Shown piece after piece: positions 1-64,000 of a stretch of 64,000 nt of DNA; position 1 is the stretch's first letter; every line of letters starts with the position of its first letter. A program made the translations under genes and the position numbers. Source of the stretch: Winogradskyella costae (GTDB taxonomy: Bacteria > Bacteroidota > Bacteroidia > Flavobacteriales > Flavobacteriaceae); assembly GCF_013403865.1 (NCBI RefSeq), contig NZ_JABFDK010000002.1, positions 248,001-312,000 on the forward strand, given 5' to 3'. The notes beneath the pieces were generated by a model, which did no database searches, was not told the origin of the DNA, and saw only the letters and a list, made by a program, of their open reading frames with translations.

Positions 1-822
1 TTCAAAATTAAAAATATTATTATTTGCCGTCCAGCCATGTTCGTCATCACCAATTAATTTACGAGTCGGATCGGCAGATAGTGTAGTTTTTCCTGTTCCA
101 GACAATCCGAAGAAAATAGCAGTATCACCATCTTCGCCAACATTTGCAGAACAATGCATAGGTAAAACGTCTTTTTCAACAGGAAGAATGAAGTTTAAAG
201 AAGAGAAAATCCCTTTTTTAATTTCACCAGTATAAGCAGAACCGCCAATTAAAGCAATTTTTTTAGTGAAATTTAAAATTGAAAAGTTTCCTTGACGTAA
301 GCCAACTGCTTTTGGATCTGGCGCTTCATAACCTGGTGCGCAAAGTACTAGCCACTCTTCTTTAAAATTTTCTAGTTCGGATTCGTCAGATCTTAAGAAC
401 ATATTATATGTAAACATGTTAGACCAAGGGTATTCTGTAACTGTTCTTACATTTGTTTTATATTCTGGATCAGCACATACGTAAGCGTCTCTAACATAAA
501 TCTCTTTGCCGCTTAAATAGTTTGTGATTTCAGATTGAAGTTTATCGAAATTATCTGGTGAAATTGCTTTATTAGTTTTTCCCCACCAAACTTTATTTTG
601 CGTATAATCATCTTTTACTATAAAACGATCTTGAGGAGAACGACCCGTAAACTTGCCTGTGTTAATAGCTAAAGTTCCATTAGCGGTTTCTTTGCCCATT
701 CCTTTTTCAATAGTAATAGCTTGTAATTTTTCTGGTGATAAGTTCCAATGTGTATTGGTGTCTTTCAATCCATACGTTGTAAGGTCTCTCGTTTTCATAA
801 TCGGTTGTTTTAAGGTTTCCAT
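1..822 (-). CDS. pckA: Phosphoenolpyruvate carboxykinase (ATP), N-terminal part, cut by window edge
   Basis: Cytosolic enzyme that converts oxaloacetate and ATP to phosphoenolpyruvate, CO2 and ADP, the entry step of gluconeogenesis. The 274 codons present match the N-terminal half of the ATP-dependent family (usually about 530 residues). Visible motifs are NTGKFTGRSPQDRF near residue 55, the kinase-1a P-loop GLSGTGKTTLS near 245 and DPTRKLIGDDEHGW near 257. The frame is open to base 1, so the rest lies outside the window. Start chosen at 822 (METLKQPIMKTRDL); an ATG at 798 (MKTRDLTTYG) is equally possible, and neither has a clear ribosome binding site. It lies 33 bases downstream of the SLC13-type permease on the same strand, so the two may be co-transcribed. 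Family assignment is near certain. Confidence 0.97.
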   Translation of the reverse strand, partial: METLKQPIMKTRDLTTYGLKDTNTHWNLSPEKLQAITIEKGMGKETANGTLAINTGKFTGRSPQDRFIVKDDYTQNKVWWGKTNKAISPDNFDKLQSEITNYLSGKEIYVRDAYVCADPEYKTNVRTVTEYPWSNMFTYNMFLRSDESELENFKEEWLVLCAPGYEAPDPKAVGLRQGNFSILNFTKKIALIGGSAYTGEIKKGIFSSLNFILPVEKDVLPMHCSANVGEDGDTAIFFGLSGTGKTTLSADPTRKLIGDDEHGWTANNNIFNFE

Positions 823-855
823 GAGTTCATAATTTTTGCAATTCGACTTTCGATT

Positions 856-2694
856 TTAAAATGGCCATATGAATGGCACTAATAATAATGATGTGATTAG
901 GAAGAGTAGAAGCAATGGTGCTCCTACTTTTAAGTAATCCATAAATTTATAACCACCTGCCGTCATTACCATGGCATTGGTTGTAGTTCCTACGGGTGTT
1001 AAAAATGCGGTTGAAGCACTAATGGCTACAACAATCATAAATGGTGCAGCAGAAATATTAAGTGTGTTTGCTGCAATAATTACAATTGGTGCCATTAATA
1101 CAGCCGTGGCTGAGTTATTAATAACCTGGCTAAACGTTGTAGTAAGTAAAAAAACACCTCCTAACAGCACCACAGGATGAAAGCTTCCTAAAGAGTCTAC
1201 TAAGCCATTTGCAATTAATTCTGCGGTACCTGTTTTTTGTAATGCAATTCCCATAGGTATCATAGCTGCAATCATTACAACACTTATCCAGCTAATGCCC
1301 TTATAAGCTTTTATCATCGGTACACAGCCTGTAATCATTATGATACCTGCAGATAGTAAAGCAGCAACAGCTCCTGGTACGATTTTAAAAACTAACAGTA
1401 TAATCATTAAAATGAGAGACGCTAGTGCTATATAAGATTTAATCGTAAGATTTGTAACTGTTTTAGCCATACCTTCTGGACTACCGCAGATTACTAAATG
1501 TTCATATTGATTTTTTAATTCGTCTATAGCACTCCATTGCCCTCTAATTAAAAATGCATCTCCGGATTTAACAACTGTTTCGCGTTCTGTTAAGGGTTTT
1601 CCGTTTCTTGAGGTGGCCATTAATTGTACATTATAACGTTCAAAAAAGTGACTAGAGGTTATGTTTTTACCTACAAGCGCCGATTGTGGTGTAACTAAAA
1701 CTTCAGTCATACCAACTTCTTGGTTAATGAGGTTATGTTTCAACTCATCTTCAATAGAATCTAGGGGTAGTAAGCCTAACCTTAGATTAATCATTAAAGC
1801 ATTTATTGCTTCTGTAGATCCTTTAACCGTAATAATATCATGATATAAGAACCCTGTATCATCAGTTGGAAGTTCAATAAATGGATCGTGGCCTTTTAAA
1901 AGACTAGGATGACGTCTTTTTATACGTAGAATTGTAACGGCATAATCTTTTTCAAAATTCCAATCGCCTAATTTTGTGTTTAGCAATGGAGATACTGATC
2001 GTACTCTTAACCTATAATAGTCGCCATCTACTTTATAGGCTTCTATCCATTGGTGGAGCGTAGTGTTAATATTTACGGGTTTATTGTTGGTTTTGTTACT
2101 TGGTAAAAGACGGTAACCTATAAATTTGAAATAGAGTAGTGCTAATAACAATAGGGGTAAACCTATAAGTCCAAATTCGAAGAAAGAAAACCCTTCTAAA
2201 CCACTATCTATCATGGTGTTGTTTACAATGATATTTGGTGGTGTGCCGGTTAGAGTTAACAGACCACCTGTATTAGAACCGAATGCTACTGGCATTAGCA
2301 ACTTAGATGGTAAGGTCCCAATACTCCAAGCAGAAGCTATTGTAACAGGCATTAAAGTAGCTACAGTGCCTGTATTACTTACTACACCAGAAAGTAGTCC
2401 AGAGCCCAATGTTGTAATTAATAAAAGCTTCATTTTGCTTTTACCTGCCATTTTTATAAACTTTTCACCAGCTAAAGCGGTCCAACCCGTTTGCGATAAA
2501 CCTTCACCTATTATAAATAAGGCTGCAATCATTATTACTGTTGGATTGCTAAATCCGCTTAATGTTTCTGTTAAGTCTAATATTCCAAAAATAAATAAAC
2601 TTAACATGGAAATAAGCGCAATAATATCTGGTGTGAACTTTCCCCAAATGAATAAGGAAATCGTGATAATTAAAATAGCTAACATTAAGGTCAT
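856..2694 (-). CDS. SLC13/DASS-type permease with two RCK_C (TrkA-C) domains
   Basis: Inner-membrane permease of 612 residues. Family members carry dicarboxylates, citrate or sulfate with sodium; the substrate here cannot be read from sequence. Two hydrophobic halves (about residues 1-200 and 420-612) flank a soluble loop of about 220 residues with two TrkA-C-like modules (about 225-305 and 315-400, for example VEMTEVL-type strand starts and GDAFLIRG). This arrangement is typical of bacterial SLC13 proteins annotated near sulfate/citrate carriers. Typical family motifs include SNTGTVATLMPV near 105, TGTPPNIIVNN near 148 and the C-terminal repeat INNSATAVLMAPI followed by TPVGTTTNAMV. pckA follows 33 bases downstream; a C4-dicarboxylate role would fit that neighbour but is only an inference. 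A GAAA-capped inverted repeat (2750-2765) lies 56 bases upstream of the start. Confidence 0.88.
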   Translation of the reverse strand: MTLMLAILIITISLFIWGKFTPDIIALISMLSLFIFGILDLTETLSGFSNPTVIMIAALFIIGEGLSQTGWTALAGEKFIKMAGKSKMKLLLITTLGSGLLSGVVSNTGTVATLMPVTIASAWSIGTLPSKLLMPVAFGSNTGGLLTLTGTPPNIIVNNTMIDSGLEGFSFFEFGLIGLPLLLLALLYFKFIGYRLLPSNKTNNKPVNINTTLHQWIEAYKVDGDYYRLRVRSVSPLLNTKLGDWNFEKDYAVTILRIKRRHPSLLKGHDPFIELPTDDTGFLYHDIITVKGSTEAINALMINLRLGLLPLDSIEDELKHNLINQEVGMTEVLVTPQSALVGKNITSSHFFERYNVQLMATSRNGKPLTERETVVKSGDAFLIRGQWSAIDELKNQYEHLVICGSPEGMAKTVTNLTIKSYIALASLILMIILLVFKIVPGAVAALLSAGIIMITGCVPMIKAYKGISWISVVMIAAMIPMGIALQKTGTAELIANGLVDSLGSFHPVVLLGGVFLLTTTFSQVINNSATAVLMAPIVIIAANTLNISAAPFMIVVAISASTAFLTPVGTTTNAMVMTAGGYKFMDYLKVGAPLLLLFLITSLLLVPFIWPF

Positions 2695-3000
2695 AAGGAT
2701 GTTGTCTTTTAATAATAGTGTAAAGGTAGAGTCAATGTAAGGTAATATTTATGACGAAAGTCATACTTTAGAAGTATTGCGAATTTTTCAATTTTGACTA
2801 CTGAAAATTGAGATAACTAAGGATTTCTTTAATCGAAACCGTTTGCGAACTAAAAAGTAAGCGATTATCTGCCTTCTTTTTAATATTTTTGACACATAAG
2901 AAATGACAAATAAGAGGTTAAACGCCTAATTATTTAAATTTAATTTGATAAAAAAAAGGGTATTAGATATTCTGTCTTACCTTAAGTAAATAATAATCAT
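2695..3000. other. Divergent intergenic region between the SLC13 permease and bshB1
   Basis: No gene seen. It must hold promoters for both divergent genes. Visible structure: an inverted repeat TATGAC-GAAA-GTCATA at 2750-2765 (hairpin or operator) and an imperfect palindrome TCGAAACCGTTTGCGA at 2833-2848 that faintly resembles LacI-family operators. A degenerate -7-like TTAATTTG lies at 2940-2947 ahead of bshB1. No riboswitch recognised. Confidence 0.5.
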
Positions 3001-3729
3001 ATGCAATTAAAACTAGATATACTAGCAATCGGAGCGCATCCCGATGATATAGAATTGAGTTGTGGTGCAACCTTAGCAAAAGAAGTGTCTAAGGGCAAAA
3101 AAGTAGGAATTATAGATTTAACGCGAGGAGAGTTAGGTACCAGAGGTACTGCAGAAACCAGAGATGAAGAAGCTTTTAATGCAGCAAAGATACTTGGTGT
3201 ACAGTCTAGAATTAATATGCGCTTTGCAGATGGCTTTTTTAAAAATGATAAAGCGCATCAGTTAGAACTGATTAAAATGATTAGGTATTACAAACCAGAG
3301 ATTGTTATTTGTAATGCTATTGATGATAGACACATTGACCATCCTAAAGGAAGCCAATTGGTTAGTGATGCTTGTTTTTTGAGTGGATTGAAAAAGATTG
3401 AAACCATTTATAAGGATGAAAAGGAGCTCCAAGAGGCTTGGAGACCAAAAGCAGTATATCATTATATACAATGGAAAGATATAGAGCCAGATGTCGTTGT
3501 TGATGTCACTGGTTTTATGGAGAAAAAGCTGGCATCTGTATTAGCATATAAGACGCAATTCTTTGATCCTAATAGTAAAGAACCTGAAACTCCGATATCT
3601 AGTAAGAATTTTACAGATAGTGTAGATTATAGGGCAAGAAATTTAGGACGTTTAATTGGTGTGGAACATGCTGAAGGCTATACAGTTGAGCGAAACGTTG
3701 CTGTAGAATCGTTATTTGATTTAAAATAA
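3001..3729 (+). CDS. bshB1: Bacillithiol biosynthesis N-acetylglucosaminyl-malate deacetylase BshB1
   Basis: Zinc-dependent deacetylase of the PIG-L/LmbE family that removes the acetyl group from GlcNAc-malate, the second step of bacillithiol (low-molecular-weight thiol) synthesis. At 242 residues it has the usual length. The zinc motif AHPDD is at residues 13-17, the third ligand motif is in the stretch DRHIDHPKG near 108-116, and the family block DLTRGELGTRGTAETRDEEA is near 39-58. The late motif IGVEHAEGYTVER near 219 is characteristic of BshB1 rather than of general LmbE proteins. It is monocistronic here, with tRNA-His starting 60 bases downstream. The bshA and bshC genes are not in the window. 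Confidence 0.95.
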   Translation: MQLKLDILAIGAHPDDIELSCGATLAKEVSKGKKVGIIDLTRGELGTRGTAETRDEEAFNAAKILGVQSRINMRFADGFFKNDKAHQLELIKMIRYYKPEIVICNAIDDRHIDHPKGSQLVSDACFLSGLKKIETIYKDEKELQEAWRPKAVYHYIQWKDIEPDVVVDVTGFMEKKLASVLAYKTQFFDPNSKEPETPISSKNFTDSVDYRARNLGRLIGVEHAEGYTVERNVAVESLFDLK

Positions 3730-3741
3730 ATTCAAAAACTA

Positions 3742-3772
3742 TTTGCAAGAGATAACAATTCAATTATCTTTG
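3742..3772 (+). promoter_or_regulatory. Bacteroidota-type promoter of tRNA-His
   Basis: A -33 element TTTG at 3742-3745 is followed by 19 bases and the exact -7 element TATCTTTG at 3765-3772, matching the Bacteroidota sigma-ABfr consensus TTTG-N19-21-TAnnTTTG. The mature tRNA begins 18 bases further on. Confidence 0.85.
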
Positions 3773-3789
3773 CAATCCAATTTAAAATG

Positions 3790-3863
3790 GTGGTTGTAGC
3801 TCAGCTGGTTAGAGCGTCGGTTTGTGGTACCGAAAGTCGCCGGTTCGAACCCGGTCTTCCACC
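3790..3863 (+). tRNA. tRNA-His (anticodon GTG)
   Basis: Cloverleaf read directly: D arm GCTC/GAGC, anticodon stem TCGGT/ACCGA with loop TTGTGGT (anticodon GTG), T arm GCCGG-TTCGAAC-CCGGT. The acceptor stem GTGGTTG/CTTCCAC contains two adjacent U-U mismatches, which I recall from other Bacteroidota histidine tRNAs. The base before position 1 is G (3789), and it can pair with C at 3863 as the histidine identity pair G-1:C73. With that register the 3' CCA is not encoded and must be added after transcription. Confidence 0.95.
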
Positions 3864-3871
3864 CAGAATGC

Positions 3872-3901
3872 AAAGCTTCTCTGAAAAGAGGAGCTTTTTT
3901 T
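3872..3901 (+). terminator. Rho-independent terminator of tRNA-His
   Basis: An 11-bp stem (3872-3882 with 3887-3897, one G-U pair) closed by a GAAA tetraloop and followed by a run of T to 3901. It sits 8 bases after the tRNA. Confidence 0.9.
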
Positions 3902-4034
3902 GTATATATAATTCTGCATTACGTAATTAGAGCGTGAGGTTTATACTGAAAAGAAACTATATACCCCAATTATAGCATTCAATAGTGGCTAGATTTTAGT
4001 ATTTAATAAGGCACTTTCTAGGCGGAATCACATA

Positions 4035-4068
4035 AAAAAGGCCTCTCAAATTAATGAGAGACCTTTTT
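4035..4068 (-). terminator. Terminator of the 526-residue M28 peptidase gene
   Basis: A 14-bp stem (4035-4048 with 4055-4068, one mismatch) around a 6-base loop, with T-runs readable on both strands. It lies 24 bases after the stop codon at 4092 on the minus strand and would also stop read-through from the tRNA side. Confidence 0.8.
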
Positions 4069-4091
4069 ATATGCTTTGTTTTATGCACTAT

Positions 4092-5672
4092 TTATTCAGT
4101 AGCCTTATCAACAATAATACGTTCGTCTCTATTTGCGACCTCCCATGCGGTATAAAAAACCAATCGTGTTCTCTTTTCTAATAGATCGTATTCTATTTTA
4201 TCTGCTGTATCTGATGGTCTATGATAGTCATCATGTGTGCCGTTAAAATAAAATATTACGGGAACATTGTTTTTTGCAAAATTGTAATGATCAGATCTAT
4301 AATAATAACGGTTCGGGTCATTTTCGTCATTAAACGTATAATCTAATTCCATATTTATATATTTCGCATTTGCTTCTTCTGAAATATTATGTAAGTCCGT
4401 ACTTAATTTATCACTCCCAATTAGATAAACATAATTTCTTGTCCCTGTTTCATGTTTAGCGTCAACTCTACCAATCATATCAATATTTAAGTCAGCAACC
4501 GTATTTTCTAATGGAAATATAGGGTCATTATCTGTATAATGCCTTGATCCCAATAAACCTTTTTCTTCAGCTGTAACATGTAAAAATAATATAGAACGCT
4601 TTGGGCCATGGCCCGCTTTTTCGGCCATTTTAAATGCTTGTGCAATTTCTAAAATGGCTACAGTACCAGATCCATCGTCGTCTGCTCCATTATAAATCTC
4701 ACCGTTTTTTACACCTTCGTGGTCTAAATGTGCTGATATAACTAAGATTTCATCTGGCTTTTCAGAACCTTTAATAAAGGCTACCACATTTTCAGAAATA
4801 ATAGACTCAGACTTATTTTCGATTTTCAAATTAATATCAGCTTCAAGGACTCTAGCGATAGAATCTTCAGAAATAGAAGGATAAAGCGTTTTTCCTAAAT
4901 TGTCATTGATCATTAACATTACAATTCCGTTGTCATTACTTTTTAATGACAGGCGACCAGCAATTCCAGATTCTGACTGACGTTTATAGAAGCCTGAATA
5001 TCTCGCAAACGAATCATTATCCATAAATATAATTCCTTTGGCTCCATTTTCTACGGCGGCTTTTCTTTTGCTAGATATAGATTGGCGTCCGTTAGTCCAT
5101 TTTGAATTATCTGTAGTACCAGAAATAACAAAATTGCCTTCAGCATCTTTAGGTTCTCCTGATTTTGCTAGAACAAACTTTCCCTTAACATCTATATTTT
5201 TATAATTCGAATACTTCTCATCATCAATACCGTAACCAACATAAACGATATGGTCTACAGACAAGTCGACATCATTAGAAACCGTTAAAACAATTTGATC
5301 TTCGAAGCTTTTAAATGTTTTTCCGTTAACGGTTAATTTTGCTTCAGCAACTTGTTGTTTTTCTAATGGAACTTCTTGGAAATAGTCATCTTCACCTAAT
5401 GGAGAAGGGATGCTCATAGCGATATACTTTTGTTTTAAATACTCTACGGCCATTTTTTGTCCTTTTTCACCTGTATCTCTTCCTTCAAATTCATCGGAAG
5501 CATACTTGTATAGCATTGTTTTTAGTTCGTCAGAAGTAATTGTAGAAGCATATTCTGTTGGATCAAGTTTTTTAGATTGATTAGATTGTTCTGTGTTTAC
5601 ACTCGTTTTAGAGGATGTGCCACAACTAGATAGTATTGCTAAAGCAATACCCAAGAGTAGAGTTTTTTTCAT
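4092..5672 (-). CDS. M28-family zinc aminopeptidase lipoprotein with PA-type insert
   Basis: Exported metallo-aminopeptidase of 526 residues, anchored as a lipoprotein: lipobox LSSC at about residues 14-17. Residues 50-110 are a helical pro-like region shared with the neighbouring paralogue. About 110-280 resembles a protease-associated (PA) domain. The M28 catalytic domain follows with all five metal or catalytic positions visible: HLDHEG near 319, the Asp in GADDDGSG near 331, EE in TAEEKGLLGS near 369, Asp in NIDMIGR near 399, and His in GTHDDYHRPSDT near 484. Family members trim N-terminal residues from peptides in the periplasm or at the cell surface; the exact specificity is unknown. 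A second M28 gene lies 138 bases upstream on the same strand. Confidence 0.92.
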   Translation of the reverse strand: MKKTLLLGIALAILSSCGTSSKTSVNTEQSNQSKKLDPTEYASTITSDELKTMLYKYASDEFEGRDTGEKGQKMAVEYLKQKYIAMSIPSPLGEDDYFQEVPLEKQQVAEAKLTVNGKTFKSFEDQIVLTVSNDVDLSVDHIVYVGYGIDDEKYSNYKNIDVKGKFVLAKSGEPKDAEGNFVISGTTDNSKWTNGRQSISSKRKAAVENGAKGIIFMDNDSFARYSGFYKRQSESGIAGRLSLKSNDNGIVMLMINDNLGKTLYPSISEDSIARVLEADINLKIENKSESIISENVVAFIKGSEKPDEILVISAHLDHEGVKNGEIYNGADDDGSGTVAILEIAQAFKMAEKAGHGPKRSILFLHVTAEEKGLLGSRHYTDNDPIFPLENTVADLNIDMIGRVDAKHETGTRNYVYLIGSDKLSTDLHNISEEANAKYINMELDYTFNDENDPNRYYYRSDHYNFAKNNVPVIFYFNGTHDDYHRPSDTADKIEYDLLEKRTRLVFYTAWEVANRDERIIVDKATE

Positions 5673-5810
5673 TCAAAGAAAATAATTAGGTAGTTAGTTA
5701 GTATAGATTAAAGCTGTTATAAGGCTCATCTATAAGTCAAATTAGTTCTAAAATTACGAAAATTGGAAAGGGTTTTTTACTGGTTTAATCTCTTTTAACA
5801 AACTTTAACA

Positions 5811-6842
5811 TCAGATAATTTCTTTCTTAAGTCGTGTTTTAGAGTTGGCCAAATACCAAGCAGTGGCAAAGATTAACTTTGTGCGTTTCTCTAATAACGG
5901 ATAGTTAATTTTATCTTCTGTATCAGTTGGTTTGGTATAATCTTCGTGCTCACCATTAAAAAAGAAAATGACAGGTACACCTTTTAAGGCAAAGTTATAA
6001 TGATCCGAGCGATAGTAATATTGATTGGGGTCATTATCTGCATTATATTTATAATCTAGATTAAGATTGATGAATGTAGAATTGGCTTCCTCTGTAATAT
6101 AATGGAGCTCAGAACTCATCCTATTTGAACCAATAACATAAATATAGTTTTCGTCGTCTTTGTGCCTATTGTCTACACGACCTATCATATCCATATTTAA
6201 GGTAGCAACAGCATTTTCTAAAGGGAATACAGGATTTTCAGAATAAAATTTAGAACCATATAGGCCCACTTCTTCGGCTGTTACATGCAGAAAAACAATA
6301 CTTCGTTTAGGGCGATAGCCATCTGTAGTGGCTTGACTAAAAGCTTCAGCAATTTCTAAGAGGGCAGCAGTGCCCGAGCCATTGTCATCTGCACCATTAT
6401 AAATTTCACCATCAATTACACCTTCATGATCAGAATGTGCGGTAATATATAAGTATTCTTCAGGAAATTCAGCTCCTTCAATATATGCTATGATATTTTG
6501 CGAGGCGTTGAGATCATTTGGTAGAATAGTTTTAGGTACTTTTTGATAGTAATCTGGGACTAATTCCGGAGCATTGATCTCTCTATTTTTGTACTGATCT
6601 CTGATATAATCACACACTAGATTATGCCCTTCTTCACCAGTCATTCTACCGTTATACTTATCTGAAGCGACTTCAATTAAATGTATTTTTAATTCTTCAG
6701 AAGTAATGGTCTTTAAATATTCTTCGACAACACTTTTATCATTAAATGAGATGCTGTTTTTTAAGTTGCTAATTTTCTCACTATGTCTAATTGTGGCACA
6801 AGAACCAACAAAAAGGAGTACAGAAGCAATAAATACTTTCAT
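5811..6842 (-). CDS. M28-family zinc aminopeptidase lipoprotein, short paralogue without PA domain
   Basis: Exported peptidase of 343 residues with lipobox FVGSC at about residues 11-15. It keeps the helical N-terminal segment (YLKTITSEELK) and the full catalytic set of its neighbour: HSDHEG, GADDNGSG, TAEEVGLYGS, NMDMIGR and GEHEDYTKPTDT. It lacks the roughly 170-residue PA-type insert. Identity to the neighbour across the catalytic half is high by eye (for example RYYYRSDHYNF against QYYYRSDHYNF), pointing to tandem duplication followed by loss or gain of the insert. I start it at the ATG at 6842; the longer frame begins with TTG at 6863, which lies inside a promoter -7 element and adds only seven residues ahead of a normal signal peptide. 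Confidence 0.9.
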   Translation of the reverse strand: MKVFIASVLLFVGSCATIRHSEKISNLKNSISFNDKSVVEEYLKTITSEELKIHLIEVASDKYNGRMTGEEGHNLVCDYIRDQYKNREINAPELVPDYYQKVPKTILPNDLNASQNIIAYIEGAEFPEEYLYITAHSDHEGVIDGEIYNGADDNGSGTAALLEIAEAFSQATTDGYRPKRSIVFLHVTAEEVGLYGSKFYSENPVFPLENAVATLNMDMIGRVDNRHKDDENYIYVIGSNRMSSELHYITEEANSTFINLNLDYKYNADNDPNQYYYRSDHYNFALKGVPVIFFFNGEHEDYTKPTDTEDKINYPLLEKRTKLIFATAWYLANSKTRLKKEII

Positions 6843-6860
6843 GTAACTATTTGATTTAGG

Positions 6861-6868
6861 CAAAAATA
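6861..6868 (-). promoter_or_regulatory. -7 promoter element of the short M28 gene
   Basis: Exact TAnnTTTG match (TATTTTTG on the minus strand) 18 bases before the chosen ATG. No TTTG is seen at the -33 position, so the promoter may be weak or activated. It would give a very short leader. Confidence 0.4.
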
Positions 6869-6920
6869 AGATAAATAGATTTAAAATTTTCCTAGAATTA
6901 GTGAGAAATTTAAGAAAAGT

Positions 6921-7256
6921 TTACTCTATTGGTCTGTCGTCTAGAAGTTCCATGGGTTTACTACTATCTTCTTCCTCGTTTTCGCTTCTGTGTTCTATAG
7001 CTTCTTCTTCTTCTTCTTCTATGCTATTATAAACTCCTTTGTAAATAGTAAGTCCTATCGACATAATTACTAAGAGAAATATATATTGAATGGGTTTGGG
7101 TTTGACTTGTTCTTTTTTGGAAATAAATACTAAGGCCAATCCAGTAATAAAAGCAATAATTATAGGGACCATGGCAAAGTTTGAATAAGGGGATGCCGAT
7201 AATGTAACTGCAACGATAGCTGCGATAAGTCCAAGTATGATAACTGATTTTTTCAT
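6921..7256 (-). CDS. Small membrane protein with acidic C-terminal tail, function unknown
   Basis: Protein of 111 residues that I do not recognise. Three hydrophobic segments are visible (about residues 4-22, 28-46 and 56-72), the last two separated by a basic loop KKEQVKPKPIQ. A soluble tail of about 38 residues follows, with a run of Glu (EEEEEEA near 79-85) and EEEDSS. The Glu run is encoded by repeated TTC on the plus strand, a possible slippage tract. It is expressed alone or ahead of the short M28 gene, whose start lies 78 bases downstream of this stop. The start at ATG 7256 gives a plausible first membrane segment. No enzymatic motif is seen. Confidence 0.65.
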   Translation of the reverse strand: MKKSVIILGLIAAIVAVTLSASPYSNFAMVPIIIAFITGLALVFISKKEQVKPKPIQYIFLLVIMSIGLTIYKGVYNSIEEEEEEAIEHRSENEEEDSSKPMELLDDRPIE

Positions 7257-7439
7257 TTCTACTAGATTTTAAAGTTTTAAAGTTAGAGTAATTCGGTAAA
7301 TAAGCAATTGAGATTTTATTAAAAGATAATTATAATAAACATTTATGATGCCGAAATAGGATTACTTGCTAAAAAATGAAATAAAATATATATTGTAAAT
7401 CAGTCAATTAAAATTTTTTTTAAAAACAATGCAAAAATC

Positions 7440-7471
7440 TTTGTCTAGAACGAAAAAGCATATTATATTTG
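7440..7471 (+). promoter_or_regulatory. Bacteroidota-type promoter of tRNA-Ser
   Basis: TTTG at 7440-7443, 20-base spacer, exact TATATTTG at 7464-7471. The mature tRNA starts 12 bases later. Both sequence and spacing match the lineage consensus. Confidence 0.85.
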
Positions 7472-7482
7472 CACCCGCTAAC

Positions 7483-7567
7483 GGAGAGTTGGCAGAGTGG
7501 TCGAATGCGGCAGTCTTGAAAACTGTTGAGGGTCACACCTCCAGGGGTTCGAATCCCTTACTCTCCG
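7483..7567 (+). tRNA. tRNA-Ser (anticodon TGA)
   Basis: Acceptor stem GGAGAGT/ACTCTCC is perfectly paired; anticodon loop CTTGAAA gives TGA; a long variable arm (GTTGAGGGTCACACCTCC region) and T arm GGGG-TTCGAAT-CCCTT complete a class II tRNA. Discriminator G at 7567; CCA is not encoded. An open frame across this gene (7429-7617) is an artefact. Confidence 0.96.
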
Positions 7568-7575
7568 CAGAAAGA

Positions 7576-7605
7576 AAACCTATAACGAAAGTTATAGGTT
7601 TTTTT
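7576..7605 (+). terminator. Rho-independent terminator of tRNA-Ser
   Basis: Perfect 11-bp stem (7576-7586 with 7591-7601), GAAA tetraloop, T-run to 7605. Confidence 0.92.
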
Positions 7606-7802
7606 AGTTTAGGATAGTTTCCATTGGTCACTTTTATTAGTTGCTTTTTTAACTGAAAAATCATATTGAACTTGATGTGAATTTAGCTAAAAAGGCTAAA
7701 CAATAAAACACTTCTCACTTATTCTCTTATATTTTGTTGTAATCTTTTTATTGTATATAAGTCGCTATTTTTGAGTGATTTAGTTTTGTTTTGGCTGTTT
7801 CA

Positions 7803-7859
7803 AATTTCCGTAAATACCAAATATAGAATCTTTTTTAGCGCACGTTCTTATTATATATT
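7803..7859 (+). promoter_or_regulatory. Shared two-block upstream element, copy 1 (before the type A T9SS protein)
   Basis: Block 1 AATTTCCGTAAATACCAAAT begins at 7803 and block 2 TTCTTATTATATATT begins at 7845. The same two blocks, with the same 42-base offset, occur at 14090 in front of the SprB-like adhesin. It is probably a promoter with a regulator site; no consensus -7 element is visible nearby. The rest of the 7606-7928 gap holds nothing I recognise. Confidence 0.6.
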
Positions 7860-7928
7860 AGAGCTCAGAAGAGTTGTATTCCCATAGAATATAATCAATA
7901 CTAACTAATTATTTAAATCCTAAAACGA

Positions 7929-10900
7929 ATGAAAAAAATTACATTTTATTTTCTGATGCTTTTAAGCATTACTGCCTACGCTCAAATTGAGGTCCTCGAA
8001 GATTTTGAAGATGTAGCAAATAATCAAATACCTGAAAATTGGACAGATACTAATTTTGCAGTTGCATCGAACTTTACTTGTGATGGTTCTGAAAAAGCTA
8101 TTTATACTGGTTTTACAGCAGCAGGTCAAGAAACTTTAACAACTCCAAATTATACTGCTATTTCAAACGGCACTGACCTTAATGTAAGTTTTTCTTATAA
8201 TGTTTTTGAACAAGTTAGCCAGTTTCCGCCAGCGAGTTATGTTGCACCAGCTGCAGGTTGGGGGTCTTTAGTATTAGAATATAGTACTGATAATGGAGTT
8301 TCATGGATTAATGCTACTACTATTAATGATTCTAACTTTACATTTGTTGATAATTCTACCTGTTCTTCAACTGCAGATATTACAATTAGTGGTATTGCAA
8401 ATGCCAGTGACTTTCAGGCTCGTTTTGTAGCAACAGGAACTACTATTTCAAATTTTGCATTATGGATTATTGTAGACAATGTTTCATTTACCCAATTAGC
8501 TACTAACATTCCTAATTGTGACGCGACGTTAATATCACCTTTAAGTGGAGCGACAGATGCCGATGTTGATATGGCTTTAACTTGGCAAGCAGCTACAGGA
8601 TTAGCAACAGGTTATACAGTATCGGTTGGTACTACTTCTGGTGGTACAGATATCATTAATGCACAAACAACTACAGAAACAAGTTACCCATTAACAGGTT
8701 TAGATTATGTTACAGAATATTTTGTAAACATCGTACCGTTTAATGGTATTGGTGATGCTACAGGTTGTACGGAAGAAGGTTTTACAACACGTACTGCGCC
8801 TTTAGTAGGTGCGACATGTGGTAGTCCAATAGAAGTGTCTTCATATCCCTTTGTAGTGGCTTCTGGAAATACTGCAGATTATGAGAATAATATTAATGAT
8901 AACCCATGTAGTTCTTCTTATATGAACGGGAACGATGTCTTTTATAGAATTACACCGACAACAGATGTTTCTGTAAATATTGAAGTCAACGGAATTATTC
9001 CAGCTACAAGTAATAGAGCTGGTTTAATGGTGTTTAAAGACTGTCCAGATGTGGCAACTGAATGTATAGCTGATGACACCTCGTTCTCTGGAGATTCAAG
9101 AAGTTTGACAGACGTAGTACTATTAGCAGGTAATACCTATTTTGTAGTACTGAGTACGTCAAATGCCAATAATACATTTGAATACACTTTAATTATTACA
9201 GAAAACAGTTGTATTAATCCAACGATCAATTCATTAACGGCTGTGTCAGATTGCGGTAATGGACAGTTTACAGTAGCTGTAGATGTATCTTACTTAGGTA
9301 GCGCAACGTCTCTAACTTTAACTGATGACAATGCAACTTCAGCAGATGTTACTAACATTACTACCACAGGTGTTTACACAGCTGGTCCTTATGCATCAGG
9401 AACATTGGTTAACTTTACATTAACGAATGATGAAGATATTTCTTGTACTTATGCGGATTCAACTTATTTCTATTGTCCACCTACTAATGATGAATGTGGT
9501 GCGCCAATAAGCTTAACAGTAAATAGCGATGATACATGTACTATATTCACAAGTGCAAGTAATGCAGGTGCAACACAATCTACAGCAAACCCAGATACAT
9601 GTGGATCAGCAAATAATAATACTAACGATGTTTGGTTTAGTTTTGTGGCCGCAAGTGAAACAACTATTTTAGAATATTTAAACATAGAAACAGCGCCAGG
9701 CTATAATACAGGTGGAACTTTACAAGCTACCGAATTATTAGAAGGGACATGTGGAGAACTTACAAATATTAGTTGTTACACAACAAACTATGTTACGTTT
9801 ACTGGTTTAACTATTGGAAATACCTATTACATCCGTAACAATACTAGATTATCTGGAGAATATGCTCAGAACTATGATATCTGCTTAAGAAACGCTCCTG
9901 CACCACCCGCTAACGATGAGTGTGTAAGTGCAACTGTATTAACGGCATCAACTGATGATATGTGTAATAATGCTGTCTCTGGTACTACAGTCGGTGCAAC
10001 ATTATCTTCAAACAACTCTTGTAATACAGAAGGCTATGGTGATGTTTGGTATGTGTTTAATCCTACAGCTACAGCGTATTACGAATTTCTTTTAACAAGA
10101 GGTGATACGTCTCCTGTAACATATTATTCAATATATGAAGGAACATGTGGAGCTTTTACAGAAGTAACGACATCTTGTAATACTAATTCAGAACAAATTG
10201 TATTGTTAGATAGCAGCTCAACTTATTACGTAATGGTACAATCGAGTCAAGTAGGTGAAGGTATAACTTTCGATTTATGTGTTACGGAATTACCTCCTGC
10301 GCAAGCTAACAGTGATTGTTCTGGAGCTATATCATTTAATGAATCTCCAGATTCAGCAGGTGCCAATAGAATTTCTGGAAATTTAGATAATGCTTATTAT
10401 TCTCCAGAAGGTGCATGTAGTGATTCTTATAATTCTTTATGGTATGAGTTTACGCCAACACTAACAGGAACTTATAATTTTGAATTAATTAGAACTTCAG
10501 GAACAGCATACTATACTGTATATGATTCTAACGTTTGTTCAACGGATTTAGATTATTTAGGTGGTGATATAAACAGTTGTTTTGAATCTGGAACGGATTC
10601 TGGACCTGTTGAAGCAGGTACAACTTACTTAGTAAGTATACAAGCAAGTAGTGCAGCTGAATTTGAGTTCTTTGCTTATCCAGATCCATCGTTAAGCTTA
10701 GATAATAATGAAATTAATTCATTTAAATATTATCCTAATCCAGTAAAGAATGAATTAACTGTAGAAGCAAAAACTTCAATATCTCAAATTAGCATTCATA
10801 ATATTGTTGGTCAAAAAGTGAAGGAGATGTCTCCAAATAGCTTAACGACAACTGTGGATATGAATGAATTGAATACAGGTGTTTATTTTGTAACTGTACA

Positions 10901-10943
10901 AATAAATAGTTCTATAAAAACATTTAGGGTTATTAAAGAATAA
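7929..10943 (+). CDS. Secreted multidomain protein with T9SS type A sorting domain
   Basis: Large exported surface or secreted protein of 1004 residues. Signal peptide MKKITFYFLMLLSITAYA-Q (cleavage near 18). Residues 20-195 look like a jelly-roll adhesin module beginning EVLEDFEDV; a fibronectin type III-like domain follows (about 200-292). The rest is made of Cys-containing modules of about 130 residues; at least three begin with the pattern ANDEC..A / NSDCSGA and contain DVWF or LWYEF (about 520-650, 660-790, 795-920), which resembles pre-peptidase C-terminal-like beta domains. The last 80 residues are a type A sorting domain: KYYPNPVKNELTV, then IVGQKV and GVYFVTVQ, ending in FRVIKE. No catalytic domain is seen, so an adhesive or matrix role is inferred. 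It is expressed alone, between the shared upstream element and a strong terminator. Confidence 0.9.
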   Translation: MKKITFYFLMLLSITAYAQIEVLEDFEDVANNQIPENWTDTNFAVASNFTCDGSEKAIYTGFTAAGQETLTTPNYTAISNGTDLNVSFSYNVFEQVSQFPPASYVAPAAGWGSLVLEYSTDNGVSWINATTINDSNFTFVDNSTCSSTADITISGIANASDFQARFVATGTTISNFALWIIVDNVSFTQLATNIPNCDATLISPLSGATDADVDMALTWQAATGLATGYTVSVGTTSGGTDIINAQTTTETSYPLTGLDYVTEYFVNIVPFNGIGDATGCTEEGFTTRTAPLVGATCGSPIEVSSYPFVVASGNTADYENNINDNPCSSSYMNGNDVFYRITPTTDVSVNIEVNGIIPATSNRAGLMVFKDCPDVATECIADDTSFSGDSRSLTDVVLLAGNTYFVVLSTSNANNTFEYTLIITENSCINPTINSLTAVSDCGNGQFTVAVDVSYLGSATSLTLTDDNATSADVTNITTTGVYTAGPYASGTLVNFTLTNDEDISCTYADSTYFYCPPTNDECGAPISLTVNSDDTCTIFTSASNAGATQSTANPDTCGSANNNTNDVWFSFVAASETTILEYLNIETAPGYNTGGTLQATELLEGTCGELTNISCYTTNYVTFTGLTIGNTYYIRNNTRLSGEYAQNYDICLRNAPAPPANDECVSATVLTASTDDMCNNAVSGTTVGATLSSNNSCNTEGYGDVWYVFNPTATAYYEFLLTRGDTSPVTYYSIYEGTCGAFTEVTTSCNTNSEQIVLLDSSSTYYVMVQSSQVGEGITFDLCVTELPPAQANSDCSGAISFNESPDSAGANRISGNLDNAYYSPEGACSDSYNSLWYEFTPTLTGTYNFELIRTSGTAYYTVYDSNVCSTDLDYLGGDINSCFESGTDSGPVEAGTTYLVSIQASSAAEFEFFAYPDPSLSLDNNEINSFKYYPNPVKNELTVEAKTSISQISIHNIVGQKVKEMSPNSLTTTVDMNELNTGVYFVTVQINSSIKTFRVIKE

Positions 10944-10968
10944 TCTTGAATATAGTGATTAATAGCAG

Positions 10969-11002
10969 AAAAAGGCAACATGAAAATGTTGCCTTTTTTT
11001 TT
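10969..11002 (+). terminator. Rho-independent terminator of the type A T9SS gene
   Basis: Perfect stem of at least 12 bp (10970-10981 with 10986-10997), GAAA tetraloop and a run of nine T, starting 26 bases after the stop codon. Confidence 0.93.
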
Positions 11003-11276
11003 ATTCCTAAAAAATAAGAATTATAGAATATTTAAAAATTTTACGATTTTAAATGTCAGAAAAAGATTTTAAGCAATGTTATGATGTTTTATTTAAGAGT
11101 ATCAAATATTTAAGCGATTTACACCGCTGTTTCATACAAGCTAGATAAGGTTGGCTATGGTTATCCTTTAAGAAAGTTTAGTATATTTACTATCTCACAA
11201 TAGTTAAATAAACTTTATTTTTTGTTTAATTATTGTTAATATTTGAGTTAAGAAGACAGTTTTTGACGAACTAAAA
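11003..11276. other. Intergenic region before the membrane AraC-type regulator
   Basis: AT-rich sequence with no gene. A near-consensus -7 (AATATTTG, one mismatch) lies about 35 bases before the next ATG but has no correctly spaced TTTG. Nothing else recognised. Confidence 0.4.
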
Positions 11277-12860
11277 ATGAAACAAAAAGACTCCTCTTGT
11301 TGCAAAATAATTCGTTCAATTGTTGTTTGGGCTGGTCTTTTATTGGGCTGTTTTAGCTATGCACAAGACAATAAGCTTACTACTAAAGCGCAAGAATTGG
11401 TGTTTTCAAACCCAGATGAATCACTTAAAATAGCAGAACATATATTAGCGACAAGTCAAAAACCAGAACACATAGCTATTTCTAATCTGTTAATTGCTAA
11501 AGCTCAAATTGTGAAGGGTGATTATAACGAAGCAGTGATTCACGCTTTTGATAAAAATAATCTGGTAAAATCCATTAGTAAACACACACAATTAGAATTA
11601 AACCTACTCAAAGCGCAACTGTTAGGACGTGTTTATTTAGATAAGCAAGCTCAAGAATTTATAGAAGAGAGTAGCGCACTGAGTGAGAACTTACCTCAAA
11701 GTTCGTATAAAGATTCTATACAATGTTTAATAAAATTAGAGCAAATCTATACTTATAATACGAGAAGAAATAGTGATAAAGCGATACACTTAATTGAAAA
11801 CACAGAACGTCAATTTAATACATTTTTAAAAACAAATACTATTGAAAAACGAGCTTTATATCTCGCTAGAGAAAGAGCTTTTAATAATTTATCTCAATAT
11901 GATTCAGCGGTAGTTTATATAGAAAAAACTTTAGATTTATTAAACGCATCCGAATTCAATGATCTCTATCAAAAAGCTTTGATATATAAAGAGTTAGGGT
12001 ACTTGTATCTACAGAAAAAAGAATTTAGCAAAAGTGAAGAATCGCTTTCAATTGCCTCAAGATTTGCAGAGATAATTAATAATCCAATACTCTTAATGGA
12101 GATAAATAGGGATTTGTCTATTAATTATTTAGCTTCAAATCAAAATGCGAAACATAAGATTTTTAATGAGAAATATTTGAGTTTAAATGCCGAAGTGGAA
12201 AGAACAGAACAAATGGCTGTAAACTCCTTATACTCTATATTAGCAGATCAAGATGAAGAATTTTTTGAAACTGAAAAAGAAATACATAACAATTACTTAT
12301 ATTTTTTAATAGCAGGTTTATTGGCAGTACTCTTAGTAGGCGGTTATATTGTTATAAAGGGCGAAACTAGAAAAAAGCGTCGTAAAGAAATTATTAATTA
12401 TTTAGAAATAGTAAGACACAAGGATGTTAAAGCAAAACCCGTTAAAAAAACAAAGCCTAAACGTATTGCAATACCAGAAGAAACGGAACAGTTAATACTC
12501 TCTAAGCTTAAACGTTTTGAAGCTTCTATTAAATTTTTAAATAAAGATATTTCTCTTGCAGTATTGGCCGGACAATTTGATACGAACACAAAATATCTTT
12601 CTGGAGTGATTAATAAGCACTACGATGATAATTTTAATACCTTCATAAATAAGCTTCGTATCAATTATGTAATAGATAAATTAAAATCCGATCCGCATTA
12701 TATAAATTATAAAATTAGTTTCCTTGCTGAAGAAAGTGGCTATTCTTCACATAGTAGTTTTGCCACAGTTTTTAAGTCTATAGTTGGTATGTCGCCGGTA
12801 ACGTTTATTAAACTGATTCAAAAAGAACGAGCAGAATCAAAACAGAAATCTAGTAACTAA
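11277..12860 (+). CDS. Membrane-bound TPR sensor with C-terminal AraC-type DNA-binding domain
   Basis: Single-chain transmembrane regulator of 527 residues. N-terminal signal or anchor segment (residues about 12-30, ending SYAQ), then about 300 residues of TPR-like helical pairs (for example QKALIYKELGYLYLQKKEFSKSEESLSIA), one transmembrane helix YLYFLIAGLLAVLLVGGYIVI at about 341-361, a basic linker, and an AraC/XylS helix-turn-helix domain at about 415-515 (DISLAVLAGQFDTNTKYLSGVI; SFLAEESGYSSHSSFATVFKSIVGMSP). This places the TPRs in the periplasm and the DNA-binding domain in the cytoplasm, with no kinase or receiver between. The next gene starts immediately after its stop codon. Its location before the SprB-like adhesin operon suggests that this operon is its target, which is an inference. 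Confidence 0.88.
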   Translation: MKQKDSSCCKIIRSIVVWAGLLLGCFSYAQDNKLTTKAQELVFSNPDESLKIAEHILATSQKPEHIAISNLLIAKAQIVKGDYNEAVIHAFDKNNLVKSISKHTQLELNLLKAQLLGRVYLDKQAQEFIEESSALSENLPQSSYKDSIQCLIKLEQIYTYNTRRNSDKAIHLIENTERQFNTFLKTNTIEKRALYLARERAFNNLSQYDSAVVYIEKTLDLLNASEFNDLYQKALIYKELGYLYLQKKEFSKSEESLSIASRFAEIINNPILLMEINRDLSINYLASNQNAKHKIFNEKYLSLNAEVERTEQMAVNSLYSILADQDEEFFETEKEIHNNYLYFLIAGLLAVLLVGGYIVIKGETRKKRRKEIINYLEIVRHKDVKAKPVKKTKPKRIAIPEETEQLILSKLKRFEASIKFLNKDISLAVLAGQFDTNTKYLSGVINKHYDDNFNTFINKLRINYVIDKLKSDPHYINYKISFLAEESGYSSHSSFATVFKSIVGMSPVTFIKLIQKERAESKQKSSN

Positions 12861-14018
12861 ATGAAAGAAAGAAGATTATATATTGGTCTCATTTCGGTAT
12901 TTATGATACCTTTTTTTTCATTTGATTCGCTATCATATCCGCAAAGTCAGAAAATAGATAGTATTCTAGAACAAAGTAGCCAGTTGGTGTACGATAACCC
13001 AAACGAATCTATTGATCTCGCATTTTCTGTATATGAAAGTACCGAATATGGTGTAAAAACAAAGGTGAAAGCTTTAACGCTTTTATCACTGGCTTATACA
13101 TCTAAACGAAATTATCAAAAAGCATTAGAATATATAAAAAAAGCCGATGAACTTTCTAAACCATTAGAGGATAAAAAGCTACAAATTGAAATTCTCTTTA
13201 AAATCGGAATTTTATACCAACAGCTCAAAATTTTTGATAAGTCTATTGAATACCTTGAGAAAACGGAACAAATGGCATTGCTTTATCCAAATCGAAAAGC
13301 GGTGAGTCGTTATATTGCTAACAGTTATGCGGTTAAAGGGTTTATCTATAAGGATAATCTCAATTGTGATATTGCTTTAGAGTTTTTTGATAGAAGTATA
13401 GCCGAATATCAGAATGTTAACAATGGAGAAATCAATACAAATCTTAGTATTGTATATTATAATAAAGGCAACTGCTATACTTTACTATCAGAGTATGGTA
13501 AAGCTAAAAATAGTTTTAATAGAGCTATTGCCCTAGCCGAATTATCACAAGCACAAAGTCTTATTGCGTTTGCTAAGAAAGGTTTGGCTTCTGTATTTAC
13601 AGCGCAAGGTGAATATCAATCTGCCATTGATTATTTAAACGAAGCTTTAGAGCAATCTAAAAATGTAGGAGATATTGTTCTTAATTCAAGTATTTATAAC
13701 GGTTTGTTAGAAAATTATCTCGCATTAAATCAATGGGAAGCATATCAAAAATATTATAGGTTTTATTCAAAGAGTCAATTAGAAATTAAAATCGCAGAGC
13801 GAAATTCCGTAAGTGATTCATTAGAGGATAATGAAATTCGTAAAAATGAATATCAAGCAGAGCTTCAAAATCAAACTTCAAATCGACTAAAAGTAGTCCT
13901 TCTGCTGTTGATTCTTATTTTTATTAGTGTCTTTTTTATTGAAAAAAAGAACAGAAAAACGATTGCTTTACTTCAAAAAAGAATAAAAACACTACAAAAT
14001 CAAAAAACAGATACCTAG
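12861..14018 (+). CDS. TPR protein with C-terminal membrane helix; HTH-less twin of the preceding regulator
   Basis: Protein of 385 residues. Signal or anchor segment in the first 28 residues, five or more TPR-like pairs (for example AIDYLNEALEQSKNVGD, KALEYIKKADELSKP), a transmembrane helix VVLLLLILIFISVFFI at about 347-362 and only about 22 residues after it, basic and coiled-coil-like. The opening IDSILEQSSQLVYDNPNESIDLA parallels LTTKAQELVFSNPDESLKIA of the gene before, so it looks like a duplicate that ends just after the membrane helix and lacks the AraC domain. Stop and start codons of the pair abut (TAA then ATG, zero gap), implying translational coupling. It may be a co-sensor or modulator; no enzymatic motif is visible. 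Confidence 0.8.
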   Translation: MKERRLYIGLISVFMIPFFSFDSLSYPQSQKIDSILEQSSQLVYDNPNESIDLAFSVYESTEYGVKTKVKALTLLSLAYTSKRNYQKALEYIKKADELSKPLEDKKLQIEILFKIGILYQQLKIFDKSIEYLEKTEQMALLYPNRKAVSRYIANSYAVKGFIYKDNLNCDIALEFFDRSIAEYQNVNNGEINTNLSIVYYNKGNCYTLLSEYGKAKNSFNRAIALAELSQAQSLIAFAKKGLASVFTAQGEYQSAIDYLNEALEQSKNVGDIVLNSSIYNGLLENYLALNQWEAYQKYYRFYSKSQLEIKIAERNSVSDSLEDNEIRKNEYQAELQNQTSNRLKVVLLLLILIFISVFFIEKKNRKTIALLQKRIKTLQNQKTDT

Positions 14019-14089
14019 ATAATAAATCAAGGTTAATTTTTAGTTAACTTATTGTTATTAAATATTTTAAAGTCGGTTTTGAGCTTTCG

Positions 14090-14146
14090 AATTTCCGTAA
14101 TTATCAAATGTATAGTCTTCATATACACTAATTCTAGTTATATATT
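14090..14146 (+). promoter_or_regulatory. Shared two-block upstream element, copy 2 (before the SprB-like adhesin)
   Basis: Block 1 AATTTCCGTAATTATCAAAT begins at 14090, block 2 TTCTAGTTATATATT at 14132, again 42 bases apart as in the copy at 7803. Block 2 ends 31 bases before the adhesin ATG. The distance to the start codon differs between copies (31 against 70 bases), so this is not conserved coding sequence. Confidence 0.6.
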
Positions 14147-14176
14147 TATAGAAATTCAACCAGAAAATATTATAGC

Positions 14177-17100
14177 ATGAAAACTGAGTTACAGCCCGAA
14201 GTAATGAATCATCACTTTCTTTCTAATCATCTCAAGAATCAGAATCAAAGTTTTAAGAAAACCAAATCAGGGTGGATCTTAACACTCATTTTCATATGGC
14301 TTTGTTCGAGCATTAGTTTTGCTCAATTATCAGAAAATTTCGATAGTGGTATTCCAACTAACACTGGAGAATGGACCATAATTAATAATGGAGTAGGTAC
14401 GCTAGATTGGTCTTCAACAACAGACGGGTATTTAAGTACAAACGGAGCTTCTATAAATCCAAGTGCAGAAAACATCGGTGATCAAAATACGGCTCAGTAT
14501 CTTTTAGTAACACCTCAAATTACCGTTCCAGAAAATGGTGAAATTCAATTTTACACCAAACAAGGTAGTGAAGCTGATAATGGTGCACAATATGAAATAA
14601 GGCTTTCTACGGCAGCCCAACCAGACGTCAATGGGTTTAACATTACAATTCAATCGTATACGGAAGCGAATCTAAATGTTGGAGCTCAAACCAATTATGA
14701 AAAAAAGGTCATAGAGATTCCTACTTCAATTCCAGCAGGATTAAATATTTATATAGCATTTGTAGCTGTAAATACTCAAAATGGAGCAACACCTACTGGA
14801 GATGAATGGTTTGTAGATAGCGTTTCTATTTTAGAAGGTTGTGCAGAAATTGAGGATGCAGATGTTACCATTAGTGATATTACAGTTGATGGTGCAGAAG
14901 TCTCATGGTCACATCCTACAGCTTCAAATTTTGAAATTCAAATTTTACCTGTTGGTGGAGTTCCTGCAGATAGTGGTATTCCAGTAACAGGAACATCGTA
15001 TAGCTTAACAAACTTAGATGAAGATACAGAATTTGATATTTATTTATCTGCCGTATGTGATAATGATACACAAAGTGCTTTTACAGGACCTTATACGTTT
15101 AAAACATTAAAATTTGGTTTGTCTTGTGAGGCACCAATTGAAATAGGTGATATTTCCACAACCCCTTATGTGTTAATAGATAATTTAGATAATTGGAGCA
15201 ATCCAGAGGTAACCTATTCAACTCAAGGAACGAATTGTATTGCAGGTTCCACAACAACGAATTATTTAAATGGGAATAAGATATTCTTATCTTATACACC
15301 AACTCAAGATGGTTTATTAAGCTTAACACAAGAAACAGGAACTGACGGAGGAGCAAATGGTAATAATTGTTTTAATGCCAGAAGTTCATTATTTGTGTAT
15401 GATAGTTGTGCAGATGTTGGTGTAAATTGTACTGCAGGTGTTATAACAACTAGTGCATTCGACCCTAAAACCATATCTAATCTATATGTACAAGCAGGAC
15501 AAACGTATATAATCGTGGTGTCATCAGAGTTAACTGCTTCTGCAGGTATTTGTTTTGAACTTGAAATATCGGCGCCTACATGTGCACCTCCAGGAGATAT
15601 TGCGTACAATAGTCTAACCGAAGATAGTGTTAACTTTTCATGGAGTAATATTGGCGGATTTGCAGATTCTTGGGAATACGCAGTTGCGTCAACAGGTGCA
15701 GGTGAGCCAACTGGTTCAGGTACGCCTACAGTATCAAATACAGATAACCTTATTAATTCAGGATTAACACCAGCAACTACTTACGATTTTTATGTAAGAT
15801 CTGTTTGTAGTGGTACACCTGGTGTGTGGAGCACTCCAATAACTTTTACAACGCAATGTACTGTATTTGATACTCCATATTTTACCGATTTTGCTTCCGC
15901 TACAAATGCAACTCCAGAGCCTTGTTGGACAACTATTGATGACAACAACGATGGTACTCAATGGGCTTTTATTGGTGGTTATGCAACTTTACAAACAAGG
16001 GTGAATAATGTCAATGGAATAAGTAATGACTATTATGTCTCTCCTCAAATTAATTTCGATGAAGTTCAAAAAAGAATACGTTATAAGCATAGAACGACTC
16101 AAGGCACTTCAACGTATACTATAAAATTATCCTCAACGGGTGTTGGAGTGGATGACTTTACTACAGTAGTTTTACCTGAAACCTCTATAAACAATACAGG
16201 ATTTATTGAAAATATCGTTGATATTCCTGACGGTATTACAGGTAATGTAAATATTGCATTTGTTATTGAGCCTAATACATCAGAAACGGCTTTAAGGCTG
16301 TCTATCGATGATGTATATATCGAAGATAAACCGACCTGTCCAGATCCTTTGAATCCATTTGTGTTACCATCACAAATAACCACCAATTCAGCTTGGTTAT
16401 TTTGGTCAGCTGGCGATGGAGAGACGCAGTGGGAAGTAGCGATACAAGATTTAGGTTCTGGAGTGCCAACAACAAGTGGCATATTGGTAGATAGTAATTT
16501 ACCTTATATTGCAACGGACTTAGATTCAGGAAAACGATACGAGTTTTACGTAAGAGCGTATTGTGGAGAGGATGATCAAAGTCGGTGGGTAGGACCTGTA
16601 GCGTTCACAACCTTATGTGAATCTTATGATACTCCATTCGTTGAAAGTTTCAATGATGACGATTCAGAAACCCAAAAGTTTTGTTGGAATACAGACAATG
16701 GTTCTTGGATAATTGACGAAACAGATGCTTACATCAATGCAGCAACGGATTATGATGATTATTTAATTTCACCTGCCATTGTTTTAGACGGAACACCAAA
16801 ACTTTTAAAATATAAGTATAGATCTGAATTTTCATTCTTTACTGGGTCTCCACGATTTGGGCTTCAGGTACTCATGTCAACAACCAATGCTAATCCAACA
16901 AGTTTTACTGAAATTTTACCTTTAGAAGTTTTTACAAATCCTAATTATATTGAAAACTCTGTTGTTATAGAAGGTACAGGTACTGTTTATATTGCGTTTA
17001 GAGTGCCACCAGAATTTACAGGTGCTGCTTCTATTCTAAGTATAGATGACGTAAGTATTACTGATGCTCCATCTTGTCCAAATCCTACAGATTTATTGGT

Positions 17101-20100
17101 TGATGGATTGTATACTACAAGTGCAGATTTATCATGGACTGCTGGATATGACGAAGCCGATTGGAATATTGTTGTACAAACACAAGGCTCGGGTGTTCCA
17201 ACGGATTCTGGAGTGGCAGTAACTACAGCAAGTTATACAGCAGACAATTTATCTGCGGACACAACTTACGAATTTTATGTCATGGCCGATTGTGGTGATG
17301 GTACCAGTGAATGGGTGGGGCCAGTGATCTTTACAACGCTATGTAACCCTTTCACATCTCCATTTGTTGAAACCTTTAATTCTGATTCGGAATCTGAAAG
17401 TTGTTGGAGAGTTGTAAATAATAATAATGATAACGAGACATGGGAATTAAATACGACAGGCTTTACCTATGAAGGAGACCAAGCTGCTGTAATGTTCACA
17501 GGTACAAATGGTCTAAATGACGATTATCTTATTTCACCAACCATTACAATTACAGAAAATCAACGACTACGATACTATTATAGAGTAAATGATAGTTTCT
17601 TTACTGAAGATTTAGACGTGCTTCTTTCAACTAATGGTGCGGCTTTAGATCAATTTACAACCGTACTTTACGATTCTGATGCGGATCCTGTCCTCATAAA
17701 CAATGTTGAATATAAGGTGAAGATTGTTAATTTCCCTGCAGGTATTTCGGGAGATATTAACATTGCATTTCATGTGCCATTTTTTGCAAGTACAAATACA
17801 TACAGAGGACAAACATTAGCAATAGATAATATAAATATTGAAGACGTACCAGAGTGTGCCGAACCAACTAATGTATTTATTGATAATATTACGGATACTC
17901 AAGTGCAGGTCCATTGGGAAGCTAATGGTTCTGAAACCGCATGGGAAATATCAGTGCAACCAACCGGAACTTCAGCGCCAGTTGGAGATACAGATCCTGA
18001 GTATTTGTATAATGCCACTACAAATCCTTTTACCGTAACCGGGTTAGAGGCTTCAACAATGTATGATGTCTATGTAAGAGCAGTTTGTGACGGCAATGAT
18101 GGTGAATGGACAGGTCCAATAGTAGTTACTACCAAATGTAGTTTCGAAAACTTATGTCAATATACATTTTTATTGACCAGTGAAACAGATGTGTCTGCAA
18201 CCTTAGACATTACTCAAAATAATCAAGTCGTACAATCATTACCATTTGAAGGTAATACGGCAGAATCATTTTCGGTGTTTTTATGTTCCGGTGCAGAGTT
18301 TTCAGCATATTTTGATACCATAGGAAGTAATCAAGATCAATACTCTAGTTATCAGTTTGATGTGTTAGATAGTGATGGAGTATTAGTGTATTCTAGTCCA
18401 GAAGGTATTGCTTTAAGGACCACGGTTTATACCGGTACTTCAATATGTGGAACGATTACTTGTCCACAACCAACGGATTTATCAATTGATGACCAATCTG
18501 TATTTTCATGGACCGCAGGTGGCTCTGAAACACAATGGGAAGTAGCGATACAGCCGATTCAAAATGGTACAATTCCACAATCAGGAACTATAGTGTCAAC
18601 AAACTCGTTTACGCCCTCCGAGGCTGATTTTAGTAGTCCAAATGCAGCAACATATGAGTACTTTGTGAGAGCAGTTTGTGGTACAGATGATGAAAGTTTT
18701 TGGTCTGGTCCTTTCGGGTTTATTAGAAATGATGATATTTCTAATGCCATTTCGATTCCAATTAATGACAATGAAATTTGTAACGAAGCTATTGTTGAAG
18801 CTTCCTTTATCGGAGCTACAGTGTCAGCGGAAACTATGAGTTGCGATGGTACAAATGGAGGTGATGTTTGGTTCGAGTTTACAGCGGAATCTTTAATCCA
18901 TACTATAGAAGTTAATAATTATAGTGGTGCCTTTAGAGATAGCAATGGAGATCCATTATATCCAGAACTTACAATGACTTTATATAAAGATAATGGAGGC
19001 GGTAATCTTGAAGAATTAGCGTGTACATACGATAACCTCTTAGTCACTATGTATGCTTCTGAATTAGTTGTAGGTGAGAATTATAAATTAAGATTAACCC
19101 TAAATAGTAGTAACCCTACCGCTTATAGATTTAGTGTATGTCTTAAAACACCAGACGATTTATGTAATGTAAGTACGATAAATGGTGGTTTTGAAGAGCC
19201 TAATCTAACCGGTTTAAGTGGCGTTACTACCATTATTTCTATGAATACGATTCCAGGATGGCGTTCTAATTTAGATTCTTCTAATGATATCTTTTATTGG
19301 GAATCTTTAAATGCACCAGGTTTTCAGCCGTACGAAGGTGGACAGTGTGTACAACTATTATCAGATCAGGGTGTTGCTATTGATCCTAATGATACTGTAA
19401 ATATCAAAGGGTTTTATAGAGATTTTGATACGTCTGAAATTAGCTTAATGGATTTTAGTTATGCGCATTTGGCAAGATTTGATGATAATTCAATTGAGTT
19501 ATTCGCTGGTCCAATTGATGGTCCTTACACATTGGTAAACGAACACCTTGGGGCAACCTTAGCATGGGATGTAGTTACAGGTGAATATAGTGTGCCAGCC
19601 GGACAAGAAATAACTCGATTTATATTTAGATCAAAAGATAATGCCATAGGTAACGTCTTAGATGCTGTTCACATCGTTGCAAATAATGAAATTGTAACAA
19701 CATCTTTCACTATTGATTGTACAGATGCCTCTGCTACAATTATGGCAAATGGAACAGGAACATGGATCGCTGATGAAAACAATCCAGGACCAGTAACTAT
19801 TGTAGACCCTAATAATAGTACAACTGATGTTATTAATTTTGTACAAAATGGAACTTACATATTCACTTGGCAGGCTGGTTACTGTTTTTATGACATTGAA
19901 ATCACCTACGACGGCATTTCTGACACTCCAGAAGTGACGAGTCTTGTAGAATATTGTCTAGGAGATGTTGCATCACAACTGACAGCTACACCTTCAGATA
20001 CATACAGTTTAATGTGGTTCACACAAGCAACCGGAGGTACAGGAAGTGCAACAGCTCCAACACCAGACACTTCAACAGTTAATACAACATCATATTATGC

Positions 20101-21481
20101 CGCTTATGTCGATGCTGAAGGTTGTGAAGGTCCACGAGCAGAAATCGAAGTTATGGTTAGTGACTCGTTTACACCAGAATTGACGTTTACTTACGAAGAT
20201 ACATGTGTGGTCTCAACGGTAAACCCAGTACCAAGTTTAAGTACGGATTTTGCTACTGGAGGGACATTTACATCAACAACTTTAACAATAGATGCCATAA
20301 CGGGCGTTATTGATATGGCCTCTGCAACAGAAGGACCACATGAAATAACCTATACCTACGTTGGAGATGAAGCCACATGTACTTCTGCCGGAACGTATAC
20401 GGCAACACTAAATTTAATCGCTGCTACAACCCCTGTAACACTATTTGATTATGGAACATCACCTTACTGTGAATTGGAAACGACTTCGGTACTGCCGTCT
20501 GTTGCTTCAGGATTTACATTGGGTGGTGTCTATAGTTCAACATCATTAACAGTGGATTCTGCAACAGGTGCCATTGATTTTTCAACGGTAACAGGAGGAA
20601 GTCATGAAGTAACTTATACGGTAGAAGCTGATGAAACTAGTTGTTCAGAAGCTGCAACCGAAACTGCAACTATTAATATTACAGCAAGTACCACACCAGT
20701 AACCAACTTCAGTTATGCTGAAGATGTTTACTGTGCAGATAGTAGTTCTATTTTGCCAGAACTTGTCGCCGGATTTGCCACAGGAGGAACTTTTAGCGCA
20801 GAAAGTGGTTTATCTATGAACACAACCACAGGAGAAATCAATGTGGCCTCAAGTACTTTAGGGAATTATAATGTGACTTATGAAATCGCAGAAGATGTTT
20901 CCAGCTGTATAGAAAATAGCACGAGCACATTTAATATCACCATTTTAGATGCGATCGAAGTTGGAGTAGAAGGAGCGTGTAACGATTCAGACTATATCCT
21001 TACTGCTTCACCATTAAATAGCTCTTACCTTATAGAAGAGGCTGATTATAAATGGATGGATGCAAATGGCAATGTTGTCGGTCAAAACTCAGAAGAGTTT
21101 AATGTTTCGGATTATGCGAGTCAAAATCCAAATGCAACTGTACCCTTACAATTTTCAGTAACCGTAGATTTTGGAGGTTGTTCAATAACATCAAGCTACA
21201 CCACCGAGCGATTATCCTGTCGTGATATCCCAAGAGGGATCTCACCAGATGGAAATGGTAAAAATGACACCTTCGATTTATCAGGCTATGGAGTAAAAGA
21301 ACTCAACATCTTTAACCGTCATGGAGTCGAGGTTTATAACTTTAATGGTACGTATACCAACCAATGGTACGGACAAACCAACAACGGAGACGACTTACCA
21401 GATGGCACGTATTTCTATACGATTCATAAAGAGGATGGCAGTTCATTAACCGGATGGGTATTTATCAACAGAGCACATTAA
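14177..21481 (+). CDS. Giant SprB-like surface adhesin with T9SS type B (gliding-associated) sorting domain
   Basis: Exported protein of 2434 residues. The signal peptide has a long polar n-region (about 30 residues) before the hydrophobic core WILTLIFIWLCSSISFAQ. The body alternates fibronectin type III-like domains (near residues 218, 463, 725, 975, 1228 and 1430, each opening C-x-x-P and containing ETQWEVAIQ-like strands) with jelly-roll modules. Then come a PPC-like module (about 1520-1665), a GGFEEP...GW jelly-roll (about 1665-1830), an Ig-like domain, and three repeats of about 88 residues (ATGGTFTS..LTID..TGVI) as seen in SprB-type adhesins. The last 85 residues are a type B sorting domain (RGISPDGNGKNDTFDL, LNIFNRHGVEVY, LPDGTYFYTI). 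The next genes encode an SprF-like and an OmpA-like protein, the usual partners of such cargo. Likely role: surface adhesion or gliding. Confidence 0.92.
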   Translation: MKTELQPEVMNHHFLSNHLKNQNQSFKKTKSGWILTLIFIWLCSSISFAQLSENFDSGIPTNTGEWTIINNGVGTLDWSSTTDGYLSTNGASINPSAENIGDQNTAQYLLVTPQITVPENGEIQFYTKQGSEADNGAQYEIRLSTAAQPDVNGFNITIQSYTEANLNVGAQTNYEKKVIEIPTSIPAGLNIYIAFVAVNTQNGATPTGDEWFVDSVSILEGCAEIEDADVTISDITVDGAEVSWSHPTASNFEIQILPVGGVPADSGIPVTGTSYSLTNLDEDTEFDIYLSAVCDNDTQSAFTGPYTFKTLKFGLSCEAPIEIGDISTTPYVLIDNLDNWSNPEVTYSTQGTNCIAGSTTTNYLNGNKIFLSYTPTQDGLLSLTQETGTDGGANGNNCFNARSSLFVYDSCADVGVNCTAGVITTSAFDPKTISNLYVQAGQTYIIVVSSELTASAGICFELEISAPTCAPPGDIAYNSLTEDSVNFSWSNIGGFADSWEYAVASTGAGEPTGSGTPTVSNTDNLINSGLTPATTYDFYVRSVCSGTPGVWSTPITFTTQCTVFDTPYFTDFASATNATPEPCWTTIDDNNDGTQWAFIGGYATLQTRVNNVNGISNDYYVSPQINFDEVQKRIRYKHRTTQGTSTYTIKLSSTGVGVDDFTTVVLPETSINNTGFIENIVDIPDGITGNVNIAFVIEPNTSETALRLSIDDVYIEDKPTCPDPLNPFVLPSQITTNSAWLFWSAGDGETQWEVAIQDLGSGVPTTSGILVDSNLPYIATDLDSGKRYEFYVRAYCGEDDQSRWVGPVAFTTLCESYDTPFVESFNDDDSETQKFCWNTDNGSWIIDETDAYINAATDYDDYLISPAIVLDGTPKLLKYKYRSEFSFFTGSPRFGLQVLMSTTNANPTSFTEILPLEVFTNPNYIENSVVIEGTGTVYIAFRVPPEFTGAASILSIDDVSITDAPSCPNPTDLLVDGLYTTSADLSWTAGYDEADWNIVVQTQGSGVPTDSGVAVTTASYTADNLSADTTYEFYVMADCGDGTSEWVGPVIFTTLCNPFTSPFVETFNSDSESESCWRVVNNNNDNETWELNTTGFTYEGDQAAVMFTGTNGLNDDYLISPTITITENQRLRYYYRVNDSFFTEDLDVLLSTNGAALDQFTTVLYDSDADPVLINNVEYKVKIVNFPAGISGDINIAFHVPFFASTNTYRGQTLAIDNINIEDVPECAEPTNVFIDNITDTQVQVHWEANGSETAWEISVQPTGTSAPVGDTDPEYLYNATTNPFTVTGLEASTMYDVYVRAVCDGNDGEWTGPIVVTTKCSFENLCQYTFLLTSETDVSATLDITQNNQVVQSLPFEGNTAESFSVFLCSGAEFSAYFDTIGSNQDQYSSYQFDVLDSDGVLVYSSPEGIALRTTVYTGTSICGTITCPQPTDLSIDDQSVFSWTAGGSETQWEVAIQPIQNGTIPQSGTIVSTNSFTPSEADFSSPNAATYEYFVRAVCGTDDESFWSGPFGFIRNDDISNAISIPINDNEICNEAIVEASFIGATVSAETMSCDGTNGGDVWFEFTAESLIHTIEVNNYSGAFRDSNGDPLYPELTMTLYKDNGGGNLEELACTYDNLLVTMYASELVVGENYKLRLTLNSSNPTAYRFSVCLKTPDDLCNVSTINGGFEEPNLTGLSGVTTIISMNTIPGWRSNLDSSNDIFYWESLNAPGFQPYEGGQCVQLLSDQGVAIDPNDTVNIKGFYRDFDTSEISLMDFSYAHLARFDDNSIELFAGPIDGPYTLVNEHLGATLAWDVVTGEYSVPAGQEITRFIFRSKDNAIGNVLDAVHIVANNEIVTTSFTIDCTDASATIMANGTGTWIADENNPGPVTIVDPNNSTTDVINFVQNGTYIFTWQAGYCFYDIEITYDGISDTPEVTSLVEYCLGDVASQLTATPSDTYSLMWFTQATGGTGSATAPTPDTSTVNTTSYYAAYVDAEGCEGPRAEIEVMVSDSFTPELTFTYEDTCVVSTVNPVPSLSTDFATGGTFTSTTLTIDAITGVIDMASATEGPHEITYTYVGDEATCTSAGTYTATLNLIAATTPVTLFDYGTSPYCELETTSVLPSVASGFTLGGVYSSTSLTVDSATGAIDFSTVTGGSHEVTYTVEADETSCSEAATETATINITASTTPVTNFSYAEDVYCADSSSILPELVAGFATGGTFSAESGLSMNTTTGEINVASSTLGNYNVTYEIAEDVSSCIENSTSTFNITILDAIEVGVEGACNDSDYILTASPLNSSYLIEEADYKWMDANGNVVGQNSEEFNVSDYASQNPNATVPLQFSVTVDFGGCSITSSYTTERLSCRDIPRGISPDGNGKNDTFDLSGYGVKELNIFNRHGVEVYNFNGTYTNQWYGQTNNGDDLPDGTYFYTIHKEDGSSLTGWVFINRAH

Positions 21482-21606
21482 TCATAAATGAAAACACAGC
21501 AATATAAAATACAGATGACATATCCTTGTCTAAAATTATAGTCACATCAAGAACTAATAATTTAAGGATATTCCATTTGTCAATTGAAAAAAATAGATGT
21601 AACCAA

Positions 21607-22542
21607 ATGAAAAAAGTATATTTTACAATCGCCTTTGCACTTATGATCTTCGTGAGTGCCAACGCACAGCAAGACCCTCAATATACACAGTACATGTATA
21701 ATATGAATGTGGTAAATCCAGCTTATGCTGGTTCTAACGAAGCTTTATCTATAGGTTTATTGTACCGCTCGCAATGGGTTGGTGTTACAGATGCACCAAA
21801 AACAGCAACTCTTTCGGTGCACAGTCCTGTAGGCAAAAATGTAGGACTGGGATTATCTGTCATTTCAGATAAAATAGGCCCCGTAGAAGAGAATAATGTG
21901 TATGCCGATTTTTCATACACCTTAAATTTAGGAGGAGAACATCGCTTGGCTTTGGGATTAAAAGGAGGAGCGACATTCCAAAATATCGGTTTGTTTAGTG
22001 ATATTGGTAATGGTTATGTGCCAGATGCAAGTGATGAAGCCTTTAGTCAAAACACCAGTAATACCTATTTAAACATTGGAGCAGGTGCCTTTTATTACAC
22101 CAATAACTACTATGTGTCTTTATCGGTTCCTAACATGTTAAAGAGCACCTATTTAGATGTAACTAATAATGGTCAGCAATTTGAATATGGATCAGAAGTC
22201 TTACATTATTTTTTATCTGCAGGTTATGTGTTTGATCTGTCAGTCAATACAAAATTTAAACCGTCGTTCTTAGTGAAATCTGCTTTTGAAGCACCAACCT
22301 CTATAGATCTATCCGCTAACTTTTTGTTTCATGATAAATTTGAAGTTGGCGCAACCTATCGTTTAGATGATTCTATTGGAGCAATGGCCAATTTTGCAGT
22401 GAGTCCAGAAATTAGAATCGGATATGCTTACGATTATACAACCTCAGATTTAAATATAAAATCTTCTGGTTCACATGAAATCATGTTGTTATTCGACCTT
22501 AATTTCTCTAAAAAAGTATCCATTTCACCAAGATTTTTCTAA
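21607..22542 (+). CDS. PorP/SprF-family outer-membrane protein, secretion partner of the upstream adhesin
   Basis: Predicted outer-membrane beta-barrel of 311 residues. Signal peptide MKKVYFTIAFALMIFVSANA-Q, then the diagnostic family opening QQDPQYTQYMYNMNVVNPAYAGS near residue 21, alternating beta strands and a terminal aromatic residue (SPRFF). In Flavobacterium johnsoniae, SprF is needed for secretion of the type B cargo SprB by the T9SS. The position directly after a type B giant adhesin supports the same pairing here. I start it at ATG 21607; the longer frame from 21526 adds 27 residues without a sensible signal. It lies 125 bases after the adhesin and 18 before the OmpA gene. Confidence 0.92.
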   Translation: MKKVYFTIAFALMIFVSANAQQDPQYTQYMYNMNVVNPAYAGSNEALSIGLLYRSQWVGVTDAPKTATLSVHSPVGKNVGLGLSVISDKIGPVEENNVYADFSYTLNLGGEHRLALGLKGGATFQNIGLFSDIGNGYVPDASDEAFSQNTSNTYLNIGAGAFYYTNNYYVSLSVPNMLKSTYLDVTNNGQQFEYGSEVLHYFLSAGYVFDLSVNTKFKPSFLVKSAFEAPTSIDLSANFLFHDKFEVGATYRLDDSIGAMANFAVSPEIRIGYAYDYTTSDLNIKSSGSHEIMLLFDLNFSKKVSISPRFF

Positions 22543-22560
22543 CAAAATAACCGTTTTAAA

Positions 22561-24432
22561 ATGAAAAAAATATACAATTTTTTAAGTCTTTTTTTAATTA
22601 TAACATCAAGTTACGGACAAAGTAAACAAACAGAAAAAGCTGATAAGCTTTACGAAAGCTATCAATATGTAGATGCTATTGATGCGTATCTAAAAGTCGT
22701 TGAAGACAATAGTGCAGATACATATGTTTATAAGCAATTAGCAGATAGTTATTACCACTTGTTTAACATCAAAGAAGCCTCAAAGTGGTATAAAAAAGCT
22801 TTGGAAACGACACAGGGTGCGGAAACATATTTTCGTTATGCTCAAGTTTTAAAGTCAGAAGGCAACTATGATCAGGCAAATAAGCAAATGGATGTATTTT
22901 CAAAAATGACGCCTAATGATCAGCGTGCTAAAACACATTTAGAAAACCCTAATTACATTCCACAATTAGCCGATATTTCTAAAACATTTAATGTTGAAGG
23001 AGTTGACATTAACGATGGAGAATACAGTGATTTTGGAGCGGTATTATCTAACGACAATATGCTTTATTTTGTAAGCACAAGAAAAACGTCTGGTAAAGCA
23101 GATGCCTGGACCAACCAACCGTATTTGGATATTTATAAGTCTATTAGAAGTGAAAATGGTGACTTGTCGGAGCCAGAAGAAGTAGAGGAATTAAATACGA
23201 TCTATCATGATGGACCATTAACTATAAGTGCTGATGGTAAAACAATGTACTTCTCAAGAGATGGTCACAGTGAGGGTAATTTTAAAAAGATAAAACGAAA
23301 ACGTTTAAAAGTAGCACAGCAAGGTATTTATAAAGCGACTATGGTTGAAGGGAAATGGGGCAATATCCAAGCCTTACCTATAAATAGTACGGACTACACT
23401 GTAAGTCATCCAAGTATTAGCAGTGATGGAAAAATACTTTATTTTGCCTCTAATATGCCAAATGGGTTAGGAGATTCAGATATTTGGAAAATAAGCGTAT
23501 CAGGAGATACTTATGGAGAACCAGTAAACTTAGGATCTAAAGTAAACACCTCTGGCAAAGAGGGTTTTCCGTATATCAGTGAAGATAATATTTTATACTT
23601 TGCTTCAAGCGGACGCCAAGGGTTTGGTGGTTTAGACATTTTTAAATTCGATTTAAATAAAAACGAAGCATCTGTTAACTTGGGAAACGCAATAAACACT
23701 AATAGAGACGATTTTGCTTTTAGTGTTAACAACACTTTAAAAATCGGTTATTTTTCATCTAATAGGTCAGGAGTAGATAATATTTACAAGGCTATTCCTA
23801 TTTGTCAGTTTGAAACTATAGCGCTTGTAAAAGACCAAAATACAAATGCAATTCTTTCAAAAGTCAATGTTATTTTAGTGGATGCTAAAAACAACAATAT
23901 AGCGACGCAAGAGACTGATACTAATGGAACCACAAGCTTTAACGTAAGTTGTGATAACGAATATACTATTACGGTTTCAAAAGAAGGTTATGAAATAGCG
24001 TCATTTAAAGTTGCAGCTTCCGAAGGGGAGGATGTAATTGTAAATGCAGATTTAAAACCTATAAACCATATGATTACAGAAACCGAAGTGAAACTGAAAA
24101 ACATTTATTTCGAGTTTAATAAAAGTAATATCACTAATCTGGGCGCTTTAGAATTGGATAAATTGGTAGCTATAATGAAAGATTATCCAGAGATGAAAAT
24201 CTTGGTAAGATCTCATACAGATTCAAAAGGGAAAGCTGATTACAATTTAAAACTATCTGAAAGACGCGCAAAATCAACTATGCAATATGTAATTTCTAAA
24301 GGCATTAATAAAGATAGATTGTCGGCCAAAGGTATGGGGTCGACATCACTAAAGATAGAATGTAAATCTAACTGTACAGAAGATGATGATGCGCAAAATA
24401 GAAGGTCAGAATTTTTAATCATTAAAGATTAA
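22561..24432 (+). CDS. OmpA-family protein with TPR, PD40 and CarboxypepD-regulatory-like domains
   Basis: Exported protein of 623 residues that probably links the outer-membrane secretion partner to peptidoglycan. Signal peptide to about residue 20 (SSYGQ). TPR-like helices at about 22-125; WD40-like PD40 beta-propeller repeats at about 150-415 (ISADGKTMYFSRDG, ISSDGKILYFASNMP, ISEDNILYFASSGRQGFGGLDIF); a carboxypeptidase-regulatory-like beta domain at about 420-505; and a C-terminal OmpA peptidoglycan-binding domain at about 515-623 (ILVRSHTDSKGKADYNLKLS, RLSAKGMGS, QNRRSEFLI). This layout matches the OmpA proteins that accompany SprB/SprF pairs in Flavobacteriia and PorE-like T9SS components. 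It is the third gene of the adhesin operon. Confidence 0.93.
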   Translation: MKKIYNFLSLFLIITSSYGQSKQTEKADKLYESYQYVDAIDAYLKVVEDNSADTYVYKQLADSYYHLFNIKEASKWYKKALETTQGAETYFRYAQVLKSEGNYDQANKQMDVFSKMTPNDQRAKTHLENPNYIPQLADISKTFNVEGVDINDGEYSDFGAVLSNDNMLYFVSTRKTSGKADAWTNQPYLDIYKSIRSENGDLSEPEEVEELNTIYHDGPLTISADGKTMYFSRDGHSEGNFKKIKRKRLKVAQQGIYKATMVEGKWGNIQALPINSTDYTVSHPSISSDGKILYFASNMPNGLGDSDIWKISVSGDTYGEPVNLGSKVNTSGKEGFPYISEDNILYFASSGRQGFGGLDIFKFDLNKNEASVNLGNAINTNRDDFAFSVNNTLKIGYFSSNRSGVDNIYKAIPICQFETIALVKDQNTNAILSKVNVILVDAKNNNIATQETDTNGTTSFNVSCDNEYTITVSKEGYEIASFKVAASEGEDVIVNADLKPINHMITETEVKLKNIYFEFNKSNITNLGALELDKLVAIMKDYPEMKILVRSHTDSKGKADYNLKLSERRAKSTMQYVISKGINKDRLSAKGMGSTSLKIECKSNCTEDDDAQNRRSEFLIIKD

Positions 24433-24495
24433 ATAGAGTTGATATTTTGAAATTAGTCCTTTTTTAACCCTGTTAATATATAGCAAAATTAAATC

Positions 24496-24531
24496 AACAG
24501 TCGGACTATAATTATTATGAATCTGACTGTT
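24496..24531 (+). terminator. Possible terminator hairpin after the adhesin operon
   Basis: A 10-bp stem AACAGTCGGA/TCTGACTGTT (one G-U pair) around a 16-base AT loop, 64 bases after the OmpA stop. The T-run that follows is interrupted, so it may instead be an operator or processing site. The remainder of 24433-24685 shows nothing else. Confidence 0.4.
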
Positions 24532-24685
24532 AACTATTTTAGGCAGGAAATCATTAGTTATAATTGTTAACAAATCTTAATTTTCACAAAGGAATAACGA
24601 TAGTTAATCACATTAATAAAATATTTTCTAATTAGTCGGGTCGACAATATTCTCTGATTAATAGTGATTATGATAAAGAATTCAA

Positions 24686-27600
24686 ATGAATAGGTATTTA
24701 TTTTTAATAGTTTTTGGTGTAATTTTTTTTCAGGTAAATGCCCAAGAACCAAACGATTGTGTTAATGCTATTACAGTGTGTGGTAATGGTACATTTTCTT
24801 CTAATGCTACAGGGTATGGTAATGATTTTGAAGTTAATTCTTGTGGTGGTCAGGAGCATAATTCACTTTGGTTAGAAGTTAACATTGTGCAATCAGGAAC
24901 TTTGGGTTTTGATTTAATTCCTAATGATCCAGATATTATGGTCGATTACGATTTTTGGGTTTATGGTCCAAACCGCATTTGTTCAAGCTTAGGAAGTCCT
25001 ATTCGATGTGCAACTACCAATCCTAACGAAGCAGGACTTACAAATAATTATACAGGTATTAACGGTAGTACAACTTTAACGCAATCTGGACCAGGAGCTA
25101 ATGGTAATGGATATGTGTATTGGTTAAATGTTAATGTAGGAGAATCATATTTTATTGTTATTGATAGACCTGCAGGTGATGGAGGTTTTCAATTAGAATG
25201 GACAGGAACAGCGAATGAGGGAACAGGAGCATTTCCTTCACCACCAATAGTTAATGAAATTGATGATGTTTTACAATGTAGTAGTACTCCAGATATAGCT
25301 GTATTTGGTCTTGATGGTTTAAAATCTAGTATTAATTCAGATCCTTTAAATACCATTGATTTTTACGGAAATTTAGCAGATGCTACTGACGATGTTAATG
25401 AATTACCAGGGATTTATGCGAATACATCTAATCCTCAAACTATTTATGCTAAAGTCAAATCTTCGGGAACAGATTGCTATTCTATAGTTGATTTTGATTT
25501 GATAGTAACTCCAATTCCCTCCGCTACATTAGCAGTATCAAGCACAGCAATATGTGAAGGTGAAGACGTGACATTTACAATAACAGGGACACCAAACGCG
25601 ACGATACTTTATAATATAGATGGAAGTGCTACTGCATCAATATTATTAGATGCTACAGGATCTGCCATTATAACTCAATCACCTACGAGTGATATAACCT
25701 TAAATTTAGAAGATGCTCAAATATTAAATGACGCTGGAAATGTAGTATGCGCTCAAGGCTTAACGGATTCTGAAACTGTAACGGTAGCTTCAAATACAAC
25801 ACCAGTAATAGTTAATAATACTCCAATTTGTGAAGGTGAAGATAGTGAATTAGAATTTTCAGGAGATCCTAGTGCAACTATTACTTATACAATTGATGGT
25901 AGTGCAGCTCAAACATTCGATTTAGATGCTTCAGGGAATTATACATTAACATTACCAAGTCTAACTGCAGATGCTGAGGTAGAAATTATATCCGTAACAA
26001 ATCCATTACCTCCGAACTGTTTACTTGTACTGAATATCACAGAAACAATTGTAGTAAATCCATTACCAACAGTTATAGATCCAAGTCCTTTATTAGTTTG
26101 TAACGATGGAGTAAATCCTAATTCAGCGGAATTTGATTTAGAATTAGAAAGTGCAGCGATTTCTAATAACGACCCTAATGTAAGTGTAACATATTATGAA
26201 ACTCAAGTTTTAGCTGAAGCTGGAAACCCACTAACCGCATTAGTTTCTCCTTATGATAGCACGTCTGCAAATCAAACGGTTTATGTGCGCGTTGAAACGG
26301 ACTTAGGCTGTGTAGATTATACAACACTTAGTCTAGAAGTGGTTGGTGCGCCTATTGCAAGTACAGTTGCCCCATTGCAAAGTTGTGATGCCAATAGTCA
26401 AGGTTTTGGAACGTTTGATTTAACACAAGCAGAAACTGATATTATTGCAGGAAACACACAACCGGTGGAAGTCTCTTATTACATATCGCAAGCTGAAGCG
26501 GAAGCGGGTACTCCAGAAATAAGTGATCTAACAGTATTTCAGAATACGTCAGCTTATAACCAAACGATTCATGTTCGTGTGGATACTGATGGAACAGACT
26601 GTTATAATATTTCAAGTTTAAACTTAGAAGTGTTTGATACACCAATGATGAATACATTACCACCTTTTGAAATGTGTGACGATGCTTTAAATGATGGCTT
26701 TACACAATTCGATTTAGAGTCTCAAACACCGTTACTTTTAGGTGGCACTACAGATGTTACGGTAACTTATCATATATCGCAATCCGATGCTGATGATAGA
26801 TTGAATGCGATTTCCGGATTATATACAAATACAAGTAGTACACAAACCATTTATATTCGTGCAGAAAATAATTTTAATACAGATTGTTTTGAAATCACGA
26901 CGCTTACCTTAATTGTTAACCCTTTACCAATAGCAATTGCACCAACACCTTTACAAGTATGTGACGATGGTACGCCAGATGGTTTAACTCAGATTAATTT
27001 AAGTTTAAAGACTGCAGAAATCACAGGAGGTAACCCTAATTATTCGGTAAATTATTATGAGACGTTAACTGAAGCAGAATCGGAAACCAATAGTTTACCA
27101 ACGTTATACACAAATACAAGTAACGGACAAATTATAATAGTTCGTGTTGAAAATATAGATACTGGTTGTTACAATTTTACGACACTAGAATTAGTTGTAG
27201 AACAAGCTCCTGTAGCAAACAGCCCTACTGCTTTAGACTATTGTGATCCCGATAGTGATGGTTTTGGACTTTTTGATTTAACAACAAAAGACAATGAGAT
27301 TACAGGAGGGGATGCAACCTTAACAGTGAGTTACCATGAAACCATGGCAGATGCTGATATTAATGTCAATCCAATAGTAGGTCTTTACTCAAATATTGTA
27401 CAAAATGCGCAAACGGTTTATGCTCGCGTAGAAAGTTCAACGATAGCAACAGATTGTGATTCTATTGTAACACTACAACTTTTTGTTAATCCAACTCCAC
27501 AATTGGGAGCGACCTCACCTGAACCCTTAGAGATTTGTGATGATAGTTCTGCAGATGGCTTTGGACAGTTCGATTTAACAAGTAAAACGGCAGAGATTCT

Positions 27601-30600
27601 ACAGAATTTAGCAGACCCAACATTGTATACCGTAACATTTTATATGAATGAAACGGATGCCGAAGATGGATTAAACTCTATAACAAATACAACAAACTAT
27701 ACCAATAGCGATGATTTTAATCAAGTGCTTTGGATTCGAGTGGAAGATAATGCGACAGGTTGTTTTAAGTTAACCACTTTAGAATTGATTGTTAATGCAA
27801 TTCCAGTATTAGTTCAAGCAGCTCCATTGGTGCTTTGTGATGATAATAATCCTGGCGATGTTATTGAAGCGTTTACTTTAGAAGATGCAGCAGCCGATAT
27901 ATTAAATGGACAATCAGGAATTGGATTAACATTTTTTGAAACACAATTAGATGCTGATACTAATACGAATCCAATTTTTAGTCCTTATTCCAATACATCA
28001 AACCCACAAACTGTATTTGTAAAAGCAACCAATAACGCAACAGGATGTACAAGTACGGTGACATTAACGTTACGAGTTAACCCAATTCCTTCACCAACGG
28101 CTCCTGCCGATCTAGAAGTCTGCGATGATGATACCGATGGATTTACAAATTTTAATTTAGAAGAACGCACCATTGATATCATAGGAGGTGAGCTTGATGT
28201 TGCGATAACCTATCATGAAACTCTAGAAGACGCCAATACTGGTAGCAATGCGTTTGGAAGTCCATACACGAATATTGTGATGAACCAGCAAACAATTTAT
28301 ATCAGAGCCACCAATACGGTTAGGGGTTGTTACGATATTTCAAGAACATTAACGCTTCGTGTTTTGGAAACACCACAAGTTCCTGTTACATTAAGTGATT
28401 ATGTAATTTGCGATTCAGATGCAGATGGATCCGCTCAATTCGATTTAACCAATAAAGATTCAGAAATAGTAGGAAGTCAAACCGATGTCAGTTTAACTTA
28501 TCACGTTAATGAAGCAGATGCGTTATCTGGAAATAATTCAATATCGACACCAGGAAGCTTTACCAATTCTAGTAATCCACAAACCATTTTTGTGCGTTTA
28601 AAGAATGATAATAATGTTTGTTTTGATACGGGTTCTTTTGAAATTAGTGTCGCGCTTCCACCAGAAGCGATTCAACCACTCCCATTAGAATTATGTGATG
28701 ATGAAATAGCCGATGAAGTTACTGTTTTTGACCTAACCGTTAAAAATGATGAGATAACAGGAGGTGAAGCAAGTTGGTCTGTTGACTACTACGAAACATT
28801 ATCAGGTGCTGTAAATCAAATTGACCCTGTGAATGCCGAAGCTTACACTAATGTTTCTGTTTTGGGAGCAATAGCCAATCCACAAACCTTATTTGCAGTT
28901 GTAACCGACACAGATACAGGTTGTGTTGATATGGTAACCTTAACGATTCGTGTTATGCCTAATCCAACACCAACACCAAGTGATCAATTACCAAACTTAG
29001 AATTGTGTGACGATTTCAATACAGGTGATGGAGTAGAAGTATTTGATTTAACTGAAAATGAAATTCTAATTCTCAATGGAGAAGCTGGAGTTGCTGCAAG
29101 CTACTATGAGAGTTTAGACGATGCTGAATCGGGAACTAACGCTATACCAGACCCAACACAATACACTAATATCGATACCTCAGAACAAGAAATTTATGTT
29201 AGAGTAACCAATGATGTTACAGACTGTTATACCATAGTAGATTTTACAATTAAAGTGCATCCATTGCCAGAAGTGGTCGCCGTAACGGACTTTATTCAAT
29301 GTGAATTATTCACTGATGGCTTTGATAATTTTGATCTCACGACTAAAGACGAAGAAGTTTTAAATGGTCAAGATGCATCACAATTTGTAGTGAGTTATCA
29401 CGATAATTTAACAGATGCTGAAGCCGGAATGAATGGTTTGGTAAGTTTATATACCAATAGTAGTAATCCACAACAAATCTTTGTGACGATCACCAATACT
29501 ATTACAGGGTGTTCAATCAGTACACAAAGTTTTAATATCGAAGTTCAAGAAGCCGCACAAGCGAATCCAAATATGGATCCTATTGTTTTTGAAACTTGTG
29601 ATGATAATATGGAAACTGATAGTGATACCACCAACGATAGTGCCCAATTTGATTTAACGACTAGAGATGCTGAAGTTTTAGATGGGCAAGATCCACTAAA
29701 TTACATAGTAACATATTTTGCGACACAAGAAGAGGCGGATTTAAATGTAAATTCTTTGCCAACGCTATATGAAAATAGTACAAACCCGCAAGTCATCTAT
29801 GCAAGAGTAGATAATAATACACTAGACGGCACAGGTAGTGATACATCAATTTGTTATGAAGTTGCGGAATTAACGTTACAAGTAAATCGATTACCAGAAT
29901 TTGACTTAGAAGACACCTATACACTCTGTTTGAATACCAATGGAACGGAAATACTAGAACCTTTAGTAATAGAAACAGGTTTATCTACAGCAGATTATAG
30001 TTTTATATGGACTTTTGAAGGTACATTTTTAAGTGAAACAGGATCTAGTTTGGCTCCGATAGAAGGTGGTACTTATGCTGTATTTATAACGAACTTGATT
30101 ACAGGTTGTGAAAATGATGATTCGACAGTAGTTATAGAAAGTGAACCACCAAGCTTAACAGTTTCACTAATGACACAAGCCTTTGCTGATAATCATGTTT
30201 TGGAAGCTGTCGCTACTGGATTTGGTATTTATGAATACAGTTTAGATGGGGGACCTTGGCAAGATGAAGGAGTATTTACTACTGTGTCTACAGGAGAACA
30301 TGAAATCACAGCAAGAGACAAAAACGGTTGTGGTATAACCACAGAATCCATTTTTGTTATCGATTATCCATTGTATTTTACACCAAATGGAGATGGCAAT
30401 AATGACACGTGGAATATAGAAGGTATTGGAAGTAATGCTATTATTTACATATTTGACCGTTACGGCAAGTTATTAAAGCAACTAAGTCCAGATGGAGAAG
30501 GTTGGAACGGAACATTTAACGGTAATGCGCTGCCAACAAGTGATTATTGGTTTTCAGTAGAGTACGATGAGCCCAGTAGTGGTGTACGTATAGAATTTAG

Positions 30601-30625
30601 AGCGAATTTTACGTTGAAACGATAG
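24686..30625 (+). CDS. Giant repeat protein with T9SS type B sorting domain
   Basis: Exported protein of 1979 residues, monocistronic. Signal peptide MNRYLFLIVFGVIFFQVNA-Q. Residues 20-185 form an N-terminal beta domain common in type B giants (NDCVNAITVCGNG, SLWLEVNI, DFWVYGP). The body has 14 copies of a domain of 85-100 residues: one at about 190-280 and 13 in tandem at about 467-1734, separated by two Ig-like domains (each with ICEGED). Each copy reads roughly CDD...GF..FDLT...I, then VTYHET..DA, Y.N.....QTIYVRV, TGC, LTL.V. The C-terminus is a type B sorting domain (LYFTPNGDGNNDTWNI, IYIFDRYGKLLKQL, GWNGTFNG, LPTSDYWF). No SprF-like gene follows it, so it may share the one at 21607 or a partner elsewhere. 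Adhesive or surface-layer role inferred. Confidence 0.9.
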   Translation: MNRYLFLIVFGVIFFQVNAQEPNDCVNAITVCGNGTFSSNATGYGNDFEVNSCGGQEHNSLWLEVNIVQSGTLGFDLIPNDPDIMVDYDFWVYGPNRICSSLGSPIRCATTNPNEAGLTNNYTGINGSTTLTQSGPGANGNGYVYWLNVNVGESYFIVIDRPAGDGGFQLEWTGTANEGTGAFPSPPIVNEIDDVLQCSSTPDIAVFGLDGLKSSINSDPLNTIDFYGNLADATDDVNELPGIYANTSNPQTIYAKVKSSGTDCYSIVDFDLIVTPIPSATLAVSSTAICEGEDVTFTITGTPNATILYNIDGSATASILLDATGSAIITQSPTSDITLNLEDAQILNDAGNVVCAQGLTDSETVTVASNTTPVIVNNTPICEGEDSELEFSGDPSATITYTIDGSAAQTFDLDASGNYTLTLPSLTADAEVEIISVTNPLPPNCLLVLNITETIVVNPLPTVIDPSPLLVCNDGVNPNSAEFDLELESAAISNNDPNVSVTYYETQVLAEAGNPLTALVSPYDSTSANQTVYVRVETDLGCVDYTTLSLEVVGAPIASTVAPLQSCDANSQGFGTFDLTQAETDIIAGNTQPVEVSYYISQAEAEAGTPEISDLTVFQNTSAYNQTIHVRVDTDGTDCYNISSLNLEVFDTPMMNTLPPFEMCDDALNDGFTQFDLESQTPLLLGGTTDVTVTYHISQSDADDRLNAISGLYTNTSSTQTIYIRAENNFNTDCFEITTLTLIVNPLPIAIAPTPLQVCDDGTPDGLTQINLSLKTAEITGGNPNYSVNYYETLTEAESETNSLPTLYTNTSNGQIIIVRVENIDTGCYNFTTLELVVEQAPVANSPTALDYCDPDSDGFGLFDLTTKDNEITGGDATLTVSYHETMADADINVNPIVGLYSNIVQNAQTVYARVESSTIATDCDSIVTLQLFVNPTPQLGATSPEPLEICDDSSADGFGQFDLTSKTAEILQNLADPTLYTVTFYMNETDAEDGLNSITNTTNYTNSDDFNQVLWIRVEDNATGCFKLTTLELIVNAIPVLVQAAPLVLCDDNNPGDVIEAFTLEDAAADILNGQSGIGLTFFETQLDADTNTNPIFSPYSNTSNPQTVFVKATNNATGCTSTVTLTLRVNPIPSPTAPADLEVCDDDTDGFTNFNLEERTIDIIGGELDVAITYHETLEDANTGSNAFGSPYTNIVMNQQTIYIRATNTVRGCYDISRTLTLRVLETPQVPVTLSDYVICDSDADGSAQFDLTNKDSEIVGSQTDVSLTYHVNEADALSGNNSISTPGSFTNSSNPQTIFVRLKNDNNVCFDTGSFEISVALPPEAIQPLPLELCDDEIADEVTVFDLTVKNDEITGGEASWSVDYYETLSGAVNQIDPVNAEAYTNVSVLGAIANPQTLFAVVTDTDTGCVDMVTLTIRVMPNPTPTPSDQLPNLELCDDFNTGDGVEVFDLTENEILILNGEAGVAASYYESLDDAESGTNAIPDPTQYTNIDTSEQEIYVRVTNDVTDCYTIVDFTIKVHPLPEVVAVTDFIQCELFTDGFDNFDLTTKDEEVLNGQDASQFVVSYHDNLTDAEAGMNGLVSLYTNSSNPQQIFVTITNTITGCSISTQSFNIEVQEAAQANPNMDPIVFETCDDNMETDSDTTNDSAQFDLTTRDAEVLDGQDPLNYIVTYFATQEEADLNVNSLPTLYENSTNPQVIYARVDNNTLDGTGSDTSICYEVAELTLQVNRLPEFDLEDTYTLCLNTNGTEILEPLVIETGLSTADYSFIWTFEGTFLSETGSSLAPIEGGTYAVFITNLITGCENDDSTVVIESEPPSLTVSLMTQAFADNHVLEAVATGFGIYEYSLDGGPWQDEGVFTTVSTGEHEITARDKNGCGITTESIFVIDYPLYFTPNGDGNNDTWNIEGIGSNAIIYIFDRYGKLLKQLSPDGEGWNGTFNGNALPTSDYWFSVEYDEPSSGVRIEFRANFTLKR
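26086..29890 (+). repeat. Thirteen tandem copies of a domain-coding repeat of about 290 bp
   Basis: The repeats are clear at protein level (CDD..., FDLT, TNSSNPQTI motifs in register) but well diverged at DNA level, so they are old and not prone to simple recombination. A fourteenth, separate copy lies near 25255-25515. Confidence 0.75.
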
Positions 30626-30650
30626 TTTTAATTTAAAAGCAATTTATATA

Positions 30651-30687
30651 AAAAGCTGAATGTCTTTAAGGGATATTCAGCTTTTTT
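30651..30687 (+). terminator. Rho-independent terminator of the 1979-residue protein gene
   Basis: A 14-bp stem (30651-30664 with 30672-30685, one G-U pair), 7-base loop, T-run. It lies 26 bases after the stop. Confidence 0.9.
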
Positions 30688-30763
30688 ATTTTAAAAGAGG
30701 AGTTGTTGTTTCAACACATTAATCCAGAGATATATTATGTATTTTTGAAAAAAATAAGAATAA

Positions 30764-31393
30764 ATGTCCATCATAGAACAATTGAAATGGAGGTACGCAA
30801 CCAAAAAATTTGATGCTACTAAAACACTTTCAAAGGAAAAGTTAGATACGCTAAAGGAAGCTTTCAATTTAACGGCGTTGTCATATGGTTTACAAACTTT
30901 AAAGTTAGTCATTGTTGAAGATAAAATAGCACGGGAACGGTTAGTTGAAGTTGCTTATGGCCAACGTCAAGTTGTAGACGCTTCTCATTTATTGGTCTTA
31001 TGTATTCAAACTGAAATTGACAGTAAGGATGTTAATAATCATTTTGAAACGATAAAAGCGATACGCAACACACCAGATGCTATTCTTGAACCTTTTAAAG
31101 AACAAATGAAATCTACAATTGAAGGTATGCAAACCGACAAAAGGGTAGGTTGGGCAACACAGCAAGCTTATATTGCTTTAGGTAATTTAATAACGGTTTG
31201 TGCAGTTGAAGGTATCGATAGTTGTCCGATGGAAGGTTTTATACCTAAAGCATTAGATAAAAAATTAGAATTGGAAAAACACGGTTTAAACTCTGTATTA
31301 TTGCTGCCTGTTGGGTATAGAGCTGATGACGATATGTTTGCCGATTTTAAAAAAGTAAGACAACCTATTTCAAAAACTGTTCTAGAATTATAA
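30764..31393 (+). CDS. Nitroreductase-family NAD(P)H-dependent FMN oxidoreductase
   Basis: Cytosolic flavoprotein of 209 residues, the usual length for the NfsB/NfnB-like group. Such enzymes reduce nitro compounds, quinones or flavins with NAD(P)H; the physiological substrate is unknown. Family signatures are the N-terminal FMN-phosphate-binding RYATKKFD at residues 10-17, ALSYGLQTLKLVIVED near 38-53, the central WATQQAYIALGNLI, CPMEGF near 153 and the late LLLPVGYRADDD near 184. It is preceded by a terminator and followed 79 bases later by the aminotransferase gene; no functional link between the two is evident. Confidence 0.93.
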   Translation: MSIIEQLKWRYATKKFDATKTLSKEKLDTLKEAFNLTALSYGLQTLKLVIVEDKIARERLVEVAYGQRQVVDASHLLVLCIQTEIDSKDVNNHFETIKAIRNTPDAILEPFKEQMKSTIEGMQTDKRVGWATQQAYIALGNLITVCAVEGIDSCPMEGFIPKALDKKLELEKHGLNSVLLLPVGYRADDDMFADFKKVRQPISKTVLEL

Positions 31394-31472
31394 TAGTTTT
31401 CACTGTAAGAAATATGTAAAATGATATCTTTGTTTTTCGACTGAAAAAACATAATAAAAATCAAAATTCACT

Positions 31473-32666
31473 ATGCCAGGATTCGAGTTATTTAGCGATT
31501 TAGAACGCAAAGAAGTTAATGATGTTTTAGATAACGGAGTATTAATGCGCTATGGTTTTGATGGCATGCGAAAAGGCCATTGGAAAGCTAAAGAATTGGA
31601 AGCCGAATTGGCAACCACGTTTCAATCTAAGCACGTTCAACTCGTTTCTAGCGGAACAGCGGCAGTGTCCGTAGCCTTAGCCTCTGCAGGAGTTGGGGCA
31701 GGAGATGAAGTGATTATGCCAACGTTTACCTTTGTAGCAAGTTTTGAGGCTATTATTATGTTGGGAGCTATTCCTATTTTGGTTGATATCGATGATACCT
31801 TAACATTAGATCCTAAAGCTGTAGAAGCAGCAATAACTCCAAAGACAAAAGCCGTTATGGTCGTACAAATGTGCGGAAGTATGGGTAATATGGATGCTTT
31901 GCAAGACATTTGTAATGCGCATAATTTATTGTTTATAGAAGATGCCTGCCAAGCCATTGGTGGAAGCTATAAAGGAAAACCTTTGGGAAGCATTGCTGAC
32001 CTAGGTTGTTTTTCATTCGATTTTGTAAAGACAATTACTTGTGGTGAAGGTGGAGCCGTAGTTACAAATAATAAAGAGTACTATATAAATGCTGACCATT
32101 ATAGCGATCATGGTCACGATCATATCGGAAACGATAGAGGTGCAGAAACGCATCCGTTTTTAGGTTATAATTTTAGAATTTCAGAATTACATGCGGCTGT
32201 TGGCTTAGCACAAGTTAGACGTCTACCAGAGTTTATAGCCATTCAAAAACGTAATTATACCATTTTAAGAAATGCATTAGCAGATATACCAGGTGTAACA
32301 TTTAGAACTGTTCCTGATGGAGGAGAAGAAAGTTATGCATTCTTGAACTTCTTTTTACCAGATGCTGAATCTTCACAAAAAGTGATTGAAGCTTTTAAAG
32401 TAGGTGGAGTAGATGCATGTTGGAATTACTACCAAAACAATTGGCACTACATTAAAGAATGGAATCATTTAAAAGATCAGAAATCTTTATTTCCAATTTC
32501 AAAAGAAGTCAGAGAAGGTTTAGAATATCTTCAAACAAAAACCTTTGAACAATCAGATCATTATATTGCTCGTAATATATCGTGTTTAATTAAATTGTCT
32601 TGGACGGAAGATGAAGTTAAAAAACGTGCTGAAATGATGGCAACACTTATAAAAGCGCATATTTAA
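31473..32666 (+). CDS. kdnA: DegT/DnrJ/EryC1/StrS-family PLP aminotransferase, KdnA-like
   Basis: PLP-dependent sugar aminotransferase of 397 residues. The family fold is clear: SSGTAAVSVAL near 60 (phosphate binding), ED in FIEDACQAIGG near 161, and the Schiff-base Lys in FSFDFVKTITCGEGG near 190. The opening MPGFELF, the segment SDHGHDHIGNDRGAE near 211-225 and the C-terminal LIKLSWTEDE are features I associate with KdnA, which makes 8-amino-3,8-dideoxy-manno-octulosonate (Kdo8N) for lipopolysaccharide in Shewanella. The partner dehydrogenase KdnB is not in the window. The aminotransferase family is certain; the KdnA subgroup comes from recall and is about 60 percent likely. It would act in the cytosol on a lipopolysaccharide sugar precursor. 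Confidence 0.85.
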   Translation: MPGFELFSDLERKEVNDVLDNGVLMRYGFDGMRKGHWKAKELEAELATTFQSKHVQLVSSGTAAVSVALASAGVGAGDEVIMPTFTFVASFEAIIMLGAIPILVDIDDTLTLDPKAVEAAITPKTKAVMVVQMCGSMGNMDALQDICNAHNLLFIEDACQAIGGSYKGKPLGSIADLGCFSFDFVKTITCGEGGAVVTNNKEYYINADHYSDHGHDHIGNDRGAETHPFLGYNFRISELHAAVGLAQVRRLPEFIAIQKRNYTILRNALADIPGVTFRTVPDGGEESYAFLNFFLPDAESSQKVIEAFKVGGVDACWNYYQNNWHYIKEWNHLKDQKSLFPISKEVREGLEYLQTKTFEQSDHYIARNISCLIKLSWTEDEVKKRAEMMATLIKAHI

Positions 32667-32845
32667 ATTTAAACATATTTTATTTCATTTCTATTTCTAT
32701 GTGAGAAACTCTAACTTTAGATTTTCTTACACCCAAACATCTATTTTTTTAGATTAAAAATAGTCATCCACAAAAGCAGTGCAATAAGAGTTGTGTAGTT
32801 AATTATTGAAAATTATGATGCTTTTATAATACATGTAACAGTTTA

Positions 32846-32890
32846 TGTTACAATAGTTGTAATGGTAATTGCTTAATTTCCATATCATTG
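32846..32890 (+). promoter_or_regulatory. AraC-type operator and promoter A, upstream of the hybrid sensor pair
   Basis: Half-site TGTTACAATAGTTGTA at 32846-32861 shares its first 12 bases exactly with a half-site at 39009. A -7-like TATCATTG (one mismatch) starts at 32883, exactly 37 bases after the half-site start, as at the two other sites. A second partial unit TGTAACA lies at 32834. The distal half-site expected 21 bases upstream (32825) is weak. This suggests autoregulation of the sensor genes. No terminator was seen in 32667-32921. Confidence 0.6.
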
Positions 32891-32921
32891 TAGATATTTA
32901 AATACTAAGTTTTTTAAAAGT

Positions 32922-35861
32922 ATGAAATATCTCAGATTCCTTTTAGTGTTCTTATTTAGTCATTATTCTTTTGCGCAAAAAGACCTTATGGTTAATGCGC
33001 TATCAGAAAGAGACTCTATTAGCTACATCAATTTAAAACAGCAATTTGCCAAGTACATTAATCCGAATCCAGATAGTTCCTTACTATATATATCAAAAAT
33101 AAAGCAGTTTAGTTTAGAGAGAAATTATACTACCGGAATTGTTGAAGCCTCTTATTTTAAAGCCAATTATTTCAGAAGAATTCAGCAGTTAGATTCCGCT
33201 GTTTTCTATTTTGAAGAAGCGTCAAAATTGGCTAAAACATATAAATACCTTCGTGGAATTACGCTATCTCAGAATGGCTTATGCCGTATTTATTATTTTT
33301 TAGGACAAACAGAAAATGCTATAAATGCCTGTTCAGAATGTTTAGAGGTTGCCATAGAAATGAATGATTTACCAATTATTACAGATACATATACTGCCTT
33401 TGGGAATGTTTATAGTAGGCAGAATAATATGAAAATGGCCATTCATTATTATTTAAAAGCCGACTCTATTCATAGTGAAACTCCACAGCGACCAGATATC
33501 ATTGCAGCGACGTATCAAAGTTTAGGAAGGATATATGAAGAATTAAAAGACTACGATACTGCTATTAAATATTTTAATAAAGCCAATGATGAATTTAAAA
33601 AGATTCCTGCAGATGTAATCTTTTATCTAAACACCACAGATCTACATTTGGGATCGGCTTATTATCACAAAGGAAACCTAGAATTGGCAGATAGTTTATT
33701 ACAAAAGACTTATACGTATTTTAAACAGATAAAAGAAGAAGGTTCTGTGGCTCGAATTAGCACGTATTTGGGATTAATTCGATTAAAACAAGATGATTTA
33801 GACCAAGCAGAACAGTATTTAAAAGAAGGTTTTCAGTTACATAAAGATAAACTTTATAGCTATGAAACAGCTCTTGCTGCTCATGAACTTGGTAAACTCT
33901 ACATTAGGAAAAATGAGCCAGAACAGGCTATTTATTACTTTAATCAATTACTGTTAAATTATAATGATGACGACAATACGTTATTACAACAAGAAACGTC
34001 AAAAAGTCTCTCTGAAGCGTATGCCTTAAATAAGGATTATACAAAAGCTTACGAGACTTTAGAACGGACTTATAACCTTAAAGATTCATTAAATAATATT
34101 CATACGCTTGCCTCTATTAGAGAAATTGATACCAAATATCAAACTGAAAAAAAAGAACAAGAAATTACCTTATTAAAATCTCAAAACGAAACAGAAGAAC
34201 AACAAAATAAGAATCAAAGAAATTTACTTTTAAGTGGACTAGGTATTGTTTCTATTGCAGGATTATTTCTTTATGTGCTCTATTGTAATCGTAAAAAAAC
34301 CAATATCAAATTAAAAGAAATCGATGCACTCAAATCTAATTTCTTTACTAATATTTCGCATGAGTTTCGTACTCCGTTAACATTAATAGCGATTCCTATT
34401 GACGATATGATTTCTGACGAAACGATATCAGATAAAAAACGTAACCAGTTTAGGGTTGCCAAGCAAAATTCAGAACGTCTTTTAGAACTGGTCAATCAAT
34501 TATTAGATTTATCAAAAATCGATGAAGGCCATTTAAAGTTACATATTCAAATGGGTAATGTATTGCAACTTATTTCGGCTTTAAGTGAATCTTTTTCTTA
34601 TTATGCAAAACAGAAAAATATTGAGTATAAAATTGATGTAGAACATAGCCTAGAAGCAGTATGGTATGATAAAGATGCAGTTGAGAAAATAACCATTAAT
34701 TTGTTGTCTAATGCTTTAAAATACGCACCAGAGAATGGAACCGTTTCTTGTAAGGCCTATGTGGAAAATAATAGATTATTCCTAACGATTAAGAACTCTG
34801 GAAAAGGGTTAACACCATACGAATTAAAAAATATTTTTGAGCGTTTTTATCAAACCAACGAACAAAATCAAGGTTCAGGAATCGGATTATCTTTAGTTAA
34901 AGAATTGGTTGAGTTACATAATGGAACCATTAATGTACAAAGTATTCCAAATGAAGAAACCTCCTTTAGTCTTAGTATCTCAATTGATAAAAACAGCTTT
35001 AAAAAAGATATAATATTAGTGACATCAAATAATGAAGTTGAAAACACCATACCGTCGTACATTAGTCCTTCCATTGAAGAAGATGACGAATTTGAAGATA
35101 GTGATTTACCCATTTTATTAATTGTAGAAGACAATGACGACCTACGTAATTTACTAAAACAATCCTTTGAAAATAATTACAACGTTATTACAGCTCCTAA
35201 CGGAAAAATAGGTGTCGAGTTAGCTTTAGAACATATTCCAGACCTTATTATTTCGGATATTATGATGCCAGAAAAAGATGGGATCACATTAACTGAAGAC
35301 TTAAAAACCGATGAGCGTTCTGCACATATTCCAATTATACTATTGACGGCAAAAGCAGAAGCCGAAAGTCAATATAAAGGTATTGGTATTGGTGCTGACG
35401 ATTATATCACCAAACCTTTTGATAAGAAATTACTAGCCCTTAAAGTTGAAAAACTAATTGAATCTAGGCGGCAATTGCAATTACGTTACAGTCAAGAATT
35501 AATATTACTACCAAAAGACATTGCCATTACCAATTTAGACGAAAAGTTTCTTGAAAAAGTACAAGTTACTTTAGATAAAAGTCTTGTTGATCCGTCTTTT
35601 AATGTCACAGAGTTTTCAGATGCCGTTGGTATGAGTCGTATGCAACTACATCGTAAAATAAAAGCCTTAACGGGTCTTTCGGCATCGGAGTTTATTCGTT
35701 CGCAACGACTAAAATTAGCTACGGAATTTTTAAAAACTTCTGATATTAATATGTCACAAGTTGGGTATTCTGTGGGTTTTAATGACCATTCTTATTTTGC
35801 AAAGTGCTTTAAAGAAGTTTACGATTGCAGTCCTACAGATTATGCTAATAAACATTCCTAG
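32922..35861 (+). CDS. Hybrid sensor: periplasmic TPR, histidine kinase, receiver, AraC-type HTH (copy 1)
   Basis: One-protein two-component system of 979 residues. Signal or anchor segment to about 20 (HYSFAQ); TPR repeats at about 50-400; a short coiled coil; transmembrane helix LLLSGLGIVSIAGLFLYVLY at about 428-448. The kinase has H-box NISHEFRTPLTL near 476, N-box INLLSNALKYAPENG near 600 and GSGIGLSLVKELV near 650. The receiver (about 725-840) has Asp in DLIISDIMMPEKDG near 785 and Lys in YITKPFD. A C-terminal AraC domain spans about 880-979 (FSDAVGMSRMQLHRKIKALTG, VGYSVGFNDHSYFAKCFKE). Its sensor part is TPR, not the beta-propeller of polysaccharide-utilisation sensors. A near-identical architecture follows 68 bases downstream. 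Likely target: the adjacent fibre cluster. Confidence 0.93.
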   Translation: MKYLRFLLVFLFSHYSFAQKDLMVNALSERDSISYINLKQQFAKYINPNPDSSLLYISKIKQFSLERNYTTGIVEASYFKANYFRRIQQLDSAVFYFEEASKLAKTYKYLRGITLSQNGLCRIYYFLGQTENAINACSECLEVAIEMNDLPIITDTYTAFGNVYSRQNNMKMAIHYYLKADSIHSETPQRPDIIAATYQSLGRIYEELKDYDTAIKYFNKANDEFKKIPADVIFYLNTTDLHLGSAYYHKGNLELADSLLQKTYTYFKQIKEEGSVARISTYLGLIRLKQDDLDQAEQYLKEGFQLHKDKLYSYETALAAHELGKLYIRKNEPEQAIYYFNQLLLNYNDDDNTLLQQETSKSLSEAYALNKDYTKAYETLERTYNLKDSLNNIHTLASIREIDTKYQTEKKEQEITLLKSQNETEEQQNKNQRNLLLSGLGIVSIAGLFLYVLYCNRKKTNIKLKEIDALKSNFFTNISHEFRTPLTLIAIPIDDMISDETISDKKRNQFRVAKQNSERLLELVNQLLDLSKIDEGHLKLHIQMGNVLQLISALSESFSYYAKQKNIEYKIDVEHSLEAVWYDKDAVEKITINLLSNALKYAPENGTVSCKAYVENNRLFLTIKNSGKGLTPYELKNIFERFYQTNEQNQGSGIGLSLVKELVELHNGTINVQSIPNEETSFSLSISIDKNSFKKDIILVTSNNEVENTIPSYISPSIEEDDEFEDSDLPILLIVEDNDDLRNLLKQSFENNYNVITAPNGKIGVELALEHIPDLIISDIMMPEKDGITLTEDLKTDERSAHIPIILLTAKAEAESQYKGIGIGADDYITKPFDKKLLALKVEKLIESRRQLQLRYSQELILLPKDIAITNLDEKFLEKVQVTLDKSLVDPSFNVTEFSDAVGMSRMQLHRKIKALTGLSASEFIRSQRLKLATEFLKTSDINMSQVGYSVGFNDHSYFAKCFKEVYDCSPTDYANKHS

Positions 35862-35929
35862 TTTAAAAAAATATTGCTGATAGATTGATATTGAGAATAT
35901 TGACTTATATTTAATACCAATTGATAATT

Positions 35930-38791
35930 ATGAACTTAAAGTACATTGTAATTTTCTTCATAATGCCATTGCTCTGTGTTGGGCAGAGTGAAAAGAAAAT
36001 AGATGCTTTAAAAAAATACATAAGGACTTCCAAAACGTTTTCTGAAGAAGGTCAAATTGATAGTTCTTATCATTACGCTAAAATGAGTTATACTTTAGCG
36101 AAACAACTTCAAGCCGATACTTTACAATTACAAATCGTAGGTACCTTGAGCTACTATGAACCCGATTTAGACAAAGCATTGGTGTTTTTATCAGAATCGG
36201 AACCCATTGCTATAAAGCACAAACAATGGAAATATTTAGAGGGTATCTATAATGTAAGAGGCAGCCTGTTTTATCATAGAACTAAAGATGAACGCGCGCT
36301 AGTTCATTTTCTAAAATTAGACTCACTTTTAGAAAAGAGAAATGATGACATCTTTTTGGCAGCTATGAATAAAGTGAATATTATTAATATCCTATATGAT
36401 TCGCGAACTGCAAATGATACTAGTTTTTTTGCTCAGATGAATAAAAATATCAAAGACGGACTTCATCTGGTTAATGAGGGTTTGAAGATTAGCAAGGACA
36501 GTCTTAAATTCTATAATGCGTATTATCTTAATGTCCCAGCTGCTATTCTGTATGAAAAAAAGGCCTATATCCATGTTCAACGAAAAGAACCTAAAAAGGC
36601 CATTGCTAATTATCAAAAGGCACTTTTAAATACAGGATATGTCGATTCTAAATTTACGGATAACCCACTTAGAAAATCTTTAATCTATAATGGACTAGCA
36701 AATCTATATGATAGAGAAAATCAAAACGATTCGGCCTTACACTATTATAAGAAGGAGTTAGTAGCTATTTTTAAAACTACAGATACATTAATGCAAGCCA
36801 TATCTAATTATAAAATTGCAGAGTTTTATAATAATAACAACGATCCCAAACTAGCATTAATTCACCTAAACACCTCTCAGGCATTAATGGAGAGCGCTTA
36901 TTTTATTCGTGAAGAACATCTATATAAGATACAAGAAATTCTGGCTAGTGTTTATTCTAATCATGGCGACTACAAAAAAGCTTTTGAAGCTTCAGAAAAG
37001 GCTAGGAATTATCTTATTAAAATTCAGACTGCGTTTAATAAAGAAAATGTGTCTGAGCTTGAAACCAAATATCAGACGGAAAAGAAGGAACAAGAAATAG
37101 CCCTGTTAAAATCTCAAAAAGAGATTGAAGAACAACACAATAAGAATCAAAAAAATATGTTTTTGGGAGGTATGAGTGTCCTTTCTATTGCGGGTTTGTT
37201 TCTGTTTTTTCTCTATCGAAATCGTCAACAAACAAATACTAAATTAAAAGAGTTAGATGTTTTAAAATCAAACTTCTTTACCAATATTTCACATGAGTTT
37301 CGTACACCGTTAACCTTAATATCTAATCCTATAGAGGATATATTGTCTGATGAAACAATTTCAGACAAAAAACGTCAACAATTTACAGTGGCAAAACAAA
37401 ATTCTGAACGTCTTTTAGAACTTGTCAATCAATTATTGGATCTATCAAAAATTGATGAAGGCCATTTAAAATTACAATTACAACGCGGTAATGTACTTCA
37501 GTTTATTTCGGGTTTAAGTGAATCCTTTTCTTATGCTGCTAAACAAAAGAATATAACATATACAATTGCTATCGCACAAGCTGAAGAAGCTGTTTGGTTT
37601 GATAAAGACGTCATAGAAAAAATAACCATTAATTTATTGTCTAATGCTTTAAAATATACAACTACTAACGGTACAATTTTATGTAAAGCTTATATTGAAA
37701 ATCATGATCTATTACTGAATGTTACCAATTCAGGTAGAGGTCTAACACCTTTTGAACTCAACAATATTTTTGAACGTTTTTACCAAACCAATGCACAAAA
37801 TCATGGTTCCGGAATCGGTTTAGCTTTGGTAAAAGAACTTGTAGCCTTGCACCATGGTAAAATTGAAGTTAAGAGTGAAGTAGATAAAGAAACGTCCTTT
37901 GAAGTTCGTCTTTCTGTAGATAGAAAAAGCTTTAAAAATAATGTTATTATAGTAGCGTCTAATGCCAAGGTTGAAACAGAAATACCAGTTTACCTCAATC
38001 CAACAAATGAAGATAAAGACGCTATTATGGATAGTGACTTGCCTATCTTATTAATTGTTGAAGATAATGATGACTTAAGACATTTACTGATTCAAATTTT
38101 TGAAGAAGACTACAATATTATATGGGCTTCAAATGGAAAAATCGGAGTAGATTTAGCTTTAGAGCAGATACCAGATCTTATTATTTCTGATGTTATGATG
38201 CCAGAAAAAGATGGTGTTTCACTAACTGAAGATTTAAAAAATGATGAACGGACAGCCCACATTCCTATTATATTACTCACAGCTAAAGCAGGAGTCGAAA
38301 GTAAATTTAAAGGCATAGATAGTGGTGCAGATGATTATATTACCAAACCATTTAATAAAAAATTATTAGTACTTAAGGTTGAAAAATTAATTGAATCTAG
38401 ACGACAATTACAATTACGCTATAGCCAAGAATTGGTGTTATTACCTAAAGACATTGCCATTACCAATCTAGATGAAAAATTTCTTAAAAAAGTAGAAACT
38501 GTTTTAGAGAAGCACCTTATTGAACCATCATTTAATGTTACAGATTTTTCAGATGGCGTTGGAATGAGCCGCATGCAGCTACATAGAAAATTAAAAGCTT
38601 TAACCGGACTTACAGCCTCCGAATTTATTCGTTCGCAACGTCTAAAACTTGCGGCCAAATTATTAAAGACGTCTGAGATTAATGTATCTCAAGTAGGCTA
38701 TTCTGTAGGTTTTAATGACCATTCTTATTTTACAAAATGCTTTAAAGAAACTTATAACTGCACACCATCTGAGTTTGCAAAACGTAGTTAA
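35930..38791 (+). CDS. Hybrid sensor: periplasmic TPR, histidine kinase, receiver, AraC-type HTH (copy 2)
   Basis: Protein of 953 residues, paralogue of the gene before it. The cytoplasmic half is highly similar (NISHEFRTPLTL, LLDLSKIDEGHLKLQLQRGN, LLIVEDNDDLRHLL, DLIISDVMMPEKDG, VGYSVGFNDHSYFTKCFKE), while the TPR ectodomain (about residues 25-390) is much more diverged, as expected if the two copies sense different ligands but act on the same DNA sites. All phosphotransfer residues are intact: H-box His, receiver Asp and Lys. I start at ATG 35930 (MNLKYIVIFFIMPLLCVGQ); the longer frame from TTG 35921 adds only three residues. No separate promoter was seen in the 68-base gap, so it is probably co-transcribed with copy 1. 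Confidence 0.93.
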   Translation: MNLKYIVIFFIMPLLCVGQSEKKIDALKKYIRTSKTFSEEGQIDSSYHYAKMSYTLAKQLQADTLQLQIVGTLSYYEPDLDKALVFLSESEPIAIKHKQWKYLEGIYNVRGSLFYHRTKDERALVHFLKLDSLLEKRNDDIFLAAMNKVNIINILYDSRTANDTSFFAQMNKNIKDGLHLVNEGLKISKDSLKFYNAYYLNVPAAILYEKKAYIHVQRKEPKKAIANYQKALLNTGYVDSKFTDNPLRKSLIYNGLANLYDRENQNDSALHYYKKELVAIFKTTDTLMQAISNYKIAEFYNNNNDPKLALIHLNTSQALMESAYFIREEHLYKIQEILASVYSNHGDYKKAFEASEKARNYLIKIQTAFNKENVSELETKYQTEKKEQEIALLKSQKEIEEQHNKNQKNMFLGGMSVLSIAGLFLFFLYRNRQQTNTKLKELDVLKSNFFTNISHEFRTPLTLISNPIEDILSDETISDKKRQQFTVAKQNSERLLELVNQLLDLSKIDEGHLKLQLQRGNVLQFISGLSESFSYAAKQKNITYTIAIAQAEEAVWFDKDVIEKITINLLSNALKYTTTNGTILCKAYIENHDLLLNVTNSGRGLTPFELNNIFERFYQTNAQNHGSGIGLALVKELVALHHGKIEVKSEVDKETSFEVRLSVDRKSFKNNVIIVASNAKVETEIPVYLNPTNEDKDAIMDSDLPILLIVEDNDDLRHLLIQIFEEDYNIIWASNGKIGVDLALEQIPDLIISDVMMPEKDGVSLTEDLKNDERTAHIPIILLTAKAGVESKFKGIDSGADDYITKPFNKKLLVLKVEKLIESRRQLQLRYSQELVLLPKDIAITNLDEKFLKKVETVLEKHLIEPSFNVTDFSDGVGMSRMQLHRKLKALTGLTASEFIRSQRLKLAAKLLKTSEINVSQVGYSVGFNDHSYFTKCFKETYNCTPSEFAKRS

Positions 38792-38864
38792 TTCTAACGT
38801 CACCTTAATCCATTTGAAGTCCTAACTTTTCATTTCATAAAATTACAGTATTCATTTCCATGAT

Positions 38865-38926
38865 TTAGACTTGGTTCTTTCTCAATAGCTATTGGGATAA
38901 AAGCGACTCGTTCCGAGCTTGTCTAA
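38865..38926. other. Structured intergenic element, possibly a dispersed repeat or small RNA
   Basis: A closing stem TTAGAC/GTCTAA (38865-38870 with 38921-38926) encloses two hairpins: TCTCAATAG/CTATTGGGA at 38880-38897 and CTCG-TTC-CGAG at 38907-38917. The shape is a three-way junction. It begins 73 bases after the second sensor gene and could act as its 3' end or be one of the palindromic intergenic repeats common in Flavobacteriaceae. Outside this element and site B, the 38792-39111 gap shows nothing else. Confidence 0.35.
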
Positions 38927-39008
38927 GTAAGCGATCTTAATTCTTTTATCAAACAAATCCTAAAAAAATTCACTTTAAAACCTCTCGTGATCCTTGGTAT
39001 TACTAGCA

Positions 39009-39074
39009 TGTTACAATAGTCATAGCAATTGTTACATAAGTGATATCCTTCTCACATCTTACAATCTACATTTA
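39009..39074 (+). promoter_or_regulatory. AraC-type operator and promoter B, upstream of the first fibre operon
   Basis: Direct repeat TGTTACAATAGTCATA (39009-39024) and TGTTACATAAGTGATA (39030-39045), offset 21 bases (two helical turns, as in AraC araI1-araI2). A -7-like TACATTTA (one mismatch) starts at 39067, 37 bases after the second half-site start; the -33 position overlaps the operator and lacks TTTG, as expected for an activator-dependent promoter. The first reading frame starts about 38 bases downstream, at 39112. Confidence 0.75.
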
Positions 39075-39111
39075 CTACATACTTCTTCCCTGCAGTAGTA
39101 ATATCGTTCTA

Positions 39112-39264
39112 ATGGTTAAAAAAGCAAACAGTATTAAAGGTGAAATAGATCACTTCCCTGAGTATCAAATTTACCTCAATGTTAACCATTTAGAAAAAGG
39201 TACATATACCTTAAAAATAACGCATAAAAACAAAGTTATAAAAACAACCACGTTTAAAAAATAG
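39112..39264 (+). CDS. Small basic protein resembling the end of a T9SS type A sorting domain
   Basis: A 50-residue frame with no signal peptide, starting MVKKANSIKGEIDHF and ending YTLKITHKNKVIKTTTFKK. The ending looks like the last beta hairpin of a type A sorting domain (compare YLLKIYTDKGKATKKIVIK at the end of the protein at 51877). It is the first frame after promoter B and ends four bases before the next ATG, so it would be translated as the leader gene of the operon. It could be a real small protein, a coupling leader peptide or the remnant of a lost T9SS cargo. The longer frame from 39040 would begin upstream of the predicted transcription start and is not used. Confidence 0.5.
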   Translation: MVKKANSIKGEIDHFPEYQIYLNVNHLEKGTYTLKITHKNKVIKTTTFKK

Positions 39265-39268
39265 TATT

Positions 39269-40672
39269 ATGAAATCACAGATTCTCAACTTCCAAAGAAA
39301 ATATCTAAAAATGAGAAAGGTACTATTTGCAGTGCTTGCTATTTGTTTGATGTCAATTTCAAGTTATGCGCAAACGGGTTTTAATTATAAAGCACTAATA
39401 AAAGATACAAACGGGAACGTTTTAAGCAATCAAGAAATTGATATACGATTCACAATTCAAACGCTCGAAGGACCTGTTTTTATTGCTTCATATCAAGAAC
39501 TTCATTTAACCACGACAGATAGTAATGGTATTGCAATTGTTACCATAGGTGAAGGTGAGATTATAACAGGAAGTTTTCCTGACAACTTTTGGCTTCCTAA
39601 CATTACACTTAACACAGAAATAGATATAGAAAGAGATGGCACATTTGTAGATTTTGGTGAATCTAATTTCAAAAAAGTCCCAATGGCAACTCATGCCGAT
39701 AATGTTTTTAGTGGAGATTATAACGATTTAATTAATCAACCGACAATTGTAGAACCATTTGGATTAGAGGCGATTGATGAAGGAAGTGGCATAGGTTGGC
39801 GATTAATAGGTCAAAATCCAGATAACTATGGCTCAGTAGGAAATGGTGCTGTCGATTTAAGTCAATCACCAAATAGTGCAACTAATGGCGCTACAGGTGA
39901 GTATTCTATAGCAATGGGGAATCAAACGGGTGCTTCAGGAGATAATTCGACTGCAATGGGTTTTGGTACAAGTGCATCAGGTGATAATTCTACTGCGCTA
40001 GGTAAGAACACTTTTGCTTCATCAGAAAATTCAGTAGCAATAGGTTGGTTAAATGTAGATGTGCCCGATGCGCTTTTCATGATTGGTAATGGATCTGCGG
40101 AAGGAGGATTTACGACTAGTAATGCTTTAACCGTTTTAAAAAATGGTAACGTGATTGCTGGTGGACCATTTACAATCGAAAACGCAACAGACGCTACATC
40201 TTTATGGCGACTAGAAACGCGACCTAATGGAGGCTTATCCATGTATAGAAATGGAAACTATCGTGGTTTTTTTAGTGAATTTACAGGTAATTATTCATCT
40301 ATTTCTGATAGAAGTACCAAAAAAGATATCACAGCCATTGAAAACGGCACACTCAGTAAAGTGATGCAACTCAATCCTGTAAGTTACTTAATGAAGGACC
40401 AAACAGATACCAAGCGTAACTTAGGTTTAATCTCTCAAGAAGTACAGGAGATTTTCCCAAGTATCACCACTTATGTTGAAGAATCAGATTTAATTACGCT
40501 GTCTTATACAGAGTTGATTCCAATACTCATTAAAGCTTTGCAAGAGCAACAAGGTGTTATAAACACACAAAACTCTAAAATAGAAACATTGTCAACAGAT
40601 AATTCAACTCTGGAAAATATGGTTAATAATCTTATTTCAAGAGTAGAAAAAATAGAAACCAATAACCAATAA
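39269..40672 (+). CDS. Trimeric fibre protein with YadA-type head repeats and S74 chaperone domain
   Basis: Exported protein of 467 residues. Signal peptide with a 16-residue polar n-region (MKSQILNFQRKYLKMRK) before the core, cleaved near 35. Residues 37-150 are the cluster-specific N-terminal domain (FNYKALIKDTNGNVLSNQEI, TTTDSNGIAIVTIGEG, VPMATHADNV). About 205-265 holds head repeats of roughly 14 residues (SIAMGNQTGASGDNSTAMGF, ALGKNTFASSENSVAIGW) like those of YadA/Hia adhesin heads. About 345-430 matches the endosialidase-type intramolecular chaperone, peptidase S74 (STKKDITAI, LNPVSYLMK, LGLISQEVQEIFP). A C-terminal heptad coiled coil follows. S74 domains drive trimerisation and usually cut themselves off. 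No T9SS sorting domain, so the export route past the periplasm is unclear. Confidence 0.85.
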   Translation: MKSQILNFQRKYLKMRKVLFAVLAICLMSISSYAQTGFNYKALIKDTNGNVLSNQEIDIRFTIQTLEGPVFIASYQELHLTTTDSNGIAIVTIGEGEIITGSFPDNFWLPNITLNTEIDIERDGTFVDFGESNFKKVPMATHADNVFSGDYNDLINQPTIVEPFGLEAIDEGSGIGWRLIGQNPDNYGSVGNGAVDLSQSPNSATNGATGEYSIAMGNQTGASGDNSTAMGFGTSASGDNSTALGKNTFASSENSVAIGWLNVDVPDALFMIGNGSAEGGFTTSNALTVLKNGNVIAGGPFTIENATDATSLWRLETRPNGGLSMYRNGNYRGFFSEFTGNYSSISDRSTKKDITAIENGTLSKVMQLNPVSYLMKDQTDTKRNLGLISQEVQEIFPSITTYVEESDLITLSYTELIPILIKALQEQQGVINTQNSKIETLSTDNSTLENMVNNLISRVEKIETNNQ

Positions 40673-40683
40673 AAATCAGCACT

Positions 40684-41307
40684 ATGAAACTATACACATT
40701 ATTAATAGTCTTTATTATCACTCTAATATCATGTAAAGAAAGCAATGAAACCAATTCATTAGAACAAAACAAAACAACTGAATCAGTAACTGCAAAGGTC
40801 GCAAATAAAGAAACACCAATTAAAAGTCAAACGATTAGCAATGGCACATTTCTTTGCAAAATTAACGACAAAGATTGGTCTTACACCAAAGCTTCAGGTA
40901 TTGTAGATACACATGCAAAAACAAAAAAACGTACAGCAATAATGACGTTTACCAAGAAACTTGATAAAGGCTCAGAAAGTGTGCAGTTGTTTTACGATGC
41001 GGACACCTATCAGTTAGAAAAAGCTACAGCTATTCTAAAGACTCTAGAAAAAGGAGGTGGTACAATGAGTGCTATGTACCAATTACTTAATGAAGGTGGG
41101 AAGCGTATGCCAGATAGCGCAATTTCAGGGAGCATAGATTTATCTAATGCTACTGCAGCTTCAGGAACAGCTGAGGTTTCAAATATGAAAATCCGTTTTG
41201 AGGAAGGCAAATTAGAAGACCAATCTATGGCGGTAATATCTTTTACATCATTGAAATTTAGTGGTGTAGGTTACTCAGATCTCGATAAAGCATTTGGAAA
41301 TAAATAA
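40684..41307 (+). CDS. Lipoprotein of unknown function in fibre operon
   Basis: Protein of 207 residues with signal peptide MKLYTLLIVFIITLISC and lipobox LISC (Cys17). A polar, Ser/Thr/Glu-rich spacer of about 30 residues leads to a compact domain (FLCKINDKDWSYTKASGIVD, RTAIMTFTKKLDKGSESVQLFYD, ISGSIDLSNATAASGTAEVSNMKIRF). I recognise no family; the beta-rich pattern and calycin-like strand order suggest a small outer-membrane-anchored beta domain. It starts 11 bases after the fibre gene and 22 before the next, so it is part of one transcript. Confidence 0.75.
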   Translation: MKLYTLLIVFIITLISCKESNETNSLEQNKTTESVTAKVANKETPIKSQTISNGTFLCKINDKDWSYTKASGIVDTHAKTKKRTAIMTFTKKLDKGSESVQLFYDADTYQLEKATAILKTLEKGGGTMSAMYQLLNEGGKRMPDSAISGSIDLSNATAASGTAEVSNMKIRFEEGKLEDQSMAVISFTSLKFSGVGYSDLDKAFGNK

Positions 41308-41329
41308 TTAATAAAAAAACACCACCACT

Positions 41330-42910
41330 ATGAAAACTACAATCACACTTGTCTTTGTTGCTTTTAGCTATTTAGGTTTTGCGCAACTTATAGATAATTT
41401 CGGTAAAATAATAACTCATGAAATTATATTGAATAAACAAGATGATGGTACTTATACAGGAGCAGTCGAATGGACAACTGGTGGCCTCGATTCTTTGCAA
41501 CGGTTTGTAATTAATGATCTGAGTATTAAAGCACCAGTTATGGTTAGGATAGTTTCAAAAGCACCAAATTATAATATAGATCTTACATTTCATAAAAATA
41601 ATTGGGATAGCGAGGAAGCTAAAATTTCTACCAACGGAAAGAAATTTGTGGATAAAATATTCAGGACTAAAAATTTGTTGGGTCTTGGTGTGAGTTCAGA
41701 GGTCGCTGGCATTCCCTATTTAATAAGCGTGAGGGTGGGTCTGCAATTTCCTTCTACCCAATCTATCATTCGTGTTACCGATGATAAAGAAGAATATACC
41801 AAGCATCTACGTGGTCTCGGTATTCAAGGAGACCTCTTTGGTGGCAATTCTACACAGAATACGTCACAAAGTACGGTTGCAACAACAGGAAGTTCTGATG
41901 AAAATAATACACTTTTGTACATTATTATAGGTCTCTTGTCAATTATAGCACTACTGTTTGGCATATTCCTTTTTAAGAAAAAGCCTAGAAGCAACGCACT
42001 ATTATTAATGCTTTGTTTCGGTTTTTCACAATTGATGATGTCTCAAAGTCCAGCACCAAATAATGTGCCTATGGCTAATCAATCTGACGTTTTTTTGGAT
42101 TATGCCAATAACAATGTGGCTAATCAAGTGCCGGTAATTTACGATGATCCTGGTTTGATTCCTGCCATGGATAGAGACGCCTATGTGTCAAACGATGGAG
42201 GTAAAACTTACGCGCTAATTAGATTAAGACCTAATCAAGGGGCAATTGAATTGTCTCCTGAAGATGCAGCAGAGGTCAATAGACAAATGCAAGAAGCTAC
42301 CGATGATTTTAATCGAGATTTTAGGGATAATATGCCAGGAGAGGATACCGAAGGCGATCAAAGAACACTCCCCGTTGACCGAACTGCCGAAGAACTTGAA
42401 CAATTAAGAAGGCAAGTACGAAGGCTCCAAGCGGCCGTTGAAAGATTGGAGGCAGAGAATGAAGATGGTGATGACGACGAAACTGAAAACAATCCAGGCA
42501 ATGAAATTTTAATCTATTGTGAAATACGAGAAGAATGCCTCAATTGCATGAATAAACATTTGCAAGATTTTACGACCCATTACGCCTATTATATCCATTT
42601 ACAAGACTATTATTTTTTTAAATCGACTGTGCTGAACGATTACATCACTTGGGGTAATAGTATGTCTAGTTTGCCTGGTGGAGGAGGAATTGGGTGGACG
42701 TCAACCTTATTGCATAAAGTAAGACCTGCCATGAAAAAAATGAAGAAAGCCTATGATAGTAGATTTGATGATTATATAGTATCAATGGAAAAAGATCTCA
42801 GCAATATAAAAAATTGTGCATCCAGTATGCAGCTTGCTAGTTCTGGTACTTATGAAGCACAAGTAGCACAGTTGATACAAGCGCTAAAAGCTGCAAGAAT
42901 CTCAAAATAA
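41330..42910 (+). CDS. Two-part exported membrane protein with internal signal-like segment and coiled coil
   Basis: Protein of 526 residues that I do not recognise. Part 1: signal peptide (MKTTITLVFVAFSYLGFA-Q) and a beta-rich domain at about 20-165. A Thr/Ser-rich linker leads to a transmembrane helix LLYIIIGLLSIIALLFGIFLF at about 195-215, a short basic loop KKKPRSNA, and a second hydrophobic stretch LLLMLCFGFSQLMMSQ that looks like a signal peptide. Part 2 (about 240-526) has a coiled coil near 345-375 (AEELEQLRRQVRRLQAAVERLEAE, split here as AEELEQLRRQ then VRRLQAAVERLEAE), an acidic stretch and a Cys cluster CEIREECLNCMNKH near 398-411, which is followed by helices rich in Tyr. It may be a fusion of two exported proteins. 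Same operon as its neighbours. Confidence 0.75.
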   Translation: MKTTITLVFVAFSYLGFAQLIDNFGKIITHEIILNKQDDGTYTGAVEWTTGGLDSLQRFVINDLSIKAPVMVRIVSKAPNYNIDLTFHKNNWDSEEAKISTNGKKFVDKIFRTKNLLGLGVSSEVAGIPYLISVRVGLQFPSTQSIIRVTDDKEEYTKHLRGLGIQGDLFGGNSTQNTSQSTVATTGSSDENNTLLYIIIGLLSIIALLFGIFLFKKKPRSNALLLMLCFGFSQLMMSQSPAPNNVPMANQSDVFLDYANNNVANQVPVIYDDPGLIPAMDRDAYVSNDGGKTYALIRLRPNQGAIELSPEDAAEVNRQMQEATDDFNRDFRDNMPGEDTEGDQRTLPVDRTAEELEQLRRQVRRLQAAVERLEAENEDGDDDETENNPGNEILIYCEIREECLNCMNKHLQDFTTHYAYYIHLQDYYFFKSTVLNDYITWGNSMSSLPGGGGIGWTSTLLHKVRPAMKKMKKAYDSRFDDYIVSMEKDLSNIKNCASSMQLASSGTYEAQVAQLIQALKAARISK

Positions 42911-42919
42911 ACAAACGCT

Positions 42920-44653
42920 ATGAAAAAACTAAGTCTTCTTTTACTATGTGTATTTGCCATCTATTCTTGTGGTAACAAATCAACTGATTCTAAAAATTCG
43001 AGTACTAGTAATAGTACTCCTTCAAATACGAGCACAGAATCTAAGACATCTGAAAGTGCAACTGATAATCCTTTCAAAGTCGCTACTAATTCCGAATTAA
43101 ACGACCTGTTTAATATGGGGAAGGGTATGCTTGAAGCCTCAGAAAAAAAAGGTGAAGCAGATTTTCAATTAGATACCGAAACCATACTCGATATGTTAGA
43201 AGAAAGTGGAGTGTCTCGTGAGTCCATGGAAAAACTCATCAACAATCCGGATAGCCTTAAAGTACTTGCGCAACAGGCTATGAAAGAGCGGCTAGAAGCA
43301 CAAAACAAAGAAGCCGAAGCCCTTACAAAAGGTGAAATTTCTAAAGAACAGTTGACTTCAAAAAATACACCTACAGGAGTTTCACTAGAAGAAGCTATTC
43401 TTCTAGTTCAAGCAGAATCTGGACCAGAAGCCACTTTAGAAAAATTAAAATTGATTGATTCGTTAGCTGGTACCAACATCATGTCGCAGTTAAATTTAAA
43501 AGAAGGACAGCAGGTATTAAATGATGTAGAACGAAAAAACGAAATTAAGTCAAGTCCAGAAGAAGAGGAAAAGATGGAGTCATTGCGTAAACTTTCCTCT
43601 CAAATGCACAGTGATAAAGAGGCTACAGAATTGTTAGCAGAACTAGATAAGACGGAAAAAGACATTGCTTCTGGAAAATTGAAAGCCAGTCCCAAATATC
43701 AACGCGCCATAGCGTATCGGAAAAAGACAGTTAAAACATATGGTAATCAGATTGTTCGTAAGGCAGCCGCAGCAAAGAAGAAATTTCAGCAACTCAACCC
43801 TGATTTATATTTTGGAGACGATGTTGGAACAACCTATATAAGTTCTCAGAAAACGGCGGTCTATCTACCTCTAGGAAAACTCTCGTTTGCCGATAAAGTG
43901 GTGAAGTTTAACCATCCGAAACTCTTGTCCCAAAAAGTTAATAGTGTGCTTGGTGAACCAGATGTGATTCAAGGTTATCTTCCAGAAGACCTAACAGGAG
44001 TTTACAGTTTAGGATTAGCAGGTACGTTAACAGTACAATTTGAAGACAATGCTCTAACCAATGTAAATGGTCCTGACTTATACATATTTGAAATTGGACA
44101 AATAGAACCAACCGATCTCGAAATTTCAAAAGACGGTAAAGATTGGATTAAAGTGGGTAAGATTGATGGAGGAACTGCTGAAGTAGATATAGGTCCTTTT
44201 GTAAAACAAGGAGACCTTTTCTACTACGTGCGGTTAAAAGATCTTAAAGCAGAAAGCGCACTTCCCGGAGCTGATGTGGATGCTATTGCTGCTATTGGTG
44301 CAGCTATACGTTTAAATTTAGATAGCCAAGTACTATTCGATTCTGGTAAAAGCGAATTAAAACCAAGTGGTATTGAAGCCTTAAAAGAATTGGTTAATAG
44401 CATCACGGTGCTCAAAAAAGGAAAGGTAATCGTAGAAGGCCACACCGATGATGTTGGTAGTGATGCAACCAATAATGCCTTGTCTTTAGCACGTGCTAAA
44501 AGTGTATCGCAAGCATTGAGACAATTAATACCCAGTACAGAATTTAGGTGGCAAGAAAAAGGCTATGGAGAATCTCAGCCTTTAGTAGAAAACGATTCAG
44601 ACATAAACAGAACAAAAAACAGACGGGTAGAAATTTTGATAATGCCTAATTAA
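42920..44653 (+). CDS. OmpA-type peptidoglycan-binding lipoprotein of the fibre operon
   Basis: Lipoprotein of 577 residues: lipobox YSC at residue 17 after MKKLSLLLLCVFAI, then a Ser/Thr-rich spacer to about 50. About 55-300 is a long helical, charged region. About 300-450 is a beta domain (VNSVLGEPDV, VYSLGLAGTLTVQFEDNALT, GPDLYIFEIG, LEISKDGKDWIKVGKI, DVDAIAAIGAA) of a kind found in outer-membrane-associated surface proteins. About 460-577 is an OmpA C-terminal domain (DSQVLFDSGKSELKPSGIEA, VEGHTDDVGSDATNNALSLA, KGYGESQPLVENDSDINRTK, NRRVEIL), which binds diaminopimelate in peptidoglycan. In context it probably ties the fibre apparatus to the cell wall from the outer membrane. It follows the previous gene by 9 bases. 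Confidence 0.88.
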   Translation: MKKLSLLLLCVFAIYSCGNKSTDSKNSSTSNSTPSNTSTESKTSESATDNPFKVATNSELNDLFNMGKGMLEASEKKGEADFQLDTETILDMLEESGVSRESMEKLINNPDSLKVLAQQAMKERLEAQNKEAEALTKGEISKEQLTSKNTPTGVSLEEAILLVQAESGPEATLEKLKLIDSLAGTNIMSQLNLKEGQQVLNDVERKNEIKSSPEEEEKMESLRKLSSQMHSDKEATELLAELDKTEKDIASGKLKASPKYQRAIAYRKKTVKTYGNQIVRKAAAAKKKFQQLNPDLYFGDDVGTTYISSQKTAVYLPLGKLSFADKVVKFNHPKLLSQKVNSVLGEPDVIQGYLPEDLTGVYSLGLAGTLTVQFEDNALTNVNGPDLYIFEIGQIEPTDLEISKDGKDWIKVGKIDGGTAEVDIGPFVKQGDLFYYVRLKDLKAESALPGADVDAIAAIGAAIRLNLDSQVLFDSGKSELKPSGIEALKELVNSITVLKKGKVIVEGHTDDVGSDATNNALSLARAKSVSQALRQLIPSTEFRWQEKGYGESQPLVENDSDINRTKNRRVEILIMPN

Positions 44654-44681
44654 AAAAATCAACAACTAAATCCTTATAATC

Positions 44682-46208
44682 ATGAAAACAGTAAACAATT
44701 ACAGAATCACCTTAATAGTTTTGGTCTTTTCCATAAGAGTACTAACACCATCTCATGGGCAAGACGTACCATCTACTTTTAAGCATGTCGCAACCTCATC
44801 AAATATAAGTAACAATTACACCATAATAGATCATTTAAAAACAAACAGTAAACCGAACAGCTTACTATTTGTTGCTCATGATTATGGCAATGGTGGTCCG
44901 TATATAACTGCACCTCTTGGTGTATGGTATAGCAATAATAAGTGGATCATTTTCACACAAGATAGGTCAGCAATGCCTGTAGGAGCAAAGTTTAACGTGC
45001 TGACTCAAACATTAGCTGATAGCAACGCTTTTGTACATGCGTCCACAAGCGGATCAATTAGCGGTCATATCACCACAATTAATAATTCGGCAACCAATAA
45101 TAAGCCAAATGCAAAACTTATAGTTACTCAAAATTGGGGAACAAGTGGACCTTATAATAATAACCCTATAGGTGTGTACTATGCCAATGGAAAGTGGAAG
45201 ATATTCAATCAAAATAGAGTAGCTATGCCTGCAAATGCTAAGTTTAATGTTATAGTAGATCATCCTAGGGCCTTTCAACATACGGTCTCTAACAACTCTA
45301 CAAGTCATATCTCAACATTAGATAATCCAAGCACCAACAACAGCCCTAATGCTTTCGTTTTTACCACGCAATTATGGACGAGCATTTATAATAATCATAA
45401 TCAAGGACTATGGTACAGTGCCAACAAATGGAAAATTTATAATGAAGATAGAATGACTTTGCCTTCCTCGGCAAAATTTAATGTCATAGCTTTTAGTATA
45501 ACGGATAATACACCAGAAACTGATACTTCAACAGCAATTACTATTCCTAAAACTGTGTTTACTGGCTTGGTCAATTCTTATTTGGGCAGCATGGAAATAA
45601 AACTTAATAATTATGGTAGAAGGCATCGCGACAGCGCTGGAGATATAAGTTGGTTTGCTGAAAATGAATCTTTTGTTCAACTCGGAGGGAATCGATTTAA
45701 TTTTAATATTCCTGAATATACAAGAGGTGTAAGAGATAAAAAATATTACATGAATGATATGAGTCTCAATAATGCTATTACAAATTTTAATGGTGATGAA
45801 TTACATATGATATTAACTTTTGAGGAAGATGGTCCAGAACTAAAGGGCATGTGTTCAAATTGTGCCAGGTTTAGGGAAGACAATGCAGCACCCGACTATC
45901 AACTTGAGGATAATCGTTGGGACGTGCATCTTAACGTTGTTCCGTTTAATGGAAGTTTAACCCTTGATGTTTTAGATGTTAGTTATTTAGGTGACGTAGA
46001 TGGTGCTGTTTTTGGTGAGCTCTTTGAAGGTATTGTTCAGCAGACTGTCATTCCTATTATGGAAAGAGAGTTTAGAGATGCTTTTAATGATCAACGTTCA
46101 GAAATAGCAAGGCAAATTCGAACATTAGCGGATAATATTGGGTTTGATTTAGCGGGTGTAACACGCATTACATTCGAAGGAGGAACTATTGTACTTCATA
46201 ACAATTGA
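44682..46208 (+). CDS. Exported protein with three DUF7452-like repeats and a unique C-terminal domain
   Basis: Protein of 508 residues with a signal peptide ending HGQ near 28. Three tandem repeats of about 80 residues (about 33-108, 112-192, 195-278) each run from FKHVAT/FVHAST/FQHTVS through a conserved Asn-rich segment, L-x-T-Q/AH-x-W/Y-G, a GV/GLWYxxNKWxIxNxDR motif and AMP-x-xAKFNV. I recall this module as DUF7452, found in secreted Bacteroidota proteins; its function is unknown. The C-terminal 230 residues form another domain with a CSNC motif near 388-391 and helical end (FGELFEGIVQQTVIPIMERE). No sorting domain. Surface ligand binding is possible but unproven. Confidence 0.75.
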   Translation: MKTVNNYRITLIVLVFSIRVLTPSHGQDVPSTFKHVATSSNISNNYTIIDHLKTNSKPNSLLFVAHDYGNGGPYITAPLGVWYSNNKWIIFTQDRSAMPVGAKFNVLTQTLADSNAFVHASTSGSISGHITTINNSATNNKPNAKLIVTQNWGTSGPYNNNPIGVYYANGKWKIFNQNRVAMPANAKFNVIVDHPRAFQHTVSNNSTSHISTLDNPSTNNSPNAFVFTTQLWTSIYNNHNQGLWYSANKWKIYNEDRMTLPSSAKFNVIAFSITDNTPETDTSTAITIPKTVFTGLVNSYLGSMEIKLNNYGRRHRDSAGDISWFAENESFVQLGGNRFNFNIPEYTRGVRDKKYYMNDMSLNNAITNFNGDELHMILTFEEDGPELKGMCSNCARFREDNAAPDYQLEDNRWDVHLNVVPFNGSLTLDVLDVSYLGDVDGAVFGELFEGIVQQTVIPIMEREFRDAFNDQRSEIARQIRTLADNIGFDLAGVTRITFEGGTIVLHNN

Positions 46209-46243
46209 AAAAAATTAGCATCAAAATTTTAAAGCAAAAAAAC

Positions 46244-46852
46244 ATGAAAAATTTAGTAATTCTCATTACACTAGTTTTTGCTCTATTGCCGCTAAAAGCG
46301 AGCAATGAGATCATCTATAAAAAAGATGCTAGTACAATTCTGAATTCTAATTTAGATACAGATTTAGATATTTTTAAAATTAAGCAGGATATAGAAACAC
46401 GTAATAGAGTCTATTATATGACAGGTTCTTTTACCGTAATTAAAACACCCACTGGGCGTGAAAGTGATGTAGCGCATACAGTTGATATTTCTTTTCGTAA
46501 TGCTACGATTAAATCATCAGGAGAGAGAAATAATTATATACAAGCAAATGCACAAGCCATACGCAACGATAATAATACTATTAATGAGTTTAGAATCTAT
46601 ATACCTCACGGTAGTGGAGAAGATGGTAGTGTAGATGAAAGAAACATAAAGGTAAATTGGAAAACTGGCTCTATTGAAGTGGTTGACAAACTGGACAATG
46701 TATCCATAATTTATAAAGAGCACACAATTCTGATTATTGGTACTATGGAAAAAAACGGATACACTATAGGAGTCAGTCTTGCTCTTGCTAAAAAACAAAT
46801 TGAAATAACCCACGAAATTGAACCTCATAATGTACAACCTCGTAAAAATTGA
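46244..46852 (+). CDS. Exported protein of unknown function
   Basis: Protein of 202 residues with signal peptide MKNLVILITLVFALLPLKA. No family recognised. The mature part is polar and beta-rich (VYYMTGSFTVIKTPTGRESD, SVDERNIKVNWKTGSIEVVD, HTILIIGTMEKNGYTIGVSL). I start at ATG 46244, where a normal signal peptide begins; the longer frame from TTG 46205 overlaps the previous gene by four bases and adds a charged extension that would disturb the signal. It lies 35 bases after its neighbour in the same transcript. Confidence 0.7.
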   Translation: MKNLVILITLVFALLPLKASNEIIYKKDASTILNSNLDTDLDIFKIKQDIETRNRVYYMTGSFTVIKTPTGRESDVAHTVDISFRNATIKSSGERNNYIQANAQAIRNDNNTINEFRIYIPHGSGEDGSVDERNIKVNWKTGSIEVVDKLDNVSIIYKEHTILIIGTMEKNGYTIGVSLALAKKQIEITHEIEPHNVQPRKN

Positions 46853-46893
46853 AATACAAGTTCTGATTTAAACAAAATTTAAAAATTATAACC

Positions 46894-47940
46894 ATGAAAT
46901 CAAAAATATACGACTGTCAAACCAACTTTTTAACGATAAGTAAACCCAAATTAACACTATTAGTTGCACTTTTAATTACAGCATTAAGTTTTGCACAACA
47001 AGGCATTAATTATAAAGCGCTTATTAAAGACAATTTAGAAAACGTTTTATCCAGTCAGTCTATTAGTTTACAGTTTCAAATACGTGAAGCCACAGCAAAT
47101 GGTACTGCCGTTTATACAGAAACGCATACAGAAACGACAGACGCTAACGGCATCCTAATTTTAAACATTGGTACTGGTACTACCGGTGACATATTTACGG
47201 ATATTAATTGGAGCAGCAATGATCATTGGCTAAATGTACAGATTGATATTACAGGAGGTACTAATTATATTGATATGAGTACTACTCAATTTATGGCGGT
47301 GCCTTATGCTCTAGTAGCTAAAAATGTAGAAAATGAAATTTGGGATACCAATAATACAAATGCGTTTTATATTGAAGGTAATGTTGGTATTGGTATCAAT
47401 TCTCCAATAAATCCTTTATCCGTACTTCAACCTACAGGCCATACCAATACTGTTAAAATTGAAACATTAGAACATCCTTCAGGAAAAGATCTTTTAGAGC
47501 TTATAGTTCCTCAAGGTTCTACAGGTGGTTCTCAATTTATAGAAATGCAGAATGGACCTGATATTGTAGCAGCTGTGAATAGTGATGGCTCGGCACAATT
47601 TAAATCGGTTCAATTTGGAGATGGTTCTTTGCAAACAACTGCTTATTCAGATGCTGTTGACAATGGCCCTATTGCCTATGGTACTATAAGTTCCACGGGA
47701 TCGATACTCAGTGGAACAGGTAATTTTACAGTAGATGATACAAATGCACCTACTTTCTACATTAATGTAACAGGGTCAAGTTTAAGTCATACCAATAGTT
47801 CAGCTTCCATCACTCCATTATCTGGTCAGTTTAGAACGGCTAGTATTACACATTCAAATGGTGATCTAAGGGTCTATATTTTTAATTCTAGTGGAACACA
47901 AGTAGCAAACACATTTCAATTTGTTATTTATAAACTATAA
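46894..47940 (+). CDS. Fibre-like exported protein sharing the cluster N-terminal domain (second copy)
   Basis: Protein of 348 residues. The n-region MKSKIYDCQTNFLTISK is unusually long and similar to those of the proteins at 39269 and 49596; cleavage near 35 (LSFA-Q). About 37-150 is the shared domain (INYKALIKDNLENVLSSQSI, TETTDANGILILNIGTGT, WLNVQIDITGG, FMAVPYALVAKNVENE). It continues with IEGNVGIGINSPINPLSVLQ and IEMQNGPDIVAAVNSDGSAQFKSVQFGDGS, patterns typical of phage-tail-like and trimeric fibre shafts, and ends in a beta-rich tip of about 95 residues. There is no S74 domain and no T9SS sorting domain. Probably a fibre or tip subunit. Confidence 0.75.
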   Translation: MKSKIYDCQTNFLTISKPKLTLLVALLITALSFAQQGINYKALIKDNLENVLSSQSISLQFQIREATANGTAVYTETHTETTDANGILILNIGTGTTGDIFTDINWSSNDHWLNVQIDITGGTNYIDMSTTQFMAVPYALVAKNVENEIWDTNNTNAFYIEGNVGIGINSPINPLSVLQPTGHTNTVKIETLEHPSGKDLLELIVPQGSTGGSQFIEMQNGPDIVAAVNSDGSAQFKSVQFGDGSLQTTAYSDAVDNGPIAYGTISSTGSILSGTGNFTVDDTNAPTFYINVTGSSLSHTNSSASITPLSGQFRTASITHSNGDLRVYIFNSSGTQVANTFQFVIYKL

Positions 47941-47961
47941 ATTTTTTTAAACATAAAAACC

Positions 47962-48582
47962 GTGAAAAACCTCATCACACTTGTCGCATTAGTTCTAATA
48001 GTCGCATGCAAATCGGAAACGAAAGAAAACAACGGCTCAACTGCAAAAAACGAAACAAAGCAAGAAGTCTCCAAATTAAGTAACTCTAGTGCAAATTACA
48101 GTAGCTTATTTGATACTTATACATGCGATATTGGTGTAGCTGAACTCGCTAAAGTGCTACAAATACCAGTTTCTAATATTACGGCACAAACAAGTAAAGC
48201 GCTAAACGAATGTCTTTTTAAAATCAAAGGTTTTGGTGATGGTCACGATAATACAGGGACTACATGGCGTTTAATGTCAGTGCCTAGTAGTAAGGGACAA
48301 AGCAAAAAAGAAATTGCAAACCTTTTAAAAGACAAAGCAGAGTTACCAAGCAGAATAGTTATGGGCAGAGATATCGTATTAGCAGATGCTGGCGATTGCT
48401 ACATCGCATCTCAGCCAAGGCGAGGTATAGTACGCATATTAAATGAAAACTATGACAGCTTTATTGTTGTTACGTACCAAACTAAAGCTTCAGTACAAGG
48501 TAGAACAGCAGAACAGCACGATGCACTAAAACTAAAAGCTAAGGATTTGGCGAATTATTTGGTTACAACACATAAAAAATGA
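47962..48582 (+). CDS. Lipoprotein of unknown function, last gene of the first fibre operon
   Basis: Protein of 206 residues starting with GTG: MKNLITLVALVLIVAC, lipobox IVAC (Cys16), then a polar linker. The domain at about 50-200 contains two Cys (TYTCDIG, NECLFKIKG) plus GDCYIASQPRRGI. No family recognised. GTG is the only in-frame start that gives a complete lipoprotein signal. It follows the fibre gene by 21 bases; site C begins 15 bases after its stop. Confidence 0.75.
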   Translation: MKNLITLVALVLIVACKSETKENNGSTAKNETKQEVSKLSNSSANYSSLFDTYTCDIGVAELAKVLQIPVSNITAQTSKALNECLFKIKGFGDGHDNTGTTWRLMSVPSSKGQSKKEIANLLKDKAELPSRIVMGRDIVLADAGDCYIASQPRRGIVRILNENYDSFIVVTYQTKASVQGRTAEQHDALKLKAKDLANYLVTTHKK

Positions 48583-48597
48583 CATTAAATCCTAGCA

Positions 48598-48663
48598 TGT
48601 TACATAAGTCATAACATTTGTTACAACAGTAACATGCTAAAAATGAAGTGATTTATAATTTAG
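48598..48663 (+). promoter_or_regulatory. AraC-type operator and promoter C, upstream of the second fibre operon
   Basis: Direct repeat TGTTACATAAGTCATA (48598-48613) and TGTTACAACAGTAACA (48619-48634), offset 21 bases. -7-like TAATTTAG (one mismatch) starts at 48656, 37 bases after the second half-site start, the same as at sites A and B. The flanks also match site B (TAGCA before the first half-site). AGCATGTTAC/GTAACATGCT at the two ends additionally forms an inverted repeat. Confidence 0.75.
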
Positions 48664-48748
48664 TGGTGTTAAAGAAATAGAAATAATGAGTTCTAAATAA
48701 ATGAACAAATATTTAAAATTAATTAATCTATAAAAACCAATTAGCATT

Positions 48749-49273
48749 ATGAAAAATTCAATTTTAATTTTATTACTACTAGTAATTTTTAGCTGTGAAA
48801 CAGAAATTCCTGAAACAGATACAATTGATCCAACATTTAGTTTGCACCTCAAAAGTGCAAGTTTTGAACATACCTTCACGCAAGATGATGACTTTGATAA
48901 CATTATACTCAGATTAAAGGACGATGAAGGTTATCAATTTTCTTTAACAAGTGTTGATGATGGTGGAGTGAGAATAGTTCATTGGCAAGTACCTGGAGAT
49001 GACCATATACATTTTGACAATGCTATAGTAAACCCATGGACAATTAGAGATATATCGTCTGCCAGCAGAATGATTGAATTTTTAGGCGACCGAAATGATC
49101 CTTATGGAGCGGCTATAATCAATGGGAAATTCAGAGCGAAAGGTAATCAGGCATTTGTTATTTTCGGGATTTTTGTCTCTGATTTTGGCGGCGAATCTGC
49201 GAATTACAATTCCACCTCAATAGATTTGAATATAGCTATCGGTCCTTGGGAAGCAGAAGTTATTAACGATTAA
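48749..49273 (+). CDS. Lipoprotein of unknown function, first gene of the second fibre operon
   Basis: Protein of 174 residues with signal MKNSILILLLLVIFSC and lipobox IFSC (Cys16). The mature part is beta-rich and acidic (FSLHLKSASFEHTFTQDDDF, IILRLKDDEGYQFSLTSVDD, HIHFDNAIVNPWTIRDISS). No family recognised. It lies 85 bases downstream of the -7 element of site C. Confidence 0.75.
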   Translation: MKNSILILLLLVIFSCETEIPETDTIDPTFSLHLKSASFEHTFTQDDDFDNIILRLKDDEGYQFSLTSVDDGGVRIVHWQVPGDDHIHFDNAIVNPWTIRDISSASRMIEFLGDRNDPYGAAIINGKFRAKGNQAFVIFGIFVSDFGGESANYNSTSIDLNIAIGPWEAEVIND

Positions 49274-49595
49274 ACAGGTTTAACGATGCTAAGTAAGAAA
49301 AAGGATCATAAAAAATAAGGAACCTATGAACATTTGGTTTCAAAAAAAACAATGACAGCCCTAATTTTCAACTGTTCATCAATACTATTATTGATTTTAT
49401 TCAACCTTTTATTATTAAGGTTTATCTGTAATAAAGATATAAACGAAAAATTGCAGCGAATGTTGAGTGCGTTTCCTCGTTTGATACAATTGAAATGTCA
49501 GTTCATAACCAATAACAATAGCTTTGGTTAAACCTAAAATAGAAAATCAATTTTTAACTATATAAATGTGAATTCACCTTTAAAAACAAAAAATT
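49274..49595 (+). other. Gap inside the second fibre operon with a doubtful small frame
   Basis: A 59-codon frame from ATG 49352 to 49531 would encode one membrane helix (ALIFNCSSILLLILFNLLLL) and a basic tail. A nine-codon frame at 49326 (MNIWFQKKQ) precedes it. Composition does not distinguish these from chance AT-rich sequence, and no terminator or promoter is clear, so it may be decayed coding sequence. Confidence 0.3.
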
Positions 49596-50858
49596 ATGAA
49601 ATCAAAGATTTACAATTACCAAAACGAATATATTAATATGTGTAAAACTGCAATGACATTGCTCATCGCGCTTTTCATCTCATTGGCAAGCTTTGCCCAA
49701 AGTCCTGGCATCAACTACAAAGCGGTTATAAAAGACGATAGCGGAAACGTTATGGTCAACCAAAACTTAAAGGTAAAGTTGGCCATTATAGATTTGCTTG
49801 ATAACGTCGATTATGAAGAAACCCATACCACAACAACCGATGCCAATGGTATTATAATATTGATTATTGGAGATGGCACAGAAGATATTACAGGAAATTA
49901 CTCTGATTTAGATTGGCCCAACGGATTTTATAGGTTGCAAGTAGATATAGATATAGCACCTTATGATAGTTTCATTACAATGGGGACTACCGCTTTTCAG
50001 GCGGTTCCGTATGCTTATTCCTCTATGGATAATTTATGGCAGCTATATGATGATAATGCTATTGCGCTTGCCGAAAATATAGGTATTGGCACAGATACTC
50101 CTACAGAGCTTTTACATATTTATAATGATGATAAAGCAGCCATTAACTTAGAGGTATCAAATTACACGGACCAAACCCAAATAGAGTTTAGAAATGGATC
50201 GGAAACCGGTTTTCATTCATTTTATAGAATTTTAAACCAAGACGATGATCTAAGATTTGAATTAGATACAGACCTTTCAGGTACAGGAGAAGGATATGAA
50301 AGCAAAATGACACTTTCTAATTCAGGATTGGAATTAGAAAATGGTACACGAATAAATGAGTTTTCTACTGATGGAACATTAGCTGGAAACAGTAATAATG
50401 CCATACCTACTGAAGCTGCGGTAAAAGCTTATGTGGATAATCGTGGTCAATCTAACTATTGGAAAAACGACAATCTAAATACAAATTATATTACTGCAAC
50501 TAGTACATATCAACCTATAGGACCAGTATTAATAATTAATAAGGAATTTTCAGATTCAAACATTGAAGTCACGTTAAATTCACGAGTAAATGGTGGAGTT
50601 TTTTCTAGTCCCAGTGTTAATGGTATAAATTTTAAAATTCGAATTGATGGTATAGAAACTACCTTAGATAATATAGGTAGTATTATTGACTCAAATACGA
50701 TAGACTTCTTATCAATATTTGCTGTTTTTGAAGGGCTTTCAGTAGGGTCGCATACGATACAAGTTTATGCTAGTACAGCTCCATTTGGGACTTCATCGAA
50801 TGTTGGTTTAGATCCTGGAGGATGGAATGGCGCTATAATAGCAAAGGAAACTTTTTAA
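49596..50858 (+). CDS. Fibre-like exported protein sharing the cluster N-terminal domain (third copy)
   Basis: Protein of 420 residues. The n-region MKSKIYNYQNEYINMCK is close to those at 39269 and 46894; cleavage near 35 (ASFA-Q). Shared domain at about 37-148 (INYKAVIKDDSGNVMVNQNL, THTTTTDANGIIILIIGDGT, TAFQAVPYAYSS). The next section, ENIGIGTDTPTELLHIYNDD, is a typical opening of fibre shaft segments, and EAAVKAYVDNRGQ near 270 is a phrase common in phage-tail-like fibres just before the tip domain. The last 140 residues are a beta-rich tip related in style to that of the second copy. No S74 or sorting domain. The first ATG is preferred over the Met at residue 15 because the long n-region is conserved. 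Confidence 0.75.
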   Translation: MKSKIYNYQNEYINMCKTAMTLLIALFISLASFAQSPGINYKAVIKDDSGNVMVNQNLKVKLAIIDLLDNVDYEETHTTTTDANGIIILIIGDGTEDITGNYSDLDWPNGFYRLQVDIDIAPYDSFITMGTTAFQAVPYAYSSMDNLWQLYDDNAIALAENIGIGTDTPTELLHIYNDDKAAINLEVSNYTDQTQIEFRNGSETGFHSFYRILNQDDDLRFELDTDLSGTGEGYESKMTLSNSGLELENGTRINEFSTDGTLAGNSNNAIPTEAAVKAYVDNRGQSNYWKNDNLNTNYITATSTYQPIGPVLIINKEFSDSNIEVTLNSRVNGGVFSSPSVNGINFKIRIDGIETTLDNIGSIIDSNTIDFLSIFAVFEGLSVGSHTIQVYASTAPFGTSSNVGLDPGGWNGAIIAKETF

Positions 50859-50948
50859 TAATGGGTTTCTAAATAGTTAAAAAACTAAAATAAAAATTTA
50901 GTAATCAGGGGTATATATTTTAATAATAGAATTCAAACTTTATAAAAA

Positions 50949-51851
50949 ATGAAACAGATAATTAATTTACTGATGCTCTTAGCGGTTTTACCACTAGCAT
51001 CACAATCCATGGAAAAATTCAGCATCGATTCAGGAGGTGCATCAGTAACCGCAGGAGGTATTCAAATGCTTTATACCATTGGAGAAGTCAATGTACAAGA
51101 ATTAAGTGCTGGAGGGATTTCGTTATCTGAAGGCTTTATAAATCCAGTGAGCTTAATGATAAAGCTAGATCCCAAAATATTTTTGGAAGGGCCTTATAGT
51201 GCTGGACAGATGAATGATGTTCTGCGTAGTACCGATAATATCCCAACATCAAGTCCTTATGTAGATAATGCCACCTGTAATGTTACGGTTTTTGATACCA
51301 CAGGATCTAATGCCATAATAGATTGGATATGGATAGAGCTACGCGATAGTAATGATGGTATAACAGTATTAGGAGAAACGTCGGCACTTTTACAAGCCGA
51401 TGGTGATGTGGTAGCTACGGATGGTATTTCGGTAGTAAATATCAATGTGTCTCCTGGAAACTATTATGTAATGGTTAGTCATCGTAATCATTTAGGAGTA
51501 TTAACTGCTAATCCTATCAATCTATCAGGAAGTGCAACAGTGTTAGATCTTACTGCTAATAGTGTATTAGTAATGGGTGATGCAAATGGTATAGCCAATA
51601 TGAGCGACGGTAATTATGCACTTTTTGCCGGTGATTTTGATGGAAATGGACAAATACAGAACAGTGATGCTGTTGGGGCATTACCATTTATTGGATTATC
51701 GGGATATTTAAATGCAGATATCGATATGAACAGTCAGGCACAAAATACTGATATACTCACTACATTAAACCCAAATATTGGTAGAGGTGAACAATATTCT
51801 AGCCGACAACTTTTTGCAAAACGTAAAACAACAACTGAAAATGATAATTAA
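50949..51851 (+). CDS. Hemagglutinin-like secreted protein with C-terminal dockerin-like repeats
   Basis: Protein of 300 residues. Signal peptide to about residue 20 (PLASQS), then the motif GGASVTAGGIQMLYTIGEVN and LSEGF common in Bacteroidota secreted proteins. Residues 75-205 form a beta domain of the hemagglutinin type (LEGPYSAGQMNDVLRSTDNI, IIDWIWIELRD, MVSHRNHLGVL). The C-terminus has two calcium-loop repeats of about 24 residues, GDFDGNGQIQNSDAV and ADIDMNSQAQNTDIL, the second followed by NPNIGRG; this is the duplicated F-hand pattern of type I dockerins. It lacks a T9SS sorting domain. The next gene (25 bases downstream) may encode a cohesin-like partner. Confidence 0.8.
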   Translation: MKQIINLLMLLAVLPLASQSMEKFSIDSGGASVTAGGIQMLYTIGEVNVQELSAGGISLSEGFINPVSLMIKLDPKIFLEGPYSAGQMNDVLRSTDNIPTSSPYVDNATCNVTVFDTTGSNAIIDWIWIELRDSNDGITVLGETSALLQADGDVVATDGISVVNINVSPGNYYVMVSHRNHLGVLTANPINLSGSATVLDLTANSVLVMGDANGIANMSDGNYALFAGDFDGNGQIQNSDAVGALPFIGLSGYLNADIDMNSQAQNTDILTTLNPNIGRGEQYSSRQLFAKRKTTTENDN

Positions 51852-51876
51852 TAGTAACCTTAAATCAATAGAAATT

Positions 51877-52803
51877 ATGAAAAACAATTACAGAAAAATT
51901 TTAACAACCATCTACTTTGCATTTATAGCTAGTATTGGAATGTATGCGCAAACTATTCAAATATCATTTGAAAATGCTCAAAACACTAACGATGGTGTAA
52001 ACGATTTTTATGAAGTCGATGTAATGATTCAAACCCATGATGGTATGGCAGATTTTAAAATGGGAGCAGCACAATTCTATATTAACTATAATACAGATGC
52101 ATTTGGGGTAAATATTTACGATGGTAATGACCAAGAAAATGATGGTGTAGAAATTACGTTTCCGAACGACGGAGATGGGCCATTAGAGGATTATATAGTA
52201 GGGCAGGGTATAGATGCACTACCAACTTTGAAAATCTATGGAACACTTCAATTAAATAATAATACGGATTTTAGGCTGTCGTATTCAAATCAACAAACAT
52301 TTTCTTCAGGTACTTTTGCTGAAAATAATATAACATCAACACCAAAAAAACTCGTGCATATCAAAATGAAATATTTAGATGTAACTCAAGATCCTATGGT
52401 TGTTTTTGAAGACAATGAAGCGATAGTTGATATGGCAAGAGACCAATTTTTTACCGCTTGTGGTCCGACAGCTGTAACTGTTGCGGATGTTGCAAATTGT
52501 GCTGCAAATCCAGGTTCTCAAATAATTGATGCTGTATTTGTAAGTGAAGGTGCCACGTTATCTTTAGATGATATTGTAAGGTCAGAAGACGTAACAATTT
52601 ATCCAAACCCTACCTCTCAATATATAAATATCAGTACAGCTTTAAATGTGCAAAACATTGAGGTGTACGATATTTTAGGAAAATTGGTTTTGGTAGTAGG
52701 TGATTCAAACCAAATAAATGTAGAGCAGTTTCAGTCAGGTATTTATTTGTTGAAAATTTATACTGATAAAGGGAAAGCGACAAAAAAGATAGTTATTAAA
52801 TAG
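51877..52803 (+). CDS. T9SS type A cargo with possible cohesin-like domain
   Basis: Protein of 308 residues with signal peptide KILTTIYFAFIASIGMYA-Q. Residues about 25-190 form one beta-rich domain whose strand pattern (FYEVDVMIQTHD, AAQFYINYNTDAFG, FRLSYSNQQTF, KKLVHIKMKYLDV) resembles cohesin folds; this is a tentative reading. A Cys pair near 200-215 follows (TACGPT, VANCAAN). The last 75 residues are a type A sorting domain (VTIYPNPTSQYINI, IEVYDILGKLVLV, FQSGIYLLKIYTDKG). I start at ATG 51877; the longer frame from 51778 runs back into the previous gene. It would be placed on the cell surface by the T9SS and is the only cargo of that system in the fibre cluster. Confidence 0.82.
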   Translation: MKNNYRKILTTIYFAFIASIGMYAQTIQISFENAQNTNDGVNDFYEVDVMIQTHDGMADFKMGAAQFYINYNTDAFGVNIYDGNDQENDGVEITFPNDGDGPLEDYIVGQGIDALPTLKIYGTLQLNNNTDFRLSYSNQQTFSSGTFAENNITSTPKKLVHIKMKYLDVTQDPMVVFEDNEAIVDMARDQFFTACGPTAVTVADVANCAANPGSQIIDAVFVSEGATLSLDDIVRSEDVTIYPNPTSQYINISTALNVQNIEVYDILGKLVLVVGDSNQINVEQFQSGIYLLKIYTDKGKATKKIVIK

Positions 52804-52827
52804 TATAAAAAACCTATCAATTTGTAT

Positions 52828-52870
52828 AAAATGAGAACCTTGATTTATAATATAACTTGGTTCTCATTTT
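52828..52870 (+). terminator. Terminator at the end of the second fibre operon
   Basis: Perfect 12-bp stem AAAATGAGAACC/GGTTCTCATTTT around a 19-base loop, with T-rich ends on both strands. It lies between convergent genes and probably works in both directions. Confidence 0.8.
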
Positions 52871-52940
52871 AATTAATGCCTATGTTTTCGAATTATATAT
52901 CTTTCTTAAGATGATTTAATTTTTCTAATAAAATGCGTCT

Positions 52941-54092
52941 TTAATACTCTACATATTCAACAATCTCTAAACCATAACCAATCATACCAACACGTTTGGT
53001 TTGGAGACTGTTAGAAATTAATTTTAGTTTACTGATTTTTAAGTCGTGTAATATTTGAGCACCGATACCAAAATCTTTGGTATCCATTCCTAAACTTGGT
53101 GCTTTTATTAATTCACCTTCAACCTGACTCTCTTTTAACATAGGAAGACGTGTTAATAAATTCATGGACTCTGGTTGCTGATTAATAAAGATAATAGCTC
53201 CTTTCCCTTCGGTATTAATAACATTAAACATGTCATCTAATTTTTGATCTGCATTATTAGTCAATGCACCCAAAATATCACTGTTAACTAGCGTACTATT
53301 AACTCGTGTAAAAACAGGCTCGTCAGATTTCCATGTGCCTTTTGTTAATGCAATATGAACCTGATCGTTTGTTGTTTGTTGGTATGCACGAAGTCTAAAT
53401 TTACCAAAACGAGTTTCCATCGTAAAGTCTTCCTTCTTTTCTATTAAAGAATCGTGCTCCATGCGGTAAGCTACTAAATCTTCAATAGACACAATTTTTA
53501 AGTCAAACTTTTTAGCTACTTTTAGTAATTGTGGTAAGCGTGCCATGGTACCATCTTCATTCATGATTTCTACAATCACGCCAGCAGGTTCAAATCCAGC
53601 TAAACGCGCAAAATCAATAGCTGCTTCAGTGTGGCCAGTTCGTCTTAGAACACCACCTTCTTTAGCAACTAAAGGAAAGATATGCCCTGGTCTTGCCAAT
53701 TCAAACGGTTTTGTATCTGAGTTAACTAAAGCCTTAACAGTTTTTGCTCTATCGCTTGCCGAAATACCTGTGCTTACTCCGTTTCCTCTTAAATCTACAG
53801 AAATCGTAAAAGCCGTTTCCATTGGATCGGTATTATTGCGAACCATCATATTAAGGTCTAAATCTTCACAACGATGTTCAGTAAGTGGCGCACAAATTAA
53901 TCCTCTACCATGGGTTGCCATAAAATTGATCATTTCTGGCGTTACTTTTTCTGCAGCAGCCAAAAAATCACCTTCATTCTCTCTGTTTTCATCATCTACA
54001 ACAATAATAACTTTCCCCTGTTTAATATCTTCTATTGCTTCTTCAATAGTATTTAGACTGGTTTTTGAATTATTGGTTTTAGTTATCATCAT
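52941..54092 (-). CDS. ribB: 3,4-dihydroxy-2-butanone-4-phosphate synthase with degenerate GTP cyclohydrolase II domain
   Basis: Riboflavin synthesis enzyme of 383 residues. The RibB half (about 10-212) is intact: VVDDENRENEGDFLAAAEKV, ATHGRGLICAPL, STGISASDRAKTV, RPGHIFPLVAKEGGVLRRTG, HTEAAIDFARLAG, and it should convert ribulose 5-phosphate to 3,4-dihydroxy-2-butanone 4-phosphate. The C-terminal half has the fold-level pattern of GTP cyclohydrolase II (GAQILHDLKISKLKLISNSL) but lacks its zinc site: where functional enzymes have C-x10-C-x-C, this one reads TLVNSDILGALTNNADQKL, and the QEGRGIGL catalytic motif is replaced by QQPESMNLL. So it is probably only RibB, with the second domain kept for structure or regulation. 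It follows the lptF/G-type gene by 32 bases. Confidence 0.9.
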   Translation of the reverse strand: MMITKTNNSKTSLNTIEEAIEDIKQGKVIIVVDDENRENEGDFLAAAEKVTPEMINFMATHGRGLICAPLTEHRCEDLDLNMMVRNNTDPMETAFTISVDLRGNGVSTGISASDRAKTVKALVNSDTKPFELARPGHIFPLVAKEGGVLRRTGHTEAAIDFARLAGFEPAGVIVEIMNEDGTMARLPQLLKVAKKFDLKIVSIEDLVAYRMEHDSLIEKKEDFTMETRFGKFRLRAYQQTTNDQVHIALTKGTWKSDEPVFTRVNSTLVNSDILGALTNNADQKLDDMFNVINTEGKGAIIFINQQPESMNLLTRLPMLKESQVEGELIKAPSLGMDTKDFGIGAQILHDLKISKLKLISNSLQTKRVGMIGYGLEIVEYVEY

Positions 54093-54124
54093 AGTGCTTT
54101 TTTTTTGACGCTGCTAAGATACAT

Positions 54125-56128
54125 TTATTTTATATTTTGAAGACAGCTGAGGTAGAAGTCTTGAGAAATTCTACTCCTAACAATTATGTAATTTAATGGG
54201 TAAAGTGGAAGTGTTAAGGCAAGAATTAAAGGATTAATTCGCTTTCCTTCTTGATTAATAGTTGTATAGAATTTTGAATATACAATAATGCCGACAATAA
54301 CATATATGACAAAAAACACAAATGCTATGATACTTAAAGTTATGGCTGATTCGGCTAATTCTGTTAGCTTATTATTTTTGAATATAAAATGTAACACCAA
54401 TAATATTCCCCCCACACAATAACTGATTAAGCTAGTTTTTGAATAATCGTTATAATCCTTGTGTAGAACTCTCGATTCAATCAGGGTGTCTGGAATTTCT
54501 AAACCTTCAGATTTTAAGCTTTCTAGTGAAATATTGCGATTCAATAAATTGTGTAGAGCTATTTCTTTAGGTTTTTTATCTAAAGTAAATTCATCTTGAT
54601 TTTTAATAATATCAACTAATTCTTCTATTGGGTATTTAGAGTAAAAGTTATACACTTTGGTGTCACTCTCTGACAGTTGTAGTTTTTGCTTAGAATTAAA
54701 TAATCGTCTAAGGGGTACAGTGATAATATCAAATTGAAAAACGCCTTTATCATTTGTAGCACGTGTTGTAAGATAAATACTTAAAGGCAGCATTACAGCA
54801 GTAGAAAGCCAAGATCCAATTACTGGATTAAAACTACCTTTCTCAGCACTATTTCTAGCAAAAATCCCGAAAAAATGATAGGTTAGGAATAGCACAATTG
54901 CAATAACCATTGGTAATCCAAGGCCACCTTTACGGATTAATGCTCCAAGTGGTGCCCCTACAAAGAACAGAATAATACAGGCAAATGCTAAAACAAACTT
55001 GTCTTGTAATGAAATTATGTGCTTGTTTATAAAGATTTGTTTGGTTTCTAAGTTCTTTTTATTCGAATCTAAAATTTGTCTTGTACTATTTGAAGAATTC
55101 AGCGCTAAATTAATAATCTGAATTTTTTGAGCCGTATTATAAAAGTGTAAGAGGTTTTTAGAAATTAAAGTCGAATCTTTTGGTTCGTTTATTCTTGTTT
55201 TGGAGGTGTCGATATTAACGTTTAATGATGCGAAGGTACTTCGATTGTATAAAGTGGTAGCTAAGGTTTCGTAGTCGTCTTGTCGGTTTTCTTGTAAAGT
55301 ATCAATAACTTTATTTAACTGACTTACATTTAGCATATTGTATCTGTCGGTGTGATTCTTTTCATCCAAATCCTCATTGTTTAGTATTTCTAAATCTACA
55401 TTAGTAATGTAGTTATCAAAATAACTTTTAACATGTGGTTTATTTTTATTCTTGCGGACATCCTTATTTATAACTTCTTCATAATAGTTTCCATTTAACA
55501 ATTCGAGTTGAAGTATATTAGAATCGGGACTGCTTTTTAATTCGCCTCTTTCTGAAACGATAACTTTATAATTTCCTCGTCTTGTAGTGCTTTTTTCATG
55601 AATAACAACGTCTTCTAAAAACTGTCCACGATCACCAGATTTCTTAGCTACTTTTATATTAATATTTCCAATCTCATTAAATTGACCTTCAGCAATTGCT
55701 AAGGCAGGTTTCATTTTGGCGATGTTGCGTCTTAAGTTGTAAAAATTATATTCACCCCACGGAATCACATTATTCGCAAAAAAGAAGCAGCCAATTCCAA
55801 GCGCAACAATGAATACACTTAAACTTCGCATAGCGCGTTGCAATGAAATACCTGTGGATTTCATTGCGGCAAATTCATAGTTTTCTGCAAAGTTACCAAA
55901 AACCATTATTGAAGATAATAAAACGGTCAGGGGCACCACCAAAGGAATTAACTTTGGCATGTAAAACAAAATAAATTTAGCAGTCACACTAACGTCCAAA
56001 TCTTTACCTGCAAGCTCAGCAATATAAAGCCAAACTCCTTGTAAAATAAAGATGAACATGAATATAATAAAGACGCTAAAAAACGTCTTTAAAAATGTGA
56101 TAAGTATGTACCTATCTAATATTTTCAC
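54125..56128 (-). CDS. LptF/LptG (YjgP/YjgQ)-family lipopolysaccharide export permease
   Basis: Inner-membrane permease of 667 residues. In the LptB2FG transporter these proteins extract lipopolysaccharide from the inner membrane. The opening LDRYILITFLKTFFSVFIIF, MKSTGISLQRAMRSL near 88, the periplasmic beta-jellyroll region (about 150-370) and the later membrane helices (APLGALIRKGGLGLPMVIAI) are typical. It is longer than the roughly 360 residues of E. coli homologues because of a long periplasmic part and a C-terminal extension of about 190 residues containing two more hydrophobic helices (LISYCVGGILLVLHFIF, ITLSIIAFVFFVIYVIVGII). I cannot say whether it is LptF or LptG. It is placed between lolA and ribB, forming an envelope-lipid operon. 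Confidence 0.92.
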   Translation of the reverse strand: MKILDRYILITFLKTFFSVFIIFMFIFILQGVWLYIAELAGKDLDVSVTAKFILFYMPKLIPLVVPLTVLLSSIMVFGNFAENYEFAAMKSTGISLQRAMRSLSVFIVALGIGCFFFANNVIPWGEYNFYNLRRNIAKMKPALAIAEGQFNEIGNINIKVAKKSGDRGQFLEDVVIHEKSTTRRGNYKVIVSERGELKSSPDSNILQLELLNGNYYEEVINKDVRKNKNKPHVKSYFDNYITNVDLEILNNEDLDEKNHTDRYNMLNVSQLNKVIDTLQENRQDDYETLATTLYNRSTFASLNVNIDTSKTRINEPKDSTLISKNLLHFYNTAQKIQIINLALNSSNSTRQILDSNKKNLETKQIFINKHIISLQDKFVLAFACIILFFVGAPLGALIRKGGLGLPMVIAIVLFLTYHFFGIFARNSAEKGSFNPVIGSWLSTAVMLPLSIYLTTRATNDKGVFQFDIITVPLRRLFNSKQKLQLSESDTKVYNFYSKYPIEELVDIIKNQDEFTLDKKPKEIALHNLLNRNISLESLKSEGLEIPDTLIESRVLHKDYNDYSKTSLISYCVGGILLVLHFIFKNNKLTELAESAITLSIIAFVFFVIYVIVGIIVYSKFYTTINQEGKRINPLILALTLPLYPLNYIIVRSRISQDFYLSCLQNIK

Positions 56129-56145
56129 ACAATTAAAATTTAGCC

Positions 56146-56787
56146 TTAATCTATTTTATTGATAAAGTAATCACTGTATTTACTTTTGTCAAATGTAAAT
56201 AAGGTTTTTGATATAGGTTGGTCGCTTTTAAAAGAATTAACAGTTAATGTTGTTTTAGTTCCATTTTTACCAACTTCAATTAAATTGTAAATATGCTTAG
56301 TTGTGGCATCAATCCCTAATAAAACATGTTTTATTTCAGAATTAGTATCCATTGGACTAAGTTTTATATACTGAATTTTGCGACCTTTTATAGTCTGTAA
56401 GATATCCATTTTAAAGCTATAACCGTCTTCATAAAAGGATAACATTTTACTTGGTGTAATTGTGCTTTCGTCTTCTGAATTATCTGAAGAAATAGTAACT
56501 TCTTCATCTTCTGGACTAATAGTATATACCGTCTTTCCATCAAAAATACGGGTAATACCTAAGATATTAAGCTTGTATTTTTCACCCTCTATAACAACAT
56601 CACCACGTGTTTCTTGTTTAATATTCTCGCTAACATTATTTAATTCATATTTAAAATCTAAACTAATATTTTTATAGCTTTTGATTTTTGAGCTGACTTC
56701 TTTTAATAACGATTCGGCTTTGGCATCATTCTGAGCGAAAGCATTGAATCCTATAGCGATACATGCGATAATAATTAATTTTTTCAT
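56146..56787 (-). CDS. lolA: LolA-like outer-membrane lipoprotein carrier
   Basis: Periplasmic protein of 213 residues with signal peptide MKKLIIIACIAIGFNAFA-Q. It has the LolA family layout: an N-terminal helix (AESLLKEVSSKIKSYKNISL), a first strand DFKYEL, then GDVVIEGEKYKLNILGITRI, FDGKTVYTISPEDEEV and ISKTLFTFDKSKY at the end. LolA carries lipoproteins through the periplasm. It is located between ftsK (60 bases upstream) and the LptF/G gene (17 bases downstream). The symbol is by family; some Bacteroidota LolA-like proteins may have other lipid cargo. Confidence 0.87.
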   Translation of the reverse strand: MKKLIIIACIAIGFNAFAQNDAKAESLLKEVSSKIKSYKNISLDFKYELNNVSENIKQETRGDVVIEGEKYKLNILGITRIFDGKTVYTISPEDEEVTISSDNSEDESTITPSKMLSFYEDGYSFKMDILQTIKGRKIQYIKLSPMDTNSEIKHVLLGIDATTKHIYNLIEVGKNGTKTTLTVNSFKSDQPISKTLFTFDKSKYSDYFINKID

Positions 56788-56847
56788 TCCTTTTTGTTTC
56801 TGTTTTTATTGTAAAATAATATTTTTGTTACTTAGTGTAATGTTGTG

Positions 56848-59289
56848 TTACTGTTCATTATCTAACAACTGATCTAAGGATACTAAATCAGGAATTAAAA
56901 CCTGACGCGCTTTACTTCCTTCAAAATTTCCCACAATACCAGCAGCTTCTAATTGATCAATAATACGACCTGCTCTGTTATAACCTAATTTTAATTTTCT
57001 TTGTAATAAAGAGGCAGAGCCTTGTTGTGCTGTTACAATGAGTTCTGCGGCTTCTCTAAACAATTTATCTCTGTCTGATATATCAATATCAAGATTTGTG
57101 CCACCTTCTTCACCAACGTACTCTGGAAGCAAATGAGCATCAGGATATGCTTTTTGAGAACCTATAAATTCTGTGATTTTTTCAACTTCCGGTGTGTCTA
57201 CGAACGCACATTGAATACGGATAAGTTCGTTTCCTTGTGTGTAAAGCATATCTCCACGACCAATTAATTGATCGGCACCAGAACCATCTAATATTGTACG
57301 CGAATCAATTTTACTAGTTACCCTAAATGCAATACGTGCAGGGAAATTGGCTTTAATAATACCTGTGATGACATTAACCGAAGGCCGTTGTGTTGCGACT
57401 ATTAAGTGGATACCAATAGCACGTGCTAATTGCGCAAGTCGTGCGATTGGTGTTTCAACTTCTTTTCCGGCTGTCATAATTAAATCTGCAAATTCGTCTA
57501 CAACCAATACAATGTATGGTAAAAACGCATGACCATCATTAGGATTTAATTTTCTAGCTTTGAATTTTACGTTGTATTCTGCAATGTTTCTACAAAATGC
57601 GTTTTTAAGCATTTCGTAGCGGTTATCCATTTCTATACAAAGTGAGTTTAAGGTATTAATAACCTTAGTGTTATCTGTAATGATCGCCTCTTCACTATCT
57701 GGAAGTTTTGCCAAATAATGACGTTCAATTTTATTGAAAAGTGTTAATTCTACTTTTTTAGGATCTACAAGAACAAATTTTACTTCTGCAGGGTGCTTTT
57801 TATATAATAAGGACGTTAGCACTGCATTTAGACCAACCGATTTACCCTGACCTGTTGCACCAGCCATAAGTAAGTGTGGCATTTTTGCTAAATCGACAAC
57901 AAACGTTTCATTACTGATCGTTTTTCCAAATGCAATAGGTAAATGCATCTCTGATTTTTGAAATTTTTGAGAGGCAATAACCGAGCGCATCGATACAATA
58001 GTTGAATTTTTATTCGGTACCTCAATACCAATAGTTCCTTTTCCAGGAATTGGCGCGATAATTCTAATTCCTAATGCCGCAAGCGATAGGGCAATATCAT
58101 CTTCCAAGTTTTTAATTTTTGAAATTCTAATACCAGCATCTGGTACAATTTCATACAGTGTAACCGTTGGACCTATAGTCGCTTTTATACTCGATATACC
58201 AATTTTGTAGTTGTTAAGTGTTTCTACAATTTTGTTTTTATTTTCTTCAAGCTCATCTTGATCTATAGAGATACCTTCATTATCATATTTTTTTAATAAA
58301 TCCAATGGAGGAAATTGATATTTACCTAGTTCTAGGGTCGGATCAAATTGTCCAAAATCTTCAACTAATTTATCCGCTAAATTATCTGATTCAGATTTTT
58401 CTTCTTCAACAGTTTCTACTTCAATTTTTAATTCGGGAGTTTCAATAGTTTCTTCTTTTGGCTTTTCTGTGACTTCCATTTTTAGCACTTCTACTTTCGG
58501 ATCTTTAACTTCAGACTCGGGTTTAGAATGCTTAGTTATTGTAGGTTCTGCTTTTTTAAGAGGAATGTCTAAAACAGATTTAATAGCCTCCGCTTCTTCA
58601 GTTAAACTATTATCGAAAATAGGAGTGGGCTCAGTTGTTGATTTATCGGATTGTAAATCTTCTTTAATTGAACTTTTTGCACTTTTAAAACTGTTGACTA
58701 TCGTCTCTCCAGTGATCTTAAATCGAATAGCCAAATAGGTGATCAGACCAAACGTTAATAAGAGAATTGTTCCAATTTTACCGATGTAATCTTGAAAGAA
58801 TTGATTCATCTCAAAACCAATAGTGCCACCAATAAAATCATATTTATGGGTGAAGAATCCGAAAAGAATTGATAACCAAATGACGATTAGTGTTCCCCAA
58901 ATCCAATGTGTTCTTAGTTTTGATTTACTTAAATTTAATGTGACATAAACACCTGAAAGAAATAATAGACCAGCAAAAATAAAGGATGGTAAACCAAAGC
59001 CTTTAATAATAAAAAATTCACTTACCCAAGCTCCAAGCTGACTTGCCCAATTTTTGTATTCATTAGAGCGTTCTGGGAAATTATGAAGCACACTTTGATC
59101 TTCCTTACCCGTAAATACAAAGGATAAAAATGAAATAAAGAGGAGTGCTCCTAAAATAATAAGGAAACTGCCAAAAATTAGTTTTTGCTGATTAGACAAT
59201 TTTAGGGACGGTTTTTTAAACTCCCTTTTTGACTTGGTCTTTGGTGCCGCTTTAGTGGTTGTTTTCTTTTTTGATATTTTTTTTGCCAT
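56848..59289 (-). CDS. ftsK: DNA translocase FtsK
   Basis: Division-associated DNA pump of 813 residues that clears and resolves chromosome dimers at the septum. Four transmembrane helices lie at about 33-55, 95-120, 125-148 and 170-190. A low-complexity acidic linker (about 210-310) precedes the motor (about 325-740). Walker A GATGQGKSVGLNA is near 481, Walker B LVVDEFADL near 600, and ATQRPSVNVITGIIKANFPA near 640. The C-terminal gamma winged helix (ASLLQRKLKLGYNRAGRIID, QLEAAGIVG) binds polar guide sequences. Length and layout are normal. It heads the group ftsK-lolA-lptF/G-ribB on the minus strand. Confidence 0.97.
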   Translation of the reverse strand: MAKKISKKKTTTKAAPKTKSKREFKKPSLKLSNQQKLIFGSFLIILGALLFISFLSFVFTGKEDQSVLHNFPERSNEYKNWASQLGAWVSEFFIIKGFGLPSFIFAGLLFLSGVYVTLNLSKSKLRTHWIWGTLIVIWLSILFGFFTHKYDFIGGTIGFEMNQFFQDYIGKIGTILLLTFGLITYLAIRFKITGETIVNSFKSAKSSIKEDLQSDKSTTEPTPIFDNSLTEEAEAIKSVLDIPLKKAEPTITKHSKPESEVKDPKVEVLKMEVTEKPKEETIETPELKIEVETVEEEKSESDNLADKLVEDFGQFDPTLELGKYQFPPLDLLKKYDNEGISIDQDELEENKNKIVETLNNYKIGISSIKATIGPTVTLYEIVPDAGIRISKIKNLEDDIALSLAALGIRIIAPIPGKGTIGIEVPNKNSTIVSMRSVIASQKFQKSEMHLPIAFGKTISNETFVVDLAKMPHLLMAGATGQGKSVGLNAVLTSLLYKKHPAEVKFVLVDPKKVELTLFNKIERHYLAKLPDSEEAIITDNTKVINTLNSLCIEMDNRYEMLKNAFCRNIAEYNVKFKARKLNPNDGHAFLPYIVLVVDEFADLIMTAGKEVETPIARLAQLARAIGIHLIVATQRPSVNVITGIIKANFPARIAFRVTSKIDSRTILDGSGADQLIGRGDMLYTQGNELIRIQCAFVDTPEVEKITEFIGSQKAYPDAHLLPEYVGEEGGTNLDIDISDRDKLFREAAELIVTAQQGSASLLQRKLKLGYNRAGRIIDQLEAAGIVGNFEGSKARQVLIPDLVSLDQLLDNEQ

Positions 59290-59321
59290 GCTTACTTCCC
59301 ACGACAGTGGGAATCTTTCTT

Positions 59322-60095
59322 TTAGTTGTAATTTTTTGCTTTTATAGAAATCCCATTGACGTAGTCTTCTATAATATGTAATTCTTTTGCTGTGTCAAAA
59401 CCTTTAAAATCGCTAATATCTTCAATTGTGATATTAGAATTGTAAAACTTTAAATAATGGTGTGCTAATGGTAAATAAGACCAATGCCATTTTTCTAAAT
59501 TGTAACCTGTTCTACCATTGTCTTTAGTCGTATAAACTTGGTAAAATCCAAACTGATTAGCATTTGCATTTAGCCAATCATAGATTGTTTTCCCTTTTCC
59601 ACTGCTAAAATACGAATTACTTAAACTATTTAGGTCTAAATCCGTACCCCAATGATGACGAGAAGAACTTGGCATAGAACTGTATTCTAAAATTTTCTGA
59701 GCACGCTTTAACGGCTCAAGATTAGAATAGGTATTCCATTTGCGTTCCCAAATCGCTTTTTGTTCATTAAAATTTCGTGTTCCAGATAAGATATGTAATA
59801 TAACTCCCTCTTTTTTTGCAGCATTATACATGTCTAAAAAGGCTGTATAAACTGACTTATTAAGATATAAGGTTTTAGCCGAATGTTGAGCACTAACTTT
59901 AGTAAATGTAGAATCTGTTTTATAATCAAATTTTCCTAATACCAATATTTTTGTAATGGGTACACTTGGGGCTTCATTAGTTTTTAAAGTATCTGTTTTG
60001 GCTATTAGGAGGTCTGTAGAACTATTTTTTTTGTCTTTTTCATCGCAACTGAACAGCGCTAATACAATTGAAAACGTCACAAATAATGATTTCAT
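59322..60095 (-). CDS. M15-family (VanY-like) D,D-carboxypeptidase lipoprotein
   Basis: Exported zinc peptidase of 257 residues that likely trims D-Ala from peptidoglycan stem peptides. Lipobox LFSC at about residue 17 after MKSLFVTFSIVLAL. The catalytic domain has the full M15B signature: SGTRNFNEQKAIWERKW near 118, SSSRHHWGTDLDL near 150 (zinc His and Asp) and LEKWHWSYLP near 205 (catalytic Glu and zinc His). I start at ATG 60095; a longer frame begins with TTG at 60134 inside a TATTTTTG promoter-like element and adds 13 residues before a standard lipoprotein signal. It lies between dgkA and ftsK. Confidence 0.92.
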   Translation of the reverse strand: MKSLFVTFSIVLALFSCDEKDKKNSSTDLLIAKTDTLKTNEAPSVPITKILVLGKFDYKTDSTFTKVSAQHSAKTLYLNKSVYTAFLDMYNAAKKEGVILHILSGTRNFNEQKAIWERKWNTYSNLEPLKRAQKILEYSSMPSSSRHHWGTDLDLNSLSNSYFSSGKGKTIYDWLNANANQFGFYQVYTTKDNGRTGYNLEKWHWSYLPLAHHYLKFYNSNITIEDISDFKGFDTAKELHIIEDYVNGISIKAKNYN

Positions 60096-60216
60096 CTTAA
60101 GGCTTAAAAGTGTTGTAGGTTTTGAATGGAACAAAAATACAAATATGAAACGTTTCTATTCTCGATTTTGGTATAGAAACGTAAATTTAAAGATTGGGTA
60201 TTTTAACTAACCTGTC

Positions 60217-60585
60217 TTAAATAAACTTAGGAATATAAATAATACTAGCAATTATAACTGCGACTATAGAGGCAATAAAAACAGCTCCTGCAGCCACATC
60301 TTTTATGAGACCAATTTTTTCGTGATATTCAGGGTGAATAAAATCGGCAATGGCTTCAATTGCAGTGTTCATGCCTTCAACACTCATAACTAAACCAATC
60401 ATTGTAATTTGGGCAATCCATTCTGTTTTCGAAATATCAAAATAGAAGCCAGCAATGGTAACAACTAAAGCTATGAATAGTTGTACTTTAATACTGGCTT
60501 CTGTTTTAATAAGTATAACCATGCCTTTAAAAGCAAAACCTACACTTTTTAATCTATTAACTAGAAAAGATTCTTTTTTGGGCAT
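60217..60585 (-). CDS. dgkA: DgkA-family diacylglycerol/undecaprenol kinase
   Basis: Small integral membrane kinase of 122 residues with three transmembrane helices. Catalytic motifs are E-x-x-NTAIE near 69-75 (MSVEGMNTAIEAIADF) and KDVAAGAVFIAS near 95-106, plus an N-terminal amphipathic segment (AFKGMVILIKTEASIKVQLF). Gram-positive and Bacteroidota members often phosphorylate undecaprenol; E. coli DgkA uses diacylglycerol. Substrate is not decided here. It starts seven bases after tpx and is surely co-transcribed with it. Confidence 0.92.
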   Translation of the reverse strand: MPKKESFLVNRLKSVGFAFKGMVILIKTEASIKVQLFIALVVTIAGFYFDISKTEWIAQITMIGLVMSVEGMNTAIEAIADFIHPEYHEKIGLIKDVAAGAVFIASIVAVIIASIIYIPKFI

Positions 60586-60592
60586 GCAATAA

Positions 60593-61093
60593 TTATGCTA
60601 AACTTGCTAATGCACTTTCGTAATTAGGCTCATCTTTAATTTCAGCAACTTGCTCAGTATATAAAACGGTACCGTCTGTATCAATAACGACAATACAACG
60701 CGATAATAAAGGTGCTAAAGGTCCTGTTTTAAAAGTGATACCGTAATTTTTTCCAAAATCTCCCGTTTTAAAATCAGAAAGACTTTCTACGTTATCTAAA
60801 CCTTCAGCTCCACAAAAACGAGCTAAAGCAAATGGTAAATCTTTAGAAATACATAATACCTTAGTGTTGTCTAATGCGCTTGCTTTTTCATTAAATGTTC
60901 TCACAGATTGTGCACATGTACCAGTATCAATACTAGGAAAAATGTTTAAGATTAATCGATTACCTTTATAATCTGCAATTGATTTAGCAGATAAATCGGT
61001 TGCTGTAAGTGTAAAATCGGGTGCTTTTTTACCATCTGCTGGTAATTGACCTATAGTTTCTATTGGATTTCCCCCTAATGTTATATTTGCCAT
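60593..61093 (-). CDS. tpx: Thiol peroxidase Tpx (atypical 2-Cys peroxiredoxin)
   Basis: Peroxidase of 166 residues that reduces hydroperoxides with thioredoxin. The peroxidatic Cys lies in FPSIDTGTC near 61 and the resolving Cys in ALARFCGAEGL near 95, the spacing expected for Tpx. The opening TLGGNPIETIGQLPADGKKA PDF is characteristic. Full length. A one-mismatch -7 element (TATTTTTA on the minus strand) lies just upstream near 61117. dgkA follows after seven bases. Confidence 0.96.
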   Translation of the reverse strand: MANITLGGNPIETIGQLPADGKKAPDFTLTATDLSAKSIADYKGNRLILNIFPSIDTGTCAQSVRTFNEKASALDNTKVLCISKDLPFALARFCGAEGLDNVESLSDFKTGDFGKNYGITFKTGPLAPLLSRCIVVIDTDGTVLYTEQVAEIKDEPNYESALASLA

Positions 61094-61241
61094 AATTTAT
61101 TTTTTTGTTTGTTAAAAATACCAACTTTTAAGCGCATTACTCTTAAATTAAGAAAAATATTTAGAATTATTATTTGAATTGATTATTACGTAAAATGCAT
61201 TATTTCGCATTTGCAATTAAATTTAAAGCGACGGAACATAT

Positions 61242-61274
61242 AAAAGCCCTTAATCATAATGTTTAAGGGCTTTT
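61242..61274 (-). terminator. Terminator of pheT
   Basis: A 12-bp stem (61242-61253 with 61263-61274), 9-base loop, with T-runs on both strands. It sits 22 bases after the pheT stop codon on the minus strand and separates it from tpx. Confidence 0.88.
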
Positions 61275-61295
61275 TATTTAGATAATTATTAATTG

Positions 61296-63722
61296 TTATC
61301 TTAATTCAGCACCCAATTTAGTTTCAAAATTAGATTGCAGCTTAGACATAATTTTATCAATCTGTTTATCATTTAGTGTTTTGTTTTCATCTTGAAATAT
61401 AAAACTCACGGCGTAACTCTTTTTGCCCTCAGGTAAATTTTTGCCTTCGTAGACGTCAAACAAATTAACGTTTTTGAGTAATTGTTTTTCGGTCTGTTTG
61501 GCTATGGTATCAATATCTTCAAAAGTAACTTTGTTATCCAACAACAAAGCAAAATCGCGTCGAATAGAAGGGTATTTAGAAATAGGACTATACTTAATTT
61601 TATTATGTTTTGCCATTTCAATAACATTATCCCAGTTAAAATCTGCGAATAATACATTCTGAGAGATGCCAAAATGTTTTAATATCGATTTTTTTACCAA
61701 TCCGAAGTCCACTAGTTTCTTCTTTCCAATAGAAAAACTCATGCCTTCACTAAAAATATCTGACGTATTTGGAGTCGATTTTAAACGTGATAAACCTAAA
61801 CGCTGTAAAATCACTTCAATAGTCCCTTTTAGATAAAAGAAGTCACTTGGATATGCAGCTGCATTCCAACGTTCTTCTGTTTTGTTTCCTGTTACAAATA
61901 ATGACAAGTGTTTGTGTTCTTCTCGCGCTTCAGTGTATTGATGATAGGTTTTTCCGTATTCAAAAAGTTTTAAATCGTTGCGCTTTCTGTTAATGTTATG
62001 TGCTACAGCTTCTAATCCTGAAAACAATAATGACTGACGCATTACTTCTAAATCACTACTAAGGGGATTTAGCATTTTAACATTATGATCGGCATTTAAG
62101 TCCTCACTCAATTCAACATACTTTGGTGTTGTTAATGAGTTGGCCATAATTTCATAAAAGCCTTGAGATGCTAATTGGTTTCCTATAATATTCTGAAGTT
62201 TATAATCTTCAAAACGCGATGAATTAGAAATAGAAGCATTCAACTTTTCTGTAGTAGCTATATTATTATAACCATACACTCGCAATATTTCTTCAATAAT
62301 ATCAGCTTCACGCTGAACATCGTTTCTGTAGGCAGGGACTGTTAATCCTAAACCAGCTTCAGTAACATTGTTGACTTTAATCTCTAAAGAGGATAAAATA
62401 CTTTTTATGGTTTCTTCAGGAATCGTTTCTCCAATTAGTTTTTTAGCATTGTCAAAACTCAATCGTACTTCAAAATCTTTTATTTTTTTAGGGTAAGTAT
62501 CTACAATATCACTTGTAATTTCACCTCCTGCAATTTCAAGAATTAATAAAGCAGCACGTTTTAGGGCGTACTCAGTAAGATTAGGATCAATACCACGCTC
62601 AAATCTAAATGAAGAGTCTGTATTTAAACCATGACGTTTCGCTGTTTTACGAACACTAACCGGATTAAAATAGGCGCTTTCTAAAAAAATACGTGACGTA
62701 TGTTCTGAAACACCAGAATCAATACCTCCAAAAACACCTGCAATACACATTGGTTTATTGGCATCGCAAATCATTAAATCTTCCTCATGTAATTCGCGCT
62801 CAACACCATCTAATGTGGTGAATTTTGTGCCTGCTTCACAAGTTTTAACTTCAATTTTATTGCCTGAAATACGATCTCCGTCAAAAGCATGTAAGGGTTG
62901 TCCTAACTCATGTAAAACATAATTGGTAATGTCAACAATATTATTAATAGGTGATAAACCAATAGACTTTAAGCGGTTTTGTAACCAAGCTGGCGACGCT
63001 TCAACTTTAACTCCCGAAATAGTGACACCACAATAGCGTGGTGCTTTTTCGTAATCTTGCACATCAACATCAACCTTGTAAGCTCTGGCATCAACGTGGT
63101 AAGAACTTACAGATGGGGTGATTAACTCCAAAGAAACTTCCTTCTGTAATAAACCTGCTTTTAAATCTCGCGCTACACCATAATGGCTCATAGCGTCCGC
63201 TCGGTTAGGAGTTAAACCAATTTCGAATACTTCATCGTTTTCAACCTTAAAAAGCTCTGCAGCCAGTGTACCAACTTTTATATCAGCATCTAAAACCATG
63301 ATACCATCGTGCGATTCTCCAAGACCTAATTCGTCCTCGGCACAAATCATTCCATGACTTTCTTCTCCTCTAATCTTCCCTTTCTTAATGGTCCAAGCTT
63401 CACCTTCTGCGGTATATAGCGTTGTGCCAATAGTTGCGACAGGTACTTTTTGTCCGGCAGCCACATTTGGCGCTCCACAAACAATTTGAATAGGAGCATC
63501 CTCTCCAATATTTACAGTTGTAACCTTTAAGCGGTCTGCGTTTGGGTGTGGTATGCACGTAAGAACCTCGCCCACAACAATACCTTTTAATCCGCCTTTT
63601 ACAGACTCGTAAGAGTCAATACCTTCTATTTCTAAACCTAAATCAGTAAGTAATTCGCCTGTTTTTTCAGCGTTCCAATCGGTTTTTATAAACTGTTTAA
63701 GCCAGTTGTATGAAATCTTCAT
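61296..63722 (-). CDS. pheT: Phenylalanine--tRNA ligase beta subunit
   Basis: Beta chain of the alpha2-beta2 synthetase that charges tRNA-Phe, 808 residues, normal length. Domains in order: N-terminal helix MKISYNWLKQFI, an EMAP-like tRNA-binding OB domain at about 40-155 (VVGEVLTCIPHPNADRLKVT, VCGAPNVAAGQKVPVA), the B3/B4 editing domain (about 215-395, ISPINNIVDITNYVLHE pattern), B5 domain (about 405-475), the catalytic-like core, and a C-terminal anticodon-binding ferredoxin fold (about 715-808, KYPSIRRDFALLLDNKVTFE, SVAFSFIFQDENKTL-like strand). pheS is not adjacent. A promoter with an exact -7 element lies 22 bases upstream. Confidence 0.97.
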   Translation of the reverse strand: MKISYNWLKQFIKTDWNAEKTGELLTDLGLEIEGIDSYESVKGGLKGIVVGEVLTCIPHPNADRLKVTTVNIGEDAPIQIVCGAPNVAAGQKVPVATIGTTLYTAEGEAWTIKKGKIRGEESHGMICAEDELGLGESHDGIMVLDADIKVGTLAAELFKVENDEVFEIGLTPNRADAMSHYGVARDLKAGLLQKEVSLELITPSVSSYHVDARAYKVDVDVQDYEKAPRYCGVTISGVKVEASPAWLQNRLKSIGLSPINNIVDITNYVLHELGQPLHAFDGDRISGNKIEVKTCEAGTKFTTLDGVERELHEEDLMICDANKPMCIAGVFGGIDSGVSEHTSRIFLESAYFNPVSVRKTAKRHGLNTDSSFRFERGIDPNLTEYALKRAALLILEIAGGEITSDIVDTYPKKIKDFEVRLSFDNAKKLIGETIPEETIKSILSSLEIKVNNVTEAGLGLTVPAYRNDVQREADIIEEILRVYGYNNIATTEKLNASISNSSRFEDYKLQNIIGNQLASQGFYEIMANSLTTPKYVELSEDLNADHNVKMLNPLSSDLEVMRQSLLFSGLEAVAHNINRKRNDLKLFEYGKTYHQYTEAREEHKHLSLFVTGNKTEERWNAAAYPSDFFYLKGTIEVILQRLGLSRLKSTPNTSDIFSEGMSFSIGKKKLVDFGLVKKSILKHFGISQNVLFADFNWDNVIEMAKHNKIKYSPISKYPSIRRDFALLLDNKVTFEDIDTIAKQTEKQLLKNVNLFDVYEGKNLPEGKKSYAVSFIFQDENKTLNDKQIDKIMSKLQSNFETKLGAELR

Positions 63723-63743
63723 TTTTTCAATTTAGTGAAGCTA

Positions 63744-63774
63744 CAAAGATAGTAATAGTTGATTTGTAATGAAA
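63744..63774 (-). promoter_or_regulatory. Promoter of pheT
   Basis: Exact -7 element TATCTTTG (minus strand, 63744-63751) with TTTC, one mismatch to TTTG, 19 bases further upstream (63771-63774). Confidence 0.65.
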
Positions 63775-64000
63775 TGTCAAAAGGATAAAATTTAGAATTG
63801 ATTTTAACATGATAATATTGGAAGTGTTAAACGATAAATACGATGCGCATAAAGATGCTAAAGTATAGCGTGTTTTTATTGTTTTTAATGATGACTTACA
63901 ATGCTTGTTAACTTATTTTTTTTGCTTTTTATGGAGAAAAACATTCTAGATTTACGATTTTTAGCAATTAAATTAGAGTAGAAAAGTAAATTATGAAAAA
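63775..64000. other. Intergenic region at window end, possible start of a plus-strand gene
   Basis: AT-rich sequence without a complete frame. An ATG followed by AAA at 63993 is preceded by an A-rich stretch and could open the next plus-strand gene, but only two full codons are in the window. Confidence 0.3.

Follow-up and report, generated by a model that had tools for sequence, protein, structure and literature searches.

A probable local regulon of tandem hybrid two-component systems, with matching operators, in a surface-fibre gene island of Winogradskyella costae

Hybrid two-component systems (HTCS) are best known for regulating glycan use. Escherichia coli AraC, a soluble sugar-sensing regulator with no phosphorelay and with targets unrelated to the island described here, has at araI1-araI2 a direct repeat of half-sites, spaced by roughly two turns of the helix and adjoining the promoter core. 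A better precedent is the direct-repeat motif published for Bacteroides HTCS (Ravcheev et al. 2013, PMC3878776); in the parts of that study drawn on here, the operators are direct repeats with an average 21-bp period, and HTCS_Man has 16-bp sites with a 5-bp spacer. Our locus is alike in joining kinase (HK), receiver (REC) and AraC domains in one polypeptide, and in having an operator of two 16-bp direct repeats with a 5-bp spacer. The Bacteroides HTCS, as the same parts describe them, have COG3292 or COG1879 sensors and lie mostly beside SusC/SusD glycan loci (PMC3878776), whereas the sensor here is of TPR type, a microprotein gene comes first, and MAT-like fibres, OmpA lipoproteins, DUF7452 proteins and T9SS-type surface proteins replace the glycan-use genes. 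The operator shape is already published for Bacteroides HTCS, and the regulon content is what differs.

Two other systems, each taken from selected sections of the paper cited, resemble parts of the island. FimS/FimR of Porphyromonas gingivalis (PMC11053733) resembles the proposed system in that a sensor kinase with periplasmic TPR repeats switches on an operon for surface fibres, but its response regulator is separate and its fimbriae are of another kind; the FimS model NF053520 matches our HTCS pair partially, at 157 and 114 bits, far below the cut-off of 600. The MAT chimeric fibres of Bdellovibrio (PMC10769870) have a signal peptide, a beta domain conserved at the N-terminus, members with and without S74, and variable tips, all of which our putative fibres appear to have as well, but the N-terminal match of ours reaches 34.2 bits at best, against a model cut-off of 60. 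Among the matches listed in the open-access literature, no paper dealt with a fibre regulon under TPR-HTCS control or with the accompanying microprotein.

The window analysed is a 64,000-bp stretch of W. costae DNA (NZ_JABFDK010000002.1, 248,001 to 312,000), and all features given below are on its + strand. HTCS1 (32922..35861; 979 aa) has a signal peptide recognised by eye, a TPR sensor well over the Pfam cut-off, HisKA, HATPase_c, a receiver and an AraC-type HTH_18 domain. HTCS2 (35930..38791; ORF listed from TTG 35921, likely start ATG 35930) has the same kinase-receiver-AraC order, is 57% identical to HTCS1 and gives TPR matches only below the Pfam cut-offs. In both, HisKA, HATPase, receiver and AraC HTH lie in one chain, which is the core definition of an HTCS, and the Pfam scan placed the propeller sensor Reg_prop in neither; judged by domain content, the pair is a sensor variant of HTCS, with TPR in place of the COG3292 propeller or COG1879. 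The recognition segments of the two AraC domains are near-identical (MSRMQLHRK[IL]KALTG; SYF[AT]KCFKE).

The sequence-only reading of this window had reported matching half-sites and promoter elements, and direct reading confirmed all five of its 16-mers, the 21-bp offset of each complete pair and the 37-bp distance to TAnnTTTG in each of the three cases. Operator A (39009..39045) consists of the 16-bp direct repeats TGTTACAATAGTCATA at 39009 and TGTTACATAAGTGATA at 39030, and Operator B (48598..48634) of TGTTACATAAGTCATA at 48598 and TGTTACAACAGTAACA at 48619, each pair offset by 21 bp; a further half-site, TGTTACAATAGTTGTA, lies at 32846, before HTCS1. At +37 from the starts of the proximal half-sites are the -7 elements TACATTTA (39067..39074), TAATTTAG (48656..48663) and TATCATTG (32883..32890), each one mismatch from TAnnTTTG. 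With the -7 box taken as -12 to -5, its location in the consulted section of PMC9723704, the predicted start site behind Operator A is near 39079. The site at 32846 had been read as a lone half-site; its proximal half and spacing stand, but it is better described as a weak pair (32825..32861), because a degenerate distal half, TATAATACATGTAACA, lies 21 bp upstream at 32825. A similar layout with an aligned -7 counterpart precedes HTCS genes of W. marina (L059), G157 (L171) and G097 (L184), and on these counterparts a lone half-site was rejected; the weak pair is a probable autoregulatory operator.

Loose half-site matches in the window (up to 3 mismatches) are mildly above chance, at 110 against 74 expected (sd 9), and the four perfect matches are all among the half-sites listed. 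A genome-wide motif search, which the sequence-only reading had proposed along with one in related genomes, found the 37-bp pair, with as many as 3 mismatches allowed, in two places in the whole 4.13-Mb genome, Operators A and B; a reversed-control motif had 0 matches there.

In the related genomes the register proved conserved, including that of the -7 element behind Operator A, and the site is placed, as Operator A is, after HTCS genes. In 109 loci from relatives (1.61 Mb in all, with a small number of places present twice, e.g. L032/L062 and L050/L066), 50 pairs have an offset of 21, and none of the remaining offsets between 10 and 44 has more than 9. TAnnTTTG (up to 1 mismatch) stands at +37 in 43 of these 50, and no more than 2 have it at any one of the other distances between 16 and 79. 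Pair and -7 box lie just past the stop codon of 42/52 HTCS of 850-1050 aa (the window's two included; loci picked by HTCS similarity, except two stretches without HTCS) against 9/735 other genes. At this threshold no site is called behind ten of the 52; of these, three HTCS stand first in a tandem, the -7 box of L188 is of poorer quality, and six (L073, L077, L198, L199, L200 and L208) fit neither case. Over 299 genomes, pair and box occur in 36 of the 43 with HTCS and in 29 of the 256 without (Fisher 9e-22, a value that overstates independence because the genomes are related). The operator layout is conserved and tracks HTCS regulators across genomes.

A set of 125 operator sites (up to 3 mismatches over pair and box) gives adjacency rates that are biased because its loci were also picked by operator or microprotein matches; the whole-genome searches are less biased. 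Two of these sites lie inside an ORF of more than 150 aa, the first gene downstream appears secreted in 100 of 118 cases (a raw rate from a simple heuristic), and 25 sites are preceded by long HTCS. G157, of the same genus, has two more operators behind its first. Short and long HTCS were split by length only (1050-1100 aa), and contig-cut HTCS such as L219, L252 and L274 are possibly misfiled. Among four short HTCS scanned with Pfam, TPR is over the cut-off in HTCS1 and L059, below it in HTCS2 and not found in L062; all three long HTCS scanned are of the propeller type, and W. bathintestinalis has a propeller-type HTCS on a homologous island. The tie that had been drawn between sensors and operators thus holds as linkage in relatives, but the motif is not exclusive to TPR-type sensors, being shared by propeller HTCS, so that several HTCS in one genome may cross-talk.

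Behind Operator A, after the microprotein gene discussed below, 39269..40672 encodes a chimeric fibre of MAT-like type that has YadA head repeats and, at its C-terminus, an S74 chaperone/protease, in which SDRSTK fits SDxxxK. Two MAT-like fibres without S74 (no Pfam match to it in either) are encoded at 46894..47940 and, past Operator B, at 49596..50858. The three share an N-terminal domain weakly similar to that of Bdellovibrio MAT fibres, for which NF053851 gives E values of 7.5e-5, 2e-8 and 7e-7 in the order above, all under its 60-bit cut-off; together with the YadA head and S74 of the first, this shared domain agrees with the fibre cluster of the earlier reading. A structure model of the 49596 protein is confident in the N-terminal domain only, and its fold comparison was uninformative, giving no more than middling matches to beta-sandwich domains (best Z 7.0, rmsd 4.8, 93 aligned). 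The N-terminal domain of the 46894 fibre has no PDB sequence relatives at E up to 1, and a phage origin was rejected, tblastn with this domain finding no match in 50,697 phage records. MAT-like fibres here imply no predator lifestyle.

The other genes behind Operator A encode a putative lipoprotein (40684..41307; family F10, 5 loci; no Pfam match), a secreted or membrane protein of unassigned function (41330..42910; F3, 13 loci; sub-threshold Pfam match only), an OmpA-family lipoprotein assigned by Pfam (42920..44653; F1, with 32 loci the commonest island family), whose structure model was set aside (mean pLDDT 56), a DUF7452 protein, also assigned by Pfam (44682..46208), a putative secreted protein (46205..46852; F24; no Pfam match) and a putative lipoprotein (47962..48582; F4, 10 loci; no Pfam match). 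The first gene past Operator B encodes a putative lipoprotein (48749..49273; F12, 5 loci); further on are a putative secreted protein of the 'EKFSIDSG' family, which recurs past operators in relatives (50949..51851), and the one protein with a type A C-terminal sorting domain, marking T9SS cargo (51877..52803; ORF listed from TTG 51778, likely ATG 51877). No SusC/SusD glycan-use locus was found among the 18 proteins scanned (30764 to 56128), and SusC and SusD are absent from the 25 most frequent families of 109 first genes behind operators (114 usable, minus three HTCS genes, one duplicate and one very long ORF). The Pfam tally of these, three first genes under 90 aa having been dropped beforehand, is T9SS tail 15, S74 14, OmpA 9, YadA head 8 and DUF7452 7; ORFs and signal peptides were called throughout by simple scripts. 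Five operator sites lie within 300 bp before DUF7452 genes at HTCS-free loci (G198, G054, G274, G233 and G279); our own profile had suggested seven such distant targets, and the seven of the Pfam tally include L202 and L205, while in L226, also flagged by that profile, Pfam finds only a T9SS tail. HTCS are present in 15/17 genomes with DUF7452, and 14/21 DUF7452 genes have no operator site within 300 bp upstream.

We consider it very probable that the island is a local regulon of the two tandem HTCS, with the operators switching on operons A and B. The TPR-type sensor part would read a periplasmic cue, the fused kinase would phosphorylate the receiver, and a pair of AraC-type domains would then bind next to each other on the two 16-bp direct repeats, spaced by two turns of the helix. 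Sequence and conservation show that the repeats keep a constant spacing to a sigma-A -7 box; this puts them at predicted positions of roughly -70 to -34, from which an activator could stand in for a -33 box. Binding would turn on operon A (the microprotein, S74 and non-S74 MAT-like fibres, OmpA lipoprotein, DUF7452 protein and others) and operon B (lipoprotein, fibre and T9SS-tailed protein), and the weaker upstream site would give feedback on the HTCS pair. The proposal of the sequence-only reading that the AraC domains would bind these operators is well supported by the HTCS linkage, the co-occurrence across 299 genomes and the near-identical recognition segments; autoregulation through the degenerate 32825 site, with its counterparts in three other genomes, is the weakest part of it.

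The HTCS might instead bind the operators mainly to repress the operons until the signal arrives: the receivers of both carry AHIP in place of S/CHIP, and departures from S/CHIP have been associated, in the portion of PMC11253607 considered, with binding without phosphorylation and possible repression. This seems improbable, however, since some 21 bp separate the end of the repeats from the -7 box, as is usual for an activator, and TTTG is missing at the -33 position in 123/123 sites, although this is partly forced by the letters of the motif. The shorter TTG occurs at that position in 11/123 operator sites. We give still less credence to another AraC-family regulator binding the operators with HTCS adjacency incidental; the genome does encode a third HTCS-like protein (C3) and AraC-type HTH proteins (C4, C11 and C44), but against these stand the adjacency repeated after 42 of the 52 HTCS of 850-1050 aa, the sites after long HTCS and the co-occurrence across genomes. 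Activation by the HTCS pair remains our preferred reading.

The first ORF past Operator A (39112..39264), overlooked in the sequence-only reading, encodes a 50-aa HTCS-associated microprotein with no signal peptide seen. From sequence comparison it belongs to a conserved family of about 50 aa, without annotation, which usually appears as the first gene past an HTCS-proximal operator. Copies lie 91-349 bp after an HTCS gene in 83/91 cases among fetched loci, a rate with the same bias as the 125-site set because of how these loci were picked; 79 of the 83 have a relaxed operator in exact register. In the less biased set of 27 distinct microproteins from loci fetched after the microprotein search, 25 follow closely behind an HTCS gene; one or more of these HTCS had been known beforehand. 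The microprotein stands behind 37/53 short and 5/6 long HTCS. It could lack any role as a protein, being either just a translated leader or the remnant of a T9SS sorting tail, a view in keeping with its usual place as first ORF past the operator and with sub-threshold similarity to Por_Secre_tail (21.5 and 22.6 bits against 27, E 1e-4 to 3e-4) in two of four copies scanned, the other two having no match. We find this rather unlikely: the amino-acid sequence is conserved, with codon-position differences of 57/29/167 in 13 pairs (picked at 75% or more amino-acid identity over the last 40 residues), the length range is narrow (42-68 aa, median 49), the family is found in 67/299 genomes, and no signal peptide is seen. 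Nor does it appear to be a sorting tail on a secreted protein, its Por_Secre_tail scores being below cut-off and a signal peptide not being seen.

More tentatively, the island may represent a Flavobacteriaceae class of surface-remodelling regulons, in which HTCS with interchangeable TPR or propeller sensors share an operator code and a regular microprotein partner, and sets of fibres and surface proteins are deployed on cue; as part of this possibility, the cytoplasmic microprotein of about 50 aa, made first from the HTCS-proximal promoter, might act as a brake or adaptor on the HTCS. These regulators are accompanied by a conserved family of microproteins too short for common gene-calling limits, and the operator rule (a 21-bp offset followed by 37 bp to the -7 box) is precise enough for genome-wide prediction of targets, those distant from HTCS included, which would offer a direct way to learn when the MAT-like fibres are produced. 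In marine flavobacteria an HTCS clade appears to run surface fibres instead of glycan use, and its layout of HTCS, matching operators and, usually, a tiny first protein gene recurs in many related bacteria.

The two operators of the island, A (39009-39045) and B (48598-48634), are each a pair of 16-bp direct half-sites followed by a -7 box. Direct reading of the window placed all five 16-mers where the sequence-only reading had put them, with both 21-bp offsets exact and the 37-bp distances from the proximal half-sites to the one-mismatch TAnnTTTG boxes exact as well. A search for the pair through the whole 4.13-Mb genome, which that reading had suggested as a check, returned two sites at up to 3 mismatches, both of them those of the window, with zero matches for the reversed-pattern control; a looser pattern added one 3-mismatch site elsewhere in the genome, against 2 control matches. 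Taking the -7 box to span -12 to -5 (PMC9723704) puts the two half-sites at about -70 to -55 and -49 to -34.

The 109 relative loci, 1.61 Mb in all with a few places present twice, have 50 pairs at the 21-bp offset and no more than 9 at each other offset between 10 and 44; 43 of the 50 carry the -7 box at +37. Of 52 hybrid two-component system (HTCS) genes coding for 850-1050 aa, a total that counts both of the window's, 42 have pair and box within 320 bp past the stop codon, compared with 9 of 735 other ORFs; the layout is conserved. Three of the ten HTCS genes without a site come first in a tandem pair (L059, L171 and the window), one (L188) keeps the pair but its -7 box is off by two mismatches, and for six (L073, L077, L198, L199, L200, L208) we found no explanation. 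Throughout the family, taken as Flavobacteriaceae, 65 of 299 genomes contain the 66-bp pattern at up to 3 mismatches (reversed control, zero matches): 36 of the 43 that encode a close relative of the HTCS (E up to 1e-150) against 29 of the 256 that do not. A variant operator with TGAAACA or TGGAACA half-sites in the same 21-bp and 37-bp register is seen in L283, L285, L291, L295 and others, and precedes a microprotein gene downstream of many long HTCS.

The proteins encoded at 32922 (HTCS1) and 35930 (HTCS2) each combine HisKA, HATPase_c, receiver and AraC-type HTH_18 domains (Pfam) in a single chain, which makes them HTCS; they are 57% identical, and near relatives occur in Winogradskyella marina and W. 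bathintestinalis. TPR repeats are clear in HTCS1 and fall below the Pfam cut-offs in HTCS2. The closest functional analogue is FimS, the periplasmic TPR kinase by which Porphyromonas gingivalis activates its fimbriae (PMC11053733); HTCS1 and HTCS2 both match the FimS model partially, under its cut-off. The receivers of HTCS1 (32922-35861) and HTCS2 (35930-38791) both read AHIP, where 43 of 59 HTCS examined have S/CHIP, and departure from S/CHIP has been linked to altered inhibition of DNA binding (PMC11253607). In W. bathintestinalis (L060), an HTCS with a propeller/Y_Y_Y sensor, sharing 74% identity with HTCS2 from the kinase to the DNA-binding part, is followed by the same operator and a homologous island; the input module differs, with regulator, operator and targets kept.

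The half-site at 32846, read earlier as a single site before the sensor genes, is present but not alone: it belongs to a degenerate pair, of which it is the proximal member. In an alignment of HTCS promoters (window, W. marina, G157, G097), TATAA..TATGTAAC is kept, the window variant being CATGTAAC, together with a proximal TG.TACA core and a -7-like box ending in ATTG; full pairs lie upstream of HTCS genes in three further loci (L064, L173, L205). Feedback on the HTCS genes is plausible; control of operons A and B, the gene sets downstream of each operator, is the more certain of the two.

Fetched loci gave 125 distinct sites (up to 3 mismatches across pair and box), 2 of them within an ORF of more than 150 aa: 44 follow a short HTCS and 25 a long one, 13 have an HTCS elsewhere in the locus, 3 lie upstream of an HTCS, and the loci of the remaining 40 lack one. 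The first downstream gene looks secreted in 100 of 118 cases by a rough heuristic that has no background rate. The commonest Pfam families among 109 first genes are the T9SS sorting tail (15), S74 (14), OmpA (9), YadA head (8) and DUF7452 (7); SusC and SusD are absent from the 25 most frequent, 27 rarer families lying outside that listing. DUF7452 genes are present in 17 of the 299 genomes, and 15 of those 17 have the HTCS. A strict site stands within 300 bp upstream of 7 of the 21 DUF7452 genes counted, and 14 lack one, though the copy of the window is itself part of operon A; two of the 7 follow an HTCS (G287, G076) and five have none in the locus (G198, G054, G274, G233, G279), as a trans-acting regulon should look. 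The operator on DUF7452 genes far from an HTCS (L214, L227, L248, L264, L269) predicts distant targets.

Other operators without a local HTCS have as first gene a small lipoprotein that begins, right behind the lipid-box cysteine, with an 'NPV[ST]KKIKE'-like sequence (L215, L216, L224, L238, L256); close to this gene a ribonucleotide-reductase-like gene was identified by eye in L215, L216 and L224. One genome of the same genus has a fourth operator (G157:C1:2945913, L172) remote from its HTCS, none being found within the 16-kb stretch; this operator precedes a putative lipoprotein cluster with a gene like the OmpA-family lipoprotein family F1. Two very long ORFs, 14177-21481 (2434 aa) and 24686-30625 (1979 aa), lie upstream of the island.

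In the fibre protein encoded at 39269, Pfam detects YadA head repeats together with an S74 chaperone/protease domain, and the SDRSTK of this protein fits the published SDxxxK motif (PMC10769870). It shares an N-terminal domain with the proteins of 46894 and 49596, and the three match the Bdellovibrio MAT N-domain model weakly, all under its cut-off (E 7.5e-5, 2e-8 and 7e-7 for 39269, 46894 and 49596). These are three of five matches in the genome at E up to 1, the others being on contig C11 (2.1e-5, and a doubtful second at 0.054); one of 14 control genomes has a match, below cut-off. 'MAT-like fibre' is a fair label for the three, which are candidate members of the MAT family.

The microprotein is encoded by an unannotated 50-aa ORF (39112-39264) downstream of operator A and ahead of the first fibre gene. 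By profile, homologues follow 39 of 44 sites after short HTCS and 13 of 24 after long HTCS; where the HTCS is elsewhere in the locus the figure is 1 of 13, and in loci lacking one, 1 of 39. Taking the HTCS as the unit, 37 of the 53 short and 5 of the 6 long ones have a copy within 900 bp. A search of whole genomes gave 81 matches, spread over 67 of the 299 in the family; a phylum-wide draw of 345 genomes gave matches in 8, of which six belong to the same family and one (G485) is doubtful, its match being inside a 303-aa frame. All 91 distinct copies in fetched loci lie within short ORFs. In 83 the start is 91-349 bp past an HTCS stop codon; of the other eight, four are farther away and four have no HTCS upstream in the available stretch. 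In 79 of the 83, a relaxed TGnnACA pair has an offset of exactly 21 and its -7 box sits at exactly +37, against at most 2 for alternative offsets (15-29) and at most 1 for alternative distances (30-45). Nucleotide differences of 57/29/167 at codon positions 1/2/3 in 13 independent pairs, picked at at least 75% amino-acid identity, and an ATG in place in 87 of the 91 copies indicate a protein that is very probably translated and under selection. Against Pfam and NCBIfam nothing scored above threshold, sub-threshold similarity being chiefly to T9SS sorting tails and Y_Y_Y; the microprotein weakly resembles the final strands of a T9SS sorting tail, and no signal peptide was seen. L060 has a propeller sensor yet a TPR-type microprotein, so that the sequence type tracks the regulator and not the sensor, which would fit a cytoplasmic partner but also simple linkage.

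The sequence, register and conservation of the operator and the gene content of the island are observed directly. We propose that a dimer of HTCS DNA-binding parts would bind the operator in a phosphorylation-dependent manner and activate the operons, possibly with feedback, and that the products would be displayed at the surface. HTCS operators built as direct repeats, with 16-bp sites and a 5-bp spacer, have been published from Bacteroides (PMC3878776), so the operator here is of a known kind. The microprotein family, of which the matches listed from the open-access literature hold no description, may be new; compared with the Bacteroides HTCS, this system is a variant that stands out by its TPR-type sensor, its regulon of fibre and surface genes, and its microprotein.
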